64,000 nucleotides of DNA from Rhizohabitans arisaemae (lineage in GTDB: Bacteria > Actinomycetota > Actinomycetes > Streptosporangiales > Streptosporangiaceae). The notes beneath the pieces were generated by a model that was not told the DNA's origin, ran no database searches, and worked only from the letters and a program-made list of their open reading frames with translations. This document shows, piece by piece, positions 1 to 64,000 of this stretch. Every line of letters starts with the position of its first letter. Positions within the stretch are counted from its first letter, which is position 1. The position numbers and the translations under genes are program-made. Location: the NCBI RefSeq assembly GCF_025996515.1, contig NZ_BLRH01000034.1:1240001-1304000 (forward strand), written 5' to 3'.

Positions 1-709
1 CGGCGTGCGCGGCCGCCACCACGGTGCGCAGGTCCCGGATCCGGCCGTCGGCGCCCGGATACTGCACCAGCACGCCGAAGCACTCGGGGAGCTCCCCGGA
101 CAGATCGCTCTCGACGAGCTCGATGCCGAGCGGGAGCGCCCGGGTCCGGAGCACCGCCTTGGTCTGCGGCAGGACGTCGTCCGCGACCACGAAGACGGCG
201 GATTCGGTACGGCCGGCCCGGCGGGCCAGGGTCATCGCCTCCGCCGCGGCCGTCGCCTCGTCCAGCAGGGAGGCCCCGGCGACGTCGAGGCCGGTGAGAT
301 CGCAGACCGCGGTCTGGAAGTTCAGCAGCGCCTCGAGGCGGCCCTGGGAGATCTCCGGCTGGTACGGGGTGTAGGCGGTGTACCAGCCCGGGTTCTCCAG
401 CACGTTCCGGCGGATCACCCCGGGGGTGACGGTGTCGTGGTAGCCCAGGCCGATCATCGAGGTGAGCACCCGGTTGCGGCCCGCGAGCGCCCGGAGCTCG
501 GCGAGCGCCTCGGTCTCGCTCGCCGCCTCGGGCAGGTCGAGCGGACGTTTGATCGCGATGGCCTGCGGCACGGCCGCGTCGGTGAGATCGTCCAGGCTCG
601 CGTAGCCGACCACGTCGAGCATGCGGTCCAGCTCGGCCTGATCGGGACCGATGTGACGGTCGGCGAACGGCGGGGCCTGCAGATCCCGAAGCGGGGACCG
701 GTCTGTCAT
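1..709 (-). CDS. gcvP: Glycine dehydrogenase (decarboxylating), P protein, N-terminal part
   Basis: P protein of the glycine cleavage system. It decarboxylates glycine with PLP and passes the aminomethyl group to lipoyl-GcvH in the cytosol. Only about the first 236 residues lie in the window; the gene runs off the left edge. The visible part has the family's N-terminal blocks: FADRHIGPD near residue 15, [13 protein letters not shown] near 80, [13 protein letters not shown] near 110 and [12 protein letters not shown] just after. The PLP lysine is in the missing C-terminal half. The ATG at 709 follows a GGAGGC ribosome-binding site. A tandem glycine riboswitch lies directly upstream on the same strand, which fits glycine-induced expression and supports the assignment independently. 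Confidence is high. Confidence 0.95.
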
Positions 710-770
710 TGGGGGCCTCCAAGGCTGTCGAGACCTCCGGCGCGGAGCGCGCGGCGGATGGTCTCCCCCC

Positions 771-975
771 TCTGTCATCAGACCTGAGAGCTTCACCGTC
801 GCAGTGCCCGGATGTGTGCCTCCACCCGTGCGACGGCTTTCCCCTTCGGTGAGGGGCGAACCCCTGCTTTCCAGAGTTGCCTGTCCCATGCGGTACGGAT
901 GCCTGAGAGTTTCCTGGGGAGGATTGCTCCTTCGGCGCCCCGCGCTGGCTTGCGACGGGATCTCTCCCGCATAGG
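771..975 (-). promoter_or_regulatory. Tandem glycine riboswitch upstream of gcvP
   Basis: Read on the minus strand, two glycine aptamers follow one another. The first (about 975-895) has GGGAGAG, then GCGCCGAAGGAGCAA, then CTCTCAGGC. The second (about 888-781) has CTCTGG, then CTCACCGAAGGGGAAA, then CTCTCAGGT. These are the conserved core boxes of the glycine riboswitch. In this family two cooperative aptamers switch on glycine cleavage genes when glycine is abundant. About 70 bases separate the second aptamer from the gcvP start, which leaves room for the expression platform; a purine/pyrimidine-rich stretch at 760-772 may take part. Confidence 0.93.
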
Positions 976-1035
976 GTCAACAGCCCTCATATCGTACCCG
1001 ACGGGAGGCGTACGATCTTGGGCCGGGAGGGGTGT

Positions 1036-1647
1036 TCAGCCGGTCTTGCGCGCTTTGCGGCGGCGGGCCAGCTCGTCTCCCGGGTAGTCGGAGTCGTCCT
1101 CTCCCGCGCGCTCGCCGGGCATCTCCGCCAGCGAGCCCTCCACCTCACGCCAGACCCGCCCCAGCGCGATGCCGAAGACGCCCTGGCCGCCTTGGAGCAG
1201 GTCTATCACCTCGTCGGGCGAGGTGCACTCGTAGACGCTCACCCCGTCGCTCATCAGCGTGATCTGAGCCAGATCCTGAACCCCCCGATCCCGCAGATGC
1301 TGCACCGCGGTACGGATCTGCTGGAGCGACACCCCGGTGTCGAGCAGGCGCTTGACCACCTTGAGGACGAGGATGTCGCGGAAGCCGTAGAGCCGCTGCG
1401 TCCCCGACCCGTGGGCGGGGCGCACGCTCGGCTGCACCAGCTCGGTCCGCGCCCAGTAGTCGAGCTGACGGTAGGTGATGCCTGCGGCGGCGCACGCGGT
1501 GGGACCGCGATAGCCGATGTCGGGGGGCAGCGTCATCGGCTGCTCGTCAAACAGGAGGCCTTGCTCTCCTGCACGCTGCTGAGCGGATCGGCGCTGCGAC
1601 GACTCATCCTGGCCGGCCGCCTTACCTTCGCCGCTGCTTGCCGCCAC
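1036..1647 (-). CDS. MerR-family transcriptional regulator
   Basis: DNA-binding regulator of 203 residues. An unstructured charged N terminus (about 1-40) precedes a MerR-type winged helix (about 45-120) with YRGPTACAAAGITYRQLDYW and a wing region ending RLYGFRDILVL. A C-terminal segment follows that lacks the cysteines of metal-sensing MerR proteins, so metal sensing is unlikely. It is the last gene of a conserved actinobacterial block, garA - ftsR - DUF151 - merR, all on the minus strand. Targets cannot be read from the sequence. A 190-bp gap (1648-1837) separates it from the upstream gene and may hold its own promoter. Family assignment is confident; role unknown. Confidence 0.88.
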   Translation of the reverse strand: MAASSGEGKAAGQDESSQRRSAQQRAGEQGLLFDEQPMTLPPDIGYRGPTACAAAGITYRQLDYWARTELVQPSVRPAHGSGTQRLYGFRDILVLKVVKRLLDTGVSLQQIRTAVQHLRDRGVQDLAQITLMSDGVSVYECTSPDEVIDLLQGGQGVFGIALGRVWREVEGSLAEMPGERAGEDDSDYPGDELARRRKARKTG

Positions 1648-1837
1648 GCGGACCTCCGGCTTCTCTACTTCCCACGGCGTGATCTGGGGGTCTGGAAATT
1701 ACAGCCGTGGGTTTCACTTGCACCGTAGGACCGGCCGCACCCAACGTCAACGATCGTGCTCGGCGCGTCGTGCGAGGTAATTTCCCGATCCGCATGATTT
1801 GGCTCCCGTACATCCCGTCCACCCCATGGGCGGCCAC

Positions 1838-2308
1838 TCAGCCGGAGCGGCCGAAGTCCTCCGGGCTGATGGTGTCGAGAAACTCCCGAAACTTCTCGAC
1901 CTCGTCCTCCTGATCATCAGGAATGAGCACGCCCGCCTCCTCCAGGATCTCCTCGCTCGCGAAGATCTCCGCCCCGGTGCGCAGGGCGAGGGCGATGGAG
2001 TCCGACGGGCGCGCACTCACCTCCACCCCGTTGGAGAAGACCAGATCCGCGAAGAATATCCCGTCGCGCAGCGCCGTGATGTTCACATTGCGCAACTGCA
2101 CCCCGAATCCCTCGAGGACGTTCTTGAACAGATCATGGGTCAGCGGCCGCGGCGGGGACATCCCCTGCTGGGCGTAGGCGATCGCGGTGGCCTCCACCAT
2201 GCCGATCCAAATGGGCAGGTAGCGATCGCCACCCGCCTCCTTGAGCAGGACGATCGGCTGGTTGGAGGGCATCTCAACCCGAACGCCGACGACCTCCATC
2301 TGTAACAC
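1838..2308 (-). CDS. Bifunctional nuclease-like protein (DUF151)
   Basis: Cytosolic protein of 156 residues, the usual DUF151 length. Some plant members have DNase and RNase activity; the bacterial role is uncertain. Family blocks are EVVGVRVEMPSNQPIVLL near the N terminus, YLPIWIGMVEATAIA near residue 40, PRPLTHDLF near 60 and SARPSDSIALALR near 110. I chose the GTG at 2308 because VLQMEVVGV then aligns with the normal family start and GGAG lies six bases upstream; a longer reading from 2344 is possible. It sits between two MerR-type regulators downstream of garA, a gene order conserved in actinobacteria. Confidence 0.9.
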   Translation of the reverse strand: MLQMEVVGVRVEMPSNQPIVLLKEAGGDRYLPIWIGMVEATAIAYAQQGMSPPRPLTHDLFKNVLEGFGVQLRNVNITALRDGIFFADLVFSNGVEVSARPSDSIALALRTGAEIFASEEILEEAGVLIPDDQEDEVEKFREFLDTISPEDFGRSG

Positions 2309-2370
2309 CGGCGGCTCCGTCTCCCGTTCTCCAATCGGCTCCACAATTCAACGTAACACCCCCGCGGCGG

Positions 2371-3051
2371 TTATGGGCCAACGGTCCTGCTCAGCTCGGT
2401 CCGGAGTAACGCCGTGTGCAATTCCAGGACAAGTCCAGATATTTCCCTGGTGGTTTCCTCGGCCTGGGCCCGGGCACCCGGGGCACGCCGCCGCAGGAGC
2501 GGCCCGACGGCCTGCTCGACCAGCCCGGCCTCCCGGTCCGCCGCAGCCTTCACCGTCCGCAGATGGCGCGTGTGCAGTCCGAACACCCGCAGCGCCGCGA
2601 CCGTCCTGGCGATCACCAGGGCGTCCGCGTCGTACCGCCGCCCGAACGGCTCGATCAGCCCGTAGTCCTCCAGCTCGGACAGGAAGTCGTCGTCGACCCC
2701 CGCGGCGTCCAGGAACTCGGCGCGGGACAGGCGCGGCTCGACGACCGGCTCGGCGGCGACCCCCACCACCCGGGGGCGCGGCTGCGCGGGCTCGGAGCCG
2801 GCGGCGTCGAGCTGGTCCTTGATCACCCGAAGCGGGAGGTACCGGTCACGCTGCGCGGTGAGGATGAATCGCAGGCGGTCCACATCGTGGTGGGTGAACT
2901 TGCGGTACCCCGAAGGGCTCCGCTGCGGCTCGATGAGCCCCTCCCCCTCCAGAAAGCGGATCTTGGAGATCGTGACGTCGGGGAACTCGGCGCGGAGCTG
3001 GGCCAGCACCTCCCCGATGCTCATGAAGGCCCGTGCCGCCTGCGCGCTCAT
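2371..3051 (-). CDS. ftsR: MerR-family regulator, FtsR type
   Basis: Transcriptional regulator of 226 residues. The MerR winged helix (about 8-80) reads FMSIGEVLAQLRAEFPDVT, then KIRFLEGEGLIEPQRS, then YRKFTHHDVDRLRFIL. The central and C-terminal part (about 90-226) is charged and helical and lacks metal-binding cysteines. Position directly after garA and before DUF151 matches FtsR of Corynebacterium glutamicum, which activates ftsZ. The name rests on that synteny and domain likeness; control of ftsZ here is inferred. The ATG at 3051 lies 55 bp from garA, so the two are probably co-transcribed. Confidence 0.85.
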   Translation of the reverse strand: MSAQAARAFMSIGEVLAQLRAEFPDVTISKIRFLEGEGLIEPQRSPSGYRKFTHHDVDRLRFILTAQRDRYLPLRVIKDQLDAAGSEPAQPRPRVVGVAAEPVVEPRLSRAEFLDAAGVDDDFLSELEDYGLIEPFGRRYDADALVIARTVAALRVFGLHTRHLRTVKAAADREAGLVEQAVGPLLRRRAPGARAQAEETTREISGLVLELHTALLRTELSRTVGP

Positions 3052-3106
3052 CGGCGCCCGCCCCCGGGAAGCCGCCCGCCCCGGGATCGGACGCCGTCAC
3101 GCCCGA

Positions 3107-3619
3107 TCATGGCCCGCCGGCGCCGCGCACGAGAAACACCAGCCGGAACTTGCCGATCTGGACCTCGTCCCCGCCGGACAGCACGACCTCCTCGATGCGC
3201 TCGCGGTTGACGTAGGACCCGTTGTGGCTGCCGACGTCGCGGACCGTGAAGACGTCACCTCGTCGATAGAACTCCGCATGTCTTCTGGACACGGTTATAT
3301 CGTCCAGGAATATGTCGCTCTCCGGGTGCCGACCCGCCGTGGTGAGGTCGGCGTTGAGGAGAAAACGACTCCCGGCGTTGGGGCCACGCATGACGACGAG
3401 CAGGGCGGTTCCTGGATGCAGCGTCTCGGTCGACCCGTGCTCCCCGACGATCGCCGTGCCGGACTCCGGGGGATCGAGAGGCTCGAATCCGCTCAGGGAG
3501 ATGGTGGACGTCGTCTCCCCAATCGACTCGTACCTGCTCAACGGCGAACCACAGTTTGAGCAGAATCGGGCATCACCCGAATTGGCATGACCACACCGTG
3601 TGCAGTAGACGCTCGGCAT
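3107..3619 (-). CDS. garA: GarA/OdhI-type FHA-domain regulator with zinc ribbon
   Basis: Forkhead-associated phosphothreonine-binding protein of 170 residues. GarA/OdhI proteins bind and inhibit 2-oxoglutarate dehydrogenase and other glutamate-node enzymes, and are switched off by Ser/Thr kinase phosphorylation. In order: a zinc-ribbon-like N terminus with C6, C9, C20 and C23; the phosphoacceptor motif ETTSTIS at 35-41; and an FHA domain from about 70 to 165 with GRHPESDIFLDD, SRRHAEF and SHNGSYVN, which hold the phosphothreonine-binding Arg, Ser and Asn. It is first in a block with ftsR, DUF151 and merR. The mycobacterial and corynebacterial proteins lack the zinc ribbon, so this is the longer actinomycete form. 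Start ATG at 3619. Confidence 0.9.
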   Translation of the reverse strand: MPSVYCTRCGHANSGDARFCSNCGSPLSRYESIGETTSTISLSGFEPLDPPESGTAIVGEHGSTETLHPGTALLVVMRGPNAGSRFLLNADLTTAGRHPESDIFLDDITVSRRHAEFYRRGDVFTVRDVGSHNGSYVNRERIEEVVLSGGDEVQIGKFRLVFLVRGAGGP

Positions 3620-4094
3620 CGATCGGCTCGGCCTCCCTCCGCGAAGACGCGGTGCTGGTGCTGACCGCCGTCACCGGCCCCTCCCGTGCCCCGCAGCCCC
3701 GGGACTGCGACGGTGGTGACACCGGTGGCGAACAAAGGTCAACGCTTAAGGACAATTCTCTCTACGCGGGGACACTACACGGCGACGGACGCCCATCAAG
3801 CTATCGCTGAGCCCGTCACGCGGTCCACGCCGCCGCGCCGTCCGCCTCATCACGCCTGGTCATCGCCGTCCGATGATCACCTGCCGGTACTCCCCTCTCG
3901 CGCTTCGCCGTCTTCCTCCCGGTTTACCGAGGGTAACACCGGGCGTGTCACCAGCGGTGACTCCGGACGGTCCGTCCGATCGGGCCGGCCGGAAGGCCCT
4001 CCCCCCGGGACGGCCCGCCATGGACGACGTCCTCACCGGATTATCGCCGCCGAACCCTAAACCGTGACACATCTCATGATCTGCGATCAGGGTG
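3620..4094. other. Intergenic region upstream of garA, no gene seen
   Basis: About 475 bp between the garA start and the stop of the next minus-strand gene. Open frames here have no family likeness and poor codon pattern. A small perfect inverted repeat, GTCACC-AGC-GGTGAC, lies at 3947-3961 and a looser one just before it at 3920-3940. The region presumably holds the garA promoter near 3730-3790, where GC content dips. Confidence 0.5.
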
Positions 4095-6599
4095 TCACGA
4101 CCCCCCGATCCGCTCGACCACGCCCGCCCATCTCTCCAACAGCTCCTGCGCGGCGTCCACGTTCGCCCCCTCGGCCCACAGGTGCGTGACGGCCTCGTTG
4201 GGATCGGGGAGGATCAACGCCCAGCCGCCGTCCTCCTCCACCACCCGCACGCCGTCGGTGGTGTCCAGGATCCGGCCCTCGGCCGCCTCCACCACCGAGC
4301 GCATCACCGCGCCCTTGACCGCCCACGGGGTGGGGACCGTCCGCCTGAGCAGATGCGTCTCCGGGATCCGGGCGTCGATCTGACTGAGCGACAGCCGGGT
4401 CCTGGCCACCAGGCCGAGCAGCCGCATGAAGGCCGCCAGCCCGTCCACGGTCGAGCAGAACTCGGGGACCACGAACCCGCCGCGGCCGTCCCCGGCCAGG
4501 ATCAGGTCGTCGCTCGCGGCCGCCGCGCCGGTCAGGTCCGCGCTCGCCGTACTCGTCCACCGGACCTGAACCCCGTGGAAGCGGCAGACCTGCTCGGCCA
4601 CCCGGGTGGTCGTCACCGGCAGCGCCACGCTCCCGCCGCGGCGCTCCGCCGCCACCAGGTCGAGCACGACGAGCAGCGCGCGCTCGTCGTCGATCAGCTG
4701 CCCCATCTCGTCCACCAGGGAGATCCGCTCGCCCACCGGGTCGAAGCGGACCCCGAACGCGGCCCGGGCGGAGGCCACCAACTCCGAAAGCCGCTGCAGG
4801 TCACGCCGCCGCTCGGCGAGGGTCTCGGTGGGCGAGGCCTCGTCCAGCCGGCTGTTCACGGTGAGCACGTCGATGCCGATGCGGCCCAGCAAAGTCGGCA
4901 GGGCGAGCGCGGAGGTGCCGCCCGCGCAGTCCACCACCACCTTCAGCCCGGCCTCCCGGACCCCGCTCATGTCCACGCAGCGCAGCAGCTCGTGGCTGTA
5001 GTTCTCCATCTCCCTGGCGGGGAAGCTGAGCTCGGCGATCTCACCGGGGAACGCCCGCCGGAACTCCTGCCGGGAGAACACCCGCTCCAGCTTGCGCTGG
5101 GCCCCCGGCGAGAGGTCGGCGCCGTCCTCGTCGAGGAAGACGATGTCCACCCCCTGCGGGTCCCCCAGCGTCGTCCGCAGCGCCACCCCGCCGACCGTCG
5201 ACTCGCGCTGGGTGTGGAACCGGGCCACCGGCAGGGGCGCCGCCTCCAGGTCGATCACGTTGATGGCGCTCGCCGTGAGCGCGCTGATCACCGCCCGTTT
5301 GAGCGCCCGGGCCGCCCGGGAGGAGTCCCGGGAGGTGGTGACCGTGGCGCCCTTCTTCATCGTGGTCGCGTACGCGCTCGCGAGCCGGACGCAGAGCTCC
5401 GGGGTGATCTCCACGTTGACCAGCCCGGAGACCCCGCGCGGGCCGAACAGGTTGCGCTGGCCCCGCGACTCCCAGATGACGCTGGTGTTGACCACGGCGC
5501 CGGCCTCGACGGTCTTGAACGGGTAGATCTTGACGCCGGAGGAGACGTAGGCCTCGGACTCGATCACGCACTCGTCCCCGACGACCGCCCCCTCCTCGAT
5601 CCGCGCGCCGGTCATCACGTCGGTGTTCTTGCCGATCACACAGCCGCGCAGGTTCGCGCTGGGGCCCACGTAGACGTTGTCGTGCACCACCGCGCGGTGC
5701 AGGAACGCCCCCTCCTTGACCACCACGTTGGAACCGAGGACGGTGAACTCCCGCAGCTCGGCGCCGGCTTCGATCTTGGCGTAGTCCCCGACGTAGAGCG
5801 GCCCCTTGATCACCGCGTCCGGATCGATCTCCGCGCCCTCGGCCACCCAGACGCCGGGTGAGAGCTCGAAGCCGTCGATCTCCACCTGGACCTTGCCGGA
5901 GAGCACGTCCGCCTGGGCCTTCAGGTAGCTCTCGTGGGTGCCGACGTCCTCCCAGTAGCCGTCGGCGATGTAGCCGTACAGGGCGTCGCCCCGGGCGAGG
6001 AGGGCGGGGAAGACGTCGGAGGACCAGTCGACCGAGACACCCGGCTCCACGAGGTCCAGGACCTCCGGCTCCATGATGTAGATGCCGGTGTTCACCGTGT
6101 CGGAGAAGACCTGGCCCCAGGTCGGCTTCTCCAGGAAGCGCTGGATCCGCCCCTGCTCGTCGACGATGATGATGCCGAACTCCAGCGGATTGGGCACCCG
6201 CTTGAGACCGATGGTGACCATGGCGCCGTTACGGCGGTGGAAGTCGATCATCGCCGTCAGGTCGATGTCGGTGAGGGCGTCGCCGGAGATGACCAGGAAC
6301 CGGTCGTCGCGCAGCGCGTCCGCGGCGTTCTTCACGCTCCCCGCGGTGCCCAGCGGCACCTCCTCGGTCGCGTAGTGCAGGCTCATCCCGAGCTCGTCGC
6401 CGTCGCCGAAATAGTTGCGGACGAGCGCGGCGAGGAATTGCACCGTCACCACGGTCTCGGTGAAGCCGTGCCGCTTGAGCAGCCGCAGCACGTGTTCCAT
6501 GATGGGCCGGTTGATCACCGGCAGCAACGGCTTGGGCTGGTTGGCGGTCATCGGCCGAAGCCGAGTGCCCTCCCCGCCGGCCATGACGACCGCCTTCAT
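4095..6599 (-). CDS. Mannose-1-phosphate guanylyltransferase/phosphomannomutase-like fusion
   Basis: Cytosolic enzyme of 834 residues that probably makes nucleotide-activated mannose or a related sugar for glycan synthesis. The N-terminal nucleotidyltransferase (1 to about 235) starts MKAVVMAGGEGTRLRPMT, with KPLLPVINRP and ISGDALTDIDL. Left-handed beta-helix hexapeptide repeats follow (about 250-370), then a phosphomannomutase-like region (about 375-830). The last part has no TASHNP-type phosphoserine loop: the expected place reads STVGGVALRTTLGD, so mutase activity is doubtful. From memory, streptomycete proteins of this family share the same layout. The ATG at 6599 overlaps the stop of the upstream gene (ATGA), implying translational coupling. 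Substrate specificity is inferred. Confidence 0.85.
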   Translation of the reverse strand: MKAVVMAGGEGTRLRPMTANQPKPLLPVINRPIMEHVLRLLKRHGFTETVVTVQFLAALVRNYFGDGDELGMSLHYATEEVPLGTAGSVKNAADALRDDRFLVISGDALTDIDLTAMIDFHRRNGAMVTIGLKRVPNPLEFGIIIVDEQGRIQRFLEKPTWGQVFSDTVNTGIYIMEPEVLDLVEPGVSVDWSSDVFPALLARGDALYGYIADGYWEDVGTHESYLKAQADVLSGKVQVEIDGFELSPGVWVAEGAEIDPDAVIKGPLYVGDYAKIEAGAELREFTVLGSNVVVKEGAFLHRAVVHDNVYVGPSANLRGCVIGKNTDVMTGARIEEGAVVGDECVIESEAYVSSGVKIYPFKTVEAGAVVNTSVIWESRGQRNLFGPRGVSGLVNVEITPELCVRLASAYATTMKKGATVTTSRDSSRAARALKRAVISALTASAINVIDLEAAPLPVARFHTQRESTVGGVALRTTLGDPQGVDIVFLDEDGADLSPGAQRKLERVFSRQEFRRAFPGEIAELSFPAREMENYSHELLRCVDMSGVREAGLKVVVDCAGGTSALALPTLLGRIGIDVLTVNSRLDEASPTETLAERRRDLQRLSELVASARAAFGVRFDPVGERISLVDEMGQLIDDERALLVVLDLVAAERRGGSVALPVTTTRVAEQVCRFHGVQVRWTSTASADLTGAAAASDDLILAGDGRGGFVVPEFCSTVDGLAAFMRLLGLVARTRLSLSQIDARIPETHLLRRTVPTPWAVKGAVMRSVVEAAEGRILDTTDGVRVVEEDGGWALILPDPNEAVTHLWAEGANVDAAQELLERWAGVVERIGGS

Positions 6600-7198
6600 C
6601 TCTTCGCCTCCCGGACGAGCTGGCGCACGTGAACCACATACAAGACACCCGCCCACCAGTACAGGGCGACACCCCAGACGGCGAAGGCCCAGCCCACGAT
6701 GCGCGCGGGATCGGCGTACCAACCGTCGTGTGCCGCGAGGAAGAGGAGGGGGAAGGCGTAGAGCAAGTTAGCGGTGGCCGCCTTACCGAGGAAGTGCACG
6801 GGCGGCGGCCCGTACCCACGACGCCGGAGCACCGGCAGGACGAACGCGAAGAAGACGACGAGGAACAGATCCCGGGCGACGGGGAGAACCAGCAGCCACA
6901 GCGGGATGACCTCGCGGACGGCGAGCCCGATGAGCGTGGCGACGATGTACAGGCGGTCGGCGGCGGGATCGAGCAGCTGACCGAGTTTGCTGGTCTGGTT
7001 CCACGCCCGGGCCAGCTTGCCGTCGAGCCAATCGGTGAATCCGGCGATCATGAGCACGGCGATGGCCCATCCGTCGGCCTTGGGGCCGAGCACGAGCCAG
7101 AGAAACAGCGGGACACCCAGCAGACGCAGCACGCTCAAGGCGTTCGGAACCGTCCAGACACGATCTCCGGCCTGTCCCGCCTCCGTCTGATCCGCCAC
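6596..7198 (-). CDS. CDP-alcohol phosphatidyltransferase (PgsA-like)
   Basis: Integral membrane enzyme of 200 residues that transfers a phosphatidyl group from CDP-diacylglycerol to an alcohol in phospholipid synthesis. The catalytic signature is complete: DGKLAR, then eight residues, then GQLLDPAADR, at about residues 50-75. Several hydrophobic helices follow (WLLVLPVARDLFLVVFFAF is one). An N-terminal VWTVPNALSVLRLLGVPLF is typical of glycerophosphate-type members. The GTG at 7198 is preferred: the longer frame upstream runs through repeat DNA and arginine-rich nonsense. Its stop overlaps the ATG of the sugar nucleotidyltransferase gene. The acceptor alcohol cannot be told from sequence alone. 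Confidence 0.88.
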   Translation of the reverse strand: MADQTEAGQAGDRVWTVPNALSVLRLLGVPLFLWLVLGPKADGWAIAVLMIAGFTDWLDGKLARAWNQTSKLGQLLDPAADRLYIVATLIGLAVREVIPLWLLVLPVARDLFLVVFFAFVLPVLRRRGYGPPPVHFLGKAATANLLYAFPLLFLAAHDGWYADPARIVGWAFAVWGVALYWWAGVLYVVHVRQLVREAKR

Positions 7199-7340
7199 GC
7201 GCCCTGCCCTTCTGCGATTCGATGACGACCCTACCCGCCCGCCGGGCGCACGCCCACGCGGCCATGGCCGTACGGGCCGCCGCAGGCGATGTTCCCGTCG
7301 GCGTCTCCGAGGCCGGGAACGCCGGCCGGCCCGCCCTTCC

Positions 7341-7394
7341 GATGATCGTTGCGCTGTGCGCCCCCACCGGGGTGCGGACACCACAACGATCACC
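7341..7394. repeat. Interspersed palindromic repeat, copy A
   Basis: A 54-bp imperfect palindrome opening GATGATCGTTGCGCTG and closing CACAACGATCACC, with a CCCCACCGGGG centre. The outer arms TGATCGTTG and CAACGATCA pair perfectly. Copies B and C follow within 250 bp; D and E lie near 52.8 and 41.5 kb. Confidence 0.85.
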
Positions 7395-7456
7395 CGGCAC
7401 CCCGCTACCCCGACGACCTCCGACACCGGAAGGCACCAACCCGCTACTCGACACCA

Positions 7457-7510
7457 GATGATCATTGCGCCGTGCGCCCCCAGGAAGGCGCGGACAACAC
7501 AACGATCACC
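7457..7510. repeat. Interspersed palindromic repeat, copy B
   Basis: Second copy, 54 bp, with GATGATCATTGCGCCG on the left and CACAACGATCACC on the right. The centre differs (CCAGGAAGG). The same orientation as copy A and intervals of about 115-135 bp make this a loose cluster rather than a CRISPR-like array. Confidence 0.85.
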
Positions 7511-7592
7511 CCGCGCCCCGTACGGGCTACGCCGGGCCGGTCCACGCGGTACCCACGAACTCGGACGGCAACGACCGGCGCAACCCCGGGCT

Positions 7593-7644
7593 TGATCATT
7601 GCGCCGTGCGCCCCCACAGGGGTGCGGACAGCACGACGATCACC
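7593..7644. repeat. Interspersed palindromic repeat, copy C
   Basis: Third copy, 52 bp, opening TGATCATTGCGCCGTG and closing GCACGACGATCACC. Folding left arm on right gives about 19 pairs out of 25 by eye. It lies about 100 bp before the start of the methyltransferase gene, so it could fold in that gene's 5' region if transcription begins upstream. Confidence 0.85.
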
Positions 7645-7745
7645 TGGCATCGGTATGGGGGTACCACCTGGGCTCCTTGTCCGGACGGGGTCGCCGGATC
7701 ACGCCGACGGACGCGCGGGCGCCGGAAGGCAAGTACCTTAAGACC

Positions 7746-8348
7746 GTGAAGAGTGAGAGCGCCGCGTTTCTCCGGGAGTTCATCAGGAACCCCGTCGCCA
7801 CCGGTGCGGTGGCCCCCAGTTCCCGGTATCTCGCCGCGGAGATCGTCGCCCCGGTGCCCGAGCGAGGCGATCCGGTGATCGTGGAGCTGGGCCCGGGGAC
7901 GGGCTCCTTCACCGCGGAGATCCAACGGCGGCTCGGCGGCCGGGGCGTCCACATCGCCGTCGAGGTCAACGAGCGGCTGGCCGGGCCCTTGGCCCGCAAG
8001 TTCCCCCAGGTGGACGTGGTCGTGGGATGCGGGAGCACACTGCCCAAGATCCTCGCCGACCGGGGGCTCGACCACGCCGACGCGGTGATCAGCGGACTCC
8101 CCTGGGCGATCTTCCCCGAGTCCCTCCAGCTGGGCATCCTGGGAGCGGTGCGCCAGGTCATGGTGCCGCACGGGGCCTTCACCACGTTCGCCTACATCCA
8201 CGCGAAGTCCGCCCCGCCGGGCCGCCGCTTCCGGCGCACCCTCGGCCAGACCTTCGAAGAGGTGGTCACCGGCCGGACGGTCTGGCGGAACCTCCCGCCC
8301 GCCCTCGTCTACCACGCCCGCCGCCCCCGCCCCCTCAACCACGACTGA
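7746..8348 (+). CDS. Class I SAM-dependent methyltransferase, phospholipid N-methyltransferase-like
   Basis: Methyltransferase of 200 residues. SAM motif I is VIVELGPGTGSFTAEI near residue 40, followed by an acidic strand end HIAVEVNERL. The later AVISGLPWAIFP resembles the SGLP block of PmtA-type phosphatidylethanolamine N-methyltransferases and of rRNA dimethylase relatives. The N terminus FLREFIRNPVATGAVAPSSR is also typical of the PmtA-like group. A phospholipid substrate is therefore plausible but inferred. I chose the GTG at 7746; the open frame runs upstream to 7599 but only through repeat copy C. A good hairpin terminator lies about 120 bp downstream. The neighbours give no operon context. 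Confidence 0.78.
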   Translation: MKSESAAFLREFIRNPVATGAVAPSSRYLAAEIVAPVPERGDPVIVELGPGTGSFTAEIQRRLGGRGVHIAVEVNERLAGPLARKFPQVDVVVGCGSTLPKILADRGLDHADAVISGLPWAIFPESLQLGILGAVRQVMVPHGAFTTFAYIHAKSAPPGRRFRRTLGQTFEEVVTGRTVWRNLPPALVYHARRPRPLNHD

Positions 8349-8926
8349 CCCCTGATACGTGCGCGGTACGGGGCCAAGCCCCGATCGTTCCCACCGGGTT
8401 GGACACGTGCGCGCTCGCAACGCCACGACGATCTACGCCGAGTCTTCGCGGCGTCGCGAAGACGAGGGAAGACGCCGTCCTCCGGCGTTTTGGGCCAGCC
8501 GAGCGAAGGCTCGGCAAAAGGCACTGGTTCCTCAGCCTGACCATGCCTGACGCGATTCGCACGTCCGTTGTCGTCACCCCGACCGCGCCTAGGTGGGCAG
8601 GCACAGCCGGGCCGGTCGGGGAAGAGCTGTCCAGGTCACAGCCATGAACGTGTGAACCGCCCTAAGCACGGCCCTGCTTACAAGATCGGTATCTTCAACA
8701 TGGACACGGCGGTCCGTGCCGGACATAGGACGTCCGGTACGGACCGGCCACGCATTCTCGCGCCGCCGAGAAGGCAGCGCGAGAAGTGCGGGATGGAGCA
8801 CGTCCGACCCTGAGATCCAGCCGTACTCACCGCCGGAACCCGGCAGGAGACCTTGGGTCGACCGGCTGCGGCCTTGCCCGGACCGCTCCTCCCGGGGTGG
8901 GCACGTGCGCGCCGAGGAAACACGGC
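8349..8926. other. Intergenic region with hairpins, no gene seen
   Basis: About 580 bp between convergent genes. It holds a perfect 9-bp inverted repeat GTCTTCGCG-gcgt-CGCGAAGAC at 8442-8463, the terminator at 8472-8491 and a third hairpin GCCGAGC-gaag-GCTCGGC at 8498-8515. The open frames here look like chance. Confidence 0.55.
8472..8491 (+). terminator. Intrinsic terminator
   Basis: Stem ACGCCG / CGGCGT with a five-base loop followed by TTTT, downstream of the methyltransferase gene. Two further hairpins flank it. Confidence 0.65.
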
Positions 8927-9715
8927 TCAGAAGCGGGGGGTGCGCTTCTCCTTGACGGCGCGGACGCCCTCGACGACGTCGGGGCCGGTGAAGCCCAGGA
9001 ACTCCATCGCCAGGGAGGCGTCGAAGGCGGGTCCGGCGAGCCGGAGCCAGTTGTTGAGGGCGTACTTGGTGAGCCGGATCGCCTCCTGCGAACCGGCCGC
9101 CAGCCGGTCGGCGATCTCCAGGGCGCACTTGTGCACGGTGTCGTCGTCCACGGCGAGGCTGACCAGGCCCATCTGCTCGGCCTTCTCGCCGGTGACCGGC
9201 TCGCAGAGGAGCAGGTGGTATTTGGCCTTGGCCATCCCGCACAGCAGCGGCCAGACGATCGCGGCGTGGTCGCCGGCGGCGACGCCGAGCCGGGTGTGGC
9301 CGTCGATGATCCTGGCGCTCCGCCCGGCGACGGAGACGTCCGCGAGGAGTGCCACCGCCAGGCCGGCCCCCACCGCGGGCCCCGAGATCGCGGACACGAC
9401 GGGCTTGGAGCAGTTCAGGATGTTGTAGACGATGTCCCGGGCCTCGGCGAAGACCCGCATGCGGACCGCGTGGTCGCGCATCATCTCCTCGATCATGGCG
9501 AGGTCGCCGCCCGCGGAGAAGGCGGCGCCTTCGCCGCGGACCACGACCACCTTGACCCGCTCGTCGCGGTCGACGTCCTGCCAGATCCGCGAGAGTTCGC
9601 GATGCCCGACGGCGTCGACGGCGTTGAGTTTGCGCGGTTCGCTGAGCATCACCCGGAGGACACCCTCGGCAGCCCAGTCGATCTTGAGCCGCTCGTATTC
9701 GTCGTACCTCACCAT
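8927..9715 (-). CDS. Enoyl-CoA hydratase/isomerase family protein
   Basis: Crotonase-fold enzyme of 262 residues acting on acyl-CoA thioesters, probably in fatty-acid or related degradation. The oxyanion-hole blocks are [15 protein letters not shown] near residue 62 and [18 protein letters not shown] near 110. The catalytic positions read [12 protein letters not shown], where classical hydratases have an EITLGVxPG-like segment with glutamate; here that glutamate is not obvious. The reaction could therefore be an isomerase, hydrolase or another crotonase reaction. The ATG at 9715 has a GGAAGGAGACGC ribosome-binding region. No acyl-CoA genes lie next to it. Family is sure; substrate unknown. 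Confidence 0.9.
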
Positions 9716-9863
9716 GCGTCTCCTTCCGGACCCCTCCTGACGATCGCACCGGCCCGCCGCGTCAAGAGCCCCCTCCCCGCAGGCCGACCCTGGTGCGTTT
9801 CACCATGTTCCTGCAAACCCGGGCGTTGTGTCCGGTGAACCCGCCGTGAGTCCCCGGCCGGGC

Positions 9864-10574
9864 TCAGACGTTTCCGTCGGGCCCGGGCGCTGCGGCCTCG
9901 ACCAGCGCCTTGTAGAGGCGAAGGTCGCCGTCGCGCTCGGGGTGCCACTGCACGCCGACGCAGAACGGGTGTCCTTGGAGTTCGACGCCCTCCACGATCT
10001 GATCGGGCGCCCAGGCGACCGCGATGAGACCGGTGCCGAGCCGTTTGAGCGCCTGACGGTGGCCCAGCGTGATCTCGGCGCGGTCCCCGAGGGCCTTGCC
10101 GACCCTGCTGGAGACGCTGATCTGGATGTCGTGCGGCGCGGCCGCGCCCGTTCCGTGGTTCTCGTGGTGCACGACGTCGGGGAGCCATCCGATGAGGGAG
10201 CCGCCGAGGGCGACGTTGAGCACGTGCATCCCGCGGGAGATCGCCAGGGTGGGCAGCCCGGCCTTGACCGCCGCGCGGGCCAGCGCGAGTTCGAACCGGT
10301 CGCGGTGCGGCTGGGGGTCGTCGACGCGGTCGTCGTGGGTCTCGTGGTAAAGGGTGGCGTCGAGTTCGACTCCGCCGGCGAGGACGAGTCCGTCGAGCCC
10401 GCGGACGTAGTCGTCCAGCAGGCCGGTGCCGAGCGGCGGCAGGAGCACCGGGGCACCCCCGGCCTTCTCCACGGCGTTCGCGTAGGCCGGGGGTGACAGG
10501 ACGGCCTCACGCAGCCAGTTTCCCCACCGGGCGGCTTCCAGGTATGCGGTGATGCCAATCAGTGGACGAGGCAT
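9864..10574 (-). CDS. Class I glutamine amidotransferase-like (peptidase C26) protein with Cys to Ser at the nucleophile
   Basis: PuuD-like protein of 236 residues. The family hydrolyses gamma-glutamyl amides such as gamma-glutamyl-GABA. Fold landmarks are MPRPLIGITAYLE at the start, DGLVLAGGVELD near 61-72 and VQWHPERDGD near 208-217, giving the expected His211 and Glu213. At the nucleophile elbow the usual GICRG reads AISRG, so the catalytic cysteine is Ser113 (codon TCC, one base from TGC). The protein may be inactive, act as a binding protein, or use serine. ATG at 10574 has AGGAG upstream. The 500-bp gap upstream is shared with the divergent flavohaemoglobin-like gene. Confidence 0.85.
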   Translation of the reverse strand: MPRPLIGITAYLEAARWGNWLREAVLSPPAYANAVEKAGGAPVLLPPLGTGLLDDYVRGLDGLVLAGGVELDATLYHETHDDRVDDPQPHRDRFELALARAAVKAGLPTLAISRGMHVLNVALGGSLIGWLPDVVHHENHGTGAAAPHDIQISVSSRVGKALGDRAEITLGHRQALKRLGTGLIAVAWAPDQIVEGVELQGHPFCVGVQWHPERDGDLRLYKALVEAAAPGPDGNV

Positions 10575-11129
10575 TCGTTCTCCTGTGTCTCCCCCACGGC
10601 GTGCCGTCCCGGCCGGGCGGCGCCACCTCTTTCGTGCGTGGACCCCCATCATGGCGTACGACTTTTCGGTTATGTCACGTATCCGATATATCAGTGTGCC
10701 GAGTTGAAAATGATCTTGAGTGCCCGATGGGGGGATCTCGGCAAACCGGGGACTCCGCCCAGCACCGCGCGAGAGTATGCGGAGGGATCCACGACGCGGA
10801 GCCGCCTCCCATAGGGGAACGAGGTTGAGAATTCCCGCGCCGGAGCACCGATGAATCCGAGTGCACCCTCCACGCCTATACAAAAAACATCACATCCAGT
10901 CAATATCAACTTTACTCATGATCACCGATAATCGGACGGCCATTACACAGCGTACGGATTAGCACTACCTTGTGCGGAAACGGTTGTGACGTCCGAGTAA
11001 TGGTGGAACACTGAATTTCGAGCGATCGGGAGTGCCGGGGCCGTCGAACGCTCATCACCCGGAACCGTCAGGGAGGTGGAAGGACAAGGATCGGAATCAC
11101 ATCCGATCAATGAGGATGGCGTTTGGCAT
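10575..11129. other. AT-rich divergent promoter region
   Basis: About 550 bp between the divergent amidotransferase-like and flavohaemoglobin-like genes. GC content falls clearly at 10660-10700 and 10870-10990, where promoters for both genes are likely. A short palindrome CCGAT-A-ATCGG lies at 10926-10936. No gene is convincing. Confidence 0.5.
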
Positions 11130-12248
11130 ATGTCATTGAATCCACGTCTTGTCAAAGAGAGTTTCGCCGTGGTGGAGCCGGTCGCCGACAAGGCGGCGGC
11201 CTACTTCTACGGCCGCCTCTTCGTCGAGAGCCCCCACCTGCGCGGGATGTTCCCGCCCGCGATGGACGTCCAGCGGGATCGGCTGTTCCGTGCCCTCACC
11301 CGAGTCGTCTGGAGTCTGGACAGCCCGAGCTCACTCAACTCCTACCTTGGCCAGCTCGGCCGGGACCACCGCAAGTACGGCGTGGTCGCCGAGCACTACA
11401 CCGCGGTCGGCAACGCCCTCCTCGCCACCATCCGCCACTTCGCCGGGGAGGTGTGGAACACCGAGATCGAGGCCGCCTGGGTCGCCGCGTACACGGCCGC
11501 CGCCAACTTGATGATCGAGGCCGCGGAGTCCGAGGCTGGCCGTTCCCCCGCCTGGTGGCTCGCGGAGGTCGTCGCCCACGAACGCCGGACCCCCGACGTC
11601 GCGGTCCTCACCCTCCGGCCCGGGCAGCGCCTGGACTACCGCGCCGGGCAGTACGTCAACGTGCAGACCGCGCGCTGGCCCCGGGTGTGGCGCACCTTCT
11701 CCATCGCCAACGCCCCCAAGGAGGACAACTCGATCCGCCTGCACGTCCGGGCGATCCCCGGCGGCTGGGTGAGCACGGCGCTGGTCCGGCACACCCGGGT
11801 CGGGGACACCCTGCTGCTGGGTCCCCCCGTCGGCACGATGACCGTGCGGGAGGAGTCGGCGCGTGACGTGCTCTGCGTGGCCGGAGGCACCGGCCTGGCC
11901 CCGTTGAAGGCCATCGTCGAGCAGATCATCGCCTCGGGCCGGCGGACCAACATCCACCTGCTGTTCGGCGCCCGGACCGCCGCCGACCTGTACGACCTGC
12001 CCGACCTGGTCCGGATGGAGGCGGCCTTCCCGTGGCTGCGCGTCCTCCCGGTCGTCTCCCACGAGGCCGGGTACGACGGCATCCGGGGCGGTCTCCCGGA
12101 CGTGGTGGAGCGCCTGCACACCTGGACCGACCACGAGGTCTTCGTCTGCGGGCCGCCCGGGATGGTGGGCGAGACGGTGCACCGCCTCCAGCGGCTCGGG
12201 GTCCCCGCGGCCCAGATCCACCGCGACACCGTCCACGGGGAGCTCTGA
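11130..12248 (+). CDS. Flavohaemoglobin-like globin/FAD-NAD reductase
   Basis: Single-chain protein of 372 residues with a globin domain followed by a ferredoxin-NADP reductase module. Flavohaemoglobins oxidise NO to nitrate with O2 and NAD(P)H in the cytosol. Globin (about 1-135): AAYFYGRLF contains the B-helix tyrosine and GRDHRKYGVVAEHY the proximal histidine. FAD domain (about 145-245): RTFSIANAP replaces the usual RxYS-x-A motif closely. NAD domain (about 250-370): VAGGTGLAPLKAIV and FVCGPPGMV. It resembles the actinobacterial globin-reductases lacking Hmp's longer linker. I preferred the ATG at 11130 from globin alignment; a GTG at 11076 with GGGAGG just before it would add 18 residues. 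A 19-bp perfect hairpin follows the gene. Confidence 0.85.
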   Translation: MSLNPRLVKESFAVVEPVADKAAAYFYGRLFVESPHLRGMFPPAMDVQRDRLFRALTRVVWSLDSPSSLNSYLGQLGRDHRKYGVVAEHYTAVGNALLATIRHFAGEVWNTEIEAAWVAAYTAAANLMIEAAESEAGRSPAWWLAEVVAHERRTPDVAVLTLRPGQRLDYRAGQYVNVQTARWPRVWRTFSIANAPKEDNSIRLHVRAIPGGWVSTALVRHTRVGDTLLLGPPVGTMTVREESARDVLCVAGGTGLAPLKAIVEQIIASGRRTNIHLLFGARTAADLYDLPDLVRMEAAFPWLRVLPVVSHEAGYDGIRGGLPDVVERLHTWTDHEVFVCGPPGMVGETVHRLQRLGVPAAQIHRDTVHGEL

Positions 12249-12269
12249 ACCCTCCTTCCCCTCCCGGTG

Positions 12270-12314
12270 GCCGTACGGCCTGACGGCGCCCGCGCCGCCG
12301 TCAGGCCGTACGGC
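12270..12314. terminator. Long perfect hairpin, probable bidirectional terminator
   Basis: A 19-bp perfect stem with a 7-base loop (left arm 12270-12288, right arm 12296-12314). Each arm includes CCGTACGG. There is no U tract. It lies between the convergent flavohaemoglobin-like and nucleotidyltransferase genes, so it could stop transcription from both sides. Confidence 0.6.
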
Positions 12315-12451
12315 GTGCCTGCACTCCGGCTCAGGGCCGCGACACCGGTCTCCGGCGGACCGCTTCCCCCCGACCCTCCCGCGCCGTACGGCCGCTGGGC
12401 GGCACGGGCGCGGCACCGCGCCGTGGCGCCGAGGCCGTACGGAGCGCGTGG

Positions 12452-13231
12452 TCACCCGGCCAGAACCGAGCGCATGTACCCGAGCAGGTCGGCGCGGCGG
12501 CGCACCGGATCCCGGTAGAGCGGGGGCCCGCCGACCCGCAGGCGCAGCGCCTCGCGCACGAGCCGGTGCCACCGCTCGTCGTAAGCGGTGAGGGCGTACG
12601 CGGCGGCGGCCGTCTTGGAGGTCACCTCGCCCGCGGCGAGGGTGTGCCGGAGCCGGGTGACCCCGAGCGCGCCCCAGGTGACCCGGAAGCCGGCCAGCGC
12701 GGACAGCCCCCAGAGGGAGAGCGGCGGGGTGCTGCGGGCGACCCAGCGGGTCCAGTATCCGGCCAGGTTCTCCCGGGTCGCCGCGGCGAGGGCGTCCCAA
12801 TCGGTGTGGATCCCGAGTTCGGCGACGGCCGGACCCCGCACGACCACCCCTCCTTGGGCGAGGACCTGCCAGGTGACCAGGTGCCGCTCCTCCCGGCTCT
12901 CCGCCTCGAAGGAGTGCGCGCGCACATGGGGGCGCGCCGGGGTGTGCGCGGGGTCGCGGCGCAGATCGTCCCAGGTGACGTAGAGGCCGTCGAAGTGCGG
13001 CTTGGCGTACCGCGCCTTCAGCTCGGCGTGGATCCGACGCAGCGGCCCGGGATCGCGTCCCTCGCCGATCACTGCGACGAAGTCGACGTCGCTGCGGCCC
13101 GGCCGGTAGTCGCCGAGCGCGATCGACCCCTGCAGGTAGAGCCCCTCCACCAATCCGGGCGCACGGGTGTCGGCGAGCTCCAGATAGTGCGCGCCGATCA
13201 GCGATGGGAGATCGGATGAGTCTTCCGCCAT
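12452..13231 (-). CDS. Nucleotidyltransferase, aminoglycoside adenylyltransferase-like (DUF4111)
   Basis: Protein of 259 residues with a pol-beta type nucleotidyltransferase core. YLQGSIALGDYRPGRSDVDF near residue 32-52 has the GS motif and the paired acidic metal ligands (DVD), with a third acidic residue expected in FDGLYVTWDDLR. The C-terminal half (about 140-259) is helical, like the AadA/DUF4111 group, which adenylylates aminoglycosides. Chromosomal actinomycete members often have no proven resistance role, so resistance is not claimed. The ATG at 13231 is preferred to the GTG one codon earlier. The gene converges with the flavohaemoglobin-like gene. Confidence 0.8.
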   Translation of the reverse strand: MAEDSSDLPSLIGAHYLELADTRAPGLVEGLYLQGSIALGDYRPGRSDVDFVAVIGEGRDPGPLRRIHAELKARYAKPHFDGLYVTWDDLRRDPAHTPARPHVRAHSFEAESREERHLVTWQVLAQGGVVVRGPAVAELGIHTDWDALAAATRENLAGYWTRWVARSTPPLSLWGLSALAGFRVTWGALGVTRLRHTLAAGEVTSKTAAAAYALTAYDERWHRLVREALRLRVGGPPLYRDPVRRRADLLGYMRSVLAG

Positions 13232-13431
13232 CACCGCACCCTACCGAGGGAGGCCCGGGACGGGCCGGTGTCCACACACTTGGCCCGTCTTGGCGACATG
13301 AAGCGCATATCACCTAGACTCCGACGGTCCACGCCGGAACGTGACACGATAACCCCTGTGAGTAACATTCGCATCGCCGCCGACGTTCGTGCCGAGCGCC
13401 TGCCCGCCGCCGGGCGCCGGAGACCCCGTTG

Positions 13432-13743
13432 ATGGCCAAGCCGGTCACACTGGTGACGTTCGTCCTGCCCACGCCGCTGCACAACCTGGTCGGCGGCGGG
13501 CTCGTCCAGGTGTTCGCCGTGGCCGAGACCGAGGAGTCGTTGCCGACGCTGGGCTCCGCGCTCGACACGCTGCGCCGTACCCATCCCCGGCTGGAGGAGC
13601 GCATCAGGGACGAGCACGGGGAGATCCGGCGGCACATCAACGTGTTCGTCAGCGGGGACAACGTGCGCAACTGCGGCGGGCTGCGCTGTCCCGTCGGGCC
13701 CGGGGCCGAGGTGTACGTCCTCCCCGGGCTGCCGGCAGGCTGA
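13432..13743 (+). CDS. MoaD/ThiS-family ubiquitin-like protein with an AG end
   Basis: Small protein of 103 residues with the beta-grasp pattern of sulfur-carrier proteins. RRHINVFVSGDNVR near residue 67 and GAEVYVLPGLPAG at the C terminus match this family's last strands. Active MoaD and ThiS end in Gly-Gly, which is adenylated and thiocarboxylated; this one ends Ala-Gly, so sulfur transfer is uncertain. It also has an unusual N-terminal stretch (LVTFVLPTPLHNLVGGGLVQ) with two added cysteines later (NCGGLRC). The ATG at 13432 has GGAGA about 10 bases upstream. It converges with thyX. Family membership is moderately sure; function unknown. Confidence 0.7.
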   Translation: MAKPVTLVTFVLPTPLHNLVGGGLVQVFAVAETEESLPTLGSALDTLRRTHPRLEERIRDEHGEIRRHINVFVSGDNVRNCGGLRCPVGPGAEVYVLPGLPAG

Positions 13744-13754
13744 TCACAAAGCCG

Positions 13755-14465
13755 CTACGGGGCGACCCGGCCGCCCGCGTTGAACGCCGCGTGGGTGAGC
13801 GGCATCAAACCGGCCCAGAGCGCCTCCATCCGCTCCGCCACCATCTCGATCTCCCGCTGAGGGAAGGACGGGACTTTGGCGGCCTCGTTCCTGGTGCGCA
13901 GGGACAGGAAGTGCATGAGCGAGCGGGCGTTGCAGGTGGCGTACATGGAGGAGTACAGGCCGGTCGGGAGCACGGCCCGGGCCACCTCCCGGGCGACCCC
14001 GGCTTCGAGCATCTCCCGGTAGGAGGCGTAGGCCCGCTCGTAGGCGTCCTCCATCGCGCGGACGACCGTCTCGTGCTGCTCCTCGGTGCCCTCCACGTAC
14101 TCGTACTTGCCCGGCCGGCCCTGCTGGACGAGCCGGCGGTCCCGGCCGGGGATGTAGAAAACCGAATCGAGCTCCCGGTACCGTCCGCTCTCCTCGTTGT
14201 ACGACCAGCCCACCCGGTGGCGGTGGAACTCCCGGAAAACGAAGATCGGCGCCTGGACGAAAAAGGTCATCGAGTTGTGCTCGAACGGGCTGCCGTGCCG
14301 GTCCCGCATGAGAAAGTTGATCAGTCCCTTGGAGCGCTCCGGGTCTTTGTCCAGCTCCTCCAGCGACTGTTCGCCCGCGGTGGAGACCCGCGCGGCGAAC
14401 AGGACGTCGCTGTCGGAGGCGCTGTGTTTGACCAGTTCAACGGTTACATCGCTCAGATACTTCAC
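13755..14465 (-). CDS. thyX: FAD-dependent thymidylate synthase
   Basis: Makes dTMP from dUMP using methylene-tetrahydrofolate and reduced FAD. 236 residues, a normal ThyX length. The signature RHRVGWSYNEESGRY near residue 80-95 matches the ThyX motif RHR-x7-S-x2-R. Other conserved blocks are HGSPFEHNSMTFFV near 57 and RSLMHFLSLRTRNEAA near 180. The GTG at 14465 is the only reasonable start. It lies 11 bp from the stop of an upstream ABC permease on the same strand, so read-through from that operon is possible. Confidence 0.95.
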   Translation of the reverse strand: MKYLSDVTVELVKHSASDSDVLFAARVSTAGEQSLEELDKDPERSKGLINFLMRDRHGSPFEHNSMTFFVQAPIFVFREFHRHRVGWSYNEESGRYRELDSVFYIPGRDRRLVQQGRPGKYEYVEGTEEQHETVVRAMEDAYERAYASYREMLEAGVAREVARAVLPTGLYSSMYATCNARSLMHFLSLRTRNEAAKVPSFPQREIEMVAERMEALWAGLMPLTHAAFNAGGRVAP

Positions 14466-14476
14466 GGGGGGAGAGT

Positions 14477-15232
14477 CTAAGTGATGTCCCTCCGGATCGT
14501 CGTGGTGGAGGCCACCACCGCGAAGACCAGCGCGTAGCCCGCCAGGAGCAGCGCCCCACCCCAGGCGGGCAGGTACGGCGTGCCGCCGATCGGGGGCGCC
14601 ACCCCGAACACCGCCTGGGCGGCACCTCCCGGAAGCCAGCGGCCCACCGACGGGAGCAGCACCACCAGGAGGTTCTCCAGAACGTAGATCCAGCCGATGC
14701 CGACCACCATGGCCGCGATCTGGTTGCCGAGCAGCGAACCCATCGCCAGGCCCAGGATCGTGTACAGCGCCATCGCCGCGATCACGCCCACGCCCACCCG
14801 GGCGATGTCGCCGTCGATCACCGAGAGCGAGCCACCCTTGATCAGGATGGCCGGGACGGCGACCACCGCGGAGAGGAGCATCCCGGCGACGCCGAAGATC
14901 GCTCCCACCACGGCGCAGGCGGCGAGTTTGGCCGCCACCACCCGTTCCCGGCGCGGGGTGATCAGGAAGGTGTGGGTGATGGTCTGGAACCGGTACTCGC
15001 CGGTCATCACCAGGGTGCCGATGATGAACGCGAACACCAGGCCCGAGGCCGCCGAGCTGAACAGGGCGATCGCCCCCGCCGACTCGGTGATGGACGGCAC
15101 CCCCTCCTGTCCCGACAGGATGCTCAGCGCGGCCAGCGAGATCAGGGTGAAGCCCAGGCTGAGGGCGAGCATGCCCCAGACCATGCGGGTGGTGAAAACC
15201 TTGAGCAGTTCCGCCTTGACCAGCCGCGTCAT
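14477..15232 (-). CDS. ABC-2 type transporter permease
   Basis: Membrane subunit of 251 residues with about six hydrophobic segments, for example MVWGMLALSLGFTLISLAAL near 18, GLVFAFIIGTLVMTGEY near 60 and GVIAAMALYTILGLAMG near 150. TGEYRFQTITHTFLITPRRE between the second and third segments is typical of NatB/ABC-2 bacterial permeases. It pairs with the ATPase gene upstream: the ATPase stop overlaps this ATG by four bases. The substrate is unknown. Confidence 0.87.
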   Translation of the reverse strand: MTRLVKAELLKVFTTRMVWGMLALSLGFTLISLAALSILSGQEGVPSITESAGAIALFSSAASGLVFAFIIGTLVMTGEYRFQTITHTFLITPRRERVVAAKLAACAVVGAIFGVAGMLLSAVVAVPAILIKGGSLSVIDGDIARVGVGVIAAMALYTILGLAMGSLLGNQIAAMVVGIGWIYVLENLLVVLLPSVGRWLPGGAAQAVFGVAPPIGGTPYLPAWGGALLLAGYALVFAVVASTTTIRRDIT

Positions 15233-16143
15233 GCCGTCAACTCCAGGAAGATCTGCTCCAGGCCGGAGCGCTCACGGACCAGCTCGCTCAGCACCACACG
15301 CTCGTCGAGGGCCACCTGGCCGATCGCCTCGGGGGTCATCCCCCGTACGGTCAGCACCCCGGCCGCGGATTCGGCCGCGGCGTTCTCCGGGGCGGGGGCC
15401 GGATCGACCTTTCCGCCCGCCCGCTCCAGCGCGGGACCCAGGCGGTCGGCCTCCCGGGCCACCACCCGTACCGGGGTGCTCCCGTTCACGGTGAGGTCCG
15501 CGAGGCGGCCCTGGTGGACCAGCTTCCCCTTGGCGATGATCACCACGTGGTCCACGGTCTGCTGGACCTCGGCGAGCACGTGGCTGGAGACCAGGACCGC
15601 CGCGCCGGTCTCCTCGGCGAGGTAGCGCAGGAACCCGCGGAGCCACTGGATCCCGGCCGGGTCCAGGCCGTTGGACGGTTCGTCCAGGATGTAGACCTTG
15701 GGCTTGCCGACCAGCGCGCCCGCGAGGGCGAGCCGCTGGCGCATCCCGAGGGAGAATCCGCCCACCCGCTGCCCGGCGGCGTCGGCCAGGCCGACCTGCT
15801 CCAGCGCCTCGTCGGCCCGGCTCTCCGGGAGGCCGGCGGAGACGCAGAGCACCCGCAGATGGTTGCGCGCGGTCCTGCCGGGGTGGAAGCTGGTCGCCTC
15901 CAGGACGGCCCCGACCGCGGAGATCGGTGATCCCAGGTGGGCGTAGCTCTGCCCGTTGATCAGCGCGGTGCCGCTGTCGGCGGCGACCAGCCCGAGCAGG
16001 CAGCGCAGTGTCGTCGTCTTACCGGCCCCGTTGGGGCCGAGGAATCCGGTGATCGTCCCGGCTTCGACGGTGAACGACACCCCGTCCACCGCCCGGACGG
16101 TCCCGAACGTCTTGGTTAACTGGGAAATCTCTATAGCTGTCAT
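15229..16143 (-). CDS. ABC transporter ATP-binding protein (DrrA/CcmA type)
   Basis: ATPase subunit of 304 residues. Walker A GPNGAGKTT lies near residue 37-45, the signature FSLGMRQRL near 137, Walker B KVYILDEPSNGLDP near 155-168 and the switch histidine in VLVSSHVLAEV near 195. A C-terminal extension of about 85 residues rich in Ala and Glu is usual for this exporter class. It is translationally coupled to the permease. A perfect palindrome 57-77 bp upstream of the start could bind a regulator of the GntR type, a frequent partner of such pairs, though no regulator gene is adjacent. Confidence 0.92.
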   Translation of the reverse strand: MTAIEISQLTKTFGTVRAVDGVSFTVEAGTITGFLGPNGAGKTTTLRCLLGLVAADSGTALINGQSYAHLGSPISAVGAVLEATSFHPGRTARNHLRVLCVSAGLPESRADEALEQVGLADAAGQRVGGFSLGMRQRLALAGALVGKPKVYILDEPSNGLDPAGIQWLRGFLRYLAEETGAAVLVSSHVLAEVQQTVDHVVIIAKGKLVHQGRLADLTVNGSTPVRVVAREADRLGPALERAGGKVDPAPAPENAAAESAAGVLTVRGMTPEAIGQVALDERVVLSELVRERSGLEQIFLELTA

Positions 16144-16199
16144 CGTGCGGCAATCCTGCCGAACTCCCGGATACGCCGCCTCCTCCTTGAGGAGGAAAA

Positions 16200-16220
16200 G
16201 TGATATCGGGTAGATATCAC
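16200..16220. promoter_or_regulatory. Candidate operator upstream of the ABC exporter genes
   Basis: Perfect inverted repeat GTGATATC-gggta-GATATCAC, lower in GC than its surroundings, in the 84 bp between the ABC ATPase start and the stop of the upstream gene. The symmetric 8-bp arms suit a dimeric regulator. A second short palindrome TCCTCC-TTGA-GGAGGA follows at 16181-16196. Confidence 0.5.
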
Positions 16221-16227
16221 CTTGCTG

Positions 16228-17373
16228 TCAGAGCCGGTACACCCGGCGGGCGTTGTCCGACCCGATCAGGTGGGCGACCCGCGCCGCGTCGGCCGTGCTC
16301 CACTCGCCGTCGGCGACCCGCGCCGCCAGGAACCGGGCCAGCCCGCGCCGGTAGGACAGGACACCGAGATGGCAGAGTTCGGCGAGGACGTGCCCGCCCG
16401 AGCCGAAGAGCTGCTTGTGGAACGGGGCGAGCCCGACGACCTCCCCGAGCGCGGCGGTGAAACCCGCCGCCGGGCAGCCGCTCCCCGGCCCGACGTCCAG
16501 ATAGACGTGCGGGAGGTCCGCCGCCAGCCGCGCGGCCTCCCGGTGGCGCGGATAGCAGTCCAGCAGGACGAACGGCACCCCCGTGTGCCGGACCGCGCGC
16601 AGGAACCCGGCGAGCCGGGCGGGCTCGCCCCCGCCCGTGTGCAGCTGGATCGGGATCCCGCGCTCCCTGGCCACGTCCACCGCCGTCCACATCAGATGGC
16701 GGAGCAGGACGGAATCGGCGAGTGGCTCCCCGGAACGGGCGAGCCGCTCACCCGCGGCGGCGATCACCGCCCCCCGGGCGGGCCGCGCCGGATCGCCCGG
16801 AAGCGCCGTACGGCAGGCGGCCGACGACGCCAGCCCCACCGCGTGGACGGCCTCGGCCGCCAGCGCGGCGGCGAGCGCGGCGATGTACCCGGCCGCGGCG
16901 GGACCGGCCGCCGCGACCTCCCGCTCGACCCGCTCCAGCCGGACGACCTCGTCGGCGGCGGCGGCGCCCAGACCCCCCATCTCCGGCGGGGTGAGCAGAT
17001 CCGGCCCGTGGCGTCCGGTGTCGACCAGGACCGAGACCAAGCCCGCGGCCCGCAGCAGCCGCCGGTTCACCTCCTCGGCGCCGAGCTCCTGCCTGCGCGC
17101 GAGGTAGACGGCCGCGGGCGCGTGCGGTTCGAGGTCGAGCACCGGCGCGCACCAGCGCCGGACGGCGATCCCGGCCACGGTGTCGAAGTGGGTGGTCCCC
17201 GGCGGAGCGGGGCACCCCGACCCGGTGACGAGCAGCTCGAACCGGGTCCGGGGCAGATCGTCCCTGAGGACCCCCAGGCAGCTCTGGTTCACCAGCGGCG
17301 CGGTCAGCGCCGCCCGCAGGGGGTCGGGTACGGCGAACGGGCGCGGCCCGCCGGCGAACACGGCCTCGTCCAT
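16228..17373 (-). CDS. Amidohydrolase-family protein
   Basis: Protein of 381 residues resembling amidohydrolase-2/FluG-type TIM-barrel hydrolases. Visible blocks are GIPIQLHTGGGEP near residue 245, VLLDCYPRHREAARLAADLP near 280, VYLDVGPGSG near 300 and LFGSGGHVLAEL near 335. The central IQLHTG and the final aspartate region (HLIGSDNARRVYRL at the end) fit metal-binding positions of the family, but the N-terminal HxH is not clear (LVNQSCLGVLRDDL stands there). The ATG at 17373 follows a GGAGGGG ribosome-binding site. It lies 116 bp after trpEG on the same strand and might be co-transcribed. Substrate unknown; a glutamine or aminobenzoate derivative is only a guess. Confidence 0.75.
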   Translation of the reverse strand: MDEAVFAGGPRPFAVPDPLRAALTAPLVNQSCLGVLRDDLPRTRFELLVTGSGCPAPPGTTHFDTVAGIAVRRWCAPVLDLEPHAPAAVYLARRQELGAEEVNRRLLRAAGLVSVLVDTGRHGPDLLTPPEMGGLGAAAADEVVRLERVEREVAAAGPAAAGYIAALAAALAAEAVHAVGLASSAACRTALPGDPARPARGAVIAAAGERLARSGEPLADSVLLRHLMWTAVDVARERGIPIQLHTGGGEPARLAGFLRAVRHTGVPFVLLDCYPRHREAARLAADLPHVYLDVGPGSGCPAAGFTAALGEVVGLAPFHKQLFGSGGHVLAELCHLGVLSYRRGLARFLAARVADGEWSTADAARVAHLIGSDNARRVYRL

Positions 17374-17489
17374 CCGCCCCCGTCCCCTCCACCCGTCCCC
17401 CGACGGGCCGCGAACGACTCTACGGCCGCCGGGCGCGGCCCGCACGGCGTTGCGCCGGATCCCCGGCGGCGCCGGGGATCCCGCGACGA

Positions 17490-19625
17490 TCAGCTCATCG
17501 GACGGCACAGCCGGAGCACGTTGGCGACGATCGACGCCCCGGCCCCGCCGGCCGCGGTGAGGATCGACTCCGGATGGAACTGGACGGCGAACCGCCTGGC
17601 CGCCCGGTCCTCGATCGCCATCACCGCGCCGTCCGGGGTGCGGGCCGTCACGGCGAACCCCCGGACGTCCCCCTCCTTGGTGTACAGCGAGTGGTACCTG
17701 GCCGCGACGAACTCCTCGGGCAGGCCGTCCAGCAGGGCGGACTCCCCGTCCCGGCGCACCTGCCCGCGCTTGCCGTGCTCCGGCGCCCCCAGCAGGGAGA
17801 GCTCCCCGCCCGCCTGCTCGACCATCGCCTGCAGTCCCAGGCACACCCCGAAGACCGGCAGCCCCCTGCCGTACAGGCGTCCGATGAGCGTGGCGCAGTC
17901 GAAGTCGGCGGGGCGCCCGGGTCCCGGGGAGAGAACCACCAGGTCCGGGGCGAGCTCGTCGAGCATCGACTCGGGGAACCCGTGCCGCAGGGTGGTCACC
18001 TCGGCGCCCTGCTGGCGGAAGTAGTCGGCGAGGGTGTTGACGAACGAGTCCTCGTGGTCCACCAGGAGGACCTTCATCCCCTCCCCGGCCCGCGTCGCGC
18101 CGGCCGCGACCTGCTCGGCGGAATCCGTCGCCGACTCGGTGCCGAGGGCCTCGATCAGCGCCCTGGCCTTGAGCTCGGTCTCCCGCTCCTCGGCGGCCGG
18201 GTCGGAGTCGAACAGCAGGGTCGCCCCGGCCCGTACCGCGGCCACCCCGCCCCTGATCTGCGCGGTCCGCAGCGTGAGCCCGGTGTTCATGGAGCCGTCG
18301 AAGCCGATGTACCCCACCGCGCCGCCGTACCAGCGCCGGGGGGTCGCCTCGTGGTCCTCGATGAACTGCATCGCCCAGGTCTTGGGCGCCCCCGTCACCG
18401 TCACCGCCCACATGTGGGTGAGGAAGGCGTCGAGGGCGTCGAACCCGGGCCGGAGCCTGCCCTCGATGTGGTCGACGGTGTGGATCACCCGGCTGTACAT
18501 CTCGATCTGCCGGCGGCCGATCACCTTCACGCTGCCCGGCTCGCAGATCCGCGACTTGTCGTTGCGGTCCACGTCCGTGCACATGGTGAGCTCGGACTCC
18601 TCCTTGACGCTGGACAGCAGCGCGCGGATGTTCTCGGCGTCCTCCAGGGGGTTGCCCCCCCGGGCGACGGTCCCCGAGATCGGGCAGGTCTCGACCCGGT
18701 TCCCGGCCACCCGGACGTACATCTCGGGCGAGGCGCCGACGAGGTGCTCGTCCTCGCCGAGGTTGATCAGGAACTCGTACGGGGCCGGGTTGCGCGTGTG
18801 CAGGCGGCGGTAGAACTCGGCGGGCTCCCGGCAGGCCGCGTGGAAGACCTGGCCGGGGACGACCTCGAACAGGTCGCCGCGGACGAAGCGCTCCTTGGCC
18901 TGCGCGACGACCTCCGCGTACGACCCCTTGACCGGATTTTTCGGGATCTCGGGGGTCACGGTGACCGGGATCCGCTCCCCGATCCGCGGCAGGCCCTCGG
19001 TGCTCACCCCGTCCACGGTGAAGTCGTACCGGTACTCCAGGCTCGTCTCCCGCTTCCGGTCGATCACCAGGATCCGGTCGGGCAGGTGCAGGACGAGGTC
19101 CCGCTGGTCGGCGGGGCGCTGCCGGGCGATCCGGATCGGCTCGAACTGGAAGGCCAGGTCGTAGCCGAACGCGCCGTAGAGGCCCAGGTGATCGTCCTGC
19201 CCGGCGAACGCCGCGATCACTTCGCGGAGCGCCGAGAAGACCGTGGGCCTGCGGCTGCGCAGCTCCTCCGGGAGGACGTCCTCGCTGGCGGCCACGTAGA
19301 CCTCGGTGCGGTCCGCGGTGGGCTCCCCGGTCGGCTTGCCCACGGCGAGCAGGCATGAGGAAACCACGGGAAGCACGACCCGGCCACGCTCGTTGAGGGC
19401 CCGTACGGCGATCCGCCGCCCTCTGGCGACGATCTCCAGGCACGGGTCGACGTAGCCGAACGCCCAGCGGCTGTATCGTCCCGGGTACTCCATGCCGGAG
19501 GAGAGCACCGCCCCACGTCGCTCTCCGACCGCGGTGACCAGCTCGTCGAGCCGCTCCTCGGGGACCTTCTCGATCTGCCGTGTGACGTGAACGCCACCGG
19601 CGGTGGTATATCCGCTTGTCTCCAC
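17490..19625 (-). CDS. trpE: Anthranilate synthase, fused TrpE-TrpG
   Basis: Bifunctional enzyme of 711 residues making anthranilate from chorismate and glutamine, the first step of tryptophan synthesis. TrpE part (1 to about 500): chorismate-binding blocks CPISGTVARGG near 315, ELTMCTDVDRNDKSR near 345 and GAVGYIGFDGSMNTG near 445. TrpG part (517-711): DHEDSFVNTLADYF, nucleophile Cys595 in GVCLGLQ, and His684/Glu686 in QFHPES. Fused forms occur in rhizobia and many actinomycetes. The GTG at 19625 lies 39 bases after an attenuator terminator, behind a Trp-Trp leader peptide, so expression probably responds to Trp-tRNA charging. The N-terminal SSGMEYPGRYSRWAFG is typical of the fused type. Confidence 0.95.
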   Translation of the reverse strand: METSGYTTAGGVHVTRQIEKVPEERLDELVTAVGERRGAVLSSGMEYPGRYSRWAFGYVDPCLEIVARGRRIAVRALNERGRVVLPVVSSCLLAVGKPTGEPTADRTEVYVAASEDVLPEELRSRRPTVFSALREVIAAFAGQDDHLGLYGAFGYDLAFQFEPIRIARQRPADQRDLVLHLPDRILVIDRKRETSLEYRYDFTVDGVSTEGLPRIGERIPVTVTPEIPKNPVKGSYAEVVAQAKERFVRGDLFEVVPGQVFHAACREPAEFYRRLHTRNPAPYEFLINLGEDEHLVGASPEMYVRVAGNRVETCPISGTVARGGNPLEDAENIRALLSSVKEESELTMCTDVDRNDKSRICEPGSVKVIGRRQIEMYSRVIHTVDHIEGRLRPGFDALDAFLTHMWAVTVTGAPKTWAMQFIEDHEATPRRWYGGAVGYIGFDGSMNTGLTLRTAQIRGGVAAVRAGATLLFDSDPAAEERETELKARALIEALGTESATDSAEQVAAGATRAGEGMKVLLVDHEDSFVNTLADYFRQQGAEVTTLRHGFPESMLDELAPDLVVLSPGPGRPADFDCATLIGRLYGRGLPVFGVCLGLQAMVEQAGGELSLLGAPEHGKRGQVRRDGESALLDGLPEEFVAARYHSLYTKEGDVRGFAVTARTPDGAVMAIEDRAARRFAVQFHPESILTAAGGAGASIVANVLRLCRPMS

Positions 19626-19663
19626 CCTGGCCTCGCCTGCTGTTCAAGGCCCCCAGGGGTGAC

Positions 19664-19692
19664 AAAGAAAAAGGCCACCTCCGGGGGCGGCC
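19664..19692 (-). terminator. trp attenuator terminator (3:4 hairpin)
   Basis: On the minus strand GGCCGCC pairs with GGTGGCC across a 6-base loop, followed by TTTTTCTTT. It sits between the leader peptide stop and the trpEG start. The strand GCCGCC can instead pair with the GGTGGCG at 19725-19718, giving the competing antiterminator. Confidence 0.85.
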
Positions 19693-19723
19693 GTCTCTTT
19701 GCGTGCGAACGCTTCGACGCCAC

Positions 19724-19801
19724 CTAGGGGCGGCGCCACCACTGCTGCAAACCCGAGGAGACCTCGGGAGACCCCGGGCAGGGGCGGACGTCGGTTCGCA
19801 C
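19724..19801 (-). CDS. trpL: trp leader peptide with tandem Trp codons
   Basis: Short open frame of 25 codons from a GTG at 19801: its C-terminal end reads LQQWWRRP and then TAG. The two adjacent tryptophan codons are at 19741-19736, close to the stop, as in known trp leaders. The stop codon overlaps the segment (19725-19718) that can pair with the terminator's 5' arm. A ribosome stalled at the Trp codons would leave that segment free, while one at the stop would cover it. This is classical ribosome-mediated attenuation. The start codon is the least certain part, as no strong ribosome-binding site is seen. Confidence 0.75.
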   Translation of the reverse strand: MRTDVRPCPGSPEVSSGLQQWWRRP

Positions 19802-19865
19802 GTGCCGATGCTACCATCGCGCGCCCGCCGGGGGACCCGATCCGACGATGCCGTGCGACGGCGCC

Positions 19866-21110
19866 TCACCCGGCACCTTGCGCCGAAGGGGAGATCGTCT
19901 CCCCGGGGGCGAGCGGCCTCACCTCGGCCCGCATCCCCTCGCTCACCTGCCGCAACACCTCCTCACACGTCCCGGCGTCGTCGGCGACGGCGATCGCGTG
20001 CCCCATCCGGCCGACGAAGTGGTCGGGCGGCAGCCCGACGCCGGTCCCCACCTCCGCGGTCCAGCGCGCCTCGACCACCCCCGGCGGAGGCGTGATCTCC
20101 GCCAGCGCGGCGATCATCCCGCTCCGCTCCGGGTAGCGGAACACCACCCCGGCCGAGGCGGCCCTGCTGTGCCCGACGTCGGGTTCGCGCCCCACGCACA
20201 CATCCGCCGCGGCGAGGCCGAGATCCACCCCCGTGGCGAGATGGACCAGCCTCGGGATGAAGTCCCCGCCCAGCCGCGCGGCGATCTCCACCATCTTCGG
20301 GCCGGCCGCGGTGAGCCTGAGCTCGGCGTGGGTGACCCCGACGGTGAGGCCGATCGCGCGATGGGCGCCGAGCACCGTGTCGCGGACCAGGCCGATCGCC
20401 TCCGCCTGCGCGTCCGCGCTCACCAGGTGCCCGAGCTCCTCGAAGCCGGGCGGCAGCCCGATCCGCTTGGCGGTCACCGCGACGATGTGCACCTCGCCCT
20501 CGTGCACGACGGACTCGACGCTGACCTCGGGGCCGTCGAGGTACTCCTCGACCAGGACGTCCCCCACCGCCTGGCCGAACCCCATGTCCGACCCGGCCGC
20601 GACGGTGAACGCCGCCGCGAGTTCCCGCTCGTCCCGGGCCAGGGTCACCCCGACGCTGGCGGCGAGGGCCCGGGGTTTCACCACGACCGGATAGCCGATC
20701 TCCTTCGCCGCCCGCTCCGCCTCGTCCGCGGTGCGCACCAGGATCGAGCGCGCGGACGGCACCGACTCCTGTGCCCACACCTGCCGCATCCGGTGCTTGT
20801 CCCGGCTCGCGGCGGCCGCCTGCGGGGTGTTCCCGGGCACCTCCAGCAGCATCGCCGCGAAGGCGGCGGCCTCCACACAGGGCTCGACCCAGGTCAGCAC
20901 CCCGTCGATCCCCTCGGAGTCGGCGACACCGAGGATCGCGGGCATGTCCGTGACGCTCACCGGGTGAGCCGAGTGCAGGTACGGCCCCTCCCAGGTGACC
21001 GGCTCCTCCTGCACGAGGACCACCCGGTACTCCCTGGCCACCGACGCCAGGAGGTACTCGCGGTAGAGGCCGGAGCCGGACCCCATCAGCATGATCTTCG
21101 GTCGCGTCAC
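19866..21110 (-). CDS. ATP-grasp domain carboxylate-amine ligase
   Basis: Protein of 414 residues with the ATP-grasp fold, which joins a carboxylate to an amine through an acyl-phosphate. It has MLMGSGSGLYREYLLASVA at the N terminus, a central domain with PVVVKPRALAASVGV near 160 (ATP-binding lysine), DVLVEEYLDGPEVSVES near 205, and AELRLTAAGPKMVEIAARLG near 280 with metal and phosphate ligands. This resembles L-amino acid ligases and biotin carboxylase-like ligases of secondary metabolism. The GTG at 21110 has GAGG six bases before it; a GTG at 21146 is an alternative. It lies just upstream of the trp leader on the same strand. Substrate unknown. Confidence 0.85.
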   Translation of the reverse strand: MTRPKIMLMGSGSGLYREYLLASVAREYRVVLVQEEPVTWEGPYLHSAHPVSVTDMPAILGVADSEGIDGVLTWVEPCVEAAAFAAMLLEVPGNTPQAAAASRDKHRMRQVWAQESVPSARSILVRTADEAERAAKEIGYPVVVKPRALAASVGVTLARDERELAAAFTVAAGSDMGFGQAVGDVLVEEYLDGPEVSVESVVHEGEVHIVAVTAKRIGLPPGFEELGHLVSADAQAEAIGLVRDTVLGAHRAIGLTVGVTHAELRLTAAGPKMVEIAARLGGDFIPRLVHLATGVDLGLAAADVCVGREPDVGHSRAASAGVVFRYPERSGMIAALAEITPPPGVVEARWTAEVGTGVGLPPDHFVGRMGHAIAVADDAGTCEEVLRQVSEGMRAEVRPLAPGETISPSAQGAG

Positions 21111-21442
21111 GTTCGGCCTCGTCGCTTTCCGCTCGGCACCTCGCACCCCGTTCGGAGCGGGGCCTTTTCCGGCATTAATCCACGGTCAGTTCATCTGGTC
21201 AAGAAAGGCGAACGATCAGTTAAGACACCGAAATTTCGCAGTTTTCCGGCATGCCAGACCGCTCCGCGCGTCCCGGCCGCGCCGCCCGCAGCCGTACCGG
21301 ACCCGGTTTCGGACGCCACCGGGACGGTACGGCCCGCGGCGTTCAAGCCGTACGGTCCGTGAGGCCACCGCCCGCGCCCTCGGCGCGAGGTGCCGCCCAC
21401 CCGGCGCCGCGCACCGCTCCGGGTGCCGGCCCCGTCCCGCCC
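21111..21442. other. Intergenic region upstream of the ATP-grasp gene
   Basis: About 330 bp. A lower-GC stretch at 21172-21250 probably carries the ATP-grasp promoter. The rest is GC-rich and includes several TACGGC words. No gene is supported. Confidence 0.45.
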
Positions 21443-22096
21443 TCAGAGCAGGCCTTGATCACGAGCGTGGACGGCCGCCTGGGTCCGGTCGCGGAGTCCG
21501 AGCCGGGCGAGGATCCGGGAGACGTGGTTCTTCACCGTCCCCTCGCTGAGGAACAGCGCGGCGGCGATCTCGCGGTTGGTCGACCCCCGGGCCACCAGGC
21601 GCAGCACCTCGACCTCCCTGCCGGTCAGCGAACCGCCGGGCGGCGCCGCGGACGAGCCCGTGTCCGCCCTGGCCAGCGCCGAGCCCAGCCGCGCCACGGC
21701 GGCCGGGTCGAACTGCGCCACGCCCGCGTGCGCCAGCCGAACCGCGGCCGCCAGATCCCGCGCCGGAAGGTCCTTGAGCAGATAGCCGTACGCGCCCAGG
21801 CTCAACGCCCGCACCACGTACTCCTCGTCGTCGAACGTCGTCAGCATGAGCACCCGGCAGCCGGGGACCCGCAGCCGGAGTGCCGAGACCGCCTCGACTC
21901 CATCCATGCCGGGCATCCGCACATCCATCAGCACCACGTCCGGACCGAGCGCAAGCGCCCGTTCGACCGCGTCGCGGCCGTCGGCCGCCGTCCCCACCAC
22001 GGTGATCCCGGGCTGGATGCCGAGCAGCGACGCGACGCTCTCCCGGAACAGCCGCTGGTCGTCGACGACGAGGACGCGGACCGGCTCCTCCGTCAC
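21443..22096 (-). CDS. NarL/LuxR-type response regulator
   Basis: Two-component response regulator of 217 residues. The receiver domain (about 5-120) has VDDQRLFRES, the phosphoacceptor aspartate in DVVLMDVRMPGMDG near residue 55, and the switch lysine in YGYLLKDLPA. The LuxR helix-turn-helix (about 150-215) reads LTGREVEVLRLVARGSTN and LSEGTVKNHVSRILARLGL. The GTG at 22096 overlaps the stop of the upstream sensor kinase by four bases and has GGAGGT upstream. Targets unknown. Confidence 0.93.
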   Translation of the reverse strand: MTEEPVRVLVVDDQRLFRESVASLLGIQPGITVVGTAADGRDAVERALALGPDVVLMDVRMPGMDGVEAVSALRLRVPGCRVLMLTTFDDEEYVVRALSLGAYGYLLKDLPARDLAAAVRLAHAGVAQFDPAAVARLGSALARADTGSSAAPPGGSLTGREVEVLRLVARGSTNREIAAALFLSEGTVKNHVSRILARLGLRDRTQAAVHARDQGLL

Positions 22097-23268
22097 GGCG
22101 CGACCTCCGGCGGAATCACGACGGTGATCCGGGTGCCCCGCCCGTCCACGCCGGAGCCGATCTCCACACCGCCTCCGGCCAGCCGCACCCGCTCCCTCAT
22201 CCCCCGCAGGCCGAACCCTTCCCCGGCCCCGGCGAACCCCCGGCCGTCGTCGGCGACGACCAGCCGGGCGCCCGAGCCGTCGAACACCGCGGACACCTGG
22301 ACCCGGGACGCACGGGCGTGCCGCCGCGCGTTCGTCAGGCCCTCCTGCGCCACGCGGTAGAGCGCCGTGAGCGTCCGGGGGTCGTGGCCGCGCTCGTCCC
22401 CCTCGAACTCCAGCGTGACGGCGAGCCCGTCCTCGCACCGATCCTCGACGAGGTCGCCGAGAGCGGTCCGCAAGCCGAACGGGCCCGATTCCCCGCGGAG
22501 GGTGCGGACCGACCTCCGGACCTCCCCCAGCGCGCGCCGCGCGGACCTCCGGGCGTCCGCGACCGCCCGGTCCGCGGAGTCCGGGTCACGCCCCCGGAAC
22601 TCCTCGGCCTTCTCCAGCAGTACGGCGACCGCGGTGAGGTGCTGCCCCAGATCGTCGTGGATGTCGCGCGCCACCCTGTTTCGCTCGGCCGACGCCGAGA
22701 GTTCCGCCACCCGCGCCGAATACTCCGCGAGTCTGCGGTTCGATTCCTCCAGCCTCGCCCTGCCGCGCCGCTCCTCCACGGCGAAGGCGGCCATGCTGAC
22801 GGCGAGCACGAGGCCGACGCAGAACATGAGAAGGTCCGACAGCGGTTCGACCTCCGCGTACCAGCGCGGCGTCGACACCGTGTAGCCGGCCGTGAGCACC
22901 CCCGCGCAGGCGACCGCGAGCGTGACGGCGACCACGGGCCCGAAGGCGAAGTACGCGGTGAACGGCACGAGGACGAACAGCGCCCGCGACAACCCGGAGC
23001 GGTCGGCCCCGGCCACGACCGTGAACAGCGTCACCCTGGCGACGAGCAGGGCGACCGCGGCCCGCGTCCGGACCCCGGCGGGGTGGCGTCGCTCCAGCAG
23101 GTCGAGGCCGAGGAGGGCGACCAGGCCGCCTGCGAAGACGACAAGCCCCCATCCCGGCCCGGCCGCCGGTTCGACGCCGCCGGACACCGCGACCAGGCCG
23201 GCGGCGAAGACCGCCCCGTAGATCACGGGCGATACCCATACCGGGGGCAGGGAGGAGGACACGACCAT
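22093..23268 (-). CDS. Sensor histidine kinase (HisKA_3 type)
   Basis: Membrane sensor of 391 residues, partner of the overlapping response regulator. The N-terminal half has about five transmembrane helices (for example GLVVFAGGLVALLGLDLL and LLMFCVGLVLAVSMAAFAV) and no extracellular sensor domain. The phosphoacceptor histidine is in RDIHDDLGQHL near residue 200. The ATPase domain has ADDGRGFAG and GFGLRGMRER near the C terminus. This NarX/DesK-like architecture is common in actinomycetes and often controls cell-envelope or antibiotic stress genes. I chose the ATG at 23268; an upstream in-frame start at 23337 exists but reads poorly. Confidence 0.9.
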   Translation of the reverse strand: MVVSSSLPPVWVSPVIYGAVFAAGLVAVSGGVEPAAGPGWGLVVFAGGLVALLGLDLLERRHPAGVRTRAAVALLVARVTLFTVVAGADRSGLSRALFVLVPFTAYFAFGPVVAVTLAVACAGVLTAGYTVSTPRWYAEVEPLSDLLMFCVGLVLAVSMAAFAVEERRGRARLEESNRRLAEYSARVAELSASAERNRVARDIHDDLGQHLTAVAVLLEKAEEFRGRDPDSADRAVADARRSARRALGEVRRSVRTLRGESGPFGLRTALGDLVEDRCEDGLAVTLEFEGDERGHDPRTLTALYRVAQEGLTNARRHARASRVQVSAVFDGSGARLVVADDGRGFAGAGEGFGLRGMRERVRLAGGGVEIGSGVDGRGTRITVVIPPEVAP

Positions 23269-23343
23269 CAGGGTACGACCGCAGCGGTCCCTGATCGAAG
23301 GCCTAGGTACCGGAGGACACCACCCGTTTGACGGCACCGGTGA

Positions 23344-23988
23344 TCAGACGACGCGCCCGGAATGGGTTCCGCGGCCGGAGAGGGCCGCGTCCGCCGTACG
23401 GCCGGATCGGGCGCCGAGGTCGCCGCGGCGCGCCGCGGCGGACCAGACCGACAGCGACAGCCAGATCAGCGAGGCGCACACCGCGACGTGCAGCCCGCTC
23501 GTCAGCAGACTGTCGGGGAGGGGGGCGGCCAGGGCCAGCGCCACCAGGAAGACCCCGTAGCCGTAGACGGGGAGCCGGGGATAGACCCGGGCCCGGGCCA
23601 TCGAGACCGTGAACAGCACGGTCCCGGCGACGAACACCACCGTGGCACCCAGGATTGCGAGCCGGGCCGGACCGCGCAGCAGTTCCGCGGCGACCGCCGC
23701 GTCGAGGAAGAAGATCACCGCGTTGAGGGCGAAGGCCACCCCGGTGAACAGCCCGAACCCGACGAGGTTCACCGCGAAGGCGAAGTCGCCGAAGCGCCCC
23801 GCCGCGTTGCCCTGGTGAAGCTGGAAAGCGATCAACGCCGGAGCCCCGAAGGCGGCGCCCAGGGCGATCACAAAGCTGGTCGCCGCGGTCTCGCCGGTGA
23901 ACGACTCGATCACGCCGGGCACCCCGATCGACAGCCCGACCAGGACTCCGCACACCGCGCCGAAACGAAGCAGCCAGGGGAAAGACAT
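23344..23988 (-). CDS. Polytopic membrane protein of unknown function
   Basis: Protein of 214 residues with about six hydrophobic helices, the first two being RFGAVCGVLVGLSIGVPGV and FVIALGAAFGAPALIAFQL, and a positively charged C-terminal tail of about 30 residues. I do not recognise a family. The ATG at 23988 has AGGAGG about 10 bases upstream. It lies upstream of the sensor kinase on the same strand (75 bp to the kinase start), so it could be the sensed or regulated partner of that two-component system. That link is inference from position only. Confidence 0.7.
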   Translation of the reverse strand: MSFPWLLRFGAVCGVLVGLSIGVPGVIESFTGETAATSFVIALGAAFGAPALIAFQLHQGNAAGRFGDFAFAVNLVGFGLFTGVAFALNAVIFFLDAAVAAELLRGPARLAILGATVVFVAGTVLFTVSMARARVYPRLPVYGYGVFLVALALAAPLPDSLLTSGLHVAVCASLIWLSLSVWSAAARRGDLGARSGRTADAALSGRGTHSGRVV

Positions 23989-24270
23989 ATCCGGACCTCC
24001 TTGTCACGCCCGCCGGGCACACGCCGGGCGGGCTGGACGGAACAGCCCGAAGGTAGGTTCCGCGGCCTGCTCGGGATAAGTGCCGGACGACCGTGCCGCG
24101 GCGCCGGACGGCACGTGCCGCACGGCTGTGCCCCTCCCCCAGGCCACGCCGGACGCCGATCGGGGGGCACGCGAAACCGGTCTCCCGCCGGGGAACGGAC
24201 ACGGTCGCCGGAGGCCCGGCCTTCGGGGAGACCCGGTCGTCAGGCGGGGGTGACCTGCGTGCGGCCCTTG

Positions 24271-24540
24271 TCAGCAGGTGAGCGACGTGGCGGGTCCGGG
24301 CTCGGCACCGGCGCCCGCGGCGAGGATGGACTCCTCCAGCTCGGCCTTGTCGCGTCCGGCCCGCAGGAGCCGGTCGGGGCCGAAGCCGAACCACATGTGA
24401 TGCGGCTTCAACGGAGCCATGATCAGCCAGTTGCGGTAGAGCAGGTGCTCCCGGGTCGCCGGGCATTCACCGCAGATCCACAGCTTGGTGTCCTGGTCGT
24501 AGTCGAACTCGTGCTCCTTGGCAGGACACTCCGTCGTCAT
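24271..24540 (-). CDS. Small cysteine-containing protein of unknown function
   Basis: 89 residues, acidic, with four cysteines: C5, a CGEC pair in LWICGECPATREH near residue 25, and one at the very C-terminal end (TSLTC). The pattern could bind a metal, but C5 is far from the CxxC pair. The middle part LIMAPLKPHHMWFGFGPDRL is hydrophobic and aromatic-rich but too broken for a membrane helix. No signal peptide. The ATG at 24540 has AGGGAG upstream. It follows the Asp-box protein gene on the same strand after a hairpin. I do not recognise a family. Confidence 0.65.
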   Translation of the reverse strand: MTTECPAKEHEFDYDQDTKLWICGECPATREHLLYRNWLIMAPLKPHHMWFGFGPDRLLRAGRDKAELEESILAAGAGAEPGPATSLTC

Positions 24541-24647
24541 CGGTCTCCCTTCAAGCAGGGTGAGGCCCGCGCCCGCCCACCAGGCGCTCCGCGATCTCCC
24601 CGGCTTTGAGTGACTGCCCCCGATGATGCCATGTCCGGCCGGATCGC

Positions 24648-24683
24648 GGTGCGCTCCGCGGGTGCGCACCGGCGGAGCGCACC
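24648..24683 (-). terminator. Hairpin downstream of the Asp-box protein gene
   Basis: Perfect 12-bp inverted repeat GGTGCGCTCCGC / GCGGAGCGCACC with a 12-base loop. No U tract follows. It lies 30 bp after the stop of the Asp-box gene. Confidence 0.5.
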
Positions 24684-24713
24684 GGGAACGCCGGAGCAGG
24701 CGCGGCGCCCGCC

Positions 24714-25793
24714 TCACACCACCGCGGCGCGGACGGCGAGCACGTCGGGCAGGTGCCGCGCGACGGTGAACCAGCTCTCCCCGTCGTCGCGGGAGCCGTA
24801 CACCTCGCCGTCCCTGGTCCCGAAGAAGACACCCGCCTCCGAGGCCTGCAGCGCGTCGCGGAGCACGGCGGCGTGGACGGGCCCGTCCGGCAGCCCCGCG
24901 CCGAAGGCGTGCCACGAGGCACCGGCGTCGTCGGTGCGGAACACCCGGCAGCGGCGCCCCACCGGGGTGCGGTCCAGGTCCGCGTGAAGGGGGAAGACGT
25001 AGAGGGTGTCGGGCCTGTCCGGATGCACGGCGATCGGGAAACCGAAGTCGGAGGGGAGGGTGTCCCCGATGGAGGTCCAGGATCCGCCGAAGTCGTCGCT
25101 GCGGTAGACGCCGAAGTGGTGCTGCAGGTAGAGCCGCTCCGGACGGGCGGGGTGCATCGCCACCTTGTGGACGCACTGCCCGAACTCCGGAAACTGCGCC
25201 CCCTCCGGCAGGAACGGCGCGCGGATCCCGGTGTTGGCGGCCTCCCACGAGGCCCCGCCGTCCCCGGTGCGGTAGAAGCCGGCGGCCGAGACCGCGATCC
25301 CCATGACCTTCGGATCGCCCGGGTGCCCGATCACGGTGTGTAGGCAGAGCCCGCCTCCGCCGGGCGCCCACTCGGGCCGGTGGGGATGGTTCCACAACCC
25401 CTCCGTCAGGGTGAACGTGGTCCCTCGATCCTCCGAACGGAAGAGGGCGGCCGGTTCGGCCCCGGCCCAGACCACATCCGGCTCGGACGGGGAGGGCTGG
25501 AGCTGCCAGACTCGGGTGAGGGTGGCGCCGCTCTTCTCGGGGAACACGATGGGCGCCCGGCGGGCTTCCTCCCAGTGCGCCCCAAGGTCGTCGGACCACA
25601 TGACCGACGGGCCGAAGTGACCGTACTCGATCCCGGCGAGGATCCGGGGCGACGGTCCCCGGACGTCGATCGCCACGGAGTGCACCCCGACGGTGGAGAA
25701 CACGACCGGTTCCACCTCGAACGGGCCCGAGCCCACGGAGCGGGCGAGGAACAGGCCCTTGCGGGTACCGATCGCGAGGAGCGTGCCGCCCAT
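24714..25793 (-). CDS. Asp-box (BNR) beta-propeller protein, sialidase/VPS10-like
   Basis: Protein of 359 residues with repeated Asp boxes: FRSEDRGTTF, YRTGDGGASW, YRSDDFGGSW, FRTDDAGASW and YGSRDDGESW, about 45-90 residues apart, so a beta-propeller of six or seven blades is expected. No signal peptide is visible, which suggests a cytosolic location. Catalytic residues of true sialidases (arginine triad, Tyr/Glu) are not evident, and many such actinobacterial proteins are annotated only as exo-alpha-sialidase-like. The ATG at 25793 (MGGTLLAIGTRKG) follows a GGGAG ribosome-binding site. Family is secure; function is not. Confidence 0.85.
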   Translation of the reverse strand: MGGTLLAIGTRKGLFLARSVGSGPFEVEPVVFSTVGVHSVAIDVRGPSPRILAGIEYGHFGPSVMWSDDLGAHWEEARRAPIVFPEKSGATLTRVWQLQPSPSEPDVVWAGAEPAALFRSEDRGTTFTLTEGLWNHPHRPEWAPGGGGLCLHTVIGHPGDPKVMGIAVSAAGFYRTGDGGASWEAANTGIRAPFLPEGAQFPEFGQCVHKVAMHPARPERLYLQHHFGVYRSDDFGGSWTSIGDTLPSDFGFPIAVHPDRPDTLYVFPLHADLDRTPVGRRCRVFRTDDAGASWHAFGAGLPDGPVHAAVLRDALQASEAGVFFGTRDGEVYGSRDDGESWFTVARHLPDVLAVRAAVV

Positions 25794-25975
25794 GTGCGGC
25801 TCCCTTCGATTGCGGGTCACGTATCCCGCCCCGAATGCTGCCACCCGCCTAGGACATTCTCGCCTGGACGGTCCGCCGCGCCCGCCCCGGGCCGCCGTAC
25901 GGTAGTCGCGGCGCGGTGAACGGCATCGCCGACCGCGGCGTCAGGGAGGACGAGGGCGACACTAAGGTGTTCCTC

Positions 25976-27187
25976 ATGCAGGTGCGCCAGTCGAAGAAGT
26001 TAGCCAACGTCTGTTACGACATCCGTGGCCCGGTGCTCAAGCGGGCGGCGCAGATGGAGGCCGAAGGACACCGGATTCTCAAGCTGCACATCGGCAATCC
26101 GGCCCCGTTCGGTTTCGAGGCCCCGGAGGAGATCCTCCAGGACATGATCCGGAATCTGCCGGACTCCCACGGGTACGGCGACTCCAAGGGCCTGCTCTCC
26201 GCGCGCCGGGCCGTGGTGCAGCACTACGAGCGCGGCGGCGTCACGGACCTGGACGTGGAGGACGTCTACCTCGGCAACGGCGTCTCCGAGCTGATCGTGA
26301 TGGCGCTGCAGGCCCTGCTCGACAACGGCGACGAGGTGCTGATCCCGGCGCCCGACTACCCGCTGTGGACCGCGGCGGTCTCGCTCAGCGGGGGTACCCC
26401 GGTCCACTACCGCTGCGACGAGGAGAGCGGGTGGGCCCCGGACCTGGACGAACTGGAGTCCAGGATCAACGCGCACACCAAAGCCCTCGTGATCATCAAT
26501 CCGAACAACCCGACCGGCGCGGTCTATCCCCGCGAGTTCCTCGGCCGGCTCGCCGAACTCGCCCGGCGCCACAACCTGATCGTGTTCGCCGACGAGATCT
26601 ACGACCGGATCCTCTACGACGACGCCGAGCACGTCTCGATCGCCTCGATCGCCCCCGACCTGCTCTGCCTTACCTTCTCCGGGCTGTCCAAGACCTATCG
26701 GGTCTGCGGCTACCGCTCGGGCTGGATGGTCATCTCCGGGCCGCGGGAGCACGCCGTGTCCTACATCGAGGGCCTGGACATCCTCGCCAACATGCGGCTG
26801 TGCCCGAACGTGCCCGGCCAGCACGCGATCCAGGCCGCGCTCGGCGGACGGCAGAGCATCGAGGAGCTGGTACGGCCCGGCGGGCGCCTGTACGAGCAGC
26901 GGGACCGCGCCTGGAAGATGATCAATCAGATCCCCGGCGTGAGCTGCGTCAAGCCGGCCGGCGCCCTGTACCTCTTCCCCCGGCTGGACCTGGAGAGGTA
27001 CCCGGTCGCCGACGACGTGCACTTCGCGCTGGAGCTCCTGGAGCGGCAGCGCATCCTCATCGTCCAGGGCAGCGGGTTCAACTGGCCGCGCCCCGACCAT
27101 TTCCGGCTGGTCATGCTGCAGCACGCGGACGACCTGGAGGAGGCGATCGGCCGGATCGGCGAGTTCCTCCCCACCTACCGGCCCTGA
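25976..27187 (+). CDS. PLP-dependent aminotransferase, alanine aminotransferase (AlaA) type
   Basis: Class I aminotransferase of 403 residues, probably pyruvate/glutamate to alanine/2-oxoglutarate in the cytosol. Conserved blocks are NPAPFGFEAPEEI near residue 37, HGYGDSKGL near 65, INPNNPTGAVY near 178, FADEIYDRILYDD near 207, and the PLP lysine in FSGLSKTYRVCGYRSGWM near 240. The last and the LHIGN start resemble AlaA of E. coli and actinobacterial orthologues. The ATG at 25976 was chosen because MQVRQSKKLANV matches the family N terminus; the frame extends 20 codons upstream. A strong hairpin follows. Confidence 0.9.
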   Translation: MQVRQSKKLANVCYDIRGPVLKRAAQMEAEGHRILKLHIGNPAPFGFEAPEEILQDMIRNLPDSHGYGDSKGLLSARRAVVQHYERGGVTDLDVEDVYLGNGVSELIVMALQALLDNGDEVLIPAPDYPLWTAAVSLSGGTPVHYRCDEESGWAPDLDELESRINAHTKALVIINPNNPTGAVYPREFLGRLAELARRHNLIVFADEIYDRILYDDAEHVSIASIAPDLLCLTFSGLSKTYRVCGYRSGWMVISGPREHAVSYIEGLDILANMRLCPNVPGQHAIQAALGGRQSIEELVRPGGRLYEQRDRAWKMINQIPGVSCVKPAGALYLFPRLDLERYPVADDVHFALELLERQRILIVQGSGFNWPRPDHFRLVMLQHADDLEEAIGRIGEFLPTYRP

Positions 27188-27194
27188 GCCGGAC

Positions 27195-27236
27195 CCCGCG
27201 GCGCCGTCGCCCTCCGTGAGGGTACGGCGCCGCGGG
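27195..27236 (+). terminator. Hairpin terminator of the aminotransferase gene
   Basis: A 13-bp perfect stem CCCGCGGCGCCGT / ACGGCGCCGCGGG with an inner CCCT/AGGG pair in the loop, 7 bp after the stop. No U tract. Confidence 0.7.
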
Positions 27237-27294
27237 ATCCGGGGTGCCTTGGCCGTACCCGTTCCCAGTGCCGGATACGGCCAGGCGGGGGGGA

Positions 27295-27720
27295 TCAGCT
27301 TCCCTGGGTGTAGACGGTCTTGGCTCGGGAGCAGGAACCGGTCGAGCGGTCGGAGTTCCCGCGGCAGGTCTGCGCCTTCACCTGGAGGACGCCGCCGAGC
27401 TCCTTGCGGAACGTCCCGGACCCGGGGACGCAGTTGTAGAAGGACACGGTGCGCCAGCGTCCGTTGGTCGAGCTCTGGTAGCGGACACGCAGCCAGGCAC
27501 AGCCCGGCCCCCGGGTGTCGGTCACCGTGCCGGAGATCGCGTACCCGTTCTGGCCGACGAAGACCTTCCCCTTGGCCTTGGCCAGGCCGTCGGCCGAACG
27601 GATCGGGCCCCACTTCCACTCCGTCGCCGCGGCCGGGGCCGCCGAGACCGCGGTCGCACCCCCGAGGGCGAGCACCGTCGCACCGGTGAGAGCCAGCAGA
27701 ACCCGCAGACCGCTATGCAT
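27295..27720 (-). CDS. Small secreted protein of unknown function
   Basis: 141 residues with a clear signal peptide: short basic start, LLALTGATVLALGGATAV core and an AAPAA cleavage region near residue 28-32. The mature part of about 110 residues has four cysteines (GCAWL, NCVPG, TCRGN, SCSRA), enough for two disulfides, and is rich in small polar and aromatic residues. It may be a small extracellular beta-sandwich protein. No family is recognised. The ATG at 27720 is certain from the signal peptide. Confidence 0.75.
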   Translation of the reverse strand: MHSGLRVLLALTGATVLALGGATAVSAAPAAATEWKWGPIRSADGLAKAKGKVFVGQNGYAISGTVTDTRGPGCAWLRVRYQSSTNGRWRTVSFYNCVPGSGTFRKELGGVLQVKAQTCRGNSDRSTGSCSRAKTVYTQGS

Positions 27721-27920
27721 ACCAAAACTCCCGACACGTTCCTTTGCCTCTGTACCTGTCCAGAAATATCTGGCGACGCTTGCAGATCACTTGGAACCCG
27801 ATGTCGGCGGCGGACCCGGACCCCGCGACGGCGGCCGTACGGCCCGAAGAACGGAACATGGTTCGGTACCGGTCGCCGGTCCCCTCTACCATCTCGGGGG
27901 AGTTACGAGTGAGGAGTGGG

Positions 27921-28973
27921 ATGTTTGGGATTGTTCGCCCGTGCCGCCATCGGCTGTGCGGAAACCTGCACGCCGCCTGGCTGGCGCACCTCTGCGGTCT
28001 GTGTCTGACGCTGCGTGACGAGCACGGGCACGCCGCACGACTCGTGACGAACTACGACGGTCTTCTGGTCTCCGTCCTGCTGGAGGCGCAGTCCGCCGGC
28101 CGTTCCCCGCACCGCAGGGCGGCCCCCTGCGCGCTGCGCGGCTTCCGGGGAGCCGACGTGGTGGACGCCCGGAGCGAAGGCGCCCGGCTCGCCGCCTCGG
28201 TCTCGCTCGTGCTCGCCGCCGGAAAGATGCGCGACCACGTGCAGGACCGGGACGGCGTCTTCGCCCGGCGGGTCCCGGCGGGGCACGTCGCGGGCCTGGT
28301 CGCGGGGCGCTGGGCGGACGCGGGTGCCCGGACGGGACGGCTGATCGGCTTCGACACCGCCGTCCTCACCGAGGCGATCGGGCGCCAGGCCGACCTGGAG
28401 CGCGACACCGATCGAGGGCTGCTCGACCTCACCGAGCCCACCGAGACCGCGGTCGCCGCCGCGTTCGCGCACACCGCGGCCCTGGCCGGCAAACCGCACA
28501 ACGCCGAGTCGCTCGCCGAGGCCGGACGCCACTTCGGCCGCCTGGCCCACCTCCTCGACGCCGTCGAAGACCTCCACGACGACCGGTCCCGCGGCGCCTT
28601 CAACCCCCTGACCGCCACCGGCACCGATCTCGCGCGGGCCCGGCGCCACTGCGACGACGCGCTGGCCGGACTGCGCCTGGCCGTGGCCGACCTCGACCTG
28701 GAGGATTCCCGGCTGACCACGGCGCTGCTGGTCCGGGAGGTCGGCGAGTCGGTCGACCGGGTCTTCGCCGCCGCCCACGACCCGCAGGCGTTGCACGTCC
28801 CGGGGAACGTTCCGGGCCCCGGCCTCGGCTGCCTGTCCGCCACGCCGGGCGGCTGCGCCGGGGTCGCGCGCAAGCCGAAGGGCAAGAAGAAGGGGAAGCG
28901 CAAAGGCAGCGGCAACTGCGGAGACGGGTGCGGGTGCGACGGCAACTGCTGCGACTGCAACTGCAACTGCTAA
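27921..28973 (+). CDS. DUF5685 protein with cysteine-rich C-terminal tail
   Basis: 350 residues. The N-terminal block MFGIVRPCRHRLCGNLHAAW, then HLCGLCLTLRDEHGH and NYDGLLVSVLLEAQ, is typical of actinobacterial DUF5685, where cysteines C8, C13 and the CGLC pair suggest metal or disulfide chemistry. The middle is a helical bundle. After about residue 310 comes a lysine-rich linker (KPKGKKKGKRKGSG) and then a tail with alternating Cys, Asn, Asp and Gly ending DCNCNC: eight cysteines in the last 20 residues. That tail could bind a metal cluster or be a modification substrate. The ATG at 27921 has GAGGAG just before it. Function unknown. Confidence 0.78.
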   Translation: MFGIVRPCRHRLCGNLHAAWLAHLCGLCLTLRDEHGHAARLVTNYDGLLVSVLLEAQSAGRSPHRRAAPCALRGFRGADVVDARSEGARLAASVSLVLAAGKMRDHVQDRDGVFARRVPAGHVAGLVAGRWADAGARTGRLIGFDTAVLTEAIGRQADLERDTDRGLLDLTEPTETAVAAAFAHTAALAGKPHNAESLAEAGRHFGRLAHLLDAVEDLHDDRSRGAFNPLTATGTDLARARRHCDDALAGLRLAVADLDLEDSRLTTALLVREVGESVDRVFAAAHDPQALHVPGNVPGPGLGCLSATPGGCAGVARKPKGKKKGKRKGSGNCGDGCGCDGNCCDCNCNC

Positions 28974-28978
28974 CCGGT

Positions 28979-29009
28979 GCCCCGCGCCCCCTCACCGGGG
29001 GCGCGGGGC
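28979..29009. terminator. GC-rich hairpin between convergent genes
   Basis: Perfect 12-bp stem GCCCCGCGCCCC / GGGGCGCGGGGC with a 7-base loop, between the DUF5685 gene stop and the convergent M16 gene stop. Confidence 0.65.
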
Positions 29010-29034
29010 GTCGGCAGGTCGTACCGGAGGGTTC

Positions 29035-30369
29035 TCAGTCCTCGACGATCTCCACGTCGGCGAGGCCGAGGGCCTCGATCGGCTCCCGGATCCGATCCGC
29101 GTCGCCGACCGCCACCACGGTGAGCCCGTCCGGGTCCACCTGACCGGCGAGCGCCGCCCCGGCCCGCTGCGCGTCCACCACGCGCAACGCCGCCAAGTAC
29201 GACGACGGGTACTCCACGGGGAGCCCCCCCGCCACCGCGGAGGCGAGCTCGGCCACGATGCGGTGCGCCGTCTCGAACCGCGCGGGCGCGGCGTCCGCCA
29301 GGGCCCGTACGGCGGACGCGGTCTCCTCGGCGGTCGGCCCGCCGGTCACCAGCTTGCGGATCTCGGCGATCGTGTCGGCGAGCGCGGGACCGGTCACCTC
29401 GGTGTGGACCGCGCCCTCCACGATGAGCAGGCCGTGGCGGCGCAGCGACTGCATCCCGGCGTAGAAGCCGTAGGTGTACCCCTTCTCCTCCCGGAGCACC
29501 GCGTTGAGCCGCGAGTTGAGCCCGCCGCCCATCACGTACGCGGCGATGTTGAGCGCCGCCCAGTCCCCGTGGTCGCGGCCGGGCGCCGGATGCGCGATGG
29601 AGAGCTGGGTCTGCACCGAGTCGGGCCGGTGCACGATGACCAGCCGGGGACCGCGGGTGAACCGCGGCTCGGCGGGCGTGCTCGGCTCGGCCGCGGCCTG
29701 CCAGCCGGAGAAGGCCTTGGCGAGCGTGGTATGCGCGTCGGTCACGTCCCCGGCCAGCACCAGGGTGCCCGTGCCGAAGGTGTCGCGGTAGAAGGAGCGC
29801 ACGGCCGCGGCGTCGATCCCGGTCACGGTCTCGACGGTGCCCGCGGTCGGCAGGGACGCCCGGTCGGCGGAGTCGTAGAGGGCGGCGCGGAGCGCGACCC
29901 GGGCCCGATGGCTCGCGTCGGCGTTCTCCAGCCGGATCTCGTCCAGCCGCTCCCGGCGGAGCCGGGCGATCTCCCCCTCGTCCAGCGCGGGGGACCCCGC
30001 CGCCTCGGCGAGGAGCTCCACCGCGGCGGGGAGCCGCCGCACCGGGGCGTCCAGGACCAGCCGGAGCGAGGAGAGGTCGGCCACCGCCGAAAGCGTGGCC
30101 CCCATGCTCTCCAGCTTGTTCGCGAACTCGGTCGCGTTCAGCTGGGCCGTCCCCTCGGTGAGCACCCGCGCGACGATCGTCGCGGTGCCCGCGAGCCCGT
30201 CGGGCTCCCTCCCGGCACCCGCGTCGAGCACCAGCTGCGCCGAGGCGAGCTCACGGCCGGGCAGGTGACAGGTGAGCCCGATCAGCCCACCCGGCAGCTC
30301 GCTGCGCACGGCGGGCGGGAAACTCCAGACCGCGGGCGGTCCTGGAACGGGGCGAGGCGGAAAACTCAC
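29035..30369 (-). CDS. M16-family peptidase-like subunit without the zinc motif
   Basis: 444 residues of the pitrilysin/M16 fold. The position of the HxxEH zinc site reads GTATIVARVLTEGT, so this subunit cannot bind the catalytic zinc. It keeps the C-terminal substrate-binding block GGGLNSRLNAVLREEKGYTY near residue 310 with the R/Y pair. Such a protein usually pairs with an active subunit, here encoded just upstream, as in the mitochondrial processing peptidase alpha/beta pair. The GTG at 30369 has AAAGG upstream and lies 64 bp after the partner's stop, so the two are one operon. No signal peptide is seen, so action is cytosolic or by peptide uptake. Confidence 0.88.
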   Translation of the reverse strand: MSFPPRPVPGPPAVWSFPPAVRSELPGGLIGLTCHLPGRELASAQLVLDAGAGREPDGLAGTATIVARVLTEGTAQLNATEFANKLESMGATLSAVADLSSLRLVLDAPVRRLPAAVELLAEAAGSPALDEGEIARLRRERLDEIRLENADASHRARVALRAALYDSADRASLPTAGTVETVTGIDAAAVRSFYRDTFGTGTLVLAGDVTDAHTTLAKAFSGWQAAAEPSTPAEPRFTRGPRLVIVHRPDSVQTQLSIAHPAPGRDHGDWAALNIAAYVMGGGLNSRLNAVLREEKGYTYGFYAGMQSLRRHGLLIVEGAVHTEVTGPALADTIAEIRKLVTGGPTAEETASAVRALADAAPARFETAHRIVAELASAVAGGLPVEYPSSYLAALRVVDAQRAGAALAGQVDPDGLTVVAVGDADRIREPIEALGLADVEIVED

Positions 30370-30433
30370 AGATCAACCTTTCGCTGGCGCCGGCGGCGGG
30401 GTTTGCGGGCGGATGACGTGGCGGCGCACCGGC

Positions 30434-31774
30434 TCAGGACTCGGGCCGGTAGGACAGGACCGCCCGGTTCTGCGGGGCGAGGTAGGTGCGCGCCGCGGCG
30501 ACGACCTCCTCGACGGTGATCGAGGTGACCCGCTCCACCGTGGTGAACACCCGGCCGGGGTCCCCGAAGAGCGTGGTCTGCATGGAGATCTCGTCGGCGA
30601 GACCGGTCACGGTCGCCGTCTGGTTGAGGAAACTCCGCTCGGTCTGCGCCAGGACCCGCTCCACCTCGGCGGCCGTCGGGCCGCCGGAGACGAAGGCGGC
30701 GAGCTCGGCGTCGAAGACCTCCTCGATCCTGGCGAGGTCGGCGCCGGAGGCCGCGACGAGCTGCAGCAGCGCCACCGAGTCCCCCGAGGCGAACCGGTCG
30801 GTCCCGAACCACATCTCGGTGACCAGCTGATCCTGCCGGACCAGCCGCTCGTAGAGGCGGCAGCTCGTCCCGGAGCCGAGGATCCCGATGGCCAGGTCGA
30901 TCGCCTCCATCTCGCGGGTTCCGTCGGCGGGCAGGCGGAAGAGCCCGAAGAGCGCCGGGGCGGGCACCGCCTCGGCGACCTCCCGGCGGAGCTGCTCGGG
31001 AAGCGGGCCGGCGTGCCCGTTCCGCGCCGCGGGCACGCCGGGGCCTTTGCCCAGGTGCCCGAAGTACCGCTCCACCTCGGCGAAGGCCTTGGCACCGTCG
31101 ACGTCGCCGACGATCGAGATCACGGCGTTGTCCGGCGCGTAGTAGGCGGTGAAGAAGTCCCGGCAGTCGTCCAGGGTCGCCGCCTCCAGGTCGGCCATGG
31201 AGCCGATCGGGGTGTGCGCGTACGGGTGGCCCTCGGGGAAGGCCAGGGCGAAGAGGCGTTCCACCGCCGTGCCGTACGGAACGTTGTCGTACCGCTGGCG
31301 GCGCTCGTTCTTCACCACGTCCCGCTGGTTGTCCAGGTTGACCTGGGTGAGCGCGCTCGGGAGCGTGCCCATGCGGTCGGCCTCCAGCCAGAGCGCCAGC
31401 TCGAAGTGGCTGGTCGGCAGGGTCTCGAAGTAGTTGGTCCGCTCGAACGAGGTGGTCGCGTTGAACTGGGCCCCCGCGTCCTGCATGAGCGCGGCGTGCT
31501 CCCCCTCGGCCACGTTCGCCGAGCCTTGGAACATCAGGTGCTCGAACAGATGCGCCAGCCCGGTCCTGCCGGGACGCTCGTGCCTGGACCCCACCGAGTA
31601 CCAGAGGTTGACGGCGACCAGCGGGGCCATGTGATCCTCTCGAACCACGACCCGCAGGCCGTTGTCGAGCGTGTGCTCGTGCAGCGTCGCATCCGGCAAG
31701 GTTTGTCCCGTCCCTTCGGCCGAGGAGATGTTCGACAAAGTATCGGGCATCGGGGCCGTCCCGGCGAACGACAT
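30434..31774 (-). CDS. M16-family zinc metallopeptidase, active subunit
   Basis: 446 residues. The inverted zinc motif HLFEH at 75-79, in TGLAHLFEHLMFQGS, is intact, with the third ligand glutamate in LALWLEADRMG about 75 residues later. It is the catalytic partner of the downstream inactive subunit, and probably cuts short peptides inside the joined clamshell. The start is uncertain: ATG at 31774 is used here, while a TTG at 31699 with an AAGGGACGGGAC ribosome-binding region would give a protein starting just before LHEHTLDNGLRVVV, as in most homologues. No signal peptide. Confidence 0.88.
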   Translation of the reverse strand: MSFAGTAPMPDTLSNISSAEGTGQTLPDATLHEHTLDNGLRVVVREDHMAPLVAVNLWYSVGSRHERPGRTGLAHLFEHLMFQGSANVAEGEHAALMQDAGAQFNATTSFERTNYFETLPTSHFELALWLEADRMGTLPSALTQVNLDNQRDVVKNERRQRYDNVPYGTAVERLFALAFPEGHPYAHTPIGSMADLEAATLDDCRDFFTAYYAPDNAVISIVGDVDGAKAFAEVERYFGHLGKGPGVPAARNGHAGPLPEQLRREVAEAVPAPALFGLFRLPADGTREMEAIDLAIGILGSGTSCRLYERLVRQDQLVTEMWFGTDRFASGDSVALLQLVAASGADLARIEEVFDAELAAFVSGGPTAAEVERVLAQTERSFLNQTATVTGLADEISMQTTLFGDPGRVFTTVERVTSITVEEVVAAARTYLAPQNRAVLSYRPES

Positions 31775-32123
31775 CAAGATCAAAATAATCGCGCCACGCG
31801 TCGCCGCGCGGCCCTTCCCTCACCGCCGCCGTACCGCCACGACCCCCGTGACCGAACCCCAGCCTACTCGCGGGCGGACCCCGCCCGGGCGCCTCCGCCG
31901 TGCGGCGCGGCATCGCCCTCCCGGCGTTCCGGGAACCCCGCGGACGCCCTGCCGGTACGGCCTGCGACGGCCTCGGCCGCGACGGTCCCCGCCTGACGAT
32001 CGAGCCGGGTACGGCCGGAGGCGGCGCGGGCGTACCGCCCTCGGCGGGTCCGGGCGCAGCCCGTACCGGACCGTGGTTCAGGTGGCCCGTGGTGTGCCGG
32101 CACACCACGGGCGTGGGCGGGGA
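31775..32123. other. Intergenic region, no gene seen
   Basis: About 350 bp between two minus-strand genes, presumably with the M16 operon promoter near 31770-31830, where GC content dips briefly. At 32050-32066 lies one copy (reverse orientation) of the dispersed word GGTACGGGCTGCGCC. Confidence 0.45.
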
Positions 32124-33326
32124 CTAGAGGTAGAAGCCCTCTCCCTCGGACGGCTCCTGGGAGGCTGCGTGGAGGTGGCCGCCGCGCAAGGCGTAGAGGG
32201 TCGCCAGGGTCGCCCCGGACGGCTCGATCCGGCTGATCGCGGCACGCCGGTCCGCGTCCTCGGCCGGGTTCTCGGTGAGCCAGGCGGCGGCCTCGGTCTG
32301 GGTGAGCGCGCCCACCGGGATCTGGGCGAGGCATCGGCCGGGGCGGACCACGGCCGGGTGGAGGCGGTTGAGGCTCTCGTTGGTCGTGATCGCCACCAGC
32401 ACGTCCCTGCCCTGTCCGAGCAGTCCGTCGGTGAGGTTGAGCAGCCGGGCGAGCCCCTGCCCCACCGCATGCTTGGCCTCTCCGTGGATCAGCTCGTCGC
32501 AGTCCTCCAGGATCAGCAGCCGCCAGCGCTTCTCGCCCTCGTCTCCCGACTCGCCGACGGCGACCTCCATCAGGTAGCCGGGTGCGCCGAAGAGCTGGTC
32601 GGGGTCGAGCACACAGTCGACCTGGCACCATTTCGCCCAGGCCTTGGCCAGGGACCGCAGCGCGGTGGTCTTGCCCGTCCCCGGGGGTCCGTGCATGAGG
32701 ATCAGCCGTCCGGTGATCGACTCCGGTGTCATCGCCATGAGGCGGTCGAGTTCGGCGGCGGCCGCGGCCGTGTAGTTCCCGCGGATCGTCTCCCACGGCG
32801 GCGTCGTGATCGGACGCTCGTTCCGGTAGCCGCCGTGCTGGCCGAGATACCAGAATCCCATGTCGACCTGGTCCGCCTCGTCCGATTCCGGGTCGACCGC
32901 ATCCTTGACGCAGCGCTCGATGACGTCCTTCGACAGTTCGTCGCTGATCGCCGTGACCGTGAGAAACGCCTGGTTGTCGGCCGGCCAGCGCCGGACCCGC
33001 AACGTCCACCCGTCGCCGGAGTACAGGTGGACCTGCCGCTTGCCGACCTCGGTGACCGCGCGGAGCAACCGCGCCTCGTCGGGGTGCAAAGGGGCCTCCG
33101 GCCGGACCCGTTCCAGCCGTACCGATCGGGTCCAGGGCTGGTCGCCGACGACGAAGGAGGAGATCGCCAGCGCGTCGATCACATCGGAGTGCGAGTCTGA
33201 GCTGTCCAGATTGACGGACACGGGAACGATGGTCGCGGGATCGACGGCGGGATGTTCTGCGCCGAAGACAACCTCCTTAAGCACGGACATGTCACCATGG
33301 TCATCGCTGGCGTCGACGGAGTCCAC
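32124..33326 (-). CDS. AAA-family ATPase with DUF5925 N-terminal domain
   Basis: 400 residues. An N-terminal DUF5925-like domain (about 1-150) precedes an AAA module with Walker A HGPPGTGKTT near 210, Walker B RWRLLILEDCDEL near 265, sensor-1 AITTNESLNRLHPA near 305 and an arginine in VVRPGRC that follows. The AAA core is like that of CbxX/BCS1-type remodelling ATPases. The N-terminal domain is acidic and may recruit the client. Actinobacterial homologues are uncharacterised. The GTG at 33326 is used; an ATG at 33290 (MSVLKEVV) is an equally good alternative. A PH-domain membrane gene lies 38 bp upstream on the same strand and may be co-transcribed. Confidence 0.82.
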   Translation of the reverse strand: MDSVDASDDHGDMSVLKEVVFGAEHPAVDPATIVPVSVNLDSSDSHSDVIDALAISSFVVGDQPWTRSVRLERVRPEAPLHPDEARLLRAVTEVGKRQVHLYSGDGWTLRVRRWPADNQAFLTVTAISDELSKDVIERCVKDAVDPESDEADQVDMGFWYLGQHGGYRNERPITTPPWETIRGNYTAAAAAELDRLMAMTPESITGRLILMHGPPGTGKTTALRSLAKAWAKWCQVDCVLDPDQLFGAPGYLMEVAVGESGDEGEKRWRLLILEDCDELIHGEAKHAVGQGLARLLNLTDGLLGQGRDVLVAITTNESLNRLHPAVVRPGRCLAQIPVGALTQTEAAAWLTENPAEDADRRAAISRIEPSGATLATLYALRGGHLHAASQEPSEGEGFYL

Positions 33327-33364
33327 CCGTTTTCAGCTCCCCGATCGGGTCCGCCACCCGCCGA

Positions 33365-33790
33365 TCAGCGGGACTCATGGATCGTCCGCAGGGTCTCGGC
33401 CACCTCCCCGCACGGTGCGTCAAGCTCGTGTTTGCCGAGGAAGTGCACGTCGTCACCTGTGTCGATCTCCAGCAGCTCGGAGCGGAGACCGTGCCTGCGG
33501 ACCACGTCCACCCGAATGCGCTTGACCTGGTCCCAGGCGATCCGCCGCCGACCGGCGAACCCGCGGACCACGGTCAGCCCCTCCCCGTCGACGGCGAGCC
33601 GGACCGGCGCCACGACGTCACGGACCGCCAGCGCGCCGACCCCGATCGCGGCCACCGCGGCCAGCAGCGTCCCAAACGGGTCGGGGCTGAATCCGGCGGC
33701 CACGGCGAAGAGCACGGAGAGCACCGCCTTGCCGTAGATCATCTTTCGGGCGACCCGCCACTCAAGTACGTCCTCATCCACGCTGTGCAC
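33365..33790 (-). CDS. PH-domain membrane protein
   Basis: 141 residues. Two adjacent hydrophobic helices (AVLSVLFAVAAGFSPDPFGT and LLAAVAAIGVGALAV, about 22-58) are followed by a bacterial PH-like domain with RLAVDGEGLTVVRGF, RRRIAWDQVKRIRVDV and LEIDTGDDVHFLGKHEL. Such proteins are common, uncharacterised actinobacterial membrane proteins. The GTG at 33790 opens the frame; a second GTG three codons on is possible. Its neighbour is the DUF5925 ATPase, 38 bp downstream. Confidence 0.8.
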   Translation of the reverse strand: MHSVDEDVLEWRVARKMIYGKAVLSVLFAVAAGFSPDPFGTLLAAVAAIGVGALAVRDVVAPVRLAVDGEGLTVVRGFAGRRRIAWDQVKRIRVDVVRRHGLRSELLEIDTGDDVHFLGKHELDAPCGEVAETLRTIHESR

Positions 33791-34047
33791 GCTACGCCCA
33801 CCCGGGGAGCGACGGAACCCGCGGACAGCCGATCCACGCCTGGCCGCAAATTAGATTAACCGCTCTAAACAGTGAGCACCCGCACGCGTGCGCCACTCGA
33901 GCGACTCCCCTGCTCCACACCACCGATCGGAACATTCGCGTCTTTATATGACTTTATATACAACTCTCATATCTCAGATCAAAAAACTTCCGGATTCTTT
34001 TTGAACTATCCCAATTTGATGGGGTCGCTTCCGCCATGATGCCTACC
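33791..34047. promoter_or_regulatory. AT-rich block upstream of peptidase gene 1
   Basis: Upstream of the first S8 gene. The stretch 33940-34028 is strongly AT-rich (TTTATATGACTTTATATA, CAAAAAACTTC, TTTTTGAAC) in a 72% GC genome. It ends exactly where the conserved leader begins. It probably contains the promoter; it may also bind a nucleoid protein of the Lsr2 type. Confidence 0.55.
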
Positions 34048-34266
34048 GCGTGATCAACACGCCTCGCGCGACGGGGGTGCGAGAGCGACCGAGGCCGGAG
34101 TGATGCTCCGGGCGGGACCTTGTGATCGACCAGGTGCCGGTACCCCGTCACCGGCCTCGACGGCTCCGCCCGTACCCGACGATCGGCGAGGTCTCACCCG
34201 GCGTGCTCCGGCTCGGTCGCCCACGCGGACGGGGACGGTCCCCATCCGCCCGGCCGAAAGGCACCG
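34048..34266 (+). promoter_or_regulatory. Conserved 219-bp leader of peptidase gene 1
   Basis: Begins GCGTGATCAACACGCCTCGC and runs to the base before the ATG. It shares, in order and spacing, the stem-loop CGCCTCGC-gcgacgggggt-GCGAG-A-GCG, the words GTGATCGACCAGGTGCC, GACGGCTCCGCCCGTACC and GACGATCGGCGAGG, and a final CCGAAAGGCACCG ribosome-binding segment with the leaders of peptidases 2, 3 and 5. The pairing at the outer stem is C-G. Confidence 0.75.
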
Positions 34267-37200
34267 ATGACATACAAAGCAGGCATAGCCGTGCTTGCCG
34301 TGGTACTCACGGCTAGCGCGGTCACCGCACCGCTCCCCTCAGCACACGCCGACCCCGGCAAACCGGGCACGCCCTCGGCTCCCGGCTCCGGCCCCGCCAC
34401 GCCGAGCCCATCCCCCACCACCGGCTCAGGGAACCCGGGCACTTCTTCCGGCTCCGGGCAACCGGCCGGCGCTCCCAGGCACGGGAACGTCACCCTGGTC
34501 ACCGGGGACACGGTGACCGTCCGGCCCGGCCCCGCGGACAGGCCACCCCATGCGGAGATCAAACCGGGTAAGGGCCGCGAGGTCTCCTTCACCCAGCGGT
34601 GGCGGGACGGCCACCTGCACGTGATCCCCTCCGACGCCCTGCCGCTGATCGGCCGCGGCCTGCTGGATCCACGGCTGTTCAACGTCACCCAGCTGCTCGC
34701 CTGGGGATACGGCGACGACCGGCGGGACGACATCCCCGTGATCTCCCAGGCCCTCCCCGGCAAAGCCACCCCGCGGCTGACCGCGGCAGAAGGCGCGAAA
34801 TCCTTCACCGGGCTGGGCCTCACCGCCTCCCGGCTGCCCAAAACACAGACGGACCGGACCTGGGCGAGCCTGGCCGCCGGCCCCGCCACCGCCAAGACCC
34901 TGGCGGGCGGCGTCACCAAGCTCTGGCTGGACGGTAAACGGGAGCCCGTCCTAGACCGCAGCGTGCCGCAGATCGGCGCCCCCACCGCCTGGGCCCAAGG
35001 CCTCACCGGCGAAGGGGTCACCGTCGCGGTCCTGGACACCGGCTACGACCCGACCCACCCCGACCTGCGCGACGCCGTCGTCCAGGCCAGGAACTTCGAC
35101 CCCGACTCCACCGACGCCGTGGACCGGAACGGGCACGGCACCCACGTCGCCTCGACCATCGCCGGATCCGGCCAGGCCTCCGGCGGCCGGCACAAGGGGG
35201 CCGCCCCCGGCGCCAAACTCGCCGTCGGCAAGGTCGGCGATTACTTCCTCTCCGATTCGGCCATCCTGGCCGGGATGACCTGGGCCGCCACCGAGGTCCG
35301 CGCCAAAGTGGTCAACATGAGCCTCGGCGGCTACGACGGGCCGGAGATCGACCCGCTGGAGCACGCGGTCAACACCCTCTCCGCCCAGCACGGCACCCTG
35401 TTCGTCGTCGCAGCGGGCAACGAAGGTCCTCAGTCGGTCGGCAGCCCGGGGAGCGCCGACGCCGCGCTCACCGTGGGTGCCGTCGACTCCGGCGACCGGC
35501 TCGCAGGATTCTCCAGCACCGGGCCGCGCAGCTGGGACAAGGCGGTCAAGCCCGACATCACCGCCCCGGGTGTCGGCATCACGGCCGCCGCGGCGGCGGG
35601 CACGGCCCCCGGCCCGTACATCGCCTACCAAGGCACCTCGATGGCTGCCCCTCATGTGGCCGGAGCCGCGGCGATCCTGGCCCAGCGCCACCCCACCTGG
35701 ACCGCCGAGCAGCTCAAGGCCACCCTCATCGGCAGCGCCGAACCCACCACGGGCACCGGGGTCTTCGCCCAGGGCGCCGGACGGGCCGACGTGGCCCGCG
35801 CGATCGCCCAGCCGGTGACCACCTCGCCCGGCACACTCTCCGCCACCCTGCCGTGGCCGCACACCGAACCGGCCACCAAGACCGTCGCCTACCACAACAC
35901 CGGCACCACGCCCCTCACCCTCGACCTGACCCTGGAGGCACCGGGCGAGGCACCGCCGCAGGGGCTGATCACGCTGCCGGCCCGGCAGGTGACCGTCCCC
36001 GCCGGCGGCCAGGCCCCGGTCACCCTGACCCTGAACCCGACCGGGATCCCCACCGGCGCCTACGCCGCCCTGCTCGTGGCCCGATCCGGGCAGACCACGG
36101 TACGGACCCCGATCGGCGCCCACGTCGAACCCGAATCCCACGACCAGGTGTTCGAGGCAGTCGGCCAGGACGGCGGCCCGGGGGAGGCCGAAGTCACGAT
36201 CTACGATCTCAACTCTGACACCAGGATGACCGCGTACACCGACGCGAGCGGCCGGCTCACGGTCCGGCTTCCCGTCGGTGAGTGGAACGTCCTGGGCGTG
36301 ATCCGCGGTGCCTCGGACCGCCGTTTCACCTTCACGCACCTCCCCCTTCGCGTCACCCGGGGCGGCCCTCCTCTGGTCCTGGACGCGCGCCCGGGCAAAC
36401 GGGTCACGTTCTCGGTCGACGAGCCGACCGCCGTCCCGAGAGGGCGTGTCGCCGTATCCTTCGTCGACCGGCAGAACGGCAGATCGTGGGAGGCGTACTA
36501 CGGGATCGGGAACGACAGACCCGGCGGCGGAGCCTACGTCGTGCCGACCCGTCGGCCCGGGCTCGGCTTCAGCGCCCGGACGATGTTCCACAAGCAGGGC
36601 GTGACTCCCAGCCCCTACCGGTACGACTTGGTCCAGTACCACCGCGCCGGCCTGCCGGAGAATCCCGTCCTGGCGGCCAGAACCGCGGAACTGGCCAAGG
36701 TCAGCGCCACCTACCGGAGCGACACGCCCGCAGGCGGCACAGGCGAGATAGCCATGTACGCGCTGGCACCCCACGAAACCGTGGCGTTCCCCCTCGACGG
36801 TGCCGTCCCCCTGCCCGGCACCGTGACGCACTACCGCACCCCCGGGAACGGAATCACCTGGAGTTCATCACTCATCCGACGCCCATCGTGGCAGGTCGTC
36901 TCGGACTCCTGGCGGACCCTGGAACGGAAGGACTACACCGAGACGTGGAACAACGCGGTCTTCGGACCGGCCCCCCGAACCGGGGAATCCGCCCGGACCG
37001 GTGACGCGCTCCGCTACACGGCCGACTCCCTGTTCTCCGACGGCACACCCGGCCGGACCAGTGAGGACGCCGGCGTCACCGGCACGATCACCCTCAGCAA
37101 GGACGGCCAGACCCTGGGCCGGACCGAGTTCACCGAATGCTGGGCCGGGTTGCCGGAAAACCCCTGCGCCCTCAACGCCCAACTCCCCGCCGGCAGCGGC

Positions 37201-37638
37201 CGCTACACCCTCACCACCAGCGCCCTGCGGGACCCGTCCGTCGGCGCCCTGTCCACCAAACTCGAAACGGCGTGGACCTTCACCTCCGCGCACACCACCA
37301 CGGCCACCCCGCTTCCGCTGACAAGCGTCCGCCAGACCCCCCACGGGCTGGACACCGCCAACCGCGCCAGGCACGGCACCCTCACCCCGATCACCCTGCG
37401 CGCCGAACGCGCCCCCGGCGCACCCGCGGCCAAGACCACCTCACTGCGAATGGAGGCCTCCACCGACGACGGAACCACCTGGCGGCCCGTCCTGGTCATC
37501 CCCGCCGTCGGCGGCTGGACCGCGTTCGTCCCCAACCCCACCGCCGGCGACTTCGTCTCCCTGCGCACCGTCGCCGTCGACACCGCGGGAAACACCGCCA
37601 CCCAGACCGTCACCCGCGCCTACGCCCTGACCCCGTGA
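34267..37638 (+). CDS. Secreted subtilisin-like (S8) serine peptidase, paralogue 1
   Basis: Extracellular endopeptidase of 1123 residues. Signal peptide about 1-28 (VLAVVLTASAVTAPLPSAHA), a Pro/Gly/Ser-rich linker (30-70, longer than in the other paralogues), a propeptide (about 72-235; VTLVTGDTVTV, RLFNVTQLLAWGYGD), then the catalytic domain (about 240-530) with Asp257 in VLDTGYD, His290 in GHGTHVA, oxyanion Asn385 in AAGNEGP and Ser458 in GTSMAAPH. A fibronectin-like domain follows (about 545-640), then a long C-terminal region shared only with the other four genes, ending VTRAYALTP. First of five tandem paralogues. ATG at 34267 is preceded by GAAAGG. Substrates unknown. Confidence 0.92.
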   Translation: MTYKAGIAVLAVVLTASAVTAPLPSAHADPGKPGTPSAPGSGPATPSPSPTTGSGNPGTSSGSGQPAGAPRHGNVTLVTGDTVTVRPGPADRPPHAEIKPGKGREVSFTQRWRDGHLHVIPSDALPLIGRGLLDPRLFNVTQLLAWGYGDDRRDDIPVISQALPGKATPRLTAAEGAKSFTGLGLTASRLPKTQTDRTWASLAAGPATAKTLAGGVTKLWLDGKREPVLDRSVPQIGAPTAWAQGLTGEGVTVAVLDTGYDPTHPDLRDAVVQARNFDPDSTDAVDRNGHGTHVASTIAGSGQASGGRHKGAAPGAKLAVGKVGDYFLSDSAILAGMTWAATEVRAKVVNMSLGGYDGPEIDPLEHAVNTLSAQHGTLFVVAAGNEGPQSVGSPGSADAALTVGAVDSGDRLAGFSSTGPRSWDKAVKPDITAPGVGITAAAAAGTAPGPYIAYQGTSMAAPHVAGAAAILAQRHPTWTAEQLKATLIGSAEPTTGTGVFAQGAGRADVARAIAQPVTTSPGTLSATLPWPHTEPATKTVAYHNTGTTPLTLDLTLEAPGEAPPQGLITLPARQVTVPAGGQAPVTLTLNPTGIPTGAYAALLVARSGQTTVRTPIGAHVEPESHDQVFEAVGQDGGPGEAEVTIYDLNSDTRMTAYTDASGRLTVRLPVGEWNVLGVIRGASDRRFTFTHLPLRVTRGGPPLVLDARPGKRVTFSVDEPTAVPRGRVAVSFVDRQNGRSWEAYYGIGNDRPGGGAYVVPTRRPGLGFSARTMFHKQGVTPSPYRYDLVQYHRAGLPENPVLAARTAELAKVSATYRSDTPAGGTGEIAMYALAPHETVAFPLDGAVPLPGTVTHYRTPGNGITWSSSLIRRPSWQVVSDSWRTLERKDYTETWNNAVFGPAPRTGESARTGDALRYTADSLFSDGTPGRTSEDAGVTGTITLSKDGQTLGRTEFTECWAGLPENPCALNAQLPAGSGRYTLTTSALRDPSVGALSTKLETAWTFTSAHTTTATPLPLTSVRQTPHGLDTANRARHGTLTPITLRAERAPGAPAAKTTSLRMEASTDDGTTWRPVLVIPAVGGWTAFVPNPTAGDFVSLRTVAVDTAGNTATQTVTRAYALTP

Positions 37639-37660
37639 CCATCTGATCCTGCCGAACAGC

Positions 37661-37691
37661 GGCCGTGGCTCCGGACCCCGGGGCCACGGCC
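37661..37691 (+). terminator. Hairpin terminator of peptidase gene 1
   Basis: Stem GGCCGTGGC / GCCACGGCC with a GC-rich loop, 22 bp after the stop. The same GCCGTGGC stem recurs after peptidases 2, 4 and 5. Confidence 0.7.
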
Positions 37692-37817
37692 CCTCCCGTG
37701 CGGGGCACCGCGGCGTGCCCTGCGACGCCGGAGGGTCGTTCGCCCTGAACGGTACGGCGTACGCCGGGCCCGCAACCGACCGCGGTCACCCATGCGAGCG
37801 ACGTCTCGACGGCACCA

Positions 37818-37947
37818 TTACCCTAATTCACCCATATAGCGATTTATATGCGATTCGCTGCAAAGTTTCCCTATCTCATATACATAAATATCGCATTTCT
37901 CTTAGATATCTAGAAATTTCGTGATTGGTTCCGCCATGATGTCGCCT
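37818..37947. promoter_or_regulatory. AT-rich block upstream of peptidase gene 2
   Basis: AT-rich stretch with GATTTATATGCGATTCG and CATATACATAAATATCGC, ending at the conserved leader. The last 20 bases (TTCCGCCATGATG) are shared with the block before gene 1. Probable promoter region. Confidence 0.55.
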
Positions 37948-38166
37948 GCGTGATCACACACGCCTCGCGCGACGGGGGTGCGAGAACGAACCGGGCCGGA
38001 GCGACGTCCCGTGCAGAACCGTGCGATCGACCAGGTGCCACGTCCCCGTCCACGGCCACGACGGCGCAGCCCGTACCGGACGATCCTCGGCATCCCGCTC
38101 ACGGACTCCGGCCTGATCGCCCGACGCGGACGGGAAGACCCCGATCCGCCGGACCGAAAGGTGCCG
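37948..38166 (+). promoter_or_regulatory. Conserved 219-bp leader of peptidase gene 2
   Basis: Same length as the leaders of genes 1 and 5. Holds ACACGCCTCGCGCGACGGGG, then GTGCGAGAACGA; here the outer stem position is a C-A mismatch. GTGCGATCGACCAGGTGCCA and CCCGTACCGGACGATC follow. The frame is open through it, but the reading is arginine/proline-rich and does not match the other leaders as protein. Confidence 0.75.
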
Positions 38167-41100
38167 ATGCGACGGAAAGCCAGTGTCACCGCCCTCGCCG
38201 TGGCGTTCGCCATGGGGGCCGTGGCGATCCCCCCACCTGTACACGCCGACCCGGGCGGGCCGGGTTCCGCCGACGGAGCAGCCTCTCCTGCCGCTGCCCC
38301 CACGAGCGGCCGGGTGACCCTGATCACCGGTGACCGGGTCACGGTGCTGCCCGGCACAAAGACGGACGAGCCACCTCACGTCCGCATCGAGCCGGGGAAG
38401 GGACGCACCGTCTCCTTCAGCCAACGCCGGTTCAACGGCCGGCTGTCCGTGGTGCCCTCCGACGCGCAGCCGCTGATCGACCAGGGGCTGCTGGACGAAC
38501 GGCTCTTCGACGTGACCCGGCTGCTCGCCTGGCACTACGGAGACGCGCACCGCGACGACATCCCGGTGATCACGCAGACTTCCGGCAAAGGCACCCCCGC
38601 ACAGCTGAAGGCCGCCGAGCAGAGCAAGGTCCTTCCCGGACTCGGCATGACCGCCGCCGAGATCCCCAAGGCCGCGACCGCCGAGACCTGGCGGAGCCTG
38701 AGCGCCGGCGCCGGGGCGCGCACCCTGGCGAGCGGGATCACCAAGCTCTGGCTCGACGGGCGGCGCTCGTTCGCCCTCGACCGGAGCACCGCCCAGATCG
38801 GCGCCCCCACCGCGTGGGCCCAGGGCCTCACCGGCGCCGGTGTGAACGTGGTCGTCCTGGACAGCGGGTACGACGCGAACCACCCCGACCTGCGGGACGT
38901 CGTCGTCCAGGCCAGGAACTTCGACCCCGACTACCCCGACGCCCGCGACGATCTCGGCCACGGCACCCATGTCGCGTCCATCGTCGCCGGCTCCGGACAG
39001 GCCTCCTCAGGCCGGTACCGCGGGGTGGCGCACGGGGCCAGGCTCTTCATCGGGAAGGTCGGCGGGCCGCACGGGCCGCGGGACTCGGCGATCCTGGCCG
39101 GAATGAGCTGGGCCGCCGTGGAGGTCAAGGCCAAGGTCGTCAACATGAGCTTCGGGGATCTCGACACCCAGGAGATCGACCCGCTGGAGCATGCGGTCAA
39201 CACGCTCACCGCGCAGACCGGCACCCTTTTCGTGGCCGCCGCGGGCAACGGCGGCCCTCAGTCGGTCGGCAGCCCCGGAAGCGCCGACGCCGCGCTGACC
39301 GTCGGGGCCGTCGACTCCGGCGACCGGCTCGCCGACTTCTCCAGCACCGGCCCCCGGACCGGCGACAAGGCGATCAAGCCCGACGTCACCGCGCCCGGGG
39401 TGGACATCGTGGCCGCGAACCTCGACAGGGGCACCCAGCCCCCGGCCGCCCCCTACGTTTCAAGCAGCGGCACCTCCATGGCCGCGCCGCACGTGACCGG
39501 TGCCGCGGCGATCCTCGCCCAGCGCCACCCCACCTGGACCGCCGAGCGGCTCAAAGCCGCGCTGATCGGCAGTGCCGTGCCCACCGGCGGCAACGGGGTG
39601 TTCCAGCAGGGCGCCGGGCGGGTCGACGTGGCCCGCGCGGTGGCCCAGCCGGTCACCGCCCTCCCCGGCACCCTCTCCACGGTGCTCCCGCACAACACCG
39701 GGCCGGCGAACAAAACGGTCGTCTACGCCAACTCCGGCGACACACCACTCACCCTGGACCTGGCCGTGGAGAAGTCCGGCTCGCCGCCGCCCCAGGGCCT
39801 GCTGTCGCTTTCCACCCGGCAGGTGACCGTCCCCGCCGGGGGCGAGGCGTCGGTGAGCCTCACCTTCGACCGGGCCGGAGCCGGTATCGGGGTCCACGCC
39901 GCCACGCTCGTCGCGCGTTCGGGACAGGTCTCCGTGCGCACCCCGGTGGGCGCCCACGTGGAGCCGGAGTCCCACCGTCTGGGCGTCGAGGCCGTCGCCC
40001 CCGACGGGAGCCCCGGGAACGGCACGGCCTACGCCTACAACCTGGCGACCGGTGAGGAGCAGCCGATCCTCATCCGGAACGGTACGGGCGGCGCCCGGCT
40101 TCCCGCGGGAGACTGGGACCTCTACGCCGAGTTCAGCATCGGTCGCAGGCCTCTGGACCACACCATCGCCCATGTCCCGGTACGCGTGGCGGCCGGAACC
40201 GCCCCGGTGGTCCTGGACACCCGCAGGCGCAAGGAGATCCGGTTCTCGGTGGACGAGCCGACTGCAGTGCCCGACTTCTTCCAGATGTGGCTCGCCAACC
40301 GGCGGAACGGCGCGTCCTGGGCCAAGCAGCTGTTCTTCCCCTTCAGCGGACCCGACGACCGGTTCTTCGTCCTGCCCGTGCAGCAGCCCGGGCTCGGCTT
40401 CACCGCGTGGACCACCCTGTACAAGCAGGGCGTGCCGTACAGTCCCTACCGCTACGACCTGGTCAAGCACCACGACGGGGGACTCCCCGCGGATCCGGCG
40501 TACACGGCGCGGACCGCGGACCTGGCCAAGGTCACCGCCCTCTACCGCAGCGCCGGCACCGCCACGGGAAGCGCCTCGATAATCCTGTCGTCCCCGGCCG
40601 GAAGGGCCGCGTACTACAGGGAAACAGAGGTGTCCCTGCCCAGCACCGTGACGCACTACCGCACCCCCGGACCCGGCTTCACCTGGCAGTCCGTCTTCAT
40701 GGACGGGCAGTCGTGGCAGTCGGTTGGGGACACCGGACGGACCCTGCAGCGGCGGGACTACACCGAGGTGTGGAACAACGCGGTCGCCGGGCCCGCCCCG
40801 CAAGCCGGCGACTCCGCCCGTACCGGCGACGAACTCCGGTACGCGCCCCTCTCGCTCTTCGCCGACGGCACCCCGGGGCGTTTGGCGTACGACGCGGGGG
40901 TCGGCGGCACCGTCACCCTGGCCCGAGGCGGCCAGGTCCTCGCCAGGTCCGAGTTCAACGACTGCTGGGACGCGGCCGACTGCACCGTGCGGACGCGACT
41001 GGCGCCGGAGGAAGCGGAGTACACCCTCACCACCGTCGCCCGCAGGGGTCCCGAGAGCGGCTCGCTGTCCACGGCGGCCGAGACGGCGTGGACCTTCCGT

Positions 41101-41457
41101 TCCGCCCGTACGGAGCGGGCGACCCCGCTTCCGCTGACGACCGTGCGCTTCACCCCGCTGGGCCTGGACGACCGCAACCGGGCCAAGCGCGGCTCCCTGA
41201 CCCCGATCCCGATGCGGATCGAGCCCGTACCCGGCGCCCCCGCCGCGGCGGTGAGCTCGCTCCGGGTGGAGGCCTCGTTCGACGACGGGGCCACCTGGCG
41301 GCAGATCCCGGTCGTCCCCGGTGCGCACGGCACCTGGACCGGTTTCCTGCTCAACCCCAAGGTGGGGGACTTCGTTTCGCTGCGCGCCGTCGCCGTCGAC
41401 CGCGCGGGCACCACGGTCAAGCAGACGATCACCCGGGCCTACGCCCTCACCCCTTGA
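38167..41457 (+). CDS. Secreted subtilisin-like (S8) serine peptidase, paralogue 2
   Basis: 1096 residues with the same layout as paralogue 1 but a shorter linker: signal peptide to about residue 27 (AVAFAMGAVAIPPPVHA), propeptide, catalytic domain with Asp232 (VLDSGYD), His265 (GHGTHVA), Asn361 and Ser437 (GTSMAAPH), fibronectin-like domain and the shared C-terminal region, ending ITRAYALTP. It differs most from the others in the loops after the histidine (KVGGPHGPRDSA) and before the serine (NLDRGTQPPAAPYVSS, where the others have an Ala-rich AAAAAGTAP). Different substrate preference is therefore likely. The ATG at 38167 matches the signal peptide start; the frame extends upstream only through the leader. 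Confidence 0.92.
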   Translation: MRRKASVTALAVAFAMGAVAIPPPVHADPGGPGSADGAASPAAAPTSGRVTLITGDRVTVLPGTKTDEPPHVRIEPGKGRTVSFSQRRFNGRLSVVPSDAQPLIDQGLLDERLFDVTRLLAWHYGDAHRDDIPVITQTSGKGTPAQLKAAEQSKVLPGLGMTAAEIPKAATAETWRSLSAGAGARTLASGITKLWLDGRRSFALDRSTAQIGAPTAWAQGLTGAGVNVVVLDSGYDANHPDLRDVVVQARNFDPDYPDARDDLGHGTHVASIVAGSGQASSGRYRGVAHGARLFIGKVGGPHGPRDSAILAGMSWAAVEVKAKVVNMSFGDLDTQEIDPLEHAVNTLTAQTGTLFVAAAGNGGPQSVGSPGSADAALTVGAVDSGDRLADFSSTGPRTGDKAIKPDVTAPGVDIVAANLDRGTQPPAAPYVSSSGTSMAAPHVTGAAAILAQRHPTWTAERLKAALIGSAVPTGGNGVFQQGAGRVDVARAVAQPVTALPGTLSTVLPHNTGPANKTVVYANSGDTPLTLDLAVEKSGSPPPQGLLSLSTRQVTVPAGGEASVSLTFDRAGAGIGVHAATLVARSGQVSVRTPVGAHVEPESHRLGVEAVAPDGSPGNGTAYAYNLATGEEQPILIRNGTGGARLPAGDWDLYAEFSIGRRPLDHTIAHVPVRVAAGTAPVVLDTRRRKEIRFSVDEPTAVPDFFQMWLANRRNGASWAKQLFFPFSGPDDRFFVLPVQQPGLGFTAWTTLYKQGVPYSPYRYDLVKHHDGGLPADPAYTARTADLAKVTALYRSAGTATGSASIILSSPAGRAAYYRETEVSLPSTVTHYRTPGPGFTWQSVFMDGQSWQSVGDTGRTLQRRDYTEVWNNAVAGPAPQAGDSARTGDELRYAPLSLFADGTPGRLAYDAGVGGTVTLARGGQVLARSEFNDCWDAADCTVRTRLAPEEAEYTLTTVARRGPESGSLSTAAETAWTFRSARTERATPLPLTTVRFTPLGLDDRNRAKRGSLTPIPMRIEPVPGAPAAAVSSLRVEASFDDGATWRQIPVVPGAHGTWTGFLLNPKVGDFVSLRAVAVDRAGTTVKQTITRAYALTP

Positions 41458-41481
41458 TCACCTAGCCGTCCGGCTCAACGG

Positions 41482-41509
41482 CCGTGGCCCCCGGGCTCCG
41501 GGGCCACGG
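41482..41509 (+). terminator. Hairpin terminator of peptidase gene 2
   Basis: Stem CCGTGGCCCC / GGGGCCACGG with an 8-base loop followed by TCTTTCC, 24 bp after the stop. Confidence 0.75.
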
Positions 41510-41542
41510 TCTTTCCCCGCGGGCGGCTCCGGGATTGTGCGG

Positions 41543-41593
41543 GTGACCGTTGTGGTGAACACCTGCCGGAGCGCGCACAGCGCAATTTTCACC
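41543..41593. repeat. Interspersed palindromic repeat, degenerate copy E
   Basis: Aligns with copy D: GTGACCGTTGTGGT, CCGGAG, GCGCACAGCGCAA, then CACC. The right arm has decayed (AATTTT in place of ACGAT). Homology with the flank of copy D goes on for about 35 bp past the repeat (GGTACGGCGGACGCGGCCGA). Confidence 0.7.
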
Positions 41594-41694
41594 GGGCCGG
41601 TACGGCGGACGCGGCCGAACTCGACGGGCTCAGCAAGGAGCCGGGCGCCGGGCGTACCCAGCCCGGACCATTAGGTGCCTCCACCCCCGCCGCA

Positions 41695-41860
41695 ACAACC
41701 AGCAATAGGCAAAAAACTCCCATTTCAGCCACTGATCCACTGGGTGTATTTCGATAATAATTACCATTTGCCAGATATGTCCACTTCCACATTTGTATGT
41801 AGATACGAAGTTCAATGGAACGCGGCGATAAATAGGAGCAATTCGATGATCATGACGCCA
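41695..41860. promoter_or_regulatory. AT-rich block upstream of peptidase gene 3
   Basis: AT-rich stretch (TTTCGATAATAATTACC, TGTATGTAGATACGAAG, GATAAATAGGAGC) between the 3' flank of gene 2 and the conserved leader. Probable promoter region. Confidence 0.55.
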
Positions 41861-42081
41861 ACGTGATTCACACGTCTCGCGCGACGGGGGTGCGAGGACG
41901 ATCGAGCCCGAGGGACAACCGCGACAGGACACCGTGATCGACCAGGTGCCGCCGCCCCGTCCACCGGCCTTGACGGCTTCGCCCGTACCGGACGGTCAGC
42001 GGGGTTCCCGCCCGACGTACTCGGGCTCGGTCGGCCGGAGCGGACGGGGTGATCCCCGCCCGCCGAGCCGAAGGGCACCAG
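41861..42081 (+). promoter_or_regulatory. Conserved 221-bp leader of peptidase gene 3
   Basis: Begins ACGTGATTCACACG. The stem-loop reads CGTCTCGC-gcgacgggggt-GCGAG-G-ACG, so the outer pair is T-A where genes 1 and 5 have C-G. The words GTGATCGACCAGGTGCC, CGCCCGTACCGGACGGTC and GAGCCGAAGGGCACC keep their order and spacing. Confidence 0.75.
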
Positions 42082-45000
42082 ATGAGATGTAAAACCGGAA
42101 TCGCCGCACTCGCGGTGGTGGTCGCCGCAAGCGTCTTCACACCCCCATCCTCCGTCCACGCCGACCCCGGGAAACCGAGCGCACCCCGGACCGCCGGAAA
42201 ACCGGCCGACGTGCCGAAGTACGGCGACGTCACCCTGATCACGGGAGACCGCGTCACCGTCGCGGCCGGCCCCGCAGAGGGCTCGCCCCAGGTGGAGGAG
42301 GTCGTCCCGGGGAAGGGTCGTGACGTGACCTTCGTCCAGCGGCGGCGGGACGACCACCTGTACGTCATCCCCTCCGACGCGATGTCGCCGATCGCCCGCG
42401 GCCTGCTGGACGAACGGCTTTTCAACGTCACCCAGCTGCTGGCCTGGGGATACGGGGACGCCCAGCGCGACGACATCCCGGTGATCGTCCAGTCCGACGC
42501 CAAGGCCGCGACCCCTCGCCTGAAGGCCGCGGAGGACACCCGGGCCTTCGCCGGGCTCGGGCTGGCCTCCTCCCGCCTGCCCAAGAACCAGGCGACCGAG
42601 ACCTGGACGGGCCTCGGCGGCTCGGCCGACGCCAAGACCCTGGCAGGCGGGGTCACCAAGCTCTGGCTGGACGGAAAGCGGCAGCCCACCCTGGAACGCA
42701 GCGTCCCCCAGATCGGAGCCCCCGCCGCCTGGGCCCAGGGCCTCACCGGGGAAGGCGTGACCGTGGCCGTGGTGGACACCGGCTACGACGCCACCCACCC
42801 CGACCTGCGTGACGTGGTCGTCCAGTCCAAGAGCTTCAAACCGGGCGCACCGCCCGACGCCGACCCCAACGGACACGGCACCCACGTCGCCTCCATCCTC
42901 GCCGGATCGGGCCAGGCCTCATCCGGCAAGAACCGGGGAGTCGCGCCCGGGGCCAGACTCGCCGTCGCCAAGGTCGGCGATGAAATGGGCATGCCCGACT
43001 CCGAAATCCTGGCCGGGATGCTCTGGGCCATCACCGAGGTCAAGGCGAAGATCGTCAACATGAGTCTCGGCGGCTCCGACGGAGCGGAGATCGACCCGCT
43101 GGAACACGCGGTCAACACCCTCACCGCCCAGCACGGCACTCTGTTCGTCATCGCCGCCGGCAACGAAGGCCCCCGGTCCATCGCCAGCCCGGGCAGCGCC
43201 GACGCCGCGCTCACCGTGGGCGCCGTCGACCCCGCCGACCGGCTTGTCGACTGGTCCAGCACCGGACCGCGCAACTGGGACAAGGCCGTCAAACCCGATA
43301 TCACCGCGCCGGGTTCCGAGATCATCGCCGCCGCGGCGGCGGGCACGGCCCCCGACCCGTACACGCCGATGAGCGGCACCTCGATGTCCGCTCCCCATGT
43401 GGCGGGGGCGGCGGCGATCCTGGCCCAGCGAAACCCCACCTGGACCGCCGAGCAGCTCAAAGCCGCCCTCATCGGCAGCGCCGTACCCACCGCGGGCACC
43501 GGGGTCTTCGCCCAGGGCGCCGGACGGGTCGACGTGGCCCGCGCGATCGCCCAGCCGGTGACCGCCTCCCCGAGTACCCTCTCGACGGTGCTCCCCTGGG
43601 CACAGTCCGGAACGCCGGTCACCAAGACCGTCGTCTACCGCAACTCCGGCACGGCACCCCTCACCCTGGACCTGACCGTGGAACAATCCGGCGGCCCGCT
43701 GCCGGACGGGCTTCTGGAGCTCCCGGTCCGGCAGGTGACCGTGCCCGCCGGGGGTGAGGCACCGGTGACGTTCACCCTCAACCCCGCCGGGGTGCCGACG
43801 GGTGCCTACGCCGCCGTGCTCGTCGCCCGATCGGGCGAGGTCACGGTGCGGACCCCGGTCGGCGCCCATGTCGAACCCGAGTCCTACAACGTGACCGTGC
43901 AGGTGACCGGCCTCAGCACCGACCGGACCTCCGGATCCGCCACCCTTTACAATCCGGCCACGCGTGAACAGATGGAGGTGTGGCTACGGGACGGCAAAGC
44001 CCAAGCCCGGCTGACCGCGGGAGCGTGGATCCTGGTGCCCCTGCTCTTCTCGCGGGAACTCCGGCGGTTCATCACGGCGTACCGCTCGTTCCGGGCGGAG
44101 GCCGACGCCGCGCCCGTCGTCCTGGACGGGAAACAGGTCAGGCCGGCGACCTTCTCAGTGGACGAGCCGACCGCGATCCCGGCCAACTTCATCTCGTTCG
44201 CGATCGCCGACCGGCAGGACGGCACATCCTGGTCCTACGGCACGGGCATCTTCGGGCGCGACGCCAACACGCTCCTCGGCGTCATTCCGGTCACGCAACC
44301 CGGGGTCGCCTTCGCCGCCTGGACCACCTGGCAGCAGCAGGGGGCCGTGCTCAGCCCCTACCGTTACGATCTGGTCAAGTACCACGAGGGAGGCATCCCC
44401 GACCCGGTCTACGCCGCGAAGACCGCCGACCTGGCCAAGAGCGAGGTCACCTTCCGGCGCGTCCTCCCCACCGCCGGAACCGGCTTGCTGGGGTCGGGGC
44501 TGATCATGGGGACCCGCCTGGACCAGGTGTCCACCCGGGTGGCCCTGCCCGGAACCCTGATCCACTACCGCACCCCGGGCCAGGCACTCGCCTGGCAGTC
44601 GGCGTTGACCGACCGCGAGTCCAGGACCCAGACCTATGAGGTCGCCCGGGCCAGGCGCCACGGGAACTCGACCGAGGTGTGGCCCACCGCGGCCTTCGGC
44701 CCCGCACTCCGGCCCGGCCACTCCACCCGTACCGGCGACGAACTCCGGTACATTCCGAGCTCACTCTTCGCCGACGGGTCTCCCCGGCGGTACAGCAACG
44801 ACTGGGGACTCCAGGCCACGGCCACCCTCACCAAGGACGGGCAGACCCTCGGCCGGATCGAGTTCACCAGCTGCATGATGTTCCTGGAATTCTGCACCCT
44901 GAAGACCTCGGTCCCACCCGGCGAAGCCGTCTACACCCTCACCACCGCCGCCCAAAGGAACCCCGGAGCCGGGGGACTGTCCACGGCGACGGAGACGGCC

Positions 45001-45366
45001 TGGACCTTCCGCTCCTCCCGCACCGAACGGCCGCAGGCACTCCCGCTGATGACCGTGCGCTACCGGCCGATGGGCCTCGACCAGTTCAACCGCGCCCGGG
45101 CCGGTACCCTCACCCCGATCCCGTTGCAGGTCGAAGGGGTCCCGGGTTCCCCCGCCCCAGCCGTCCGAACCCTCACCGTGGAGGCGTCCGCCGACGACGG
45201 CGCCACCTGGCGGCGAATCCCGGTCCTCCCCTCGCCCGGCGGCTGGACCGCGTTCGTCCTCAACCCCGCCGCGGGGGACTTCGTCTCCCTCCGCACCGTC
45301 GCCGTCGACCGCGCGGGCACCACGGTCAAGCAGACCATCACCCGGGCCTACGCCCTGGCCTCATGA
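42082..45366 (+). CDS. Secreted subtilisin-like (S8) serine peptidase, paralogue 3
   Basis: 1094 residues. Signal peptide to about 27 (AVVVAASVFTPPSSVHA), propeptide, catalytic Asp232 (VVDTGYD), His265 (GHGTHVA), Asn361 and Ser434 (GTSMSAPH), fibronectin-like domain and shared C-terminal region ending ITRAYALAS. Variable points are SFKPGAPPDADPN before the histidine, KVGDEMGMPDSE after it, and the C-terminal stretch around residue 645-700, which includes a hydrophobic LVPLLFSRELRRF absent in the others. The ATG at 42082 follows GAAGGG. Its 3' end carries a different terminator from the rest of the array. Confidence 0.92.
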   Translation: MRCKTGIAALAVVVAASVFTPPSSVHADPGKPSAPRTAGKPADVPKYGDVTLITGDRVTVAAGPAEGSPQVEEVVPGKGRDVTFVQRRRDDHLYVIPSDAMSPIARGLLDERLFNVTQLLAWGYGDAQRDDIPVIVQSDAKAATPRLKAAEDTRAFAGLGLASSRLPKNQATETWTGLGGSADAKTLAGGVTKLWLDGKRQPTLERSVPQIGAPAAWAQGLTGEGVTVAVVDTGYDATHPDLRDVVVQSKSFKPGAPPDADPNGHGTHVASILAGSGQASSGKNRGVAPGARLAVAKVGDEMGMPDSEILAGMLWAITEVKAKIVNMSLGGSDGAEIDPLEHAVNTLTAQHGTLFVIAAGNEGPRSIASPGSADAALTVGAVDPADRLVDWSSTGPRNWDKAVKPDITAPGSEIIAAAAAGTAPDPYTPMSGTSMSAPHVAGAAAILAQRNPTWTAEQLKAALIGSAVPTAGTGVFAQGAGRVDVARAIAQPVTASPSTLSTVLPWAQSGTPVTKTVVYRNSGTAPLTLDLTVEQSGGPLPDGLLELPVRQVTVPAGGEAPVTFTLNPAGVPTGAYAAVLVARSGEVTVRTPVGAHVEPESYNVTVQVTGLSTDRTSGSATLYNPATREQMEVWLRDGKAQARLTAGAWILVPLLFSRELRRFITAYRSFRAEADAAPVVLDGKQVRPATFSVDEPTAIPANFISFAIADRQDGTSWSYGTGIFGRDANTLLGVIPVTQPGVAFAAWTTWQQQGAVLSPYRYDLVKYHEGGIPDPVYAAKTADLAKSEVTFRRVLPTAGTGLLGSGLIMGTRLDQVSTRVALPGTLIHYRTPGQALAWQSALTDRESRTQTYEVARARRHGNSTEVWPTAAFGPALRPGHSTRTGDELRYIPSSLFADGSPRRYSNDWGLQATATLTKDGQTLGRIEFTSCMMFLEFCTLKTSVPPGEAVYTLTTAAQRNPGAGGLSTATETAWTFRSSRTERPQALPLMTVRYRPMGLDQFNRARAGTLTPIPLQVEGVPGSPAPAVRTLTVEASADDGATWRRIPVLPSPGGWTAFVLNPAAGDFVSLRTVAVDRAGTTVKQTITRAYALAS

Positions 45367-45372
45367 CCCTTG

Positions 45373-45399
45373 AAGGAGCCGCAGGGTCCGCGGCTCCTT
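45373..45399 (+). terminator. Hairpin terminator of peptidase gene 3
   Basis: Perfect 10-bp stem AAGGAGCCGC / GCGGCTCCTT with a 7-base loop, 6 bp after the stop. Its sequence is unrelated to the GCCGTGGC hairpins after the other four peptidase genes. Confidence 0.75.
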
Positions 45400-45592
45400 C
45401 CGGCGGCCGCCGCGACGGCGTGAGCCGACCGCGTGGGACAAGGCGACGTACATACTCCGATCTGGCACCTCCATAAACCGCCCAGACCAGCACGATACGG
45501 GCTGCGCCTGGCGCTCACCGTCTCCGCCGCACCACGCGAGTCATTCGTTCCGGCGCCCGGCAACCATTGCCCAATCCGATCGAGAGGCACCG
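45400..45592. promoter_or_regulatory. Upstream region of peptidase gene 4, lacking the leader
   Basis: Only 193 bp, GC-rich, with neither the AT-rich block nor the conserved stem-loop. The stretch around 45490-45535 (ATACGGGCTGCGCC, then CTCCGCCGCA) resembles the region after peptidase 5 near 52934-52975 instead. Only the last bases (GAGAGGCACCG) match the other leaders. Confidence 0.55.
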
Positions 45593-48500
45593 ATGAGACT
45601 CAGAGCCGGAATCGCCGCGCTCGCCACGCTGCTCACCGCCGGCGTCGTCACGACACCGCCACCCTCAGCCCACGCCGAACCCGGGAATCCCGGCGTGGCC
45701 GACGGCCCCCGGCGGTCGGCCGACGCCCCGAAGCACGGGGACGTGACCCTGATCACCGGTGACCGGGTCACCGTCCTGCCCGGCCCCAAGGACGGTCCGC
45801 CCCCGGCGCGGATCACACCGGGCGAGGGTCGTGCGGTCACCTTCACCCAGCGGTGGCGGGACGGCCACCTGCACGTGATCCCCTCCGACGCCCTGCCGCT
45901 GATCGGCCGCGGTCTGCTGGACGAGCGACTGTTCGACGTCACCCAGCTGCTGGCCTGGGGATACGGGGACGCCCACCGCGACGACATCCCGGTGATCGTC
46001 CAGTCCGACGCCACGGCCGCGACCCCTCGCCTGACGGCGGCGGAGGGGACCGGCTCCTTCCCCGGACTCGGGCTCTCCGCCGCACGCCTGCCCAAAAAGC
46101 AGACGGCCGCGACCTGGGAAAGCCTGGGGACCTCCGTCACCGCCAAGAGCCTGGCGGGCGGGGTGACCAAGCTCTGGCTGGACGGGAAACGCACCCCCGT
46201 CCTGGACCGCAGCGTCCCCCGGATCGGCGCCCCCACCGCCTGGTCCGAGGGACTCACCGGGGACGGGGTGACGGTCGCGGTGCTGGACAGCGGCTACGAT
46301 CCGGCCCACCCGGACCTGCGCGACGCCGTCGTCCAGGCCAGGAACTTCGATCCGGACTCCCCCGACGCCTACGACCGGTACGGGCACGGCACCCACGTCG
46401 CCTCGGTCGTCGCCGGATCCGGGCAGGCCTCCGACGGCCGGCACAAGGGGGTCGCCCCGGGCGCCAGGCTCGCCATCGGAAAACTCGGCGATCGGTCGTT
46501 CACCGACTCCGTCCTCCTGGCCGGAATGACCTGGGCCGCCGGCGAGGTCAAGGCCAAGGTCGTCAACATGAGCCTCGGCGGTCCCGACGGCCCCGAGATC
46601 GACCCGGTGGAGCACGCGGTCAACACCCTCACCGCCCAGCACGGCACCCTGTTCGTCGTCGCCGCAGGCAACGGCGGTCCCCGGTCGATCAGCAGCCCGG
46701 GCAGCGCCGACGCCGCGCTCACCGTCGGCGCCGTCGACCCCGACGACCGGCTCGCCGGCTTCTCCAGCACCGGGCCGCGCAACTGGGACAAGGCGGTAAA
46801 ACCTGACATCACCGCACCCGGAGTCGACATCACCGCCGCCGCGGCGGCGGGCACGGCCCCGGGCCCGTACGTCGCCTACCGAGGCACCTCCATGGCCGCT
46901 CCGCACGTCGCCGGGGCGGCGGCCATCCTGGCCCAGCGCCACCCCACCTGGACCGCCGGACAGCTCAAAGCCGCACTCGTCGGCAGCGCCGTCCCAAGTG
47001 TCGGCGCCGGTGCCTTCGAGCAGGGTGCCGGGCGGGTGGACGTGGCCCGCGCGATCGCCCAGCCGGTCGTCGCCGAGCCGGGCACCCTCTCCACCACGCT
47101 GCCCTGGCCACAGACCGGCGGTCCGGTCGCCAAGACCGTCGTCTACCGCAACTCCGGCGCGGCTCCGCTCGCTCTGGATCTGACGCTGGAGGGCTCCCTG
47201 CCGCAGGGGCTGGCGGAGGTTTCGACCCGGCAGGTGACCGTCCCCGCCGGGGGAGAGGCACCGGTGACCCTCACCCTCAACCCCGCCGGGGTACCGACGG
47301 GTGCGTACGCCGGTGTGATCGTCGCCCGGTCGGGACAGACCACGGTACGGACCCCGCTCGGCGTCCACGTCGAGCCCGAGTCCCACGACCAGCGGATCGA
47401 GGTGATCGGCCCGGACGGCCGTCCCGGGTCGGCCTTCATCACGATCTACAACCTGGTCACGGATGAGAGCGAACGGATTCTCGTCGCAGGCGGACGCGCC
47501 ACCGCCAGGTTGCCTGTCGGGGAGTGGAACGCCTTTGGGGAGATCTTCACGGATTCGGGTCTGGACAGCACCCTCCTCCACCTTCCCTTACGCGTGACGC
47601 CGGGCGATGCCCCCCTGGTGCTTGACGCGCGGCAGGCCCGTGAAGTGAGGTTCTCCGTCGACGAGCCGACGGCCGTCCGGGACGAGAACCTGGCCGTGAC
47701 GATCGCGAACCGTCAGGGTGACAAGACGTGGAGCCAGGTCATGATGATCTACAATCCGGGCTTGCGCGCCAAGATCTCCGTCCTGCCGAGCCGGCAACCC
47801 GGAGTCGGATTGAGTCTCCGCACCGTCTGGCACAAGCGGGGCGCGAACCCCAGTCCCTACCGCTACGACCTGGTCCAGCACCATCGGGGAGGCCTGCCCG
47901 CCGACCCTACCCTGGCGGCCAGGACCGCGGAGCTGGCCAAGGTGACCGCCGTCTACCGGAGCACGGCACCGGACGACCGCACCGCCGACATCGGTGTGCA
48001 GGCCACGGCCCCCGGCGAGCCGTCGTCGTTCAGCTTCCCGGAGGCCGTGCCGGTTCCCGGCACCCTGATCCACTACCGCGTCCCCGGGGACGGCATCGTC
48101 TGGAGCTCGTGGCTCAGCCACGAGGACGGGCACACCATCGAGGACGCCGGGCGGACCGTTCGGCGGAGGAACTACACCGAGCCGTGGAACAACGCCGTCA
48201 TCGGACCGGCCCTTCGCGCCGGCGAATCGATCCGGACCGGTGACGAACTCCGCTACACGGCCAGTTCGCTGTTCACCGACGGCACGCCCGGCCGGTACGG
48301 CGACGACGCCTCCCTCACCGGCACCGTCGTCCTGGCCAAGGACGGGCTCACCCTCGGCCGGGCCGAGTTCACCGAATGCCATCGCTGGTTCCCGGACAAC
48401 ACCTGCACCGTCACCGCGCAACTCCCGCCCGGCGGCGGCGTCTACACCCTCACCACCACCGCACACCGCAACCCCGCGGTCAGCGCCCTGTCCACCCGGA

Positions 48501-48877
48501 TCGAGGCGGCCTGGACCTTCACCTCCGCGCGGACGGCCACGGCCACCCCGCTTCCGCTGGCGATCGTCCGGCACATCGCGCTGGGCCTGGACATCGCCAA
48601 CCGCGCCAAGCACGGAACCCGCACCCCGATCGCACTCCGCGTCGAACGCGCCCCCGGTGCCGCGGCGGCGAAGGTCACCTCGCTGAGAGTCGAGGCGTCG
48701 AGCGACGACGGCGCCACATGGCGGCCGATCCCGGTCGTCCCTTTCCCGGGAGGCTGGACCGCGTTCTCCCCCAACCCGGCCTCGGGCCGGTTCGTGTCAC
48801 TGCGGACCGTCGCCGTCGACAGCGTGGGCACCACGGTCAAGCAGACGATCACCCGGGCCTACGCCCTGACCCCGTGA
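45593..48877 (+). CDS. Secreted subtilisin-like (S8) serine peptidase, paralogue 4
   Basis: 1094 residues. Signal peptide to about 28 (ATLLTAGVVTTPPPSAHA), propeptide, catalytic Asp232 (VLDSGYD), His265 (GHGTHVA), Asn360 and Ser433 (GTSMAAPH), fibronectin-like domain, shared C-terminal region ending ITRAYALTP. It shares a 73-nucleotide identical run with gene 1 in the propeptide (45840-45912 against 34586-34658), although their surroundings differ, a sign of gene conversion. Unlike its neighbours it lacks the AT-rich block and the conserved leader, so it may be read from gene 3 or follow a different signal. ATG at 45593 with GAGAGG upstream. Confidence 0.92.
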   Translation: MRLRAGIAALATLLTAGVVTTPPPSAHAEPGNPGVADGPRRSADAPKHGDVTLITGDRVTVLPGPKDGPPPARITPGEGRAVTFTQRWRDGHLHVIPSDALPLIGRGLLDERLFDVTQLLAWGYGDAHRDDIPVIVQSDATAATPRLTAAEGTGSFPGLGLSAARLPKKQTAATWESLGTSVTAKSLAGGVTKLWLDGKRTPVLDRSVPRIGAPTAWSEGLTGDGVTVAVLDSGYDPAHPDLRDAVVQARNFDPDSPDAYDRYGHGTHVASVVAGSGQASDGRHKGVAPGARLAIGKLGDRSFTDSVLLAGMTWAAGEVKAKVVNMSLGGPDGPEIDPVEHAVNTLTAQHGTLFVVAAGNGGPRSISSPGSADAALTVGAVDPDDRLAGFSSTGPRNWDKAVKPDITAPGVDITAAAAAGTAPGPYVAYRGTSMAAPHVAGAAAILAQRHPTWTAGQLKAALVGSAVPSVGAGAFEQGAGRVDVARAIAQPVVAEPGTLSTTLPWPQTGGPVAKTVVYRNSGAAPLALDLTLEGSLPQGLAEVSTRQVTVPAGGEAPVTLTLNPAGVPTGAYAGVIVARSGQTTVRTPLGVHVEPESHDQRIEVIGPDGRPGSAFITIYNLVTDESERILVAGGRATARLPVGEWNAFGEIFTDSGLDSTLLHLPLRVTPGDAPLVLDARQAREVRFSVDEPTAVRDENLAVTIANRQGDKTWSQVMMIYNPGLRAKISVLPSRQPGVGLSLRTVWHKRGANPSPYRYDLVQHHRGGLPADPTLAARTAELAKVTAVYRSTAPDDRTADIGVQATAPGEPSSFSFPEAVPVPGTLIHYRVPGDGIVWSSWLSHEDGHTIEDAGRTVRRRNYTEPWNNAVIGPALRAGESIRTGDELRYTASSLFTDGTPGRYGDDASLTGTVVLAKDGLTLGRAEFTECHRWFPDNTCTVTAQLPPGGGVYTLTTTAHRNPAVSALSTRIEAAWTFTSARTATATPLPLAIVRHIALGLDIANRAKHGTRTPIALRVERAPGAAAAKVTSLRVEASSDDGATWRPIPVVPFPGGWTAFSPNPASGRFVSLRTVAVDSVGTTVKQTITRAYALTP

Positions 48878-48895
48878 TCGTCTGACAGCGGTACG

Positions 48896-48931
48896 ACAGC
48901 CGTGGCCGCCGGATTCCGGGACCACGGCTGT
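48896..48931 (+). terminator. Hairpin terminator of peptidase gene 4
   Basis: Perfect 10-bp stem ACAGCCGTGG / CCACGGCTGT with a 16-base loop, 19 bp after the stop. Confidence 0.75.
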
Positions 48932-49039
48932 CCGAATCGTTCCGTGGCCCTGCGGCTTTCACCACGGCAAATCTTGAGAATCCCGTCGGACCCGTCGAAC
49001 TTCCCGCCACCGCTCCGACCGGAGCCGCTGTCACTTACC

Positions 49040-49186
49040 GCGATATTGCACAGATTCCATCATTCGCCCCATTATAGAGCTTTTTATACAGTCGCCATAT
49101 GTCACATATATATAAATACCATATAAATCCATATCGTTACTGAAATCCATTTATGAAGCGATATCGAGTCGTTGATGATGGCGGCT
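49040..49186. promoter_or_regulatory. AT-rich block upstream of peptidase gene 5
   Basis: The strongest AT island in the window: TTTTTATACAGTCGCC, then CATATGTCACATATATATAA and ACCATATAAATCC, ending at the conserved leader. Probable promoter region. Confidence 0.55.
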
Positions 49187-49405
49187 GCGTGATTCACACG
49201 CCTCGCATGACGGGGGTGCGAGAGCGATCGAGCCGGAGGGACAACCGGGGCAGGACTCTCTGATCGACCGGGCGCCGCCACCCCGTCCACCGGCCACGAC
49301 GGCTCCGCCCGTACCGGACGATCGGCGAGGTTCGGCCTGACGGGCTCCGGCTCGGTCGGCCGGAGCGGGCCGGGAAACCCCGGCCGCCGAGCCGAAAGGC
49401 GATCG
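49187..49405 (+). promoter_or_regulatory. Conserved 219-bp leader of peptidase gene 5
   Basis: Begins GCGTGATTCACACGCCTCGC; the loop has ATGACGGGGGT where the others have GCGACGGGGGT. Outer stem pair C-G. CTGATCGACCGGGCGCCGCC, GACGGCTCCGCCCGTACC and GACGATCGGCGAGGTTC keep the order and spacing of the other copies. Confidence 0.75.
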
Positions 49406-52400
49406 ATGCGGTACAAAGCCGGACCCACCACACTCGCGGTGGCGATCCTTACGGGACTCGTCACAGCCGCCCCACCCGTCCATGCCGGACCGGGGACGCC
49501 GCCCGGACCCGCGGGCCCGGGCGCCCCGGTCTCCGGGAAGGCGCCCGCCGTCCCGGGGCACGGCGACATCACCTTGATCACCGGGGACCGCGTCACCGTC
49601 CTGCCCGGTCCGCAAGACGGGCCACCCCAGACGAAGATCACGCCGGGGAAGGGCCGTAGCGTCACCTTCACCCAGCGGTGGCGGGACGGCCACCTGCACG
49701 TGATCCCCTCCGACGCCCGGGAGCCGCTCGCCCGGGGCCTGCTCGACGAGCGGCTGTTCGACGTCACCCAGCTGCTCGCCTGGGGATACGGGGACGACCG
49801 GCGCGACGACATCCCGGTGATCGTCCAGTCGAACGTCAAGACCGCCGCCCCGCCGCTGAAGGCCGCGGAGGACGCCATGTCCTTCACCGGGCTCGGACTC
49901 ACCTCATCCCACCTGCCCAAGAGCCGGGTGACCGAGGCCTGGAAGAGCCTGGGCGCCTCCACCGGCGCCAAGACCCTTGTCGGCGGGGTGACCAAGCTCT
50001 GGCTCGACGGGAAACGCGCTCCCGCCCTGGAACGGAGTGTCCCCCAGATCGGCGCCCCCACCGCCTGGGCCCAAGGCCTCACCGGGGAAGGGGTCACCGT
50101 CGCGGTCCTGGACACCGGCTACGATCCGACCCACCCCGACCTGCGCGACGCCGTGGTCCAGGCCAGGAGCTTCGACCCCGAGGATCCCGATGTCCGGGAC
50201 CGGGACGGGCACGGCACCCACGTCGCCTCGACCGTCGCCGGATCCGGGCAGGCCTCCGGGGGCCGGCACAAGGGAGTCGCCCCCGGCGCCAAGCTGGCCA
50301 TCGGCAAGCTCGGTACGTGGGGTTTCTCGGAATCCGCCGTCCTGGCCGGGATGATCTGGGCCGCGACCGAGGTCAAGGCCAAGGTCGTCAACATGAGTCT
50401 CAGCGGATTCGACAGACCCGGGATCGACCCGCTGGAGCACGCCGTCAACGCCCTCACCGCCGAGACCGGGACCCTGTTCGTGGTCGCCGCAGGAAACGAC
50501 GGCCCTCAGTCGGTGACCAGCCCGGGCAGCGCGGACGCCGCCCTCACCGTGGGCGCCGTCGACAAGAACGACGGCCTCGCCGACTTCTCCAGCACCGGGC
50601 CCCGCAACTGGGACAAAGCAATCAAACCCGACATCACCGCCCCGGGTGTCGCCATCATCGCCGCCGCAGCGGCGGGCACGGCCCCCGGCCCGTACACCGC
50701 CCGGCTCGGCACCTCCATGGCCGCGCCCCATGTGGCGGGGGCGGCGGCGATCCTGGCCCAGCGCCACCCCACCTGGACCGCCGAACAGCTCAAAGCCGCG
50801 CTCATCGGCAGCGCCGTGCATAAGGGGGACGCCGGGGTGTTCGGACAAGGCGCGGGAAGGGTGGACGTGGCCCGAGCGTCCACCCAGACCGTCACCGCCT
50901 CCCCCGCCACCCTCTCCACCCGGTTCCCCTGGCCGCACACCGGCGGACCGGTCGCCAAGACCGTCGTCTACCGCAACTGGGGCACGACGCCCCTCACCCT
51001 GGACCTGACCGTCGAGCAGTCCGGCGCCCCGCTCCCGCAAGGGCTCCTGGAACTCCCGGACCGGGAGGTGACCGTCCCCGCCGGGGGTGAGGCACCGGTC
51101 ACGTTCACCCTCCACCCCGCCGCGTCACGCGCGGGCACCCACGCCGGTGTGCTCGTCGCCCGATCGGGCGAGGCCACGGTACGAACCCCGGTCGGCGCCC
51201 ACGTCGAACCCGAATCCCACGACCAGGTGATCGAGACGATCGGCGCGGACGGCGGCCCGTCCCTGGCTTCCATCGAGTTCTACAACCCGGCCACCGGCGA
51301 GCGAGTGGACCTCCCGACCTCAACCGGCCGCATCACCGCCCGGCTTCCCCTCGGGAATTGGAACGTCTACAGCACCATCTACACCCCATCCGACCGGGGC
51401 ACCACATTCGCGCACCTCCCCTTCCGGGTGGAACCGGGTGGCGCCCCGCTCGTGCTGGACGCGAGGAAGGGCAAGCAGATCACGTTCTCGGTCGACGAAC
51501 CGACTGCCGTCCCGAACCCGGAACTGGCCCTGACGTTCGTCAACCGGCGAAACGGCAAGCTCTGGTTCGAAAGCATCAACATGTGGCTGATGACCCCGAA
51601 CACCAGAATCTCCGTCCTGCCCAGCCGGTACCCAGGAACCGGGTTCAGCGCCAGGACGGTCTGGCAGAAGCGGGACACCTACCCCAGCCCCTACCGATAC
51701 GACCTGATCCAGCACCACCAGGGTGGCCTCCCGGACAACCCGACAATGAACGCCAAGACCACCGAACTCGCCAAGGTCACCGCCACCTATCGGAGCACCA
51801 ACCCGGCGGGCGGCACCGTCTTCGTCGGCACGCGGGCGTACGCTCCAGGCGAACCCACGGCCTTCCCTCAAGCGACCGCCCTCCCGCTCCCCGGCACCCT
51901 GACCCACTATCGCGTTCCGGGGAAGGACATCGTCTGGGGGACGACGCTCTTCCATGACACCGGGCAGTTCACCGAAGACCAGAACCGGACTCTGCGACGC
52001 AGGCACTACACCGAGGTCTGGAACAACGCGGTCTTCGGTCCCGCGCCCCGCACGGCGACACGGACCGGCGACGAACTCCGCTACCGGGACACATCCCTGT
52101 TCGCCGACGGCACACCCGGCCGGACCAGCACGGACTCCCGCACCACCGGCACGATCACCCTCACCGAGGACGGGCAGACCCTCGGCCGGACCGAGTACAC
52201 CGAATGCCTCAACTGGGAGCCGTACAGTTGCTCGCTCACCGCACGGCTCCCCGCGGCCGGCGGCGTCTACACCCTCACCTCGGTCGCCCGACGCGACCCC
52301 GGTGTCGGTGCCCTGTCCACCAAGGTCGAGACGGCGTGGACGTTCCGATCGGCCCGTACGGCCACGGCCGCACCGCTCCCACTGACAACCGTCCGCTACA

Positions 52401-52702
52401 CCCCGCTCGGCCTGGACACCGCCAACCGCGCCAGGCGAGGCACCCTCACCCCGATCCCCCTCCGCGTCGAACGCGCCCCGGGAGTCCCTGAAGCGAGGGT
52501 TACCTCGATCCAGGTCGAGGCGTCGGCCGACGACGGCGTCACCTGGTGGCCGATCCCGGTCCTGCCGACAGCCGACGGCTGGACCGCGTTCGTCCTCAAC
52601 CCCGCCGCCGGCGACTTCGTCACCCTGCGCACCGCCGCCGCCGACCGCGCCGGCACCACCGTCAAGCAGACGATCACCCGCGCCTACGCCCTGACCCGCT
52701 GA
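49406..52702 (+). CDS. Secreted subtilisin-like (S8) serine peptidase, paralogue 5
   Basis: 1098 residues. Signal peptide to about 27 (VAILTGLVTAAPPVHA), short Pro/Gly linker, propeptide, catalytic Asp236 (VLDTGYD), His269 (GHGTHVA), Asn364 and Ser437 (GTSMAAPH), fibronectin-like domain, shared C-terminal region ending ITRAYALTR. Distinctive loops are KLGTWGFSESA after the histidine and NMSLSGFDRPGID, where the others have SLGG or SFGD. Like gene 4 it shares the exact RWRDGHLHVIPSDA coding stretch with gene 1. ATG at 49406 with GAAAGG upstream. It closes the array and is followed by a hairpin and repeat copy D. Confidence 0.92.
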   Translation: MRYKAGPTTLAVAILTGLVTAAPPVHAGPGTPPGPAGPGAPVSGKAPAVPGHGDITLITGDRVTVLPGPQDGPPQTKITPGKGRSVTFTQRWRDGHLHVIPSDAREPLARGLLDERLFDVTQLLAWGYGDDRRDDIPVIVQSNVKTAAPPLKAAEDAMSFTGLGLTSSHLPKSRVTEAWKSLGASTGAKTLVGGVTKLWLDGKRAPALERSVPQIGAPTAWAQGLTGEGVTVAVLDTGYDPTHPDLRDAVVQARSFDPEDPDVRDRDGHGTHVASTVAGSGQASGGRHKGVAPGAKLAIGKLGTWGFSESAVLAGMIWAATEVKAKVVNMSLSGFDRPGIDPLEHAVNALTAETGTLFVVAAGNDGPQSVTSPGSADAALTVGAVDKNDGLADFSSTGPRNWDKAIKPDITAPGVAIIAAAAAGTAPGPYTARLGTSMAAPHVAGAAAILAQRHPTWTAEQLKAALIGSAVHKGDAGVFGQGAGRVDVARASTQTVTASPATLSTRFPWPHTGGPVAKTVVYRNWGTTPLTLDLTVEQSGAPLPQGLLELPDREVTVPAGGEAPVTFTLHPAASRAGTHAGVLVARSGEATVRTPVGAHVEPESHDQVIETIGADGGPSLASIEFYNPATGERVDLPTSTGRITARLPLGNWNVYSTIYTPSDRGTTFAHLPFRVEPGGAPLVLDARKGKQITFSVDEPTAVPNPELALTFVNRRNGKLWFESINMWLMTPNTRISVLPSRYPGTGFSARTVWQKRDTYPSPYRYDLIQHHQGGLPDNPTMNAKTTELAKVTATYRSTNPAGGTVFVGTRAYAPGEPTAFPQATALPLPGTLTHYRVPGKDIVWGTTLFHDTGQFTEDQNRTLRRRHYTEVWNNAVFGPAPRTATRTGDELRYRDTSLFADGTPGRTSTDSRTTGTITLTEDGQTLGRTEYTECLNWEPYSCSLTARLPAAGGVYTLTSVARRDPGVGALSTKVETAWTFRSARTATAAPLPLTTVRYTPLGLDTANRARRGTLTPIPLRVERAPGVPEARVTSIQVEASADDGVTWWPIPVLPTADGWTAFVLNPAAGDFVTLRTAAADRAGTTVKQTITRAYALTR

Positions 52703-52726
52703 CCGCCTGATATCCGGTACGACAGC

Positions 52727-52753
52727 CGTGGCCTCCGCACTTTGGGGGCCACG
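52727..52753 (+). terminator. Hairpin terminator of peptidase gene 5
   Basis: Stem CGTGGCC / GGCCACG followed by ACCTTTCCCCCC, 25 bp after the stop; same stem family as after genes 1, 2 and 4. Confidence 0.7.
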
Positions 52754-52787
52754 ACCTTTCCCCCCTCTGGGAACCCCTGATACGGCA

Positions 52788-52841
52788 GATGATCGTTGTC
52801 GTCTGTACCCCCCGGAGGGTGCGCACAACGCAACGATCACC
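52788..52841. repeat. Interspersed palindromic repeat, copy D
   Basis: 54 bp, opening GATGATCGTTGTCG and closing CGCAACGATCACC, with the outer arms GATCGTTG / CAACGATC perfect. It is over 45 kb from copies A-C and lies just after the terminator of peptidase 5. Its 3' flank matches that of degenerate copy E. Confidence 0.85.
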
Positions 52842-53059
52842 AGGCCGATACGGCGGACGCGGCCGAACCCGGCGGACCTGGTCCGGACCGCACCCACCCC
52901 GACATCGCACCCCCGCGTGTCACCCGGACCCGCACGGTACGGGCTGCGCCGGGCCCAGTACCGGCCTCCGCCGCAACGGTCAAGCCGCCTCCGGCCGTAC
53001 CGGCCGAACCGACGCCGCGATCAGGGTGACCTGCGACGGCCCATGGTGAGCGCGAGACA

Positions 53060-54169
53060 TCAGACGCCGGTCCAGCGGGCGAGTTTCAGGGCGAGGTGCA
53101 GCTCCAGGCGGTCCCGGCCGTCGCGCAGGCTCCGGCCGGTGATCTCCTCGATCCGGCCCAGGCGGTAGTAGAGGCTGGTCCGGTGGAGGTGCATCGTGCG
53201 GGCCGTCTCCTGCGCGTCGCAGCCGGTGTCGAGGTAGCGCTCCAGCGTGGCGAGGAGGGTGCCCCGGGCGTCACGCTCGCGCAGGCGGTCGAGCGGATCG
53301 CCCGTGACGACGCCGTGGCCGTACTCGGCGAGGAGGCGGTAGACGCCGAGCCGCTCCCAGGCGAGGACCGGTCCGAGCCCGGGTTCCGCGCGGACGGCCC
53401 GGGCGGCGGCGAGGGCCTGGCGGTGCGCCTGGCGGGCGTCGGCCAGCCGCGGATGGAGGGCGCTGACGCCCACCCGGACACCCGGGCCGGGGACGAACCG
53501 CTCGGCCAGCGTCGCAAGCCGGGCGTCCGGCGACAGCAGGAGGGCCAGGTGGCGTTCGACGCCCGCCCGCGCGACGACCCCCGGCACCCGGTCGCCGAGG
53601 CCGCGGGCGGGGTCCCCCGCCGTGCCCTCGACCACGGCGATCCGGATGGCTCCGTCCCGTTCCACCGCGCCACGGGCGATCAGCGCCGCCTCGGCCTCGG
53701 CGCGGGGTCCCGGAGCCTTTGCGGTGAGGAGGGTACGGAGCAGGCCGGAGCTTCCCGACCTCGACCCCGGCCCTTCGCCGAGGAGCGCCGCGATGGCCTG
53801 TGAGTCGGCGACCGCCCGTTCCCGTTCCGGTACGGTGAGGTGCCGGTCGCCTTCGATGAGCCACAGGTAGCCCAGGCGCGTGCCGCGGTGCAGGAGCGGG
53901 ACGCAGAGCCGGGCCGACATGCGCAGCCGGGGGTTGGCGGCGACGTGGACGGGGCGGGTGGCCCTGCGGATGCCGTGCGCGTCCTGCCAGCGGCTGACCT
54001 CGGCGGGGACCGTCCGGGAGAGGACGGCCTCCGCCCGTACCGGGTCGGCGTCGCCGTGGTGGGCGCTGTGGGCGATCACCCGTCCTTCGGGGTTGTCGAT
54101 GGACACCCCGCGCCCGATCGCGAGCGCCAGGGCTTCGAGGAGTTCCTGCGCTGCCTGGACGATCACCAT
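53060..54169 (-). CDS. PucR-family transcriptional regulator
   Basis: 369 residues. The N-terminal half (about 1-150) is a GAF-like ligand domain with IDNPEGRVIAHSAH and SARLCVPLLHRGTRLGYLWL. The C-terminal PucR helix-turn-helix (about 310-365) reads LERYLDTGCDAQETARTMHL and HRTSLYYRLGRIEEITG. Regulators of this type control purine, proline or amino-acid catabolism genes next to them. Here the divergent neighbour, 125 bp away, is an SHMT-like PLP enzyme, the obvious candidate target. ATG at 54169 lies inside a lower-GC region (54170-54235) that should hold both promoters. The start is chosen because the longer frame upstream is not protein-like. Confidence 0.88.
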   Translation of the reverse strand: MVIVQAAQELLEALALAIGRGVSIDNPEGRVIAHSAHHGDADPVRAEAVLSRTVPAEVSRWQDAHGIRRATRPVHVAANPRLRMSARLCVPLLHRGTRLGYLWLIEGDRHLTVPERERAVADSQAIAALLGEGPGSRSGSSGLLRTLLTAKAPGPRAEAEAALIARGAVERDGAIRIAVVEGTAGDPARGLGDRVPGVVARAGVERHLALLLSPDARLATLAERFVPGPGVRVGVSALHPRLADARQAHRQALAAARAVRAEPGLGPVLAWERLGVYRLLAEYGHGVVTGDPLDRLRERDARGTLLATLERYLDTGCDAQETARTMHLHRTSLYYRLGRIEEITGRSLRDGRDRLELHLALKLARWTGV

Positions 54170-54294
54170 CTGATGGTACCTATTCCGACATTTGCTGGAA
54201 ATATGCCTATTTCTAGTCGGTAGTCGGATATCTGGGGGGAGGGATACGGTCGACCGCAACCCGCCCGGCACAAGCGGCGGAGAAGGAGCGAACC

Positions 54295-55602
54295 GTGGAA
54301 ACCCTCAGCAGCGTCGCCCCCTGGGCATCGGCCGCGGCCCAGGCCCGCCTGCGTGAACTGGAGACCACACTCGCCGGACGCGACGTCCTCGACGCCGTCC
54401 GGGAGTCGATCGAGGCGCACCGGCGCGCCTACGACGAAGACGGCGTCGTCCTGTACGCGGGCACCAACACCATGACCGCCCGGGCGCGCTCCGTCCACGA
54501 CCCGGCGCTGTCCAGCCGGCCCTCCATGGGCTGGCCCGGCGAGAAGTTTCAAGCCGGACTCGACCACCTCGACGCCCTCGAGGTCCTCGCCCCCACCCTC
54601 GTCGCCGACGTCATGGGCGGCCGGTTCGCCGAAGTACGGCTGCAGAGCGCCACCCTGTGCAACCTCGCCGTCTACACCGCCTTCGCCCGGCCCGGCGACA
54701 CGATCGCCGTACTCCCCGAGAACGCCAACGGGCACGCCAGCCACCACGCCCAGGGCGCCGCCGGAATCCGCGGCCTGCGCGTCGTCGACCTCCCCTACGA
54801 CCCCGCGCGGATCGACCTCGACTACGAGCGGCTCCCGCACGTGCTGCGCCTGGAACGCCCCGCCCTCGTCGTCGTCGGCGCCAGCCTCATGCTCTTCCCG
54901 CACGACGTCGCCGCCGTCCGCGCCGCCTGCGACGAGATCGGCGCCCTCCTCGTCTACGACGCCTCACACGTCGCCGGCCTCCTCGCCGGGAAGGCGTTCC
55001 AGGATCCGCTCCGGGACGGCGCCCACCTGATCACCATGTCGACCTACAAGTCCTTCGGCGGACCGCCCGGCGGCGCGATCGTCACCGCCGACCACGACAT
55101 CGCCCGGCGGGTCTCCCGAGCCGCCTACCCCGGCCTGCTCGCCAACTACGACATCGGCAGGCTCGCCCCCCTCGCCGTCACCGCCGCCGACCTGGTGGCG
55201 ACCGGCCAGGACTACGCCCGCCGCTGCATGGCCAACGCCGGCGCCCTCGCCGCCGCCCTCGACGCCGAAGGCTTCACCCTCGCCGGATCGGGTCGCGGCT
55301 GGACCGCCTCCCACCACCTCGCCGTGGACGCCCGGGACTTCGGCGGCGGGGCCGAGGCGGCCCGGCGCCTGGCCGCGGGCGGAATCCACCTCAGCGGCAT
55401 CGAACTCCCCTACCAGGCCGCCGACGAACCCACCCGGGGCCTGCGCATCGGCACCCAGGAGATCACCCGCCACGGCTTCGGCGAGTCCGCCATGCCCAAG
55501 ATCGCCACCCTGATGCGCCGCCTCCTCGTCGACAAACAGGACCCCGCCGACGTCCTCCCCGACACCACAGCCCTCCGCCATACCCACCGCGTCAACCCCT
55601 GA
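54295..55602 (+). CDS. Serine hydroxymethyltransferase-like PLP enzyme
   Basis: 435 residues of the SHMT fold. Blocks are LYAGTNTMTARARSV near residue 52, LQSATLCNLAVYTAF near 110, YDASHVAGLLAGKAF near 220, and the PLP lysine in TMSTYKSFGGPPGG near 245 (normal GlyA has TTHKTLRGPRGG). Substrate residues thus differ from housekeeping GlyA: this could be an alpha-methylserine, threonine-type or phosphonate-related aldolase, or a folate-independent enzyme. It is divergent from a PucR regulator, which fits an inducible catabolic role. The GTG at 54295 follows a GAAGGAG ribosome-binding site. Fold is certain; reaction is not. Confidence 0.82.
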   Translation: METLSSVAPWASAAAQARLRELETTLAGRDVLDAVRESIEAHRRAYDEDGVVLYAGTNTMTARARSVHDPALSSRPSMGWPGEKFQAGLDHLDALEVLAPTLVADVMGGRFAEVRLQSATLCNLAVYTAFARPGDTIAVLPENANGHASHHAQGAAGIRGLRVVDLPYDPARIDLDYERLPHVLRLERPALVVVGASLMLFPHDVAAVRAACDEIGALLVYDASHVAGLLAGKAFQDPLRDGAHLITMSTYKSFGGPPGGAIVTADHDIARRVSRAAYPGLLANYDIGRLAPLAVTAADLVATGQDYARRCMANAGALAAALDAEGFTLAGSGRGWTASHHLAVDARDFGGGAEAARRLAAGGIHLSGIELPYQAADEPTRGLRIGTQEITRHGFGESAMPKIATLMRRLLVDKQDPADVLPDTTALRHTHRVNP

Positions 55603-55704
55603 CCTCCAAGTCTTGTACGGCTGCCGCGGCTCAGGCGGTGATCCGGTCCGGGGCCCTTGACAAACGCGCTCCAACTCAACTCTTGGTGACTGTATCTTTA
55701 CCGT

Positions 55705-56337
55705 GTGATTACGAATGTTTATGTTGATGGGTTCAACCTCTTCTACGGGTGCCTAAAAGGGACCCGTCACAAGTGGCTAGACCTCGATGCCCTTGCCCAT
55801 CGAATGGCCCCTAACCACCAAATTCACCGCATTCGGTACTTCACCGCCAAGATCTCAGCTCGCCCCAACGATCTCGACGGACCCAACAAGCAAGGCTTCT
55901 ACCTGAGAGCCCTGTCAACAATCCCCCATCTCAGCATTCATTTGGGCAGATTCCAACAGAAGAAGACACGAATGCGACTAGCCCACCCACCCCCGGGAGG
56001 TCCTGCGACGGTAGAGGTCATCAAGACTGAGGAGAAGGGGTCAGACGTCAACCTCGCGACCCATCTGCTTGCAGACGCGTTCCGGCAGGATTGCGAGGTA
56101 GCCATCGTTATCAGCAACGACGCCGACTTGGCCGAGCCGATTCGCCTGGTACGCCATGAGATCGGTATTCGAGTGGGTGTGGTCAATCCGCATCCAACTC
56201 GCCGTCGGAGCATCGAACTGGAGGCGGTTTCCCCCACGTTCTTCCGCGAGATTCGCGAATCCGTGCTGGCCGGCTGCCAGTTTCCCGAAAAGCTGGCAGA
56301 TGCCCGTGGAGAAATACGGCGACCCGCGACCTGGTGA
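55705..56337 (+). CDS. NYN-domain protein (LabA/DUF88-like), low GC
   Basis: 210 residues. The PIN-like NYN nuclease fold is shown by NVYVDGFNLFYGCLKG at the start, KGSDVNLATHLLADAF near 112 and AIVISNDADLAEPI near 135, which carry the acidic metal ligands (D9, the D in KGSD, and the D pair in SNDAD). Such proteins are probable RNases. GC is visibly lower (mid-50s percent in the first part, by eye) than the 72% around it, and codon use is less GC-biased, which suggests transfer. The GTG at 55705 has no ribosome-binding site; a TATCTT at 55693-55698 would give a leaderless message. A hairpin follows the stop. Confidence 0.82.
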   Translation: MITNVYVDGFNLFYGCLKGTRHKWLDLDALAHRMAPNHQIHRIRYFTAKISARPNDLDGPNKQGFYLRALSTIPHLSIHLGRFQQKKTRMRLAHPPPGGPATVEVIKTEEKGSDVNLATHLLADAFRQDCEVAIVISNDADLAEPIRLVRHEIGIRVGVVNPHPTRRRSIELEAVSPTFFREIRESVLAGCQFPEKLADARGEIRRPATW

Positions 56338-56345
56338 AAAATACA

Positions 56346-56370
56346 AGGCCCCGTCCTACGGACGAGGCCT
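56346..56370 (+). terminator. Hairpin downstream of the NYN gene
   Basis: AGGCCCCGTCC / GGACGAGGCCT with one mismatch and a 3-base loop, 8 bp after the stop; no U tract. Confidence 0.55.
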
Positions 56371-56441
56371 GTTCCCACCGGCGCGTGTCCAATGGGGCGA
56401 TAGATCAAGCTAACCAGCTCGCTAAGTACCTGTCAACTCAC

Positions 56442-56564
56442 TCAGCGCAAGCAGGTGGCAGCTGGGGCGGACATGAGAGGTTCCGCAGCGACCAGGTCGA
56501 TGTTCACCGGGCTCGGCTCTCCGGCGGGACGGGAGGCGAGGCGGATCTCACGGGTGGCGACCAT
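56442..56564 (-). pseudogene. 5' remnant of an MDR oxidoreductase gene
   Basis: From the ATG at 56564 the frame reads VATREIRLASRPAGEPSP, nearly identical to the start of the intact oxidoreductase at 57936, including the ribosome-binding region. Likeness ends after about 28 codons (VNIDLVAAEP) and the frame then runs into unrelated sequence. It is one arm of a duplicated divergent promoter. Confidence 0.8.
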
Positions 56565-56702
56565 CGGGTGCTCCTTGGCAGGTGCTGCTCTTTCTGACAA
56601 GGTCAACTGTGCCGAGGGCCACACACGATCCGCTGGGGGTAGCGTGACCTGGTGCGATTTGGTGTGCTGGGCCCGGTGTCGGTGTGAACCTCGGACGGGC
56701 GA
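56488..56702. repeat. Decayed direct duplicate of the oxidoreductase/SARP promoter region
   Basis: About 215 bp that align with 57858-58085 in the same orientation at roughly 85% by eye, with an 11-bp deletion after GCTGGGGGTAGCG. It includes both start codons. Together with the intact copy it brackets the oxidoreductase gene as direct repeats. Confidence 0.82.
56653..56688 (+). pseudogene. 5' remnant of the AfsR/SARP regulator gene
   Basis: GTG followed by codons for RFGVLGPVSV, matching the first eleven residues of the intact regulator (RFGVLGPLAV), and then TGA. The reading frame is closed and nothing further is alike beyond CGGACGGGCG. Confidence 0.75.
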
Positions 56703-56934
56703 ACCATGGCCCCGCCCATCGAAATGAACGGTGCGCGATCAGTCGAGTTCACTCGCTCCGCACCTGTCACGTTACCCAAAGCAGCTTCCGCACATCCGCC
56801 GCGGACGAGAACGGTCGATCATCGACATTCGGTTGTGCGTCAGGGACATGGCCATCCGGGACGGAACATCACAAGCAGGCGGCCACGACCGGCATGCCGT
56901 TCTCATCGCAGAACACGGGATCCCGGATCGTGGG
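56703..56934. other. Non-coding stretch after the duplicated segment
   Basis: About 230 bp between the decayed promoter copy and the oxidoreductase stop. It has slightly lower GC than its surroundings and no recognisable gene. It may be what is left of a deleted first oxidoreductase copy, but no likeness to that gene is seen. Confidence 0.4.
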
Positions 56935-57936
56935 TCAGAGCCTCACCAGCATCTTGCCGACGTTGCCGCCGCGCAGGACGTCCAGGAAGGCGGCGGGGGC
57001 CTGTTCGAGGCCCTCGGCCACCGTCAGTTCGGTGTACAGGGAGCCGTCGGCGAGCCAGCCCGCGGCCTTGCCGATCCACTCGGGGAAGAGCGGGAAGTAG
57101 GTGTTGACCAGCATGCCGCGCAGGGAGGCGTCCTTGGCGGCCAGCCGGAACAGGTTGGCGGGGCCGGGAACGGGCTCGGTGGCGTTGTAGGAGCTGATGG
57201 CGCCGACCATGGCGATCCGGGCACCGGGCCGCAGGGCGTCGAGGGCGGCCGCCAGATGGTCGCCGCCGACGTTGTCGAGGTAGACGTCGATGCCGTCGGG
57301 GGCGGCCTGGGCGAGCTGCTCCCTGAGGGACCCGGCGCGGTAGTCGATGGCCGCGTCGTAGCCGAAGTCCTGCACCAGTTTCCCGGCCTTCACCGGGCCG
57401 CCGGCCGAGCCGATCACGCGGGCGGCGCCGAGTTTGCGGGCGAGCTGCCCGGCGACGCCGCCGACGGCGCCGGCCGCGGCCGAGATCCAGACGACGTCGC
57501 CCCGCCGTACCGGAGCCACCTCGGTCAGCGCCGCGTAGGCGGTCAACCCGGTGGTGCCGAGAACGCCCAGGTACGCCTCGGCGGGGGCGAGGTCCGTGTC
57601 GGCGACCGTCACGGCGGCGTCGTCGAGCACCGCGTGCTCCCGCCAGCCGGCGAAGTGCACGACGGTGGCTCCGACCGGCACCTGCGGCGACCGCGAGGCG
57701 ACGACCTCTCCGACCGCCGAGCCTTCCAGGACCGCGCCCAGCCGGAACGGCGGGATGTAGGACTCGACGTCGTCCATGCGTCCGCGCATGTACGGGTCCA
57801 CCGACATCCAGGTGTTGCGTACCAGCACCTGCCCTTCGCCGGGTTCCGGCAGCTCTGCGACGACCAGGTCGAAGTTCGCCGGGCTCGGCTCTCCGGCGGG
57901 GCGGGAGGCGAGGTGGATCTCACGGGTGGTGACCAT
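56935..57936 (-). CDS. NADP-dependent MDR oxidoreductase (CurA/leukotriene B4 dehydrogenase type)
   Basis: Zinc-free medium-chain reductase of 333 residues that reduces activated double bonds with NADPH in the cytosol. Blocks are RNTWMSVDPYMRGRM near residue 40, the Rossmann segment ISAAAGAVGGVAGQLARKLG near 150, VIGSAGGPVKAGKL near 172, IDVYLDNVGGDHL near 215 and MVGAISSYNA near 245. Substrate unknown, probably an alpha,beta-unsaturated ketone or a quinone. It is divergent from the SARP regulator 98 bp away and likely controlled by it. ATG at 57936 with an AAGGAGC ribosome-binding site. The gene lies between direct repeats of its own promoter region. Confidence 0.9.
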   Translation of the reverse strand: MVTTREIHLASRPAGEPSPANFDLVVAELPEPGEGQVLVRNTWMSVDPYMRGRMDDVESYIPPFRLGAVLEGSAVGEVVASRSPQVPVGATVVHFAGWREHAVLDDAAVTVADTDLAPAEAYLGVLGTTGLTAYAALTEVAPVRRGDVVWISAAAGAVGGVAGQLARKLGAARVIGSAGGPVKAGKLVQDFGYDAAIDYRAGSLREQLAQAAPDGIDVYLDNVGGDHLAAALDALRPGARIAMVGAISSYNATEPVPGPANLFRLAAKDASLRGMLVNTYFPLFPEWIGKAAGWLADGSLYTELTVAEGLEQAPAAFLDVLRGGNVGKMLVRL

Positions 57937-58034
57937 TGCGTGCTCCTTGGCGGGTGCTGCTCTTCCGGACGAGGTCAACTGTGCCGAGGGCCGCGCACGA
58001 TCCACTGGGGGTTCGCTGCGGGTAGCGTGACTTG

Positions 58035-61022
58035 GTGCGATTTGGTGTGCTGGGCCCGCTGGCGGTGTGGACCGCGGACGGGCGTCCCGTACGGGTCCCC
58101 GAGGTGAAGGTCCGCGCGCTCCTCGCCGACCTGCTCGTGCACGAGGGCCGCCCGGTCCCCGCCGACCGGCTCGCCTACGACCTGTGGGGCGACGACCCTC
58201 CCGGCAATCCCGTCAACACCTTGCAGACCAAGGTCTCCCAGCTGCGCCGCGCCCTGGGCGAGGACGGCCGTTCCCTGGTGCTCTTCCAACCGGCCGGGTA
58301 CGTGCTGCGCGCGGACGACGTGGACGCCCTCCACTTCACGGCCCTGCTCGACCGTGCCCGCGCCACCGAGGACCCGGCCGCGAAGGCCGCACTGCTGACG
58401 GATGCGCTCGCCCTGTGGCGCGGCCCCGCCTACGCCGATTTCCGCGACGAGGAGTTCGCCCGCGCCGCCGCCACCCGCCTGGAGGAGCGGCGGCTGACCG
58501 CGGTGGAGGAGCGGGCGGAGGTACGGCTGGCGCTCGGTGAACACGACGGCCTCGCCGACGAGCTGGGCGACGTGGTGGCCGCGTATCCGCTGCGTGAACG
58601 GCTGCGGGCCGCACACATGCGGGCGCTCTACCGCTCCGGGCGGCAGAACGACGCCTTGGCCGCCTATACGGACCTGCGGACGCTGCTCGACGAGGAGCTG
58701 GGGCTCTCGCCGGGGCCTGAGCTGGCCGAGCTGCACCAGGCCATCCTGCGGCAGGACCCGGAGCTGGCCACCGTGCCCCGCCTCGCGCACCCTCCCCCGT
58801 CTCCCGGCCCGGCCAGCCTCCCCGTACCCCTCACCGAGCTGGTCGGACGGCAGGACGACATCGAACGGGTGCGCGACCTGCTCGGCTCCGCCAGACTCGT
58901 CACCCTGACCGGGCCGGGCGGGGTCGGCAAGACCCGCCTGGCCCTGGCCTCCGCCGACGGACTCCCCTTCGCGGACGGCGTATGGCTGGTCGAACTCGCG
59001 GGCGCCTCGGTCCCGGCGGCCGGCTCCGGGGTGGGGGCGGTGGCCGAGGTGGTCGCCGCGGTCCTCGGAGTGCGTGACGAGACGGATTCCGCGGGCGGGG
59101 CACCCGAGGGCCTGCCGTACCGGCTGGCCGGCGGACTTCGGGAGCGGGAGCTGCTGCTGGTGCTCGACAACTGCGAGCACCTGGTCGAGCCGGCCGCCGA
59201 ACTCGCCGCCCTGCTGCTGCGGACCGCGCCCCGCCTCCGTGTCCTGGCCACCAGCCAGGAGCCGCTCGCCGTCCCCGGTGAGGCCGTGCACACGGTGGCG
59301 CCGCTCGCGCTCCCCGACGCCGTCCGCCTGTTCGCGGCCCGCGCCGCCGTCTCCCTCACGGCTGAGACCGCTCCCCACGTGGAGACGATCTGCGTCCGGC
59401 TCGACGGCCTGCCGCTGGCGCTGGAGCTGGCCGCGGCCCGCGTGCGTGCCCTCGGGGTGCGGGGTGTCGCCGAGAGGCTGGACGACCGGTTCCGGCTTCT
59501 GGCCGGCGCGAGCCGCGGCCTGCCCGCTCGCCAGCGGACGCTCCAAGCGATGATCGAGTGGAGCTGGGAGCAGCTCAACCCCGCCCAGCAGGCCGCCCTG
59601 TGCGCCCTCGCCGTCCACCCCGGCGGGTGTACGGCGGAGGCCGCCGAAGCGGTCGGCGTTGATTTCGACCTGCTGGATCAGCTGGTCAACCGTTCGATGG
59701 TGGTCGCGGAGCCGCCTCGGTACCGGCTGCTGGAGAGCATCGCGAGCTACTGCCTTTCGCGTCTCGACGGTGACGATCCGGCGTTCGAGCGCAGGGACGA
59801 CCACTACCTGGCTTTGGCCGAGCGGGCCGTACCGTACCTCACCGGACCCGCGCAGCGGGACTGGCTGCGGCGGCTCGACGACGAGGTGCTCAACCTGCGC
59901 GCCGTCGCCCCGTCCGCGCGTCTGGCGCGTGCTCTGGTCTGGTACTGGTATCTGCGCGGCAGGCACGGTGAGGGCCACCGCTACCTTGCCGCGGTGAGCC
60001 CGGGCTCGGCGTATGCCGCCGCGTTCGCCTTGCTGGCGGGGGCCGAGCGGGTCGAGGTGGCGGATTTTCCCGACGCCTGGTCGCGCTGGTTCGTGGCGCA
60101 TTCCCATTTACATCTGGGCGACGTCGCCTCCGCCGTACCGCTGCTCGACGAGGCCGAGGCCGGTTTCCGTGTGGCAGGCGACCCATGGGGGCAGGCGGCG
60201 GTGCTGGTGAGCCGGGCCAAGCTGGCCGTGTTCCACGGTGATCTCGGCGCCGCCGAGCGGGACGGCGCGGAGGGGCTGCGTCTGTTCACCGGGCTCGGCG
60301 ACGGGTGGGGACGGCTGCAGGCCACCGACCAGCTGGGTTACGCGGCGGAGATCGCCGGTGACCACGACCGGGCGGGGAGGCTGCACCGCGAGGCGCTGCG
60401 CATCGCCGAGGGGCTGGGGCTGTGGACCGATGTGTCCTACCGGCTGTCCAGCCTGGGTAGAATCGCGCTGCTCAACGGTGACCTCGCCGAGGCCGCGGAG
60501 TTCCACGAGCGGGGGCTGCGAGTGGCGACCGAGCAGTCGCACCGCTTCGCCGAGGAGTTCGCGCGGGTCGGCCTCGGGCTGGTCGCCCGCCGCACCGGAG
60601 ATCTGGACACCGCGGAACGTCTCTTCAACGAGTCCCTGGAGTGGAACCGCCGCCTCGCCGACTCCCGCGGGGTGCCGTTCTACGGCGTGACCCTCATCCT
60701 GGCCGAGCTCGGCTTCACGGCCGAGCTGCGCGGCGACGCCCCGCGGGCCAAGGCACTCCATCTCGAAGGGCTCGCCGCGGCCCGCGCGATCGGCGACCCC
60801 CGCTCCATCGCGCTGGCGGAGGAGGGGCTGGCGGGGGTCGCCGCGCTGGAAGGGGACCCGGAGGAGGCTGCGCGGTTGCTGGCGGCGGCGCAGGCCCGCC
60901 GGGAGTCGGTCGGGGCGCCGCTGCCGCCCGCGGAGCGAGGCGACGTCGACCGGATCAGGGCTTGCCTGCCGGGCGGGTCCCGACAGGTTGACGGGCTGGG
61001 CCGACCGGGTCCCGGAAGATGA
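58035..61022 (+). CDS. AfsR/SARP-family transcriptional regulator
   Basis: Large regulator of 995 residues. N-terminal OmpR-like winged helix (about 1-92; MRFGVLGPLAVWT, TLQTKVSQLRRALGE), bacterial activation domain (about 97-240), NB-ARC ATPase (about 260-520) with Walker A TGPGGVGKT near 293 and Walker B LLLVLDNCEH near 375, and a C-terminal TPR-like helical region (about 640-960) with LARRTGDLDTAERLFNES repeats. Family members activate secondary-metabolism or stress genes in response to ATP and partner binding. Its likely local target is the divergent oxidoreductase. The GTG at 58035 is preferred to the TTG at 58032, because RFGVLGPL is the family start. A truncated copy of its 5' end lies at 56653. 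Confidence 0.93.
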   Translation: MRFGVLGPLAVWTADGRPVRVPEVKVRALLADLLVHEGRPVPADRLAYDLWGDDPPGNPVNTLQTKVSQLRRALGEDGRSLVLFQPAGYVLRADDVDALHFTALLDRARATEDPAAKAALLTDALALWRGPAYADFRDEEFARAAATRLEERRLTAVEERAEVRLALGEHDGLADELGDVVAAYPLRERLRAAHMRALYRSGRQNDALAAYTDLRTLLDEELGLSPGPELAELHQAILRQDPELATVPRLAHPPPSPGPASLPVPLTELVGRQDDIERVRDLLGSARLVTLTGPGGVGKTRLALASADGLPFADGVWLVELAGASVPAAGSGVGAVAEVVAAVLGVRDETDSAGGAPEGLPYRLAGGLRERELLLVLDNCEHLVEPAAELAALLLRTAPRLRVLATSQEPLAVPGEAVHTVAPLALPDAVRLFAARAAVSLTAETAPHVETICVRLDGLPLALELAAARVRALGVRGVAERLDDRFRLLAGASRGLPARQRTLQAMIEWSWEQLNPAQQAALCALAVHPGGCTAEAAEAVGVDFDLLDQLVNRSMVVAEPPRYRLLESIASYCLSRLDGDDPAFERRDDHYLALAERAVPYLTGPAQRDWLRRLDDEVLNLRAVAPSARLARALVWYWYLRGRHGEGHRYLAAVSPGSAYAAAFALLAGAERVEVADFPDAWSRWFVAHSHLHLGDVASAVPLLDEAEAGFRVAGDPWGQAAVLVSRAKLAVFHGDLGAAERDGAEGLRLFTGLGDGWGRLQATDQLGYAAEIAGDHDRAGRLHREALRIAEGLGLWTDVSYRLSSLGRIALLNGDLAEAAEFHERGLRVATEQSHRFAEEFARVGLGLVARRTGDLDTAERLFNESLEWNRRLADSRGVPFYGVTLILAELGFTAELRGDAPRAKALHLEGLAAARAIGDPRSIALAEEGLAGVAALEGDPEEAARLLAAAQARRESVGAPLPPAERGDVDRIRACLPGGSRQVDGLGRPGPGR

Positions 61023-61115
61023 GCGGTTGGGTGAGGGCGGCGTCTTTCTGAGGAGGTTGCCGCCCTCGCGATCGGCTTGTCGTCTGTCAGGGCCTACCGA
61101 CCTTGGTGCCGCCTG

Positions 61116-61904
61116 TCACAGTGCGGCGCACTGGCCGGTTTTGGCGCCGTTGCCGTCGGCTCCGCCGACGTTGCCGCCGCCGGTGGGGGCGGGGACGTTG
61201 TCGACGCAGTTGATGTTGTCGTGGGAGACGTTGTTCGAGATCTCGGTGCCGCCGAGGTTCTTGCCGATGTCGAGGTTGTCGAGGGCGGTGTTGGAGACCA
61301 CGGAGACACCGCCCGAGTTGCTCTCGATCTTGATGCCGTCACCGGCCCGGTTGGACGCCACCGAGGTGGGGCCGCCGAAGTTCAGGGACACCGTGAGACC
61401 GCCGTTGGCCTCGGTGTTCCACACGAGCGCGCCGCCTTGGTTCTTCGTGACGAGGACACCGGCGTTGCCGGAGCCGACACGCCTGATGTCGGGGCGAACC
61501 GTGTTGTCGTAGACGTCCAGGCCGCCGAAGACGGACGAGTCGGCGATCGTGACGCCGCCGCCCTTGAACAGTTTGCTCTGGCCTTGGATGACGGTACCGG
61601 CGGTGATCGAGACGAACCGGTGCCGGTCGGAGAGGACTCCGCCGGCGACGTCGATGTCGGCGGCCAGCAGGGTGGAGCCGATGCCGACCTCCACGGCGCC
61701 CAGGATCGAGGTGCCGGTGAGGGTGCAGGTGGCGCCGGCCGGCACGACGAGTTTGCCGGGCACGGTGACCGCGCCGATGGGCGCGTTACACGTGGTGTCG
61801 GGGGCGAGGTAGGCCACGCGGGCCAAGGCGGCGGGGGCCGTTCCGGCGGACAGGGCGAGGACGGTGGTGGTGAGGAGGGACACGATGGCAGAGGTCTTCC
61901 TCAT
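61116..61904 (-). CDS. Secreted Asn/Gly-rich repetitive protein
   Basis: 262 residues. Signal peptide about 1-30 (IVSLLTTTVLALSAGTAPAA, then ALA). The mature protein repeats short beta-strand turns with Asn, Gly and Val (SNRAGDGIKIESNSGGVSVV, NTALDNLDIGKNLGGTEI), about 20 residues per turn, like a right-handed beta-helix. Cysteines occur only near the two ends (TCNAPIG, TCTLTG, NCVDN, QCAAL). No catalytic residues are recognised, so a structural or surface role is likely but unproven. The ATG at 61904 has GGAG eight bases before it. Confidence 0.78.
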   Translation of the reverse strand: MRKTSAIVSLLTTTVLALSAGTAPAALARVAYLAPDTTCNAPIGAVTVPGKLVVPAGATCTLTGTSILGAVEVGIGSTLLAADIDVAGGVLSDRHRFVSITAGTVIQGQSKLFKGGGVTIADSSVFGGLDVYDNTVRPDIRRVGSGNAGVLVTKNQGGALVWNTEANGGLTVSLNFGGPTSVASNRAGDGIKIESNSGGVSVVSNTALDNLDIGKNLGGTEISNNVSHDNINCVDNVPAPTGGGNVGGADGNGAKTGQCAAL

Positions 61905-62317
61905 GCGTACTCCAGGGGTGGAATGTGAGGAACGCCCCAGTTCGGGGCTGGAGGGAGGGCTGCTCTGCACCAAAAGTCACTTTCCCGGATGAGCAAATCA
62001 TGAGAAAGCGATTAAAGTCCTCTCATATCCGTTTTAGGACACAATTCATCATGCACACAAACCCTATATGTGCCACTCCTATTATTGACCATCATCAATA
62101 ATCACCAATCGGCAATTTTGTCGCCGTATCCTCCTGGTAGTTGGTAACGGCTGATCACAGCCGGCACCTACCTGACCGTCACGCGGGCGCTCCCGCTGCG
62201 GTGGGCCTTGGTCCGGCGGACCGAGGCCGCGGCCCTCCGTCCGCGACTCACCCCAGGTCATCCGCGACCTCGGCGCCCCGGCCGCACACCGCCATCCCGC
62301 AGGGGCGCCTCGCCAGG
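61905..62317. other. AT-rich upstream region of the secreted protein gene
   Basis: About 410 bp. The stretch 61985-62115 is strongly AT-rich (AGAAAGCGATTAAAGTCC, ACACAATTCATCATGC, TATTATTGACCATCATCAAT), like the blocks before the peptidase genes, and probably drives the secreted protein gene. The part after 62130 is GC-rich with no gene. Confidence 0.5.
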
Positions 62318-62773
62318 TCAGTGGTGGGAGCCGGCGATCTGGCGCGTGGTCACACTGATCCGGTTCCACGCGTTGATCGCGGCGATGGCCATCACCAGCA
62401 CGGCCAGCTCCTCCTCGGAGAATTGCCGGGCGGCCTCGTCCCAGACCCCGTCGGGCACGCCTTCCGGGTTGTCGGCCAGGCGCGTCGCCGCCTCGGTCAG
62501 CGCCAGGGCCGCCCTCTCCCGGTCGGAGAAGTACGGCGCCTCACGCCAGGCCGCCACCGCCCACAGCCGTTCGTTGCTCTCCCCCGCCTCATGCGCCTGA
62601 TGGGAGTGCATGTCCACGCAGAGGCCGCACCCGTTGATCTGGCTGGCCCGCAGTTTGATCAACTCCAGCAGGGCGTGCGGCACAACACCGTTCCCCAGGA
62701 ACTTCTCCATCGCGAGCATCGCCTGGGCCCCACCGGGGGCGAGCTTATAGATGTTGCTCATCCGAGCTTCCAT
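62318..62773 (-). CDS. AhpD-like carboxymuconolactone decarboxylase-family protein
   Basis: 151 residues with the AhpD core: ELIKLRASQINGCGLC then VDMHSHQA near residue 42-60, i.e. Glu, CxxC with the redox cysteines, and a histidine four residues on. Such proteins act as thiol-dependent peroxidases or disulfide reductants in the cytosol. The rest of the fold follows (FSDRERAALALTEAATRLAD, VMAIAAINAWNRIS). ATG at 62773 opens MEARMSNIYKL; ATG at 62761 is an alternative. It lies 74 bp after an Rrf2 regulator on the same strand, and both have a similar candidate operator. Confidence 0.9.
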   Translation of the reverse strand: MEARMSNIYKLAPGGAQAMLAMEKFLGNGVVPHALLELIKLRASQINGCGLCVDMHSHQAHEAGESNERLWAVAAWREAPYFSDRERAALALTEAATRLADNPEGVPDGVWDEAARQFSEEELAVLVMAIAAINAWNRISVTTRQIAGSHH

Positions 62774-62790
62774 GAGATTTCCTCTCTATT

Positions 62791-62810
62791 TCAGATATTA
62801 GATATCCAGA
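62791..62810 (-). promoter_or_regulatory. Candidate Rrf2 operator before the AhpD-like gene
   Basis: Minus-strand TCTGGATATCTAATATCTGA, 18 bp upstream of the ATG. It shares TCTGGA, TA and TATC at the same spacing with the site before the Rrf2 gene and contains GATAT-CTA-ATATC as an inverted repeat. Confidence 0.5.
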
Positions 62811-62847
62811 TTTTTCCGAAAAGGGACACCCCTCACCGTGAGATGTC

Positions 62848-63321
62848 CTACAGGTCGGCCAAACGGTCGCGGGTCACCGCGGGCGTGCGCGGGGACTGGC
62901 GTTCCACCTCGGCCTTGAGGTCGGCGAGCGTCCTCCCCGCCAGCTCCCGCCGCCAGGCGAGCTCGGCACGGCGCATCGTCTGCGACACGGCACACGCCTT
63001 GCCGTAGTCCACCCCCTCCTTGCCCCCAGGGCCGTGCCGGAGAATCTGCCGACAGCGAAAGGCCTCCTGCGGCCCCTCGATCGCGGTCACCACATCCAGC
63101 ACCGTGATGTCCCCGAGCCCCCGTGCCAGGCGGAAGCCGCCCCTCGGACCGGAGATCGAGACCACGATGCCCGCCCGCGCCAACGCCTGCAACTGCTTGT
63201 TCAGATACGCCGAGGGCAGGTCGTAGATCGCCGCCAGTTTGGCCGCCTTCACACTCTCCCCCGGCTCGGCCCAGGCCAGAACCAGGCAGCTGTGCAGCGC
63301 CCACTCCACACCCTCACTCAT
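62848..63321 (-). CDS. Rrf2-family transcriptional regulator
   Basis: 157 residues. Winged helix (about 1-80) with EWALHSCLVLAW, LPSAYLNKQLQALARAGIVV and SGPRGGFRLAR. The usual Fe-S cysteine loop (about 88-112) keeps only C90 (FRCRQILRHGPGG) and C110 (GKACAVS), with C12 elsewhere, so a standard three-cysteine cluster as in IscR or NsrR is not obvious; a redox switch through disulfide or a site with another ligand is possible. It lies just upstream of the AhpD-like gene. The ATG at 63321 was chosen over 63360 for fit to the family start. Confidence 0.88.
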   Translation of the reverse strand: MSEGVEWALHSCLVLAWAEPGESVKAAKLAAIYDLPSAYLNKQLQALARAGIVVSISGPRGGFRLARGLGDITVLDVVTAIEGPQEAFRCRQILRHGPGGKEGVDYGKACAVSQTMRRAELAWRRELAGRTLADLKAEVERQSPRTPAVTRDRLADL

Positions 63322-63330
63322 CTGCACATC

Positions 63331-63350
63331 CTGGATACTACACGTCCAGA
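63331..63350 (-). promoter_or_regulatory. Candidate autoregulatory operator of the Rrf2 gene
   Basis: Minus-strand TCTGGACGTGTAGTATCCAG, 10 bp before the ATG at 63321. TCTGGA and TCCAG are inverted; 12 of 20 positions match the site before the AhpD-like gene by eye. Confidence 0.5.
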
Positions 63351-63711
63351 ATATGCTCAAGCGACGCCGAACACGGCCGCGTGGTCGAAGCCGAGCAGGC
63401 GCGGCTGCACACCGGCGGCAGCGACGACGAATGGTGGGGCAGGGCAGGCATCAGACCCTCCAGGACCGGCATACGTCACGGAGCACCGGGATGCCGGGCA
63501 GCAGGCGGGCGACGTCATGAGCAGTCATGAGCACCATCCGACCGGACGCCCACGACAAAGCCGGGACAGCTGGATTTCGAACCGCAACACCAGAAAGGCC
63601 GCTAAGCTCCCACTCGCGGCATAAAACCCTTGTGTCCGCATTCCCTGGGTCACTTTAATTCTTCGTGTCGACCTAAGATGCTCCACCATTCCGGATCAAG
63701 GGGGATGAGAG
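63351..63711. other. Intergenic region, no gene seen
   Basis: About 360 bp between the Rrf2 gene and the XRE-type gene. GC is somewhat lower at 63600-63690 (AATTCTTCG, CTAAGATGC), a likely promoter for the XRE-type gene. Open frames look like chance. Confidence 0.45.
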
Positions 63712-64000
63712 GTGGGAAGAGCGTCGGCGGAAGATCTGGCCGAATTGCTTTCCGAGCTGAAGCAGCGCAGCGGCCGCAGTTACGAGGCGTTGGGGCGCCG
63801 CACCGGGTTGAGCCGATCCACGGTGCACCGATACTGCCGCGGCGAGATCGTGCCGGACACCTATGGAACGGTGGAGCGCATCGCCAAAGCGTGTGGTGCG
63901 AGCAAGGCCGAGCTGGACGAGCTGTACGGGCGCTGGGCGCACGCGATCGCCTCTCTGGAACACGGGGGTACGGGAACGCCGACGTTCACTCTGGCGCGAC
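63712..64000 (+). CDS. XRE-type helix-turn-helix protein, N-terminal part
   Basis: Ninety-six codons from a GTG at 63712, open to the window edge. The helix-turn-helix reads LAELLSELKQRSGRSYEALG and RRTGLSRSTVHRYCRGEIVP, followed by VERIAKACGASKAELDELYG, typical of actinobacterial XRE-type domains. In such genomes this domain often starts longer proteins with a WD40, NB-ARC or unknown C-terminal part, so the rest cannot be told. GGGGGATGAGAG just before the start serves as ribosome-binding region. Confidence 0.8.
   Translation, partial: MGRASAEDLAELLSELKQRSGRSYEALGRRTGLSRSTVHRYCRGEIVPDTYGTVERIAKACGASKAELDELYGRWAHAIASLEHGGTGTPTFTLAR

Follow-up and report, generated by a model that had tools for sequence, protein, structure and literature searches.

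A conserved leader with a predicted RNA fold precedes four of five tandem S8 protease genes in Rhizohabitans arisaemae

We analysed a window of 64,000 nt from Rhizohabitans arisaemae (GCF_025996515.1, contig NZ_BLRH01000034.1, positions 1,240,001-1,304,000; coordinates below count from the first letter of the window), in which five neighbouring plus-strand genes encode S8 subtilases (PF00082): gene 1 at 34267-37638, gene 2 at 38167-41457, gene 3 at 42082-45366, gene 4 at 45593-48877 and gene 5 at 49406-52702. Leader blocks on the same strand abut the start codons of four of the five, with leader 1 at 34048-34266 (219 nt), leader 2 at 37948-38166 (219 nt), leader 3 at 41861-42081 (221 nt) and leader 5 at 49187-49405 (219 nt). 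An initial annotation, made from the letters alone, had delimited these four blocks, and both their positions and their lengths were borne out by the coordinates and by blastn. Used as a query against its own genome, leader 1 retrieved leaders 2, 3 and 5 with E values of 1.6e-40 to 1.2e-45. A covariance model (CM) trained on these same four leaders scored them at 204.6, 203.4, 220.6 and 213 bits, respectively. Gene 4 lacks the leader block, and its resemblance to the others, judged by eye, is limited to the last ~15 nt before the ATG.

Upstream of each block lies an AT-rich stretch in a genome of 70% GC: 33880-34029 on the plus strand before leader 1 (48% GC), 37780-37929 before leader 2 (43%), 41690-41842 before leader 3 (42%) and 49019-49168 before leader 5 (39%). 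Among 15859 windows covering 800 kb of this genome, 0-0.3% are equally GC-poor. Such DNA precedes all four leaders and neither of the two leaderless paralogues, that is, gene 4 and a distant sixth paralogue. Judging from base composition, these stretches may serve as promoters. A sigma-70 scan returned no plus-strand promoter at the leaders, and no terminator-like sites were found within them. Inverted repeats follow each gene on its 3' side, as expected of separate transcripts, an observation made on raw folding energies only.

Pairwise identity between the leaders is 75.1-83.6%; this and all conservation and fold tests below rest on four sequences, all of them paralogues from one genome. After correction for composition, identity was 0.64-0.76 in the leaders versus 0.22-0.40 at fourfold synonymous sites, with the leaders higher in six of six pairs. 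Similarity extends ~15 nt beyond the 5' edge of the block and drops towards background in the AT-rich upstream DNA; on the 3' side, the signal-peptide codons are less alike than the leaders. Within the blocks, invariant columns make up 29-33% of the linkers, 47% of the surroundings of the Shine-Dalgarno (SD) hairpin and 67-90% of the predicted elements H1, H2, H3 and core. The few informative leader sites group leader 1 with 2 and leader 3 with 5 (8 sites, against 3 and 2 for the other pairings), which differs from the pairing favoured by much of the coding sequence.

The blocks had been described as having no shared reading frame. Taken literally, this did not hold, as one frame runs without a stop codon through all four leaders as far as alignment column 155; what stood is the absence of a coding signal. 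This frame has no common start codon, and leaders 1 and 2 run out of phase with leaders 3 and 5 from column 47 to about column 106. The 21 in-phase differences between leaders 3 and 5 (columns 1-175) are spread evenly over the three codon positions (8, 6 and 7), and hence give no coding signal. A peptide-coding leader of the attenuator type was ruled out on these three grounds: no common start, phase shifts and no codon-position bias. Separately, a candidate ATG...TGA frame of 5-6 codons is common to the leaders at their 5' edge.

The predicted fold opens with two hairpins, given here in the coordinates of leader 1 on the plus strand. H1 (34048-34062) is a GCGTG-loop-CACGC hairpin whose outer pair is G-C in three leaders and A-U in leader 3, and its mean pairing probability is 0.71-1.00 across all four. 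H2 (34063-34083), the CTCGC/GCGAG stem already noted in the initial annotation, encloses an invariant GACGGGG loop and reaches pairing probabilities of 0.95-0.99 in leaders 1-3 and 0.02 in leader 5. H3, the longest stem and absent from the earlier list, is a long-range helix of 14 pairs between 34086-34100 and 34206-34219; 96.4% of its cells are paired, two of its pairs are altered on both sides, and its probability is 0.96, 0.63, 0.93 and 0.01 in leaders 1, 2, 3 and 5, respectively. The 3' arm of H5 (34168-34185) overlaps a variant of the word GGCGCAGCCCGTACC. Close to the start codon, a small SD hairpin (34253-34262; GCC-GAAA-GGC in leader 1, ACC-GAAA-GGT in leader 2) contains the SD bases, which are largely paired by prediction, one of them being free in leader 5. 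The SD bases of gene 4 are likewise predicted to be paired, so SD pairing is no marker of the leader genes. Folded alone, leader 5 prefers another structure, with H2, H3 and the core at probabilities of 0.01-0.02.

On the coding strand, the consensus energy of the leader alignment lay at z -4.70 relative to column-shuffled alignments, and none of 300 shuffles was as low; the reverse complement gave z -1.52. When the fold was derived from three leaders and checked in the fourth, 37 pairs were broken, versus 52.7 +- 4.1 expected over variable columns and 68.6 +- 4.7 in the all-column control. The corresponding leave-one-out z of -3.75 lies beyond those of all 29 coding windows of the array (-2.57 to +2.95) and compares with +0.41 for the leader reverse complement. 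A scan of the array in 34 windows returned plus-strand z values of -3.7 to -3.9 solely in the 5' and middle leader windows, and -1.8 to +1.2 in the remaining 32; the window over the 3' half of the leader scored -0.57. On the opposite strand, the middle leader window also reached -3.53 and one coding window -2.98. Single-sequence folding against dinucleotide shuffles gave a clear excess of stability for leader 1 (z -4.5), a weak one for leader 5 (-1.9) and none for leaders 2 and 3 (-0.06 and -0.3). Together with conservation above that of synonymous sites, the consensus energy and the leave-one-out result support the earlier suggestion of a selected RNA structure. Coding-strand-specific conservation of the fold by selection is thus supported for the leaders, as seen in four paralogues of which leader 5, taken alone, folds otherwise.

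The more specific proposal of a covarying stem-loop was not established. Two-sided compensatory changes in the leave-one-out test numbered 4, versus 3.9-4.0 expected, and the alifold covariation term was matched or bettered by 229 of 300 shuffles. Weakly positive signals came from letter shuffles on the fitted structure, which equalled the leaders in 26 of 500 cases for two-sided pairs and in 7 of 500 for the covariation score, and from a further test of that score (8 of 500), again with four paralogues as the sample. In the CTCGC/GCGAG stem itself, where a joint change of an outer pair had been reported, the five core pairs are invariant and each of the two variable pairs differs on just one side. 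The upstream hairpin H1, in which the opposite base changes from G to A, accounts better for the C-to-T substitution in leader 3.

Within their scope, searches outside the array point to a leader confined to a single lineage. Rfam returned no leader match at gathering or at permissive thresholds, in agreement with the initial annotation, which had recognised no riboswitch class and had proposed this search. Three chance matches appeared in Rfam, one of miRNA type beside a leader and two inside genes. In blastn against 150 family genomes including its own, with 5 candidates evaluated per genome, the leader found elsewhere only short matches of ~40-54 bits. The H2 word, allowing up to 2 mismatches, matched in 116 of 341 family genomes, with a reversed control similar per genome by eye; among the matches listed, exact copies occur only at the four leaders. 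Applied to 30 homologous or paralogous gene loci plus the window, the CM recovered the four leaders, followed by a next-best match of 19.4 bits (E 0.015). In 800 kb of the genome itself, its best match, 119 nt long and lacking the core, scored 25.2 bits (E 0.0027) and was judged a chance match. Over the whole genome, the CM found only the four leaders among the 150 of 23219 candidates that were scored. The distant sixth paralogue in this genome has no leader. Homologues without the block, which had been named beforehand as evidence against it, thus exist in part: this paralogue and the examined homologues elsewhere lack it, so the leader is lineage-restricted and not ancestral to the protease family.

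The 15-bp word GGCGCAGCCCGTACC, which overlaps the leader core, occurs in 106 mostly intergenic copies in the genome, and its exact form is present in one leader of four (leader 2, 38063-38077). The dispersed word is 15-16 bp long, has random flanks and is itself non-palindromic; of 50 occurrences, only 3 pairs stand close together in inverted orientation, at a spacing of 28-29 bp. The central hairpin was considered as a REP element and dropped, given the random flanks and the missing palindrome. Among the literature matches listed, none describes the leader or the word.

We lean, with slightly better than even confidence, towards reading the block as a lineage-restricted, structured 5' untranslated region that acts on mRNA stability and/or translation in the manner of the Bacillus aprE leader. 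Each protease mRNA would carry the block as its 5' untranslated region; the promoter would lie in the AT-rich stretch immediately before the block, and the transcript would probably start near H1. The RNA would fold into the 5' hairpins H1 and H2, then an H3-closed domain around the conserved core H5/H6 and the small SD hairpin, and might act in cis on mRNA stability and/or the start of translation. The leader probably tunes protease output and looks like a lineage-specific form of a regulatory leader type already known.

It is rather unlikely that the block is a remnant of tandem duplication without RNA function, its copies kept alike by local gene conversion or recent ancestry. All copies found do lie within one tandem array, and the informative leader sites favour a gene pairing that differs from the one seen in much of the coding sequence; however, the similarity is confined to the leader, with near-background DNA on its 5' side and less similar signal-peptide codons on its 3' side, identity exceeds that of fourfold sites in every pair, and substitutions spare base pairs in a strand-specific manner that conversion alone does not predict. 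The block could instead act as DNA, giving a regulator or nucleoid protein a long stretch to bind, with the inverted repeats as protein sites. The short dyad of H1 could be an operator, the central part overlaps the 106-copy word and one leader window scores on the opposite strand too, but fold conservation over the whole leader is stronger on the coding strand, the exact word is found in a single leader, and, for a binding site, a 219-nt block that reaches the SD with almost no variation in length is a long one, making this reading unlikely.

A ligand- or protein-sensing switch, refolding to free the SD or to halt transcription, would account for the conserved core and invariant loops, the largely paired SD bases (one of them free in leader 5) and the alternative fold of leader 5, as in a two-state RNA. 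Known metabolite switches are usually distributed family-wide; no such distribution was seen here, no Rfam class matched even at permissive thresholds and the leaders yielded no terminator-like site; we regard such a switch as quite improbable. Very little credence goes to a combined scenario, in which a lineage-specific RNA took the dispersed word into its core, a word-recognising factor links the array to a wider regulon and the two-state fold of leader 5 is the switch.

The amount of secreted enzyme that a protease gene yields can be set by a structured leader. With the leader in four of five tandem paralogues, gene 4 and the distant paralogue offer natural leaderless counterparts for measuring its effect. 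The leader also illustrates how a structured RNA limited to one lineage can escape family-based searches.

Several known systems resemble the leader in part. REPs of the GTAG/CGTC-tagged families are described in PMC3733652 as lying mostly between genes and closer to stop codons; the leader's central arm overlaps a word of about a hundred copies whose positions show the same two tendencies, but the dispersed word is no palindrome and the leader as a whole, found four times, is not dispersed. With riboswitches and other cis-regulatory leaders in Rfam the leader has in common that a conserved RNA structure immediately precedes the SD of the gene, and it differs in having no Rfam match and in consisting of four paralogous copies from one genome. 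In Bacillus subtilis, the aprE leader carries a 5' stem-loop that stabilises the subtilisin mRNA, and it seems smaller than the leader of Rhizohabitans arisaemae. Two papers on this precedent appear among the references of PMC7509114, which cites one of them in a passage on stem-loops. Although the actinomycete leader adds a long-range stem and a conserved core in a high-GC host, the two are alike, by description only, in being structured 5' untranslated regions that combine an SD with a hairpin close to the presumed 5' end and are placed ahead of a secreted S8 protease gene.

Four conserved blocks, at 34048-34266, 37948-38166, 41861-42081 and 49187-49405 on the forward strand, lie exactly where the initial annotation placed them, with its lengths of 219, 219, 221 and 219 nt, and an S8 peptidase gene starts immediately 3' of each. 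We refer to them as leaders 1, 2, 3 and 5, after the genes they precede in a five-gene subtilase array in which gene 4 (45593-48877) is the leaderless member. The five array proteins share 59-69% mutual identity, and the genome, of 8.3 Mb, is the sole representative of its genus in the comparison set; the named whole-protease relatives in one scan were five Nonomuraea loci at 48-50% identity. A sixth close paralogue from the same genome (C8:1140120-1143431, minus strand; 63% identity to gene 5) lies outside the array, has no leader and carries on both flanks the dispersed 15-bp word described below. Near the array is an M16-type peptidase gene (29035-30369, minus strand), and the next identified gene 3' of gene 5 encodes a PucR-type regulator (53060-54271, minus strand), divergent from a serine hydroxymethyltransferase-like gene (54295-55602, plus strand). 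Two neighbouring glycine riboswitch aptamers occupy 762-979 on the minus strand (Rfam RF00504, 68.5 and 49.3 bits).

Composition-corrected identity across the six leader pairs is 0.64-0.76, whereas fourfold-degenerate sites in the corresponding gene pairs give 0.22-0.40. Similarity falls to near background in the DNA 5' of the leaders, and the signal-peptide codons directly 3' are less conserved than the leader itself. This excess of identity, flanked by weaker likeness on both sides, indicates that leader change has been held back, through either selection or leader-confined conversion.

The 150 nt 5' of each leader have a GC content of 39-48%, against 70% for the genome; equally GC-poor 150-bp windows make up 0-0.3% of 15859 in 800 kb of the genome, in stretches not chosen at random. 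Both leaderless close paralogues, gene 4 and C8:1140120-1143431, lack this AT-rich region, and inverted repeats are found 3' of the genes. The natural unit is a putative AT-rich promoter, a GC-rich leader, the gene and a hairpin. We infer that the leader is transcribed, and likewise its transcript start and its action. The stretch between genes 3 and 4 (45367-45592) has an inverted repeat after gene 3 but neither leader nor AT-rich DNA; expression of gene 4 may rely on read-through from gene 3.

The consensus predicted by RNAalifold has a 5' hairpin H1 (GCGTG...CACGC) and the initially annotated CTCGC/GCGAG stem (H2). It further comprises H3, a long-range stem of 14 pairs, together with an inner domain and a Shine-Dalgarno (SD) hairpin; SD bases are predicted to pair in leaderless gene 4 as well. 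The consensus energy was -83.3 kcal/mol versus -61.4 ± 4.7 in column-shuffled alignments (z -4.70, 0 of 300 shuffles as low); the reverse-complement alignment gave z -1.52 (22 of 300). Because these shuffles do not preserve dinucleotides, control windows were run along the gene unit. Plus-strand z values of -3.7 to -3.9 occurred in only two of 34 windows, those over the 5' and middle leader, the window over its 3' half scoring -0.57 and the others between -1.8 and +1.2; opposite-strand values were -2.2 for the 5' leader window and -3.5 for the middle one, with -3.0 in one coding window. Folded singly against dinucleotide shuffles, leader 1 was clearly lower (z -4.5), leader 5, which on its own prefers a different structure, weakly so (z -1.9), and leaders 2 and 3 no better than their shuffles.

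Leaving out each leader in turn, we took the fold predicted by the other three and counted the pairs that substitutions in the omitted leader broke, with 5000 permutations as the reference. Summed over all four leaders, 37 pairs were broken. Permuting substitutions to any column with an identical consensus base gave 68.6 ± 4.7 broken pairs, and confining them to variable columns gave 52.7 ± 4.1; in the latter case, the share of permutations as low was 0.25, 0.05, 0.004 and 0.05 for leaders 1, 2, 3 and 5. The leader scored z -3.75, against -2.57 to +2.95 for 29 coding windows and +0.41 for its opposite strand. Leader substitutions avoid breaking pairs in the fold predicted from the other three. 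Two-sided changes affect six of 66 pairs of the fitted structure (26 of 500 shuffles of the 3' letters reach as many) and four of 29 pairs of H1, H2, H3 and the SD hairpin (17 of 500). The leave-one-out test found no excess of two-sided compensations (4 versus about 4 expected), and the alifold covariation term brought no improvement over shuffled alignments, so the covarying pair proposed initially is not evidence on its own. The evidence for leader RNA structure is conservation of the fold.

The initial annotation also saw no shared reading frame. Literally this does not hold, one frame being stop-free in all four leaders to alignment column 155, but we see no coding signal in it. Stop-free frames are expected at the 72-74% GC of this DNA, this one has no start codon common to the four leaders, its phase in leaders 1 and 2 differs from that in 3 and 5 between column 47 and about column 106, and differences between leaders 3 and 5 spread evenly over codon positions (8, 6 and 7). 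An ATG...TGA frame of 5-6 codons, its stop inside the H1 5' arm, occurs at all four leaders (at leader 1, 34036-34053) and may reflect mere shared ancestry.

In searches that were less than exhaustive, blastn and a covariance model found four leader copies in the genome itself among the candidates scored. Among the candidates scored in the other family genomes of a 150-genome set, blastn returned no leader, and among the matches listed for 341 family genomes the most conserved word had no exact match elsewhere; the covariance model, applied around homologous genes (20 from 11 other genomes) and at five Nonomuraea loci, found no leader.

The 3' arm of the leader core overlaps GGCGCAGCCCGTACC. 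The 15-mer GCGCAGCCCGTACCS has 106 copies in this genome (its reversed control, one) and 0-3 in each of 59 relatives; in the window it lies at 32054-32068 (+), 38064-38078 (+) and 52935-52949 (-). The exact word is in leader 2, and leaders 1, 3 and 5 have GCCCGTACC in common, with changes adjoining. In 800 kb, in stretches partly picked because they contain the word, 43 of 50 occurrences of its 14-mer are intergenic by crude gene calls (background 24%). Of the 42 occurrences whose flanking genes were both called, 30 have a stop codon as the nearest gene end. GCGCAGCCCGTACCS is possibly a binding site for a chromosome-wide factor. Since its flanks are random, the dispersed word looks more like a binding or signal word than a palindromic REP.
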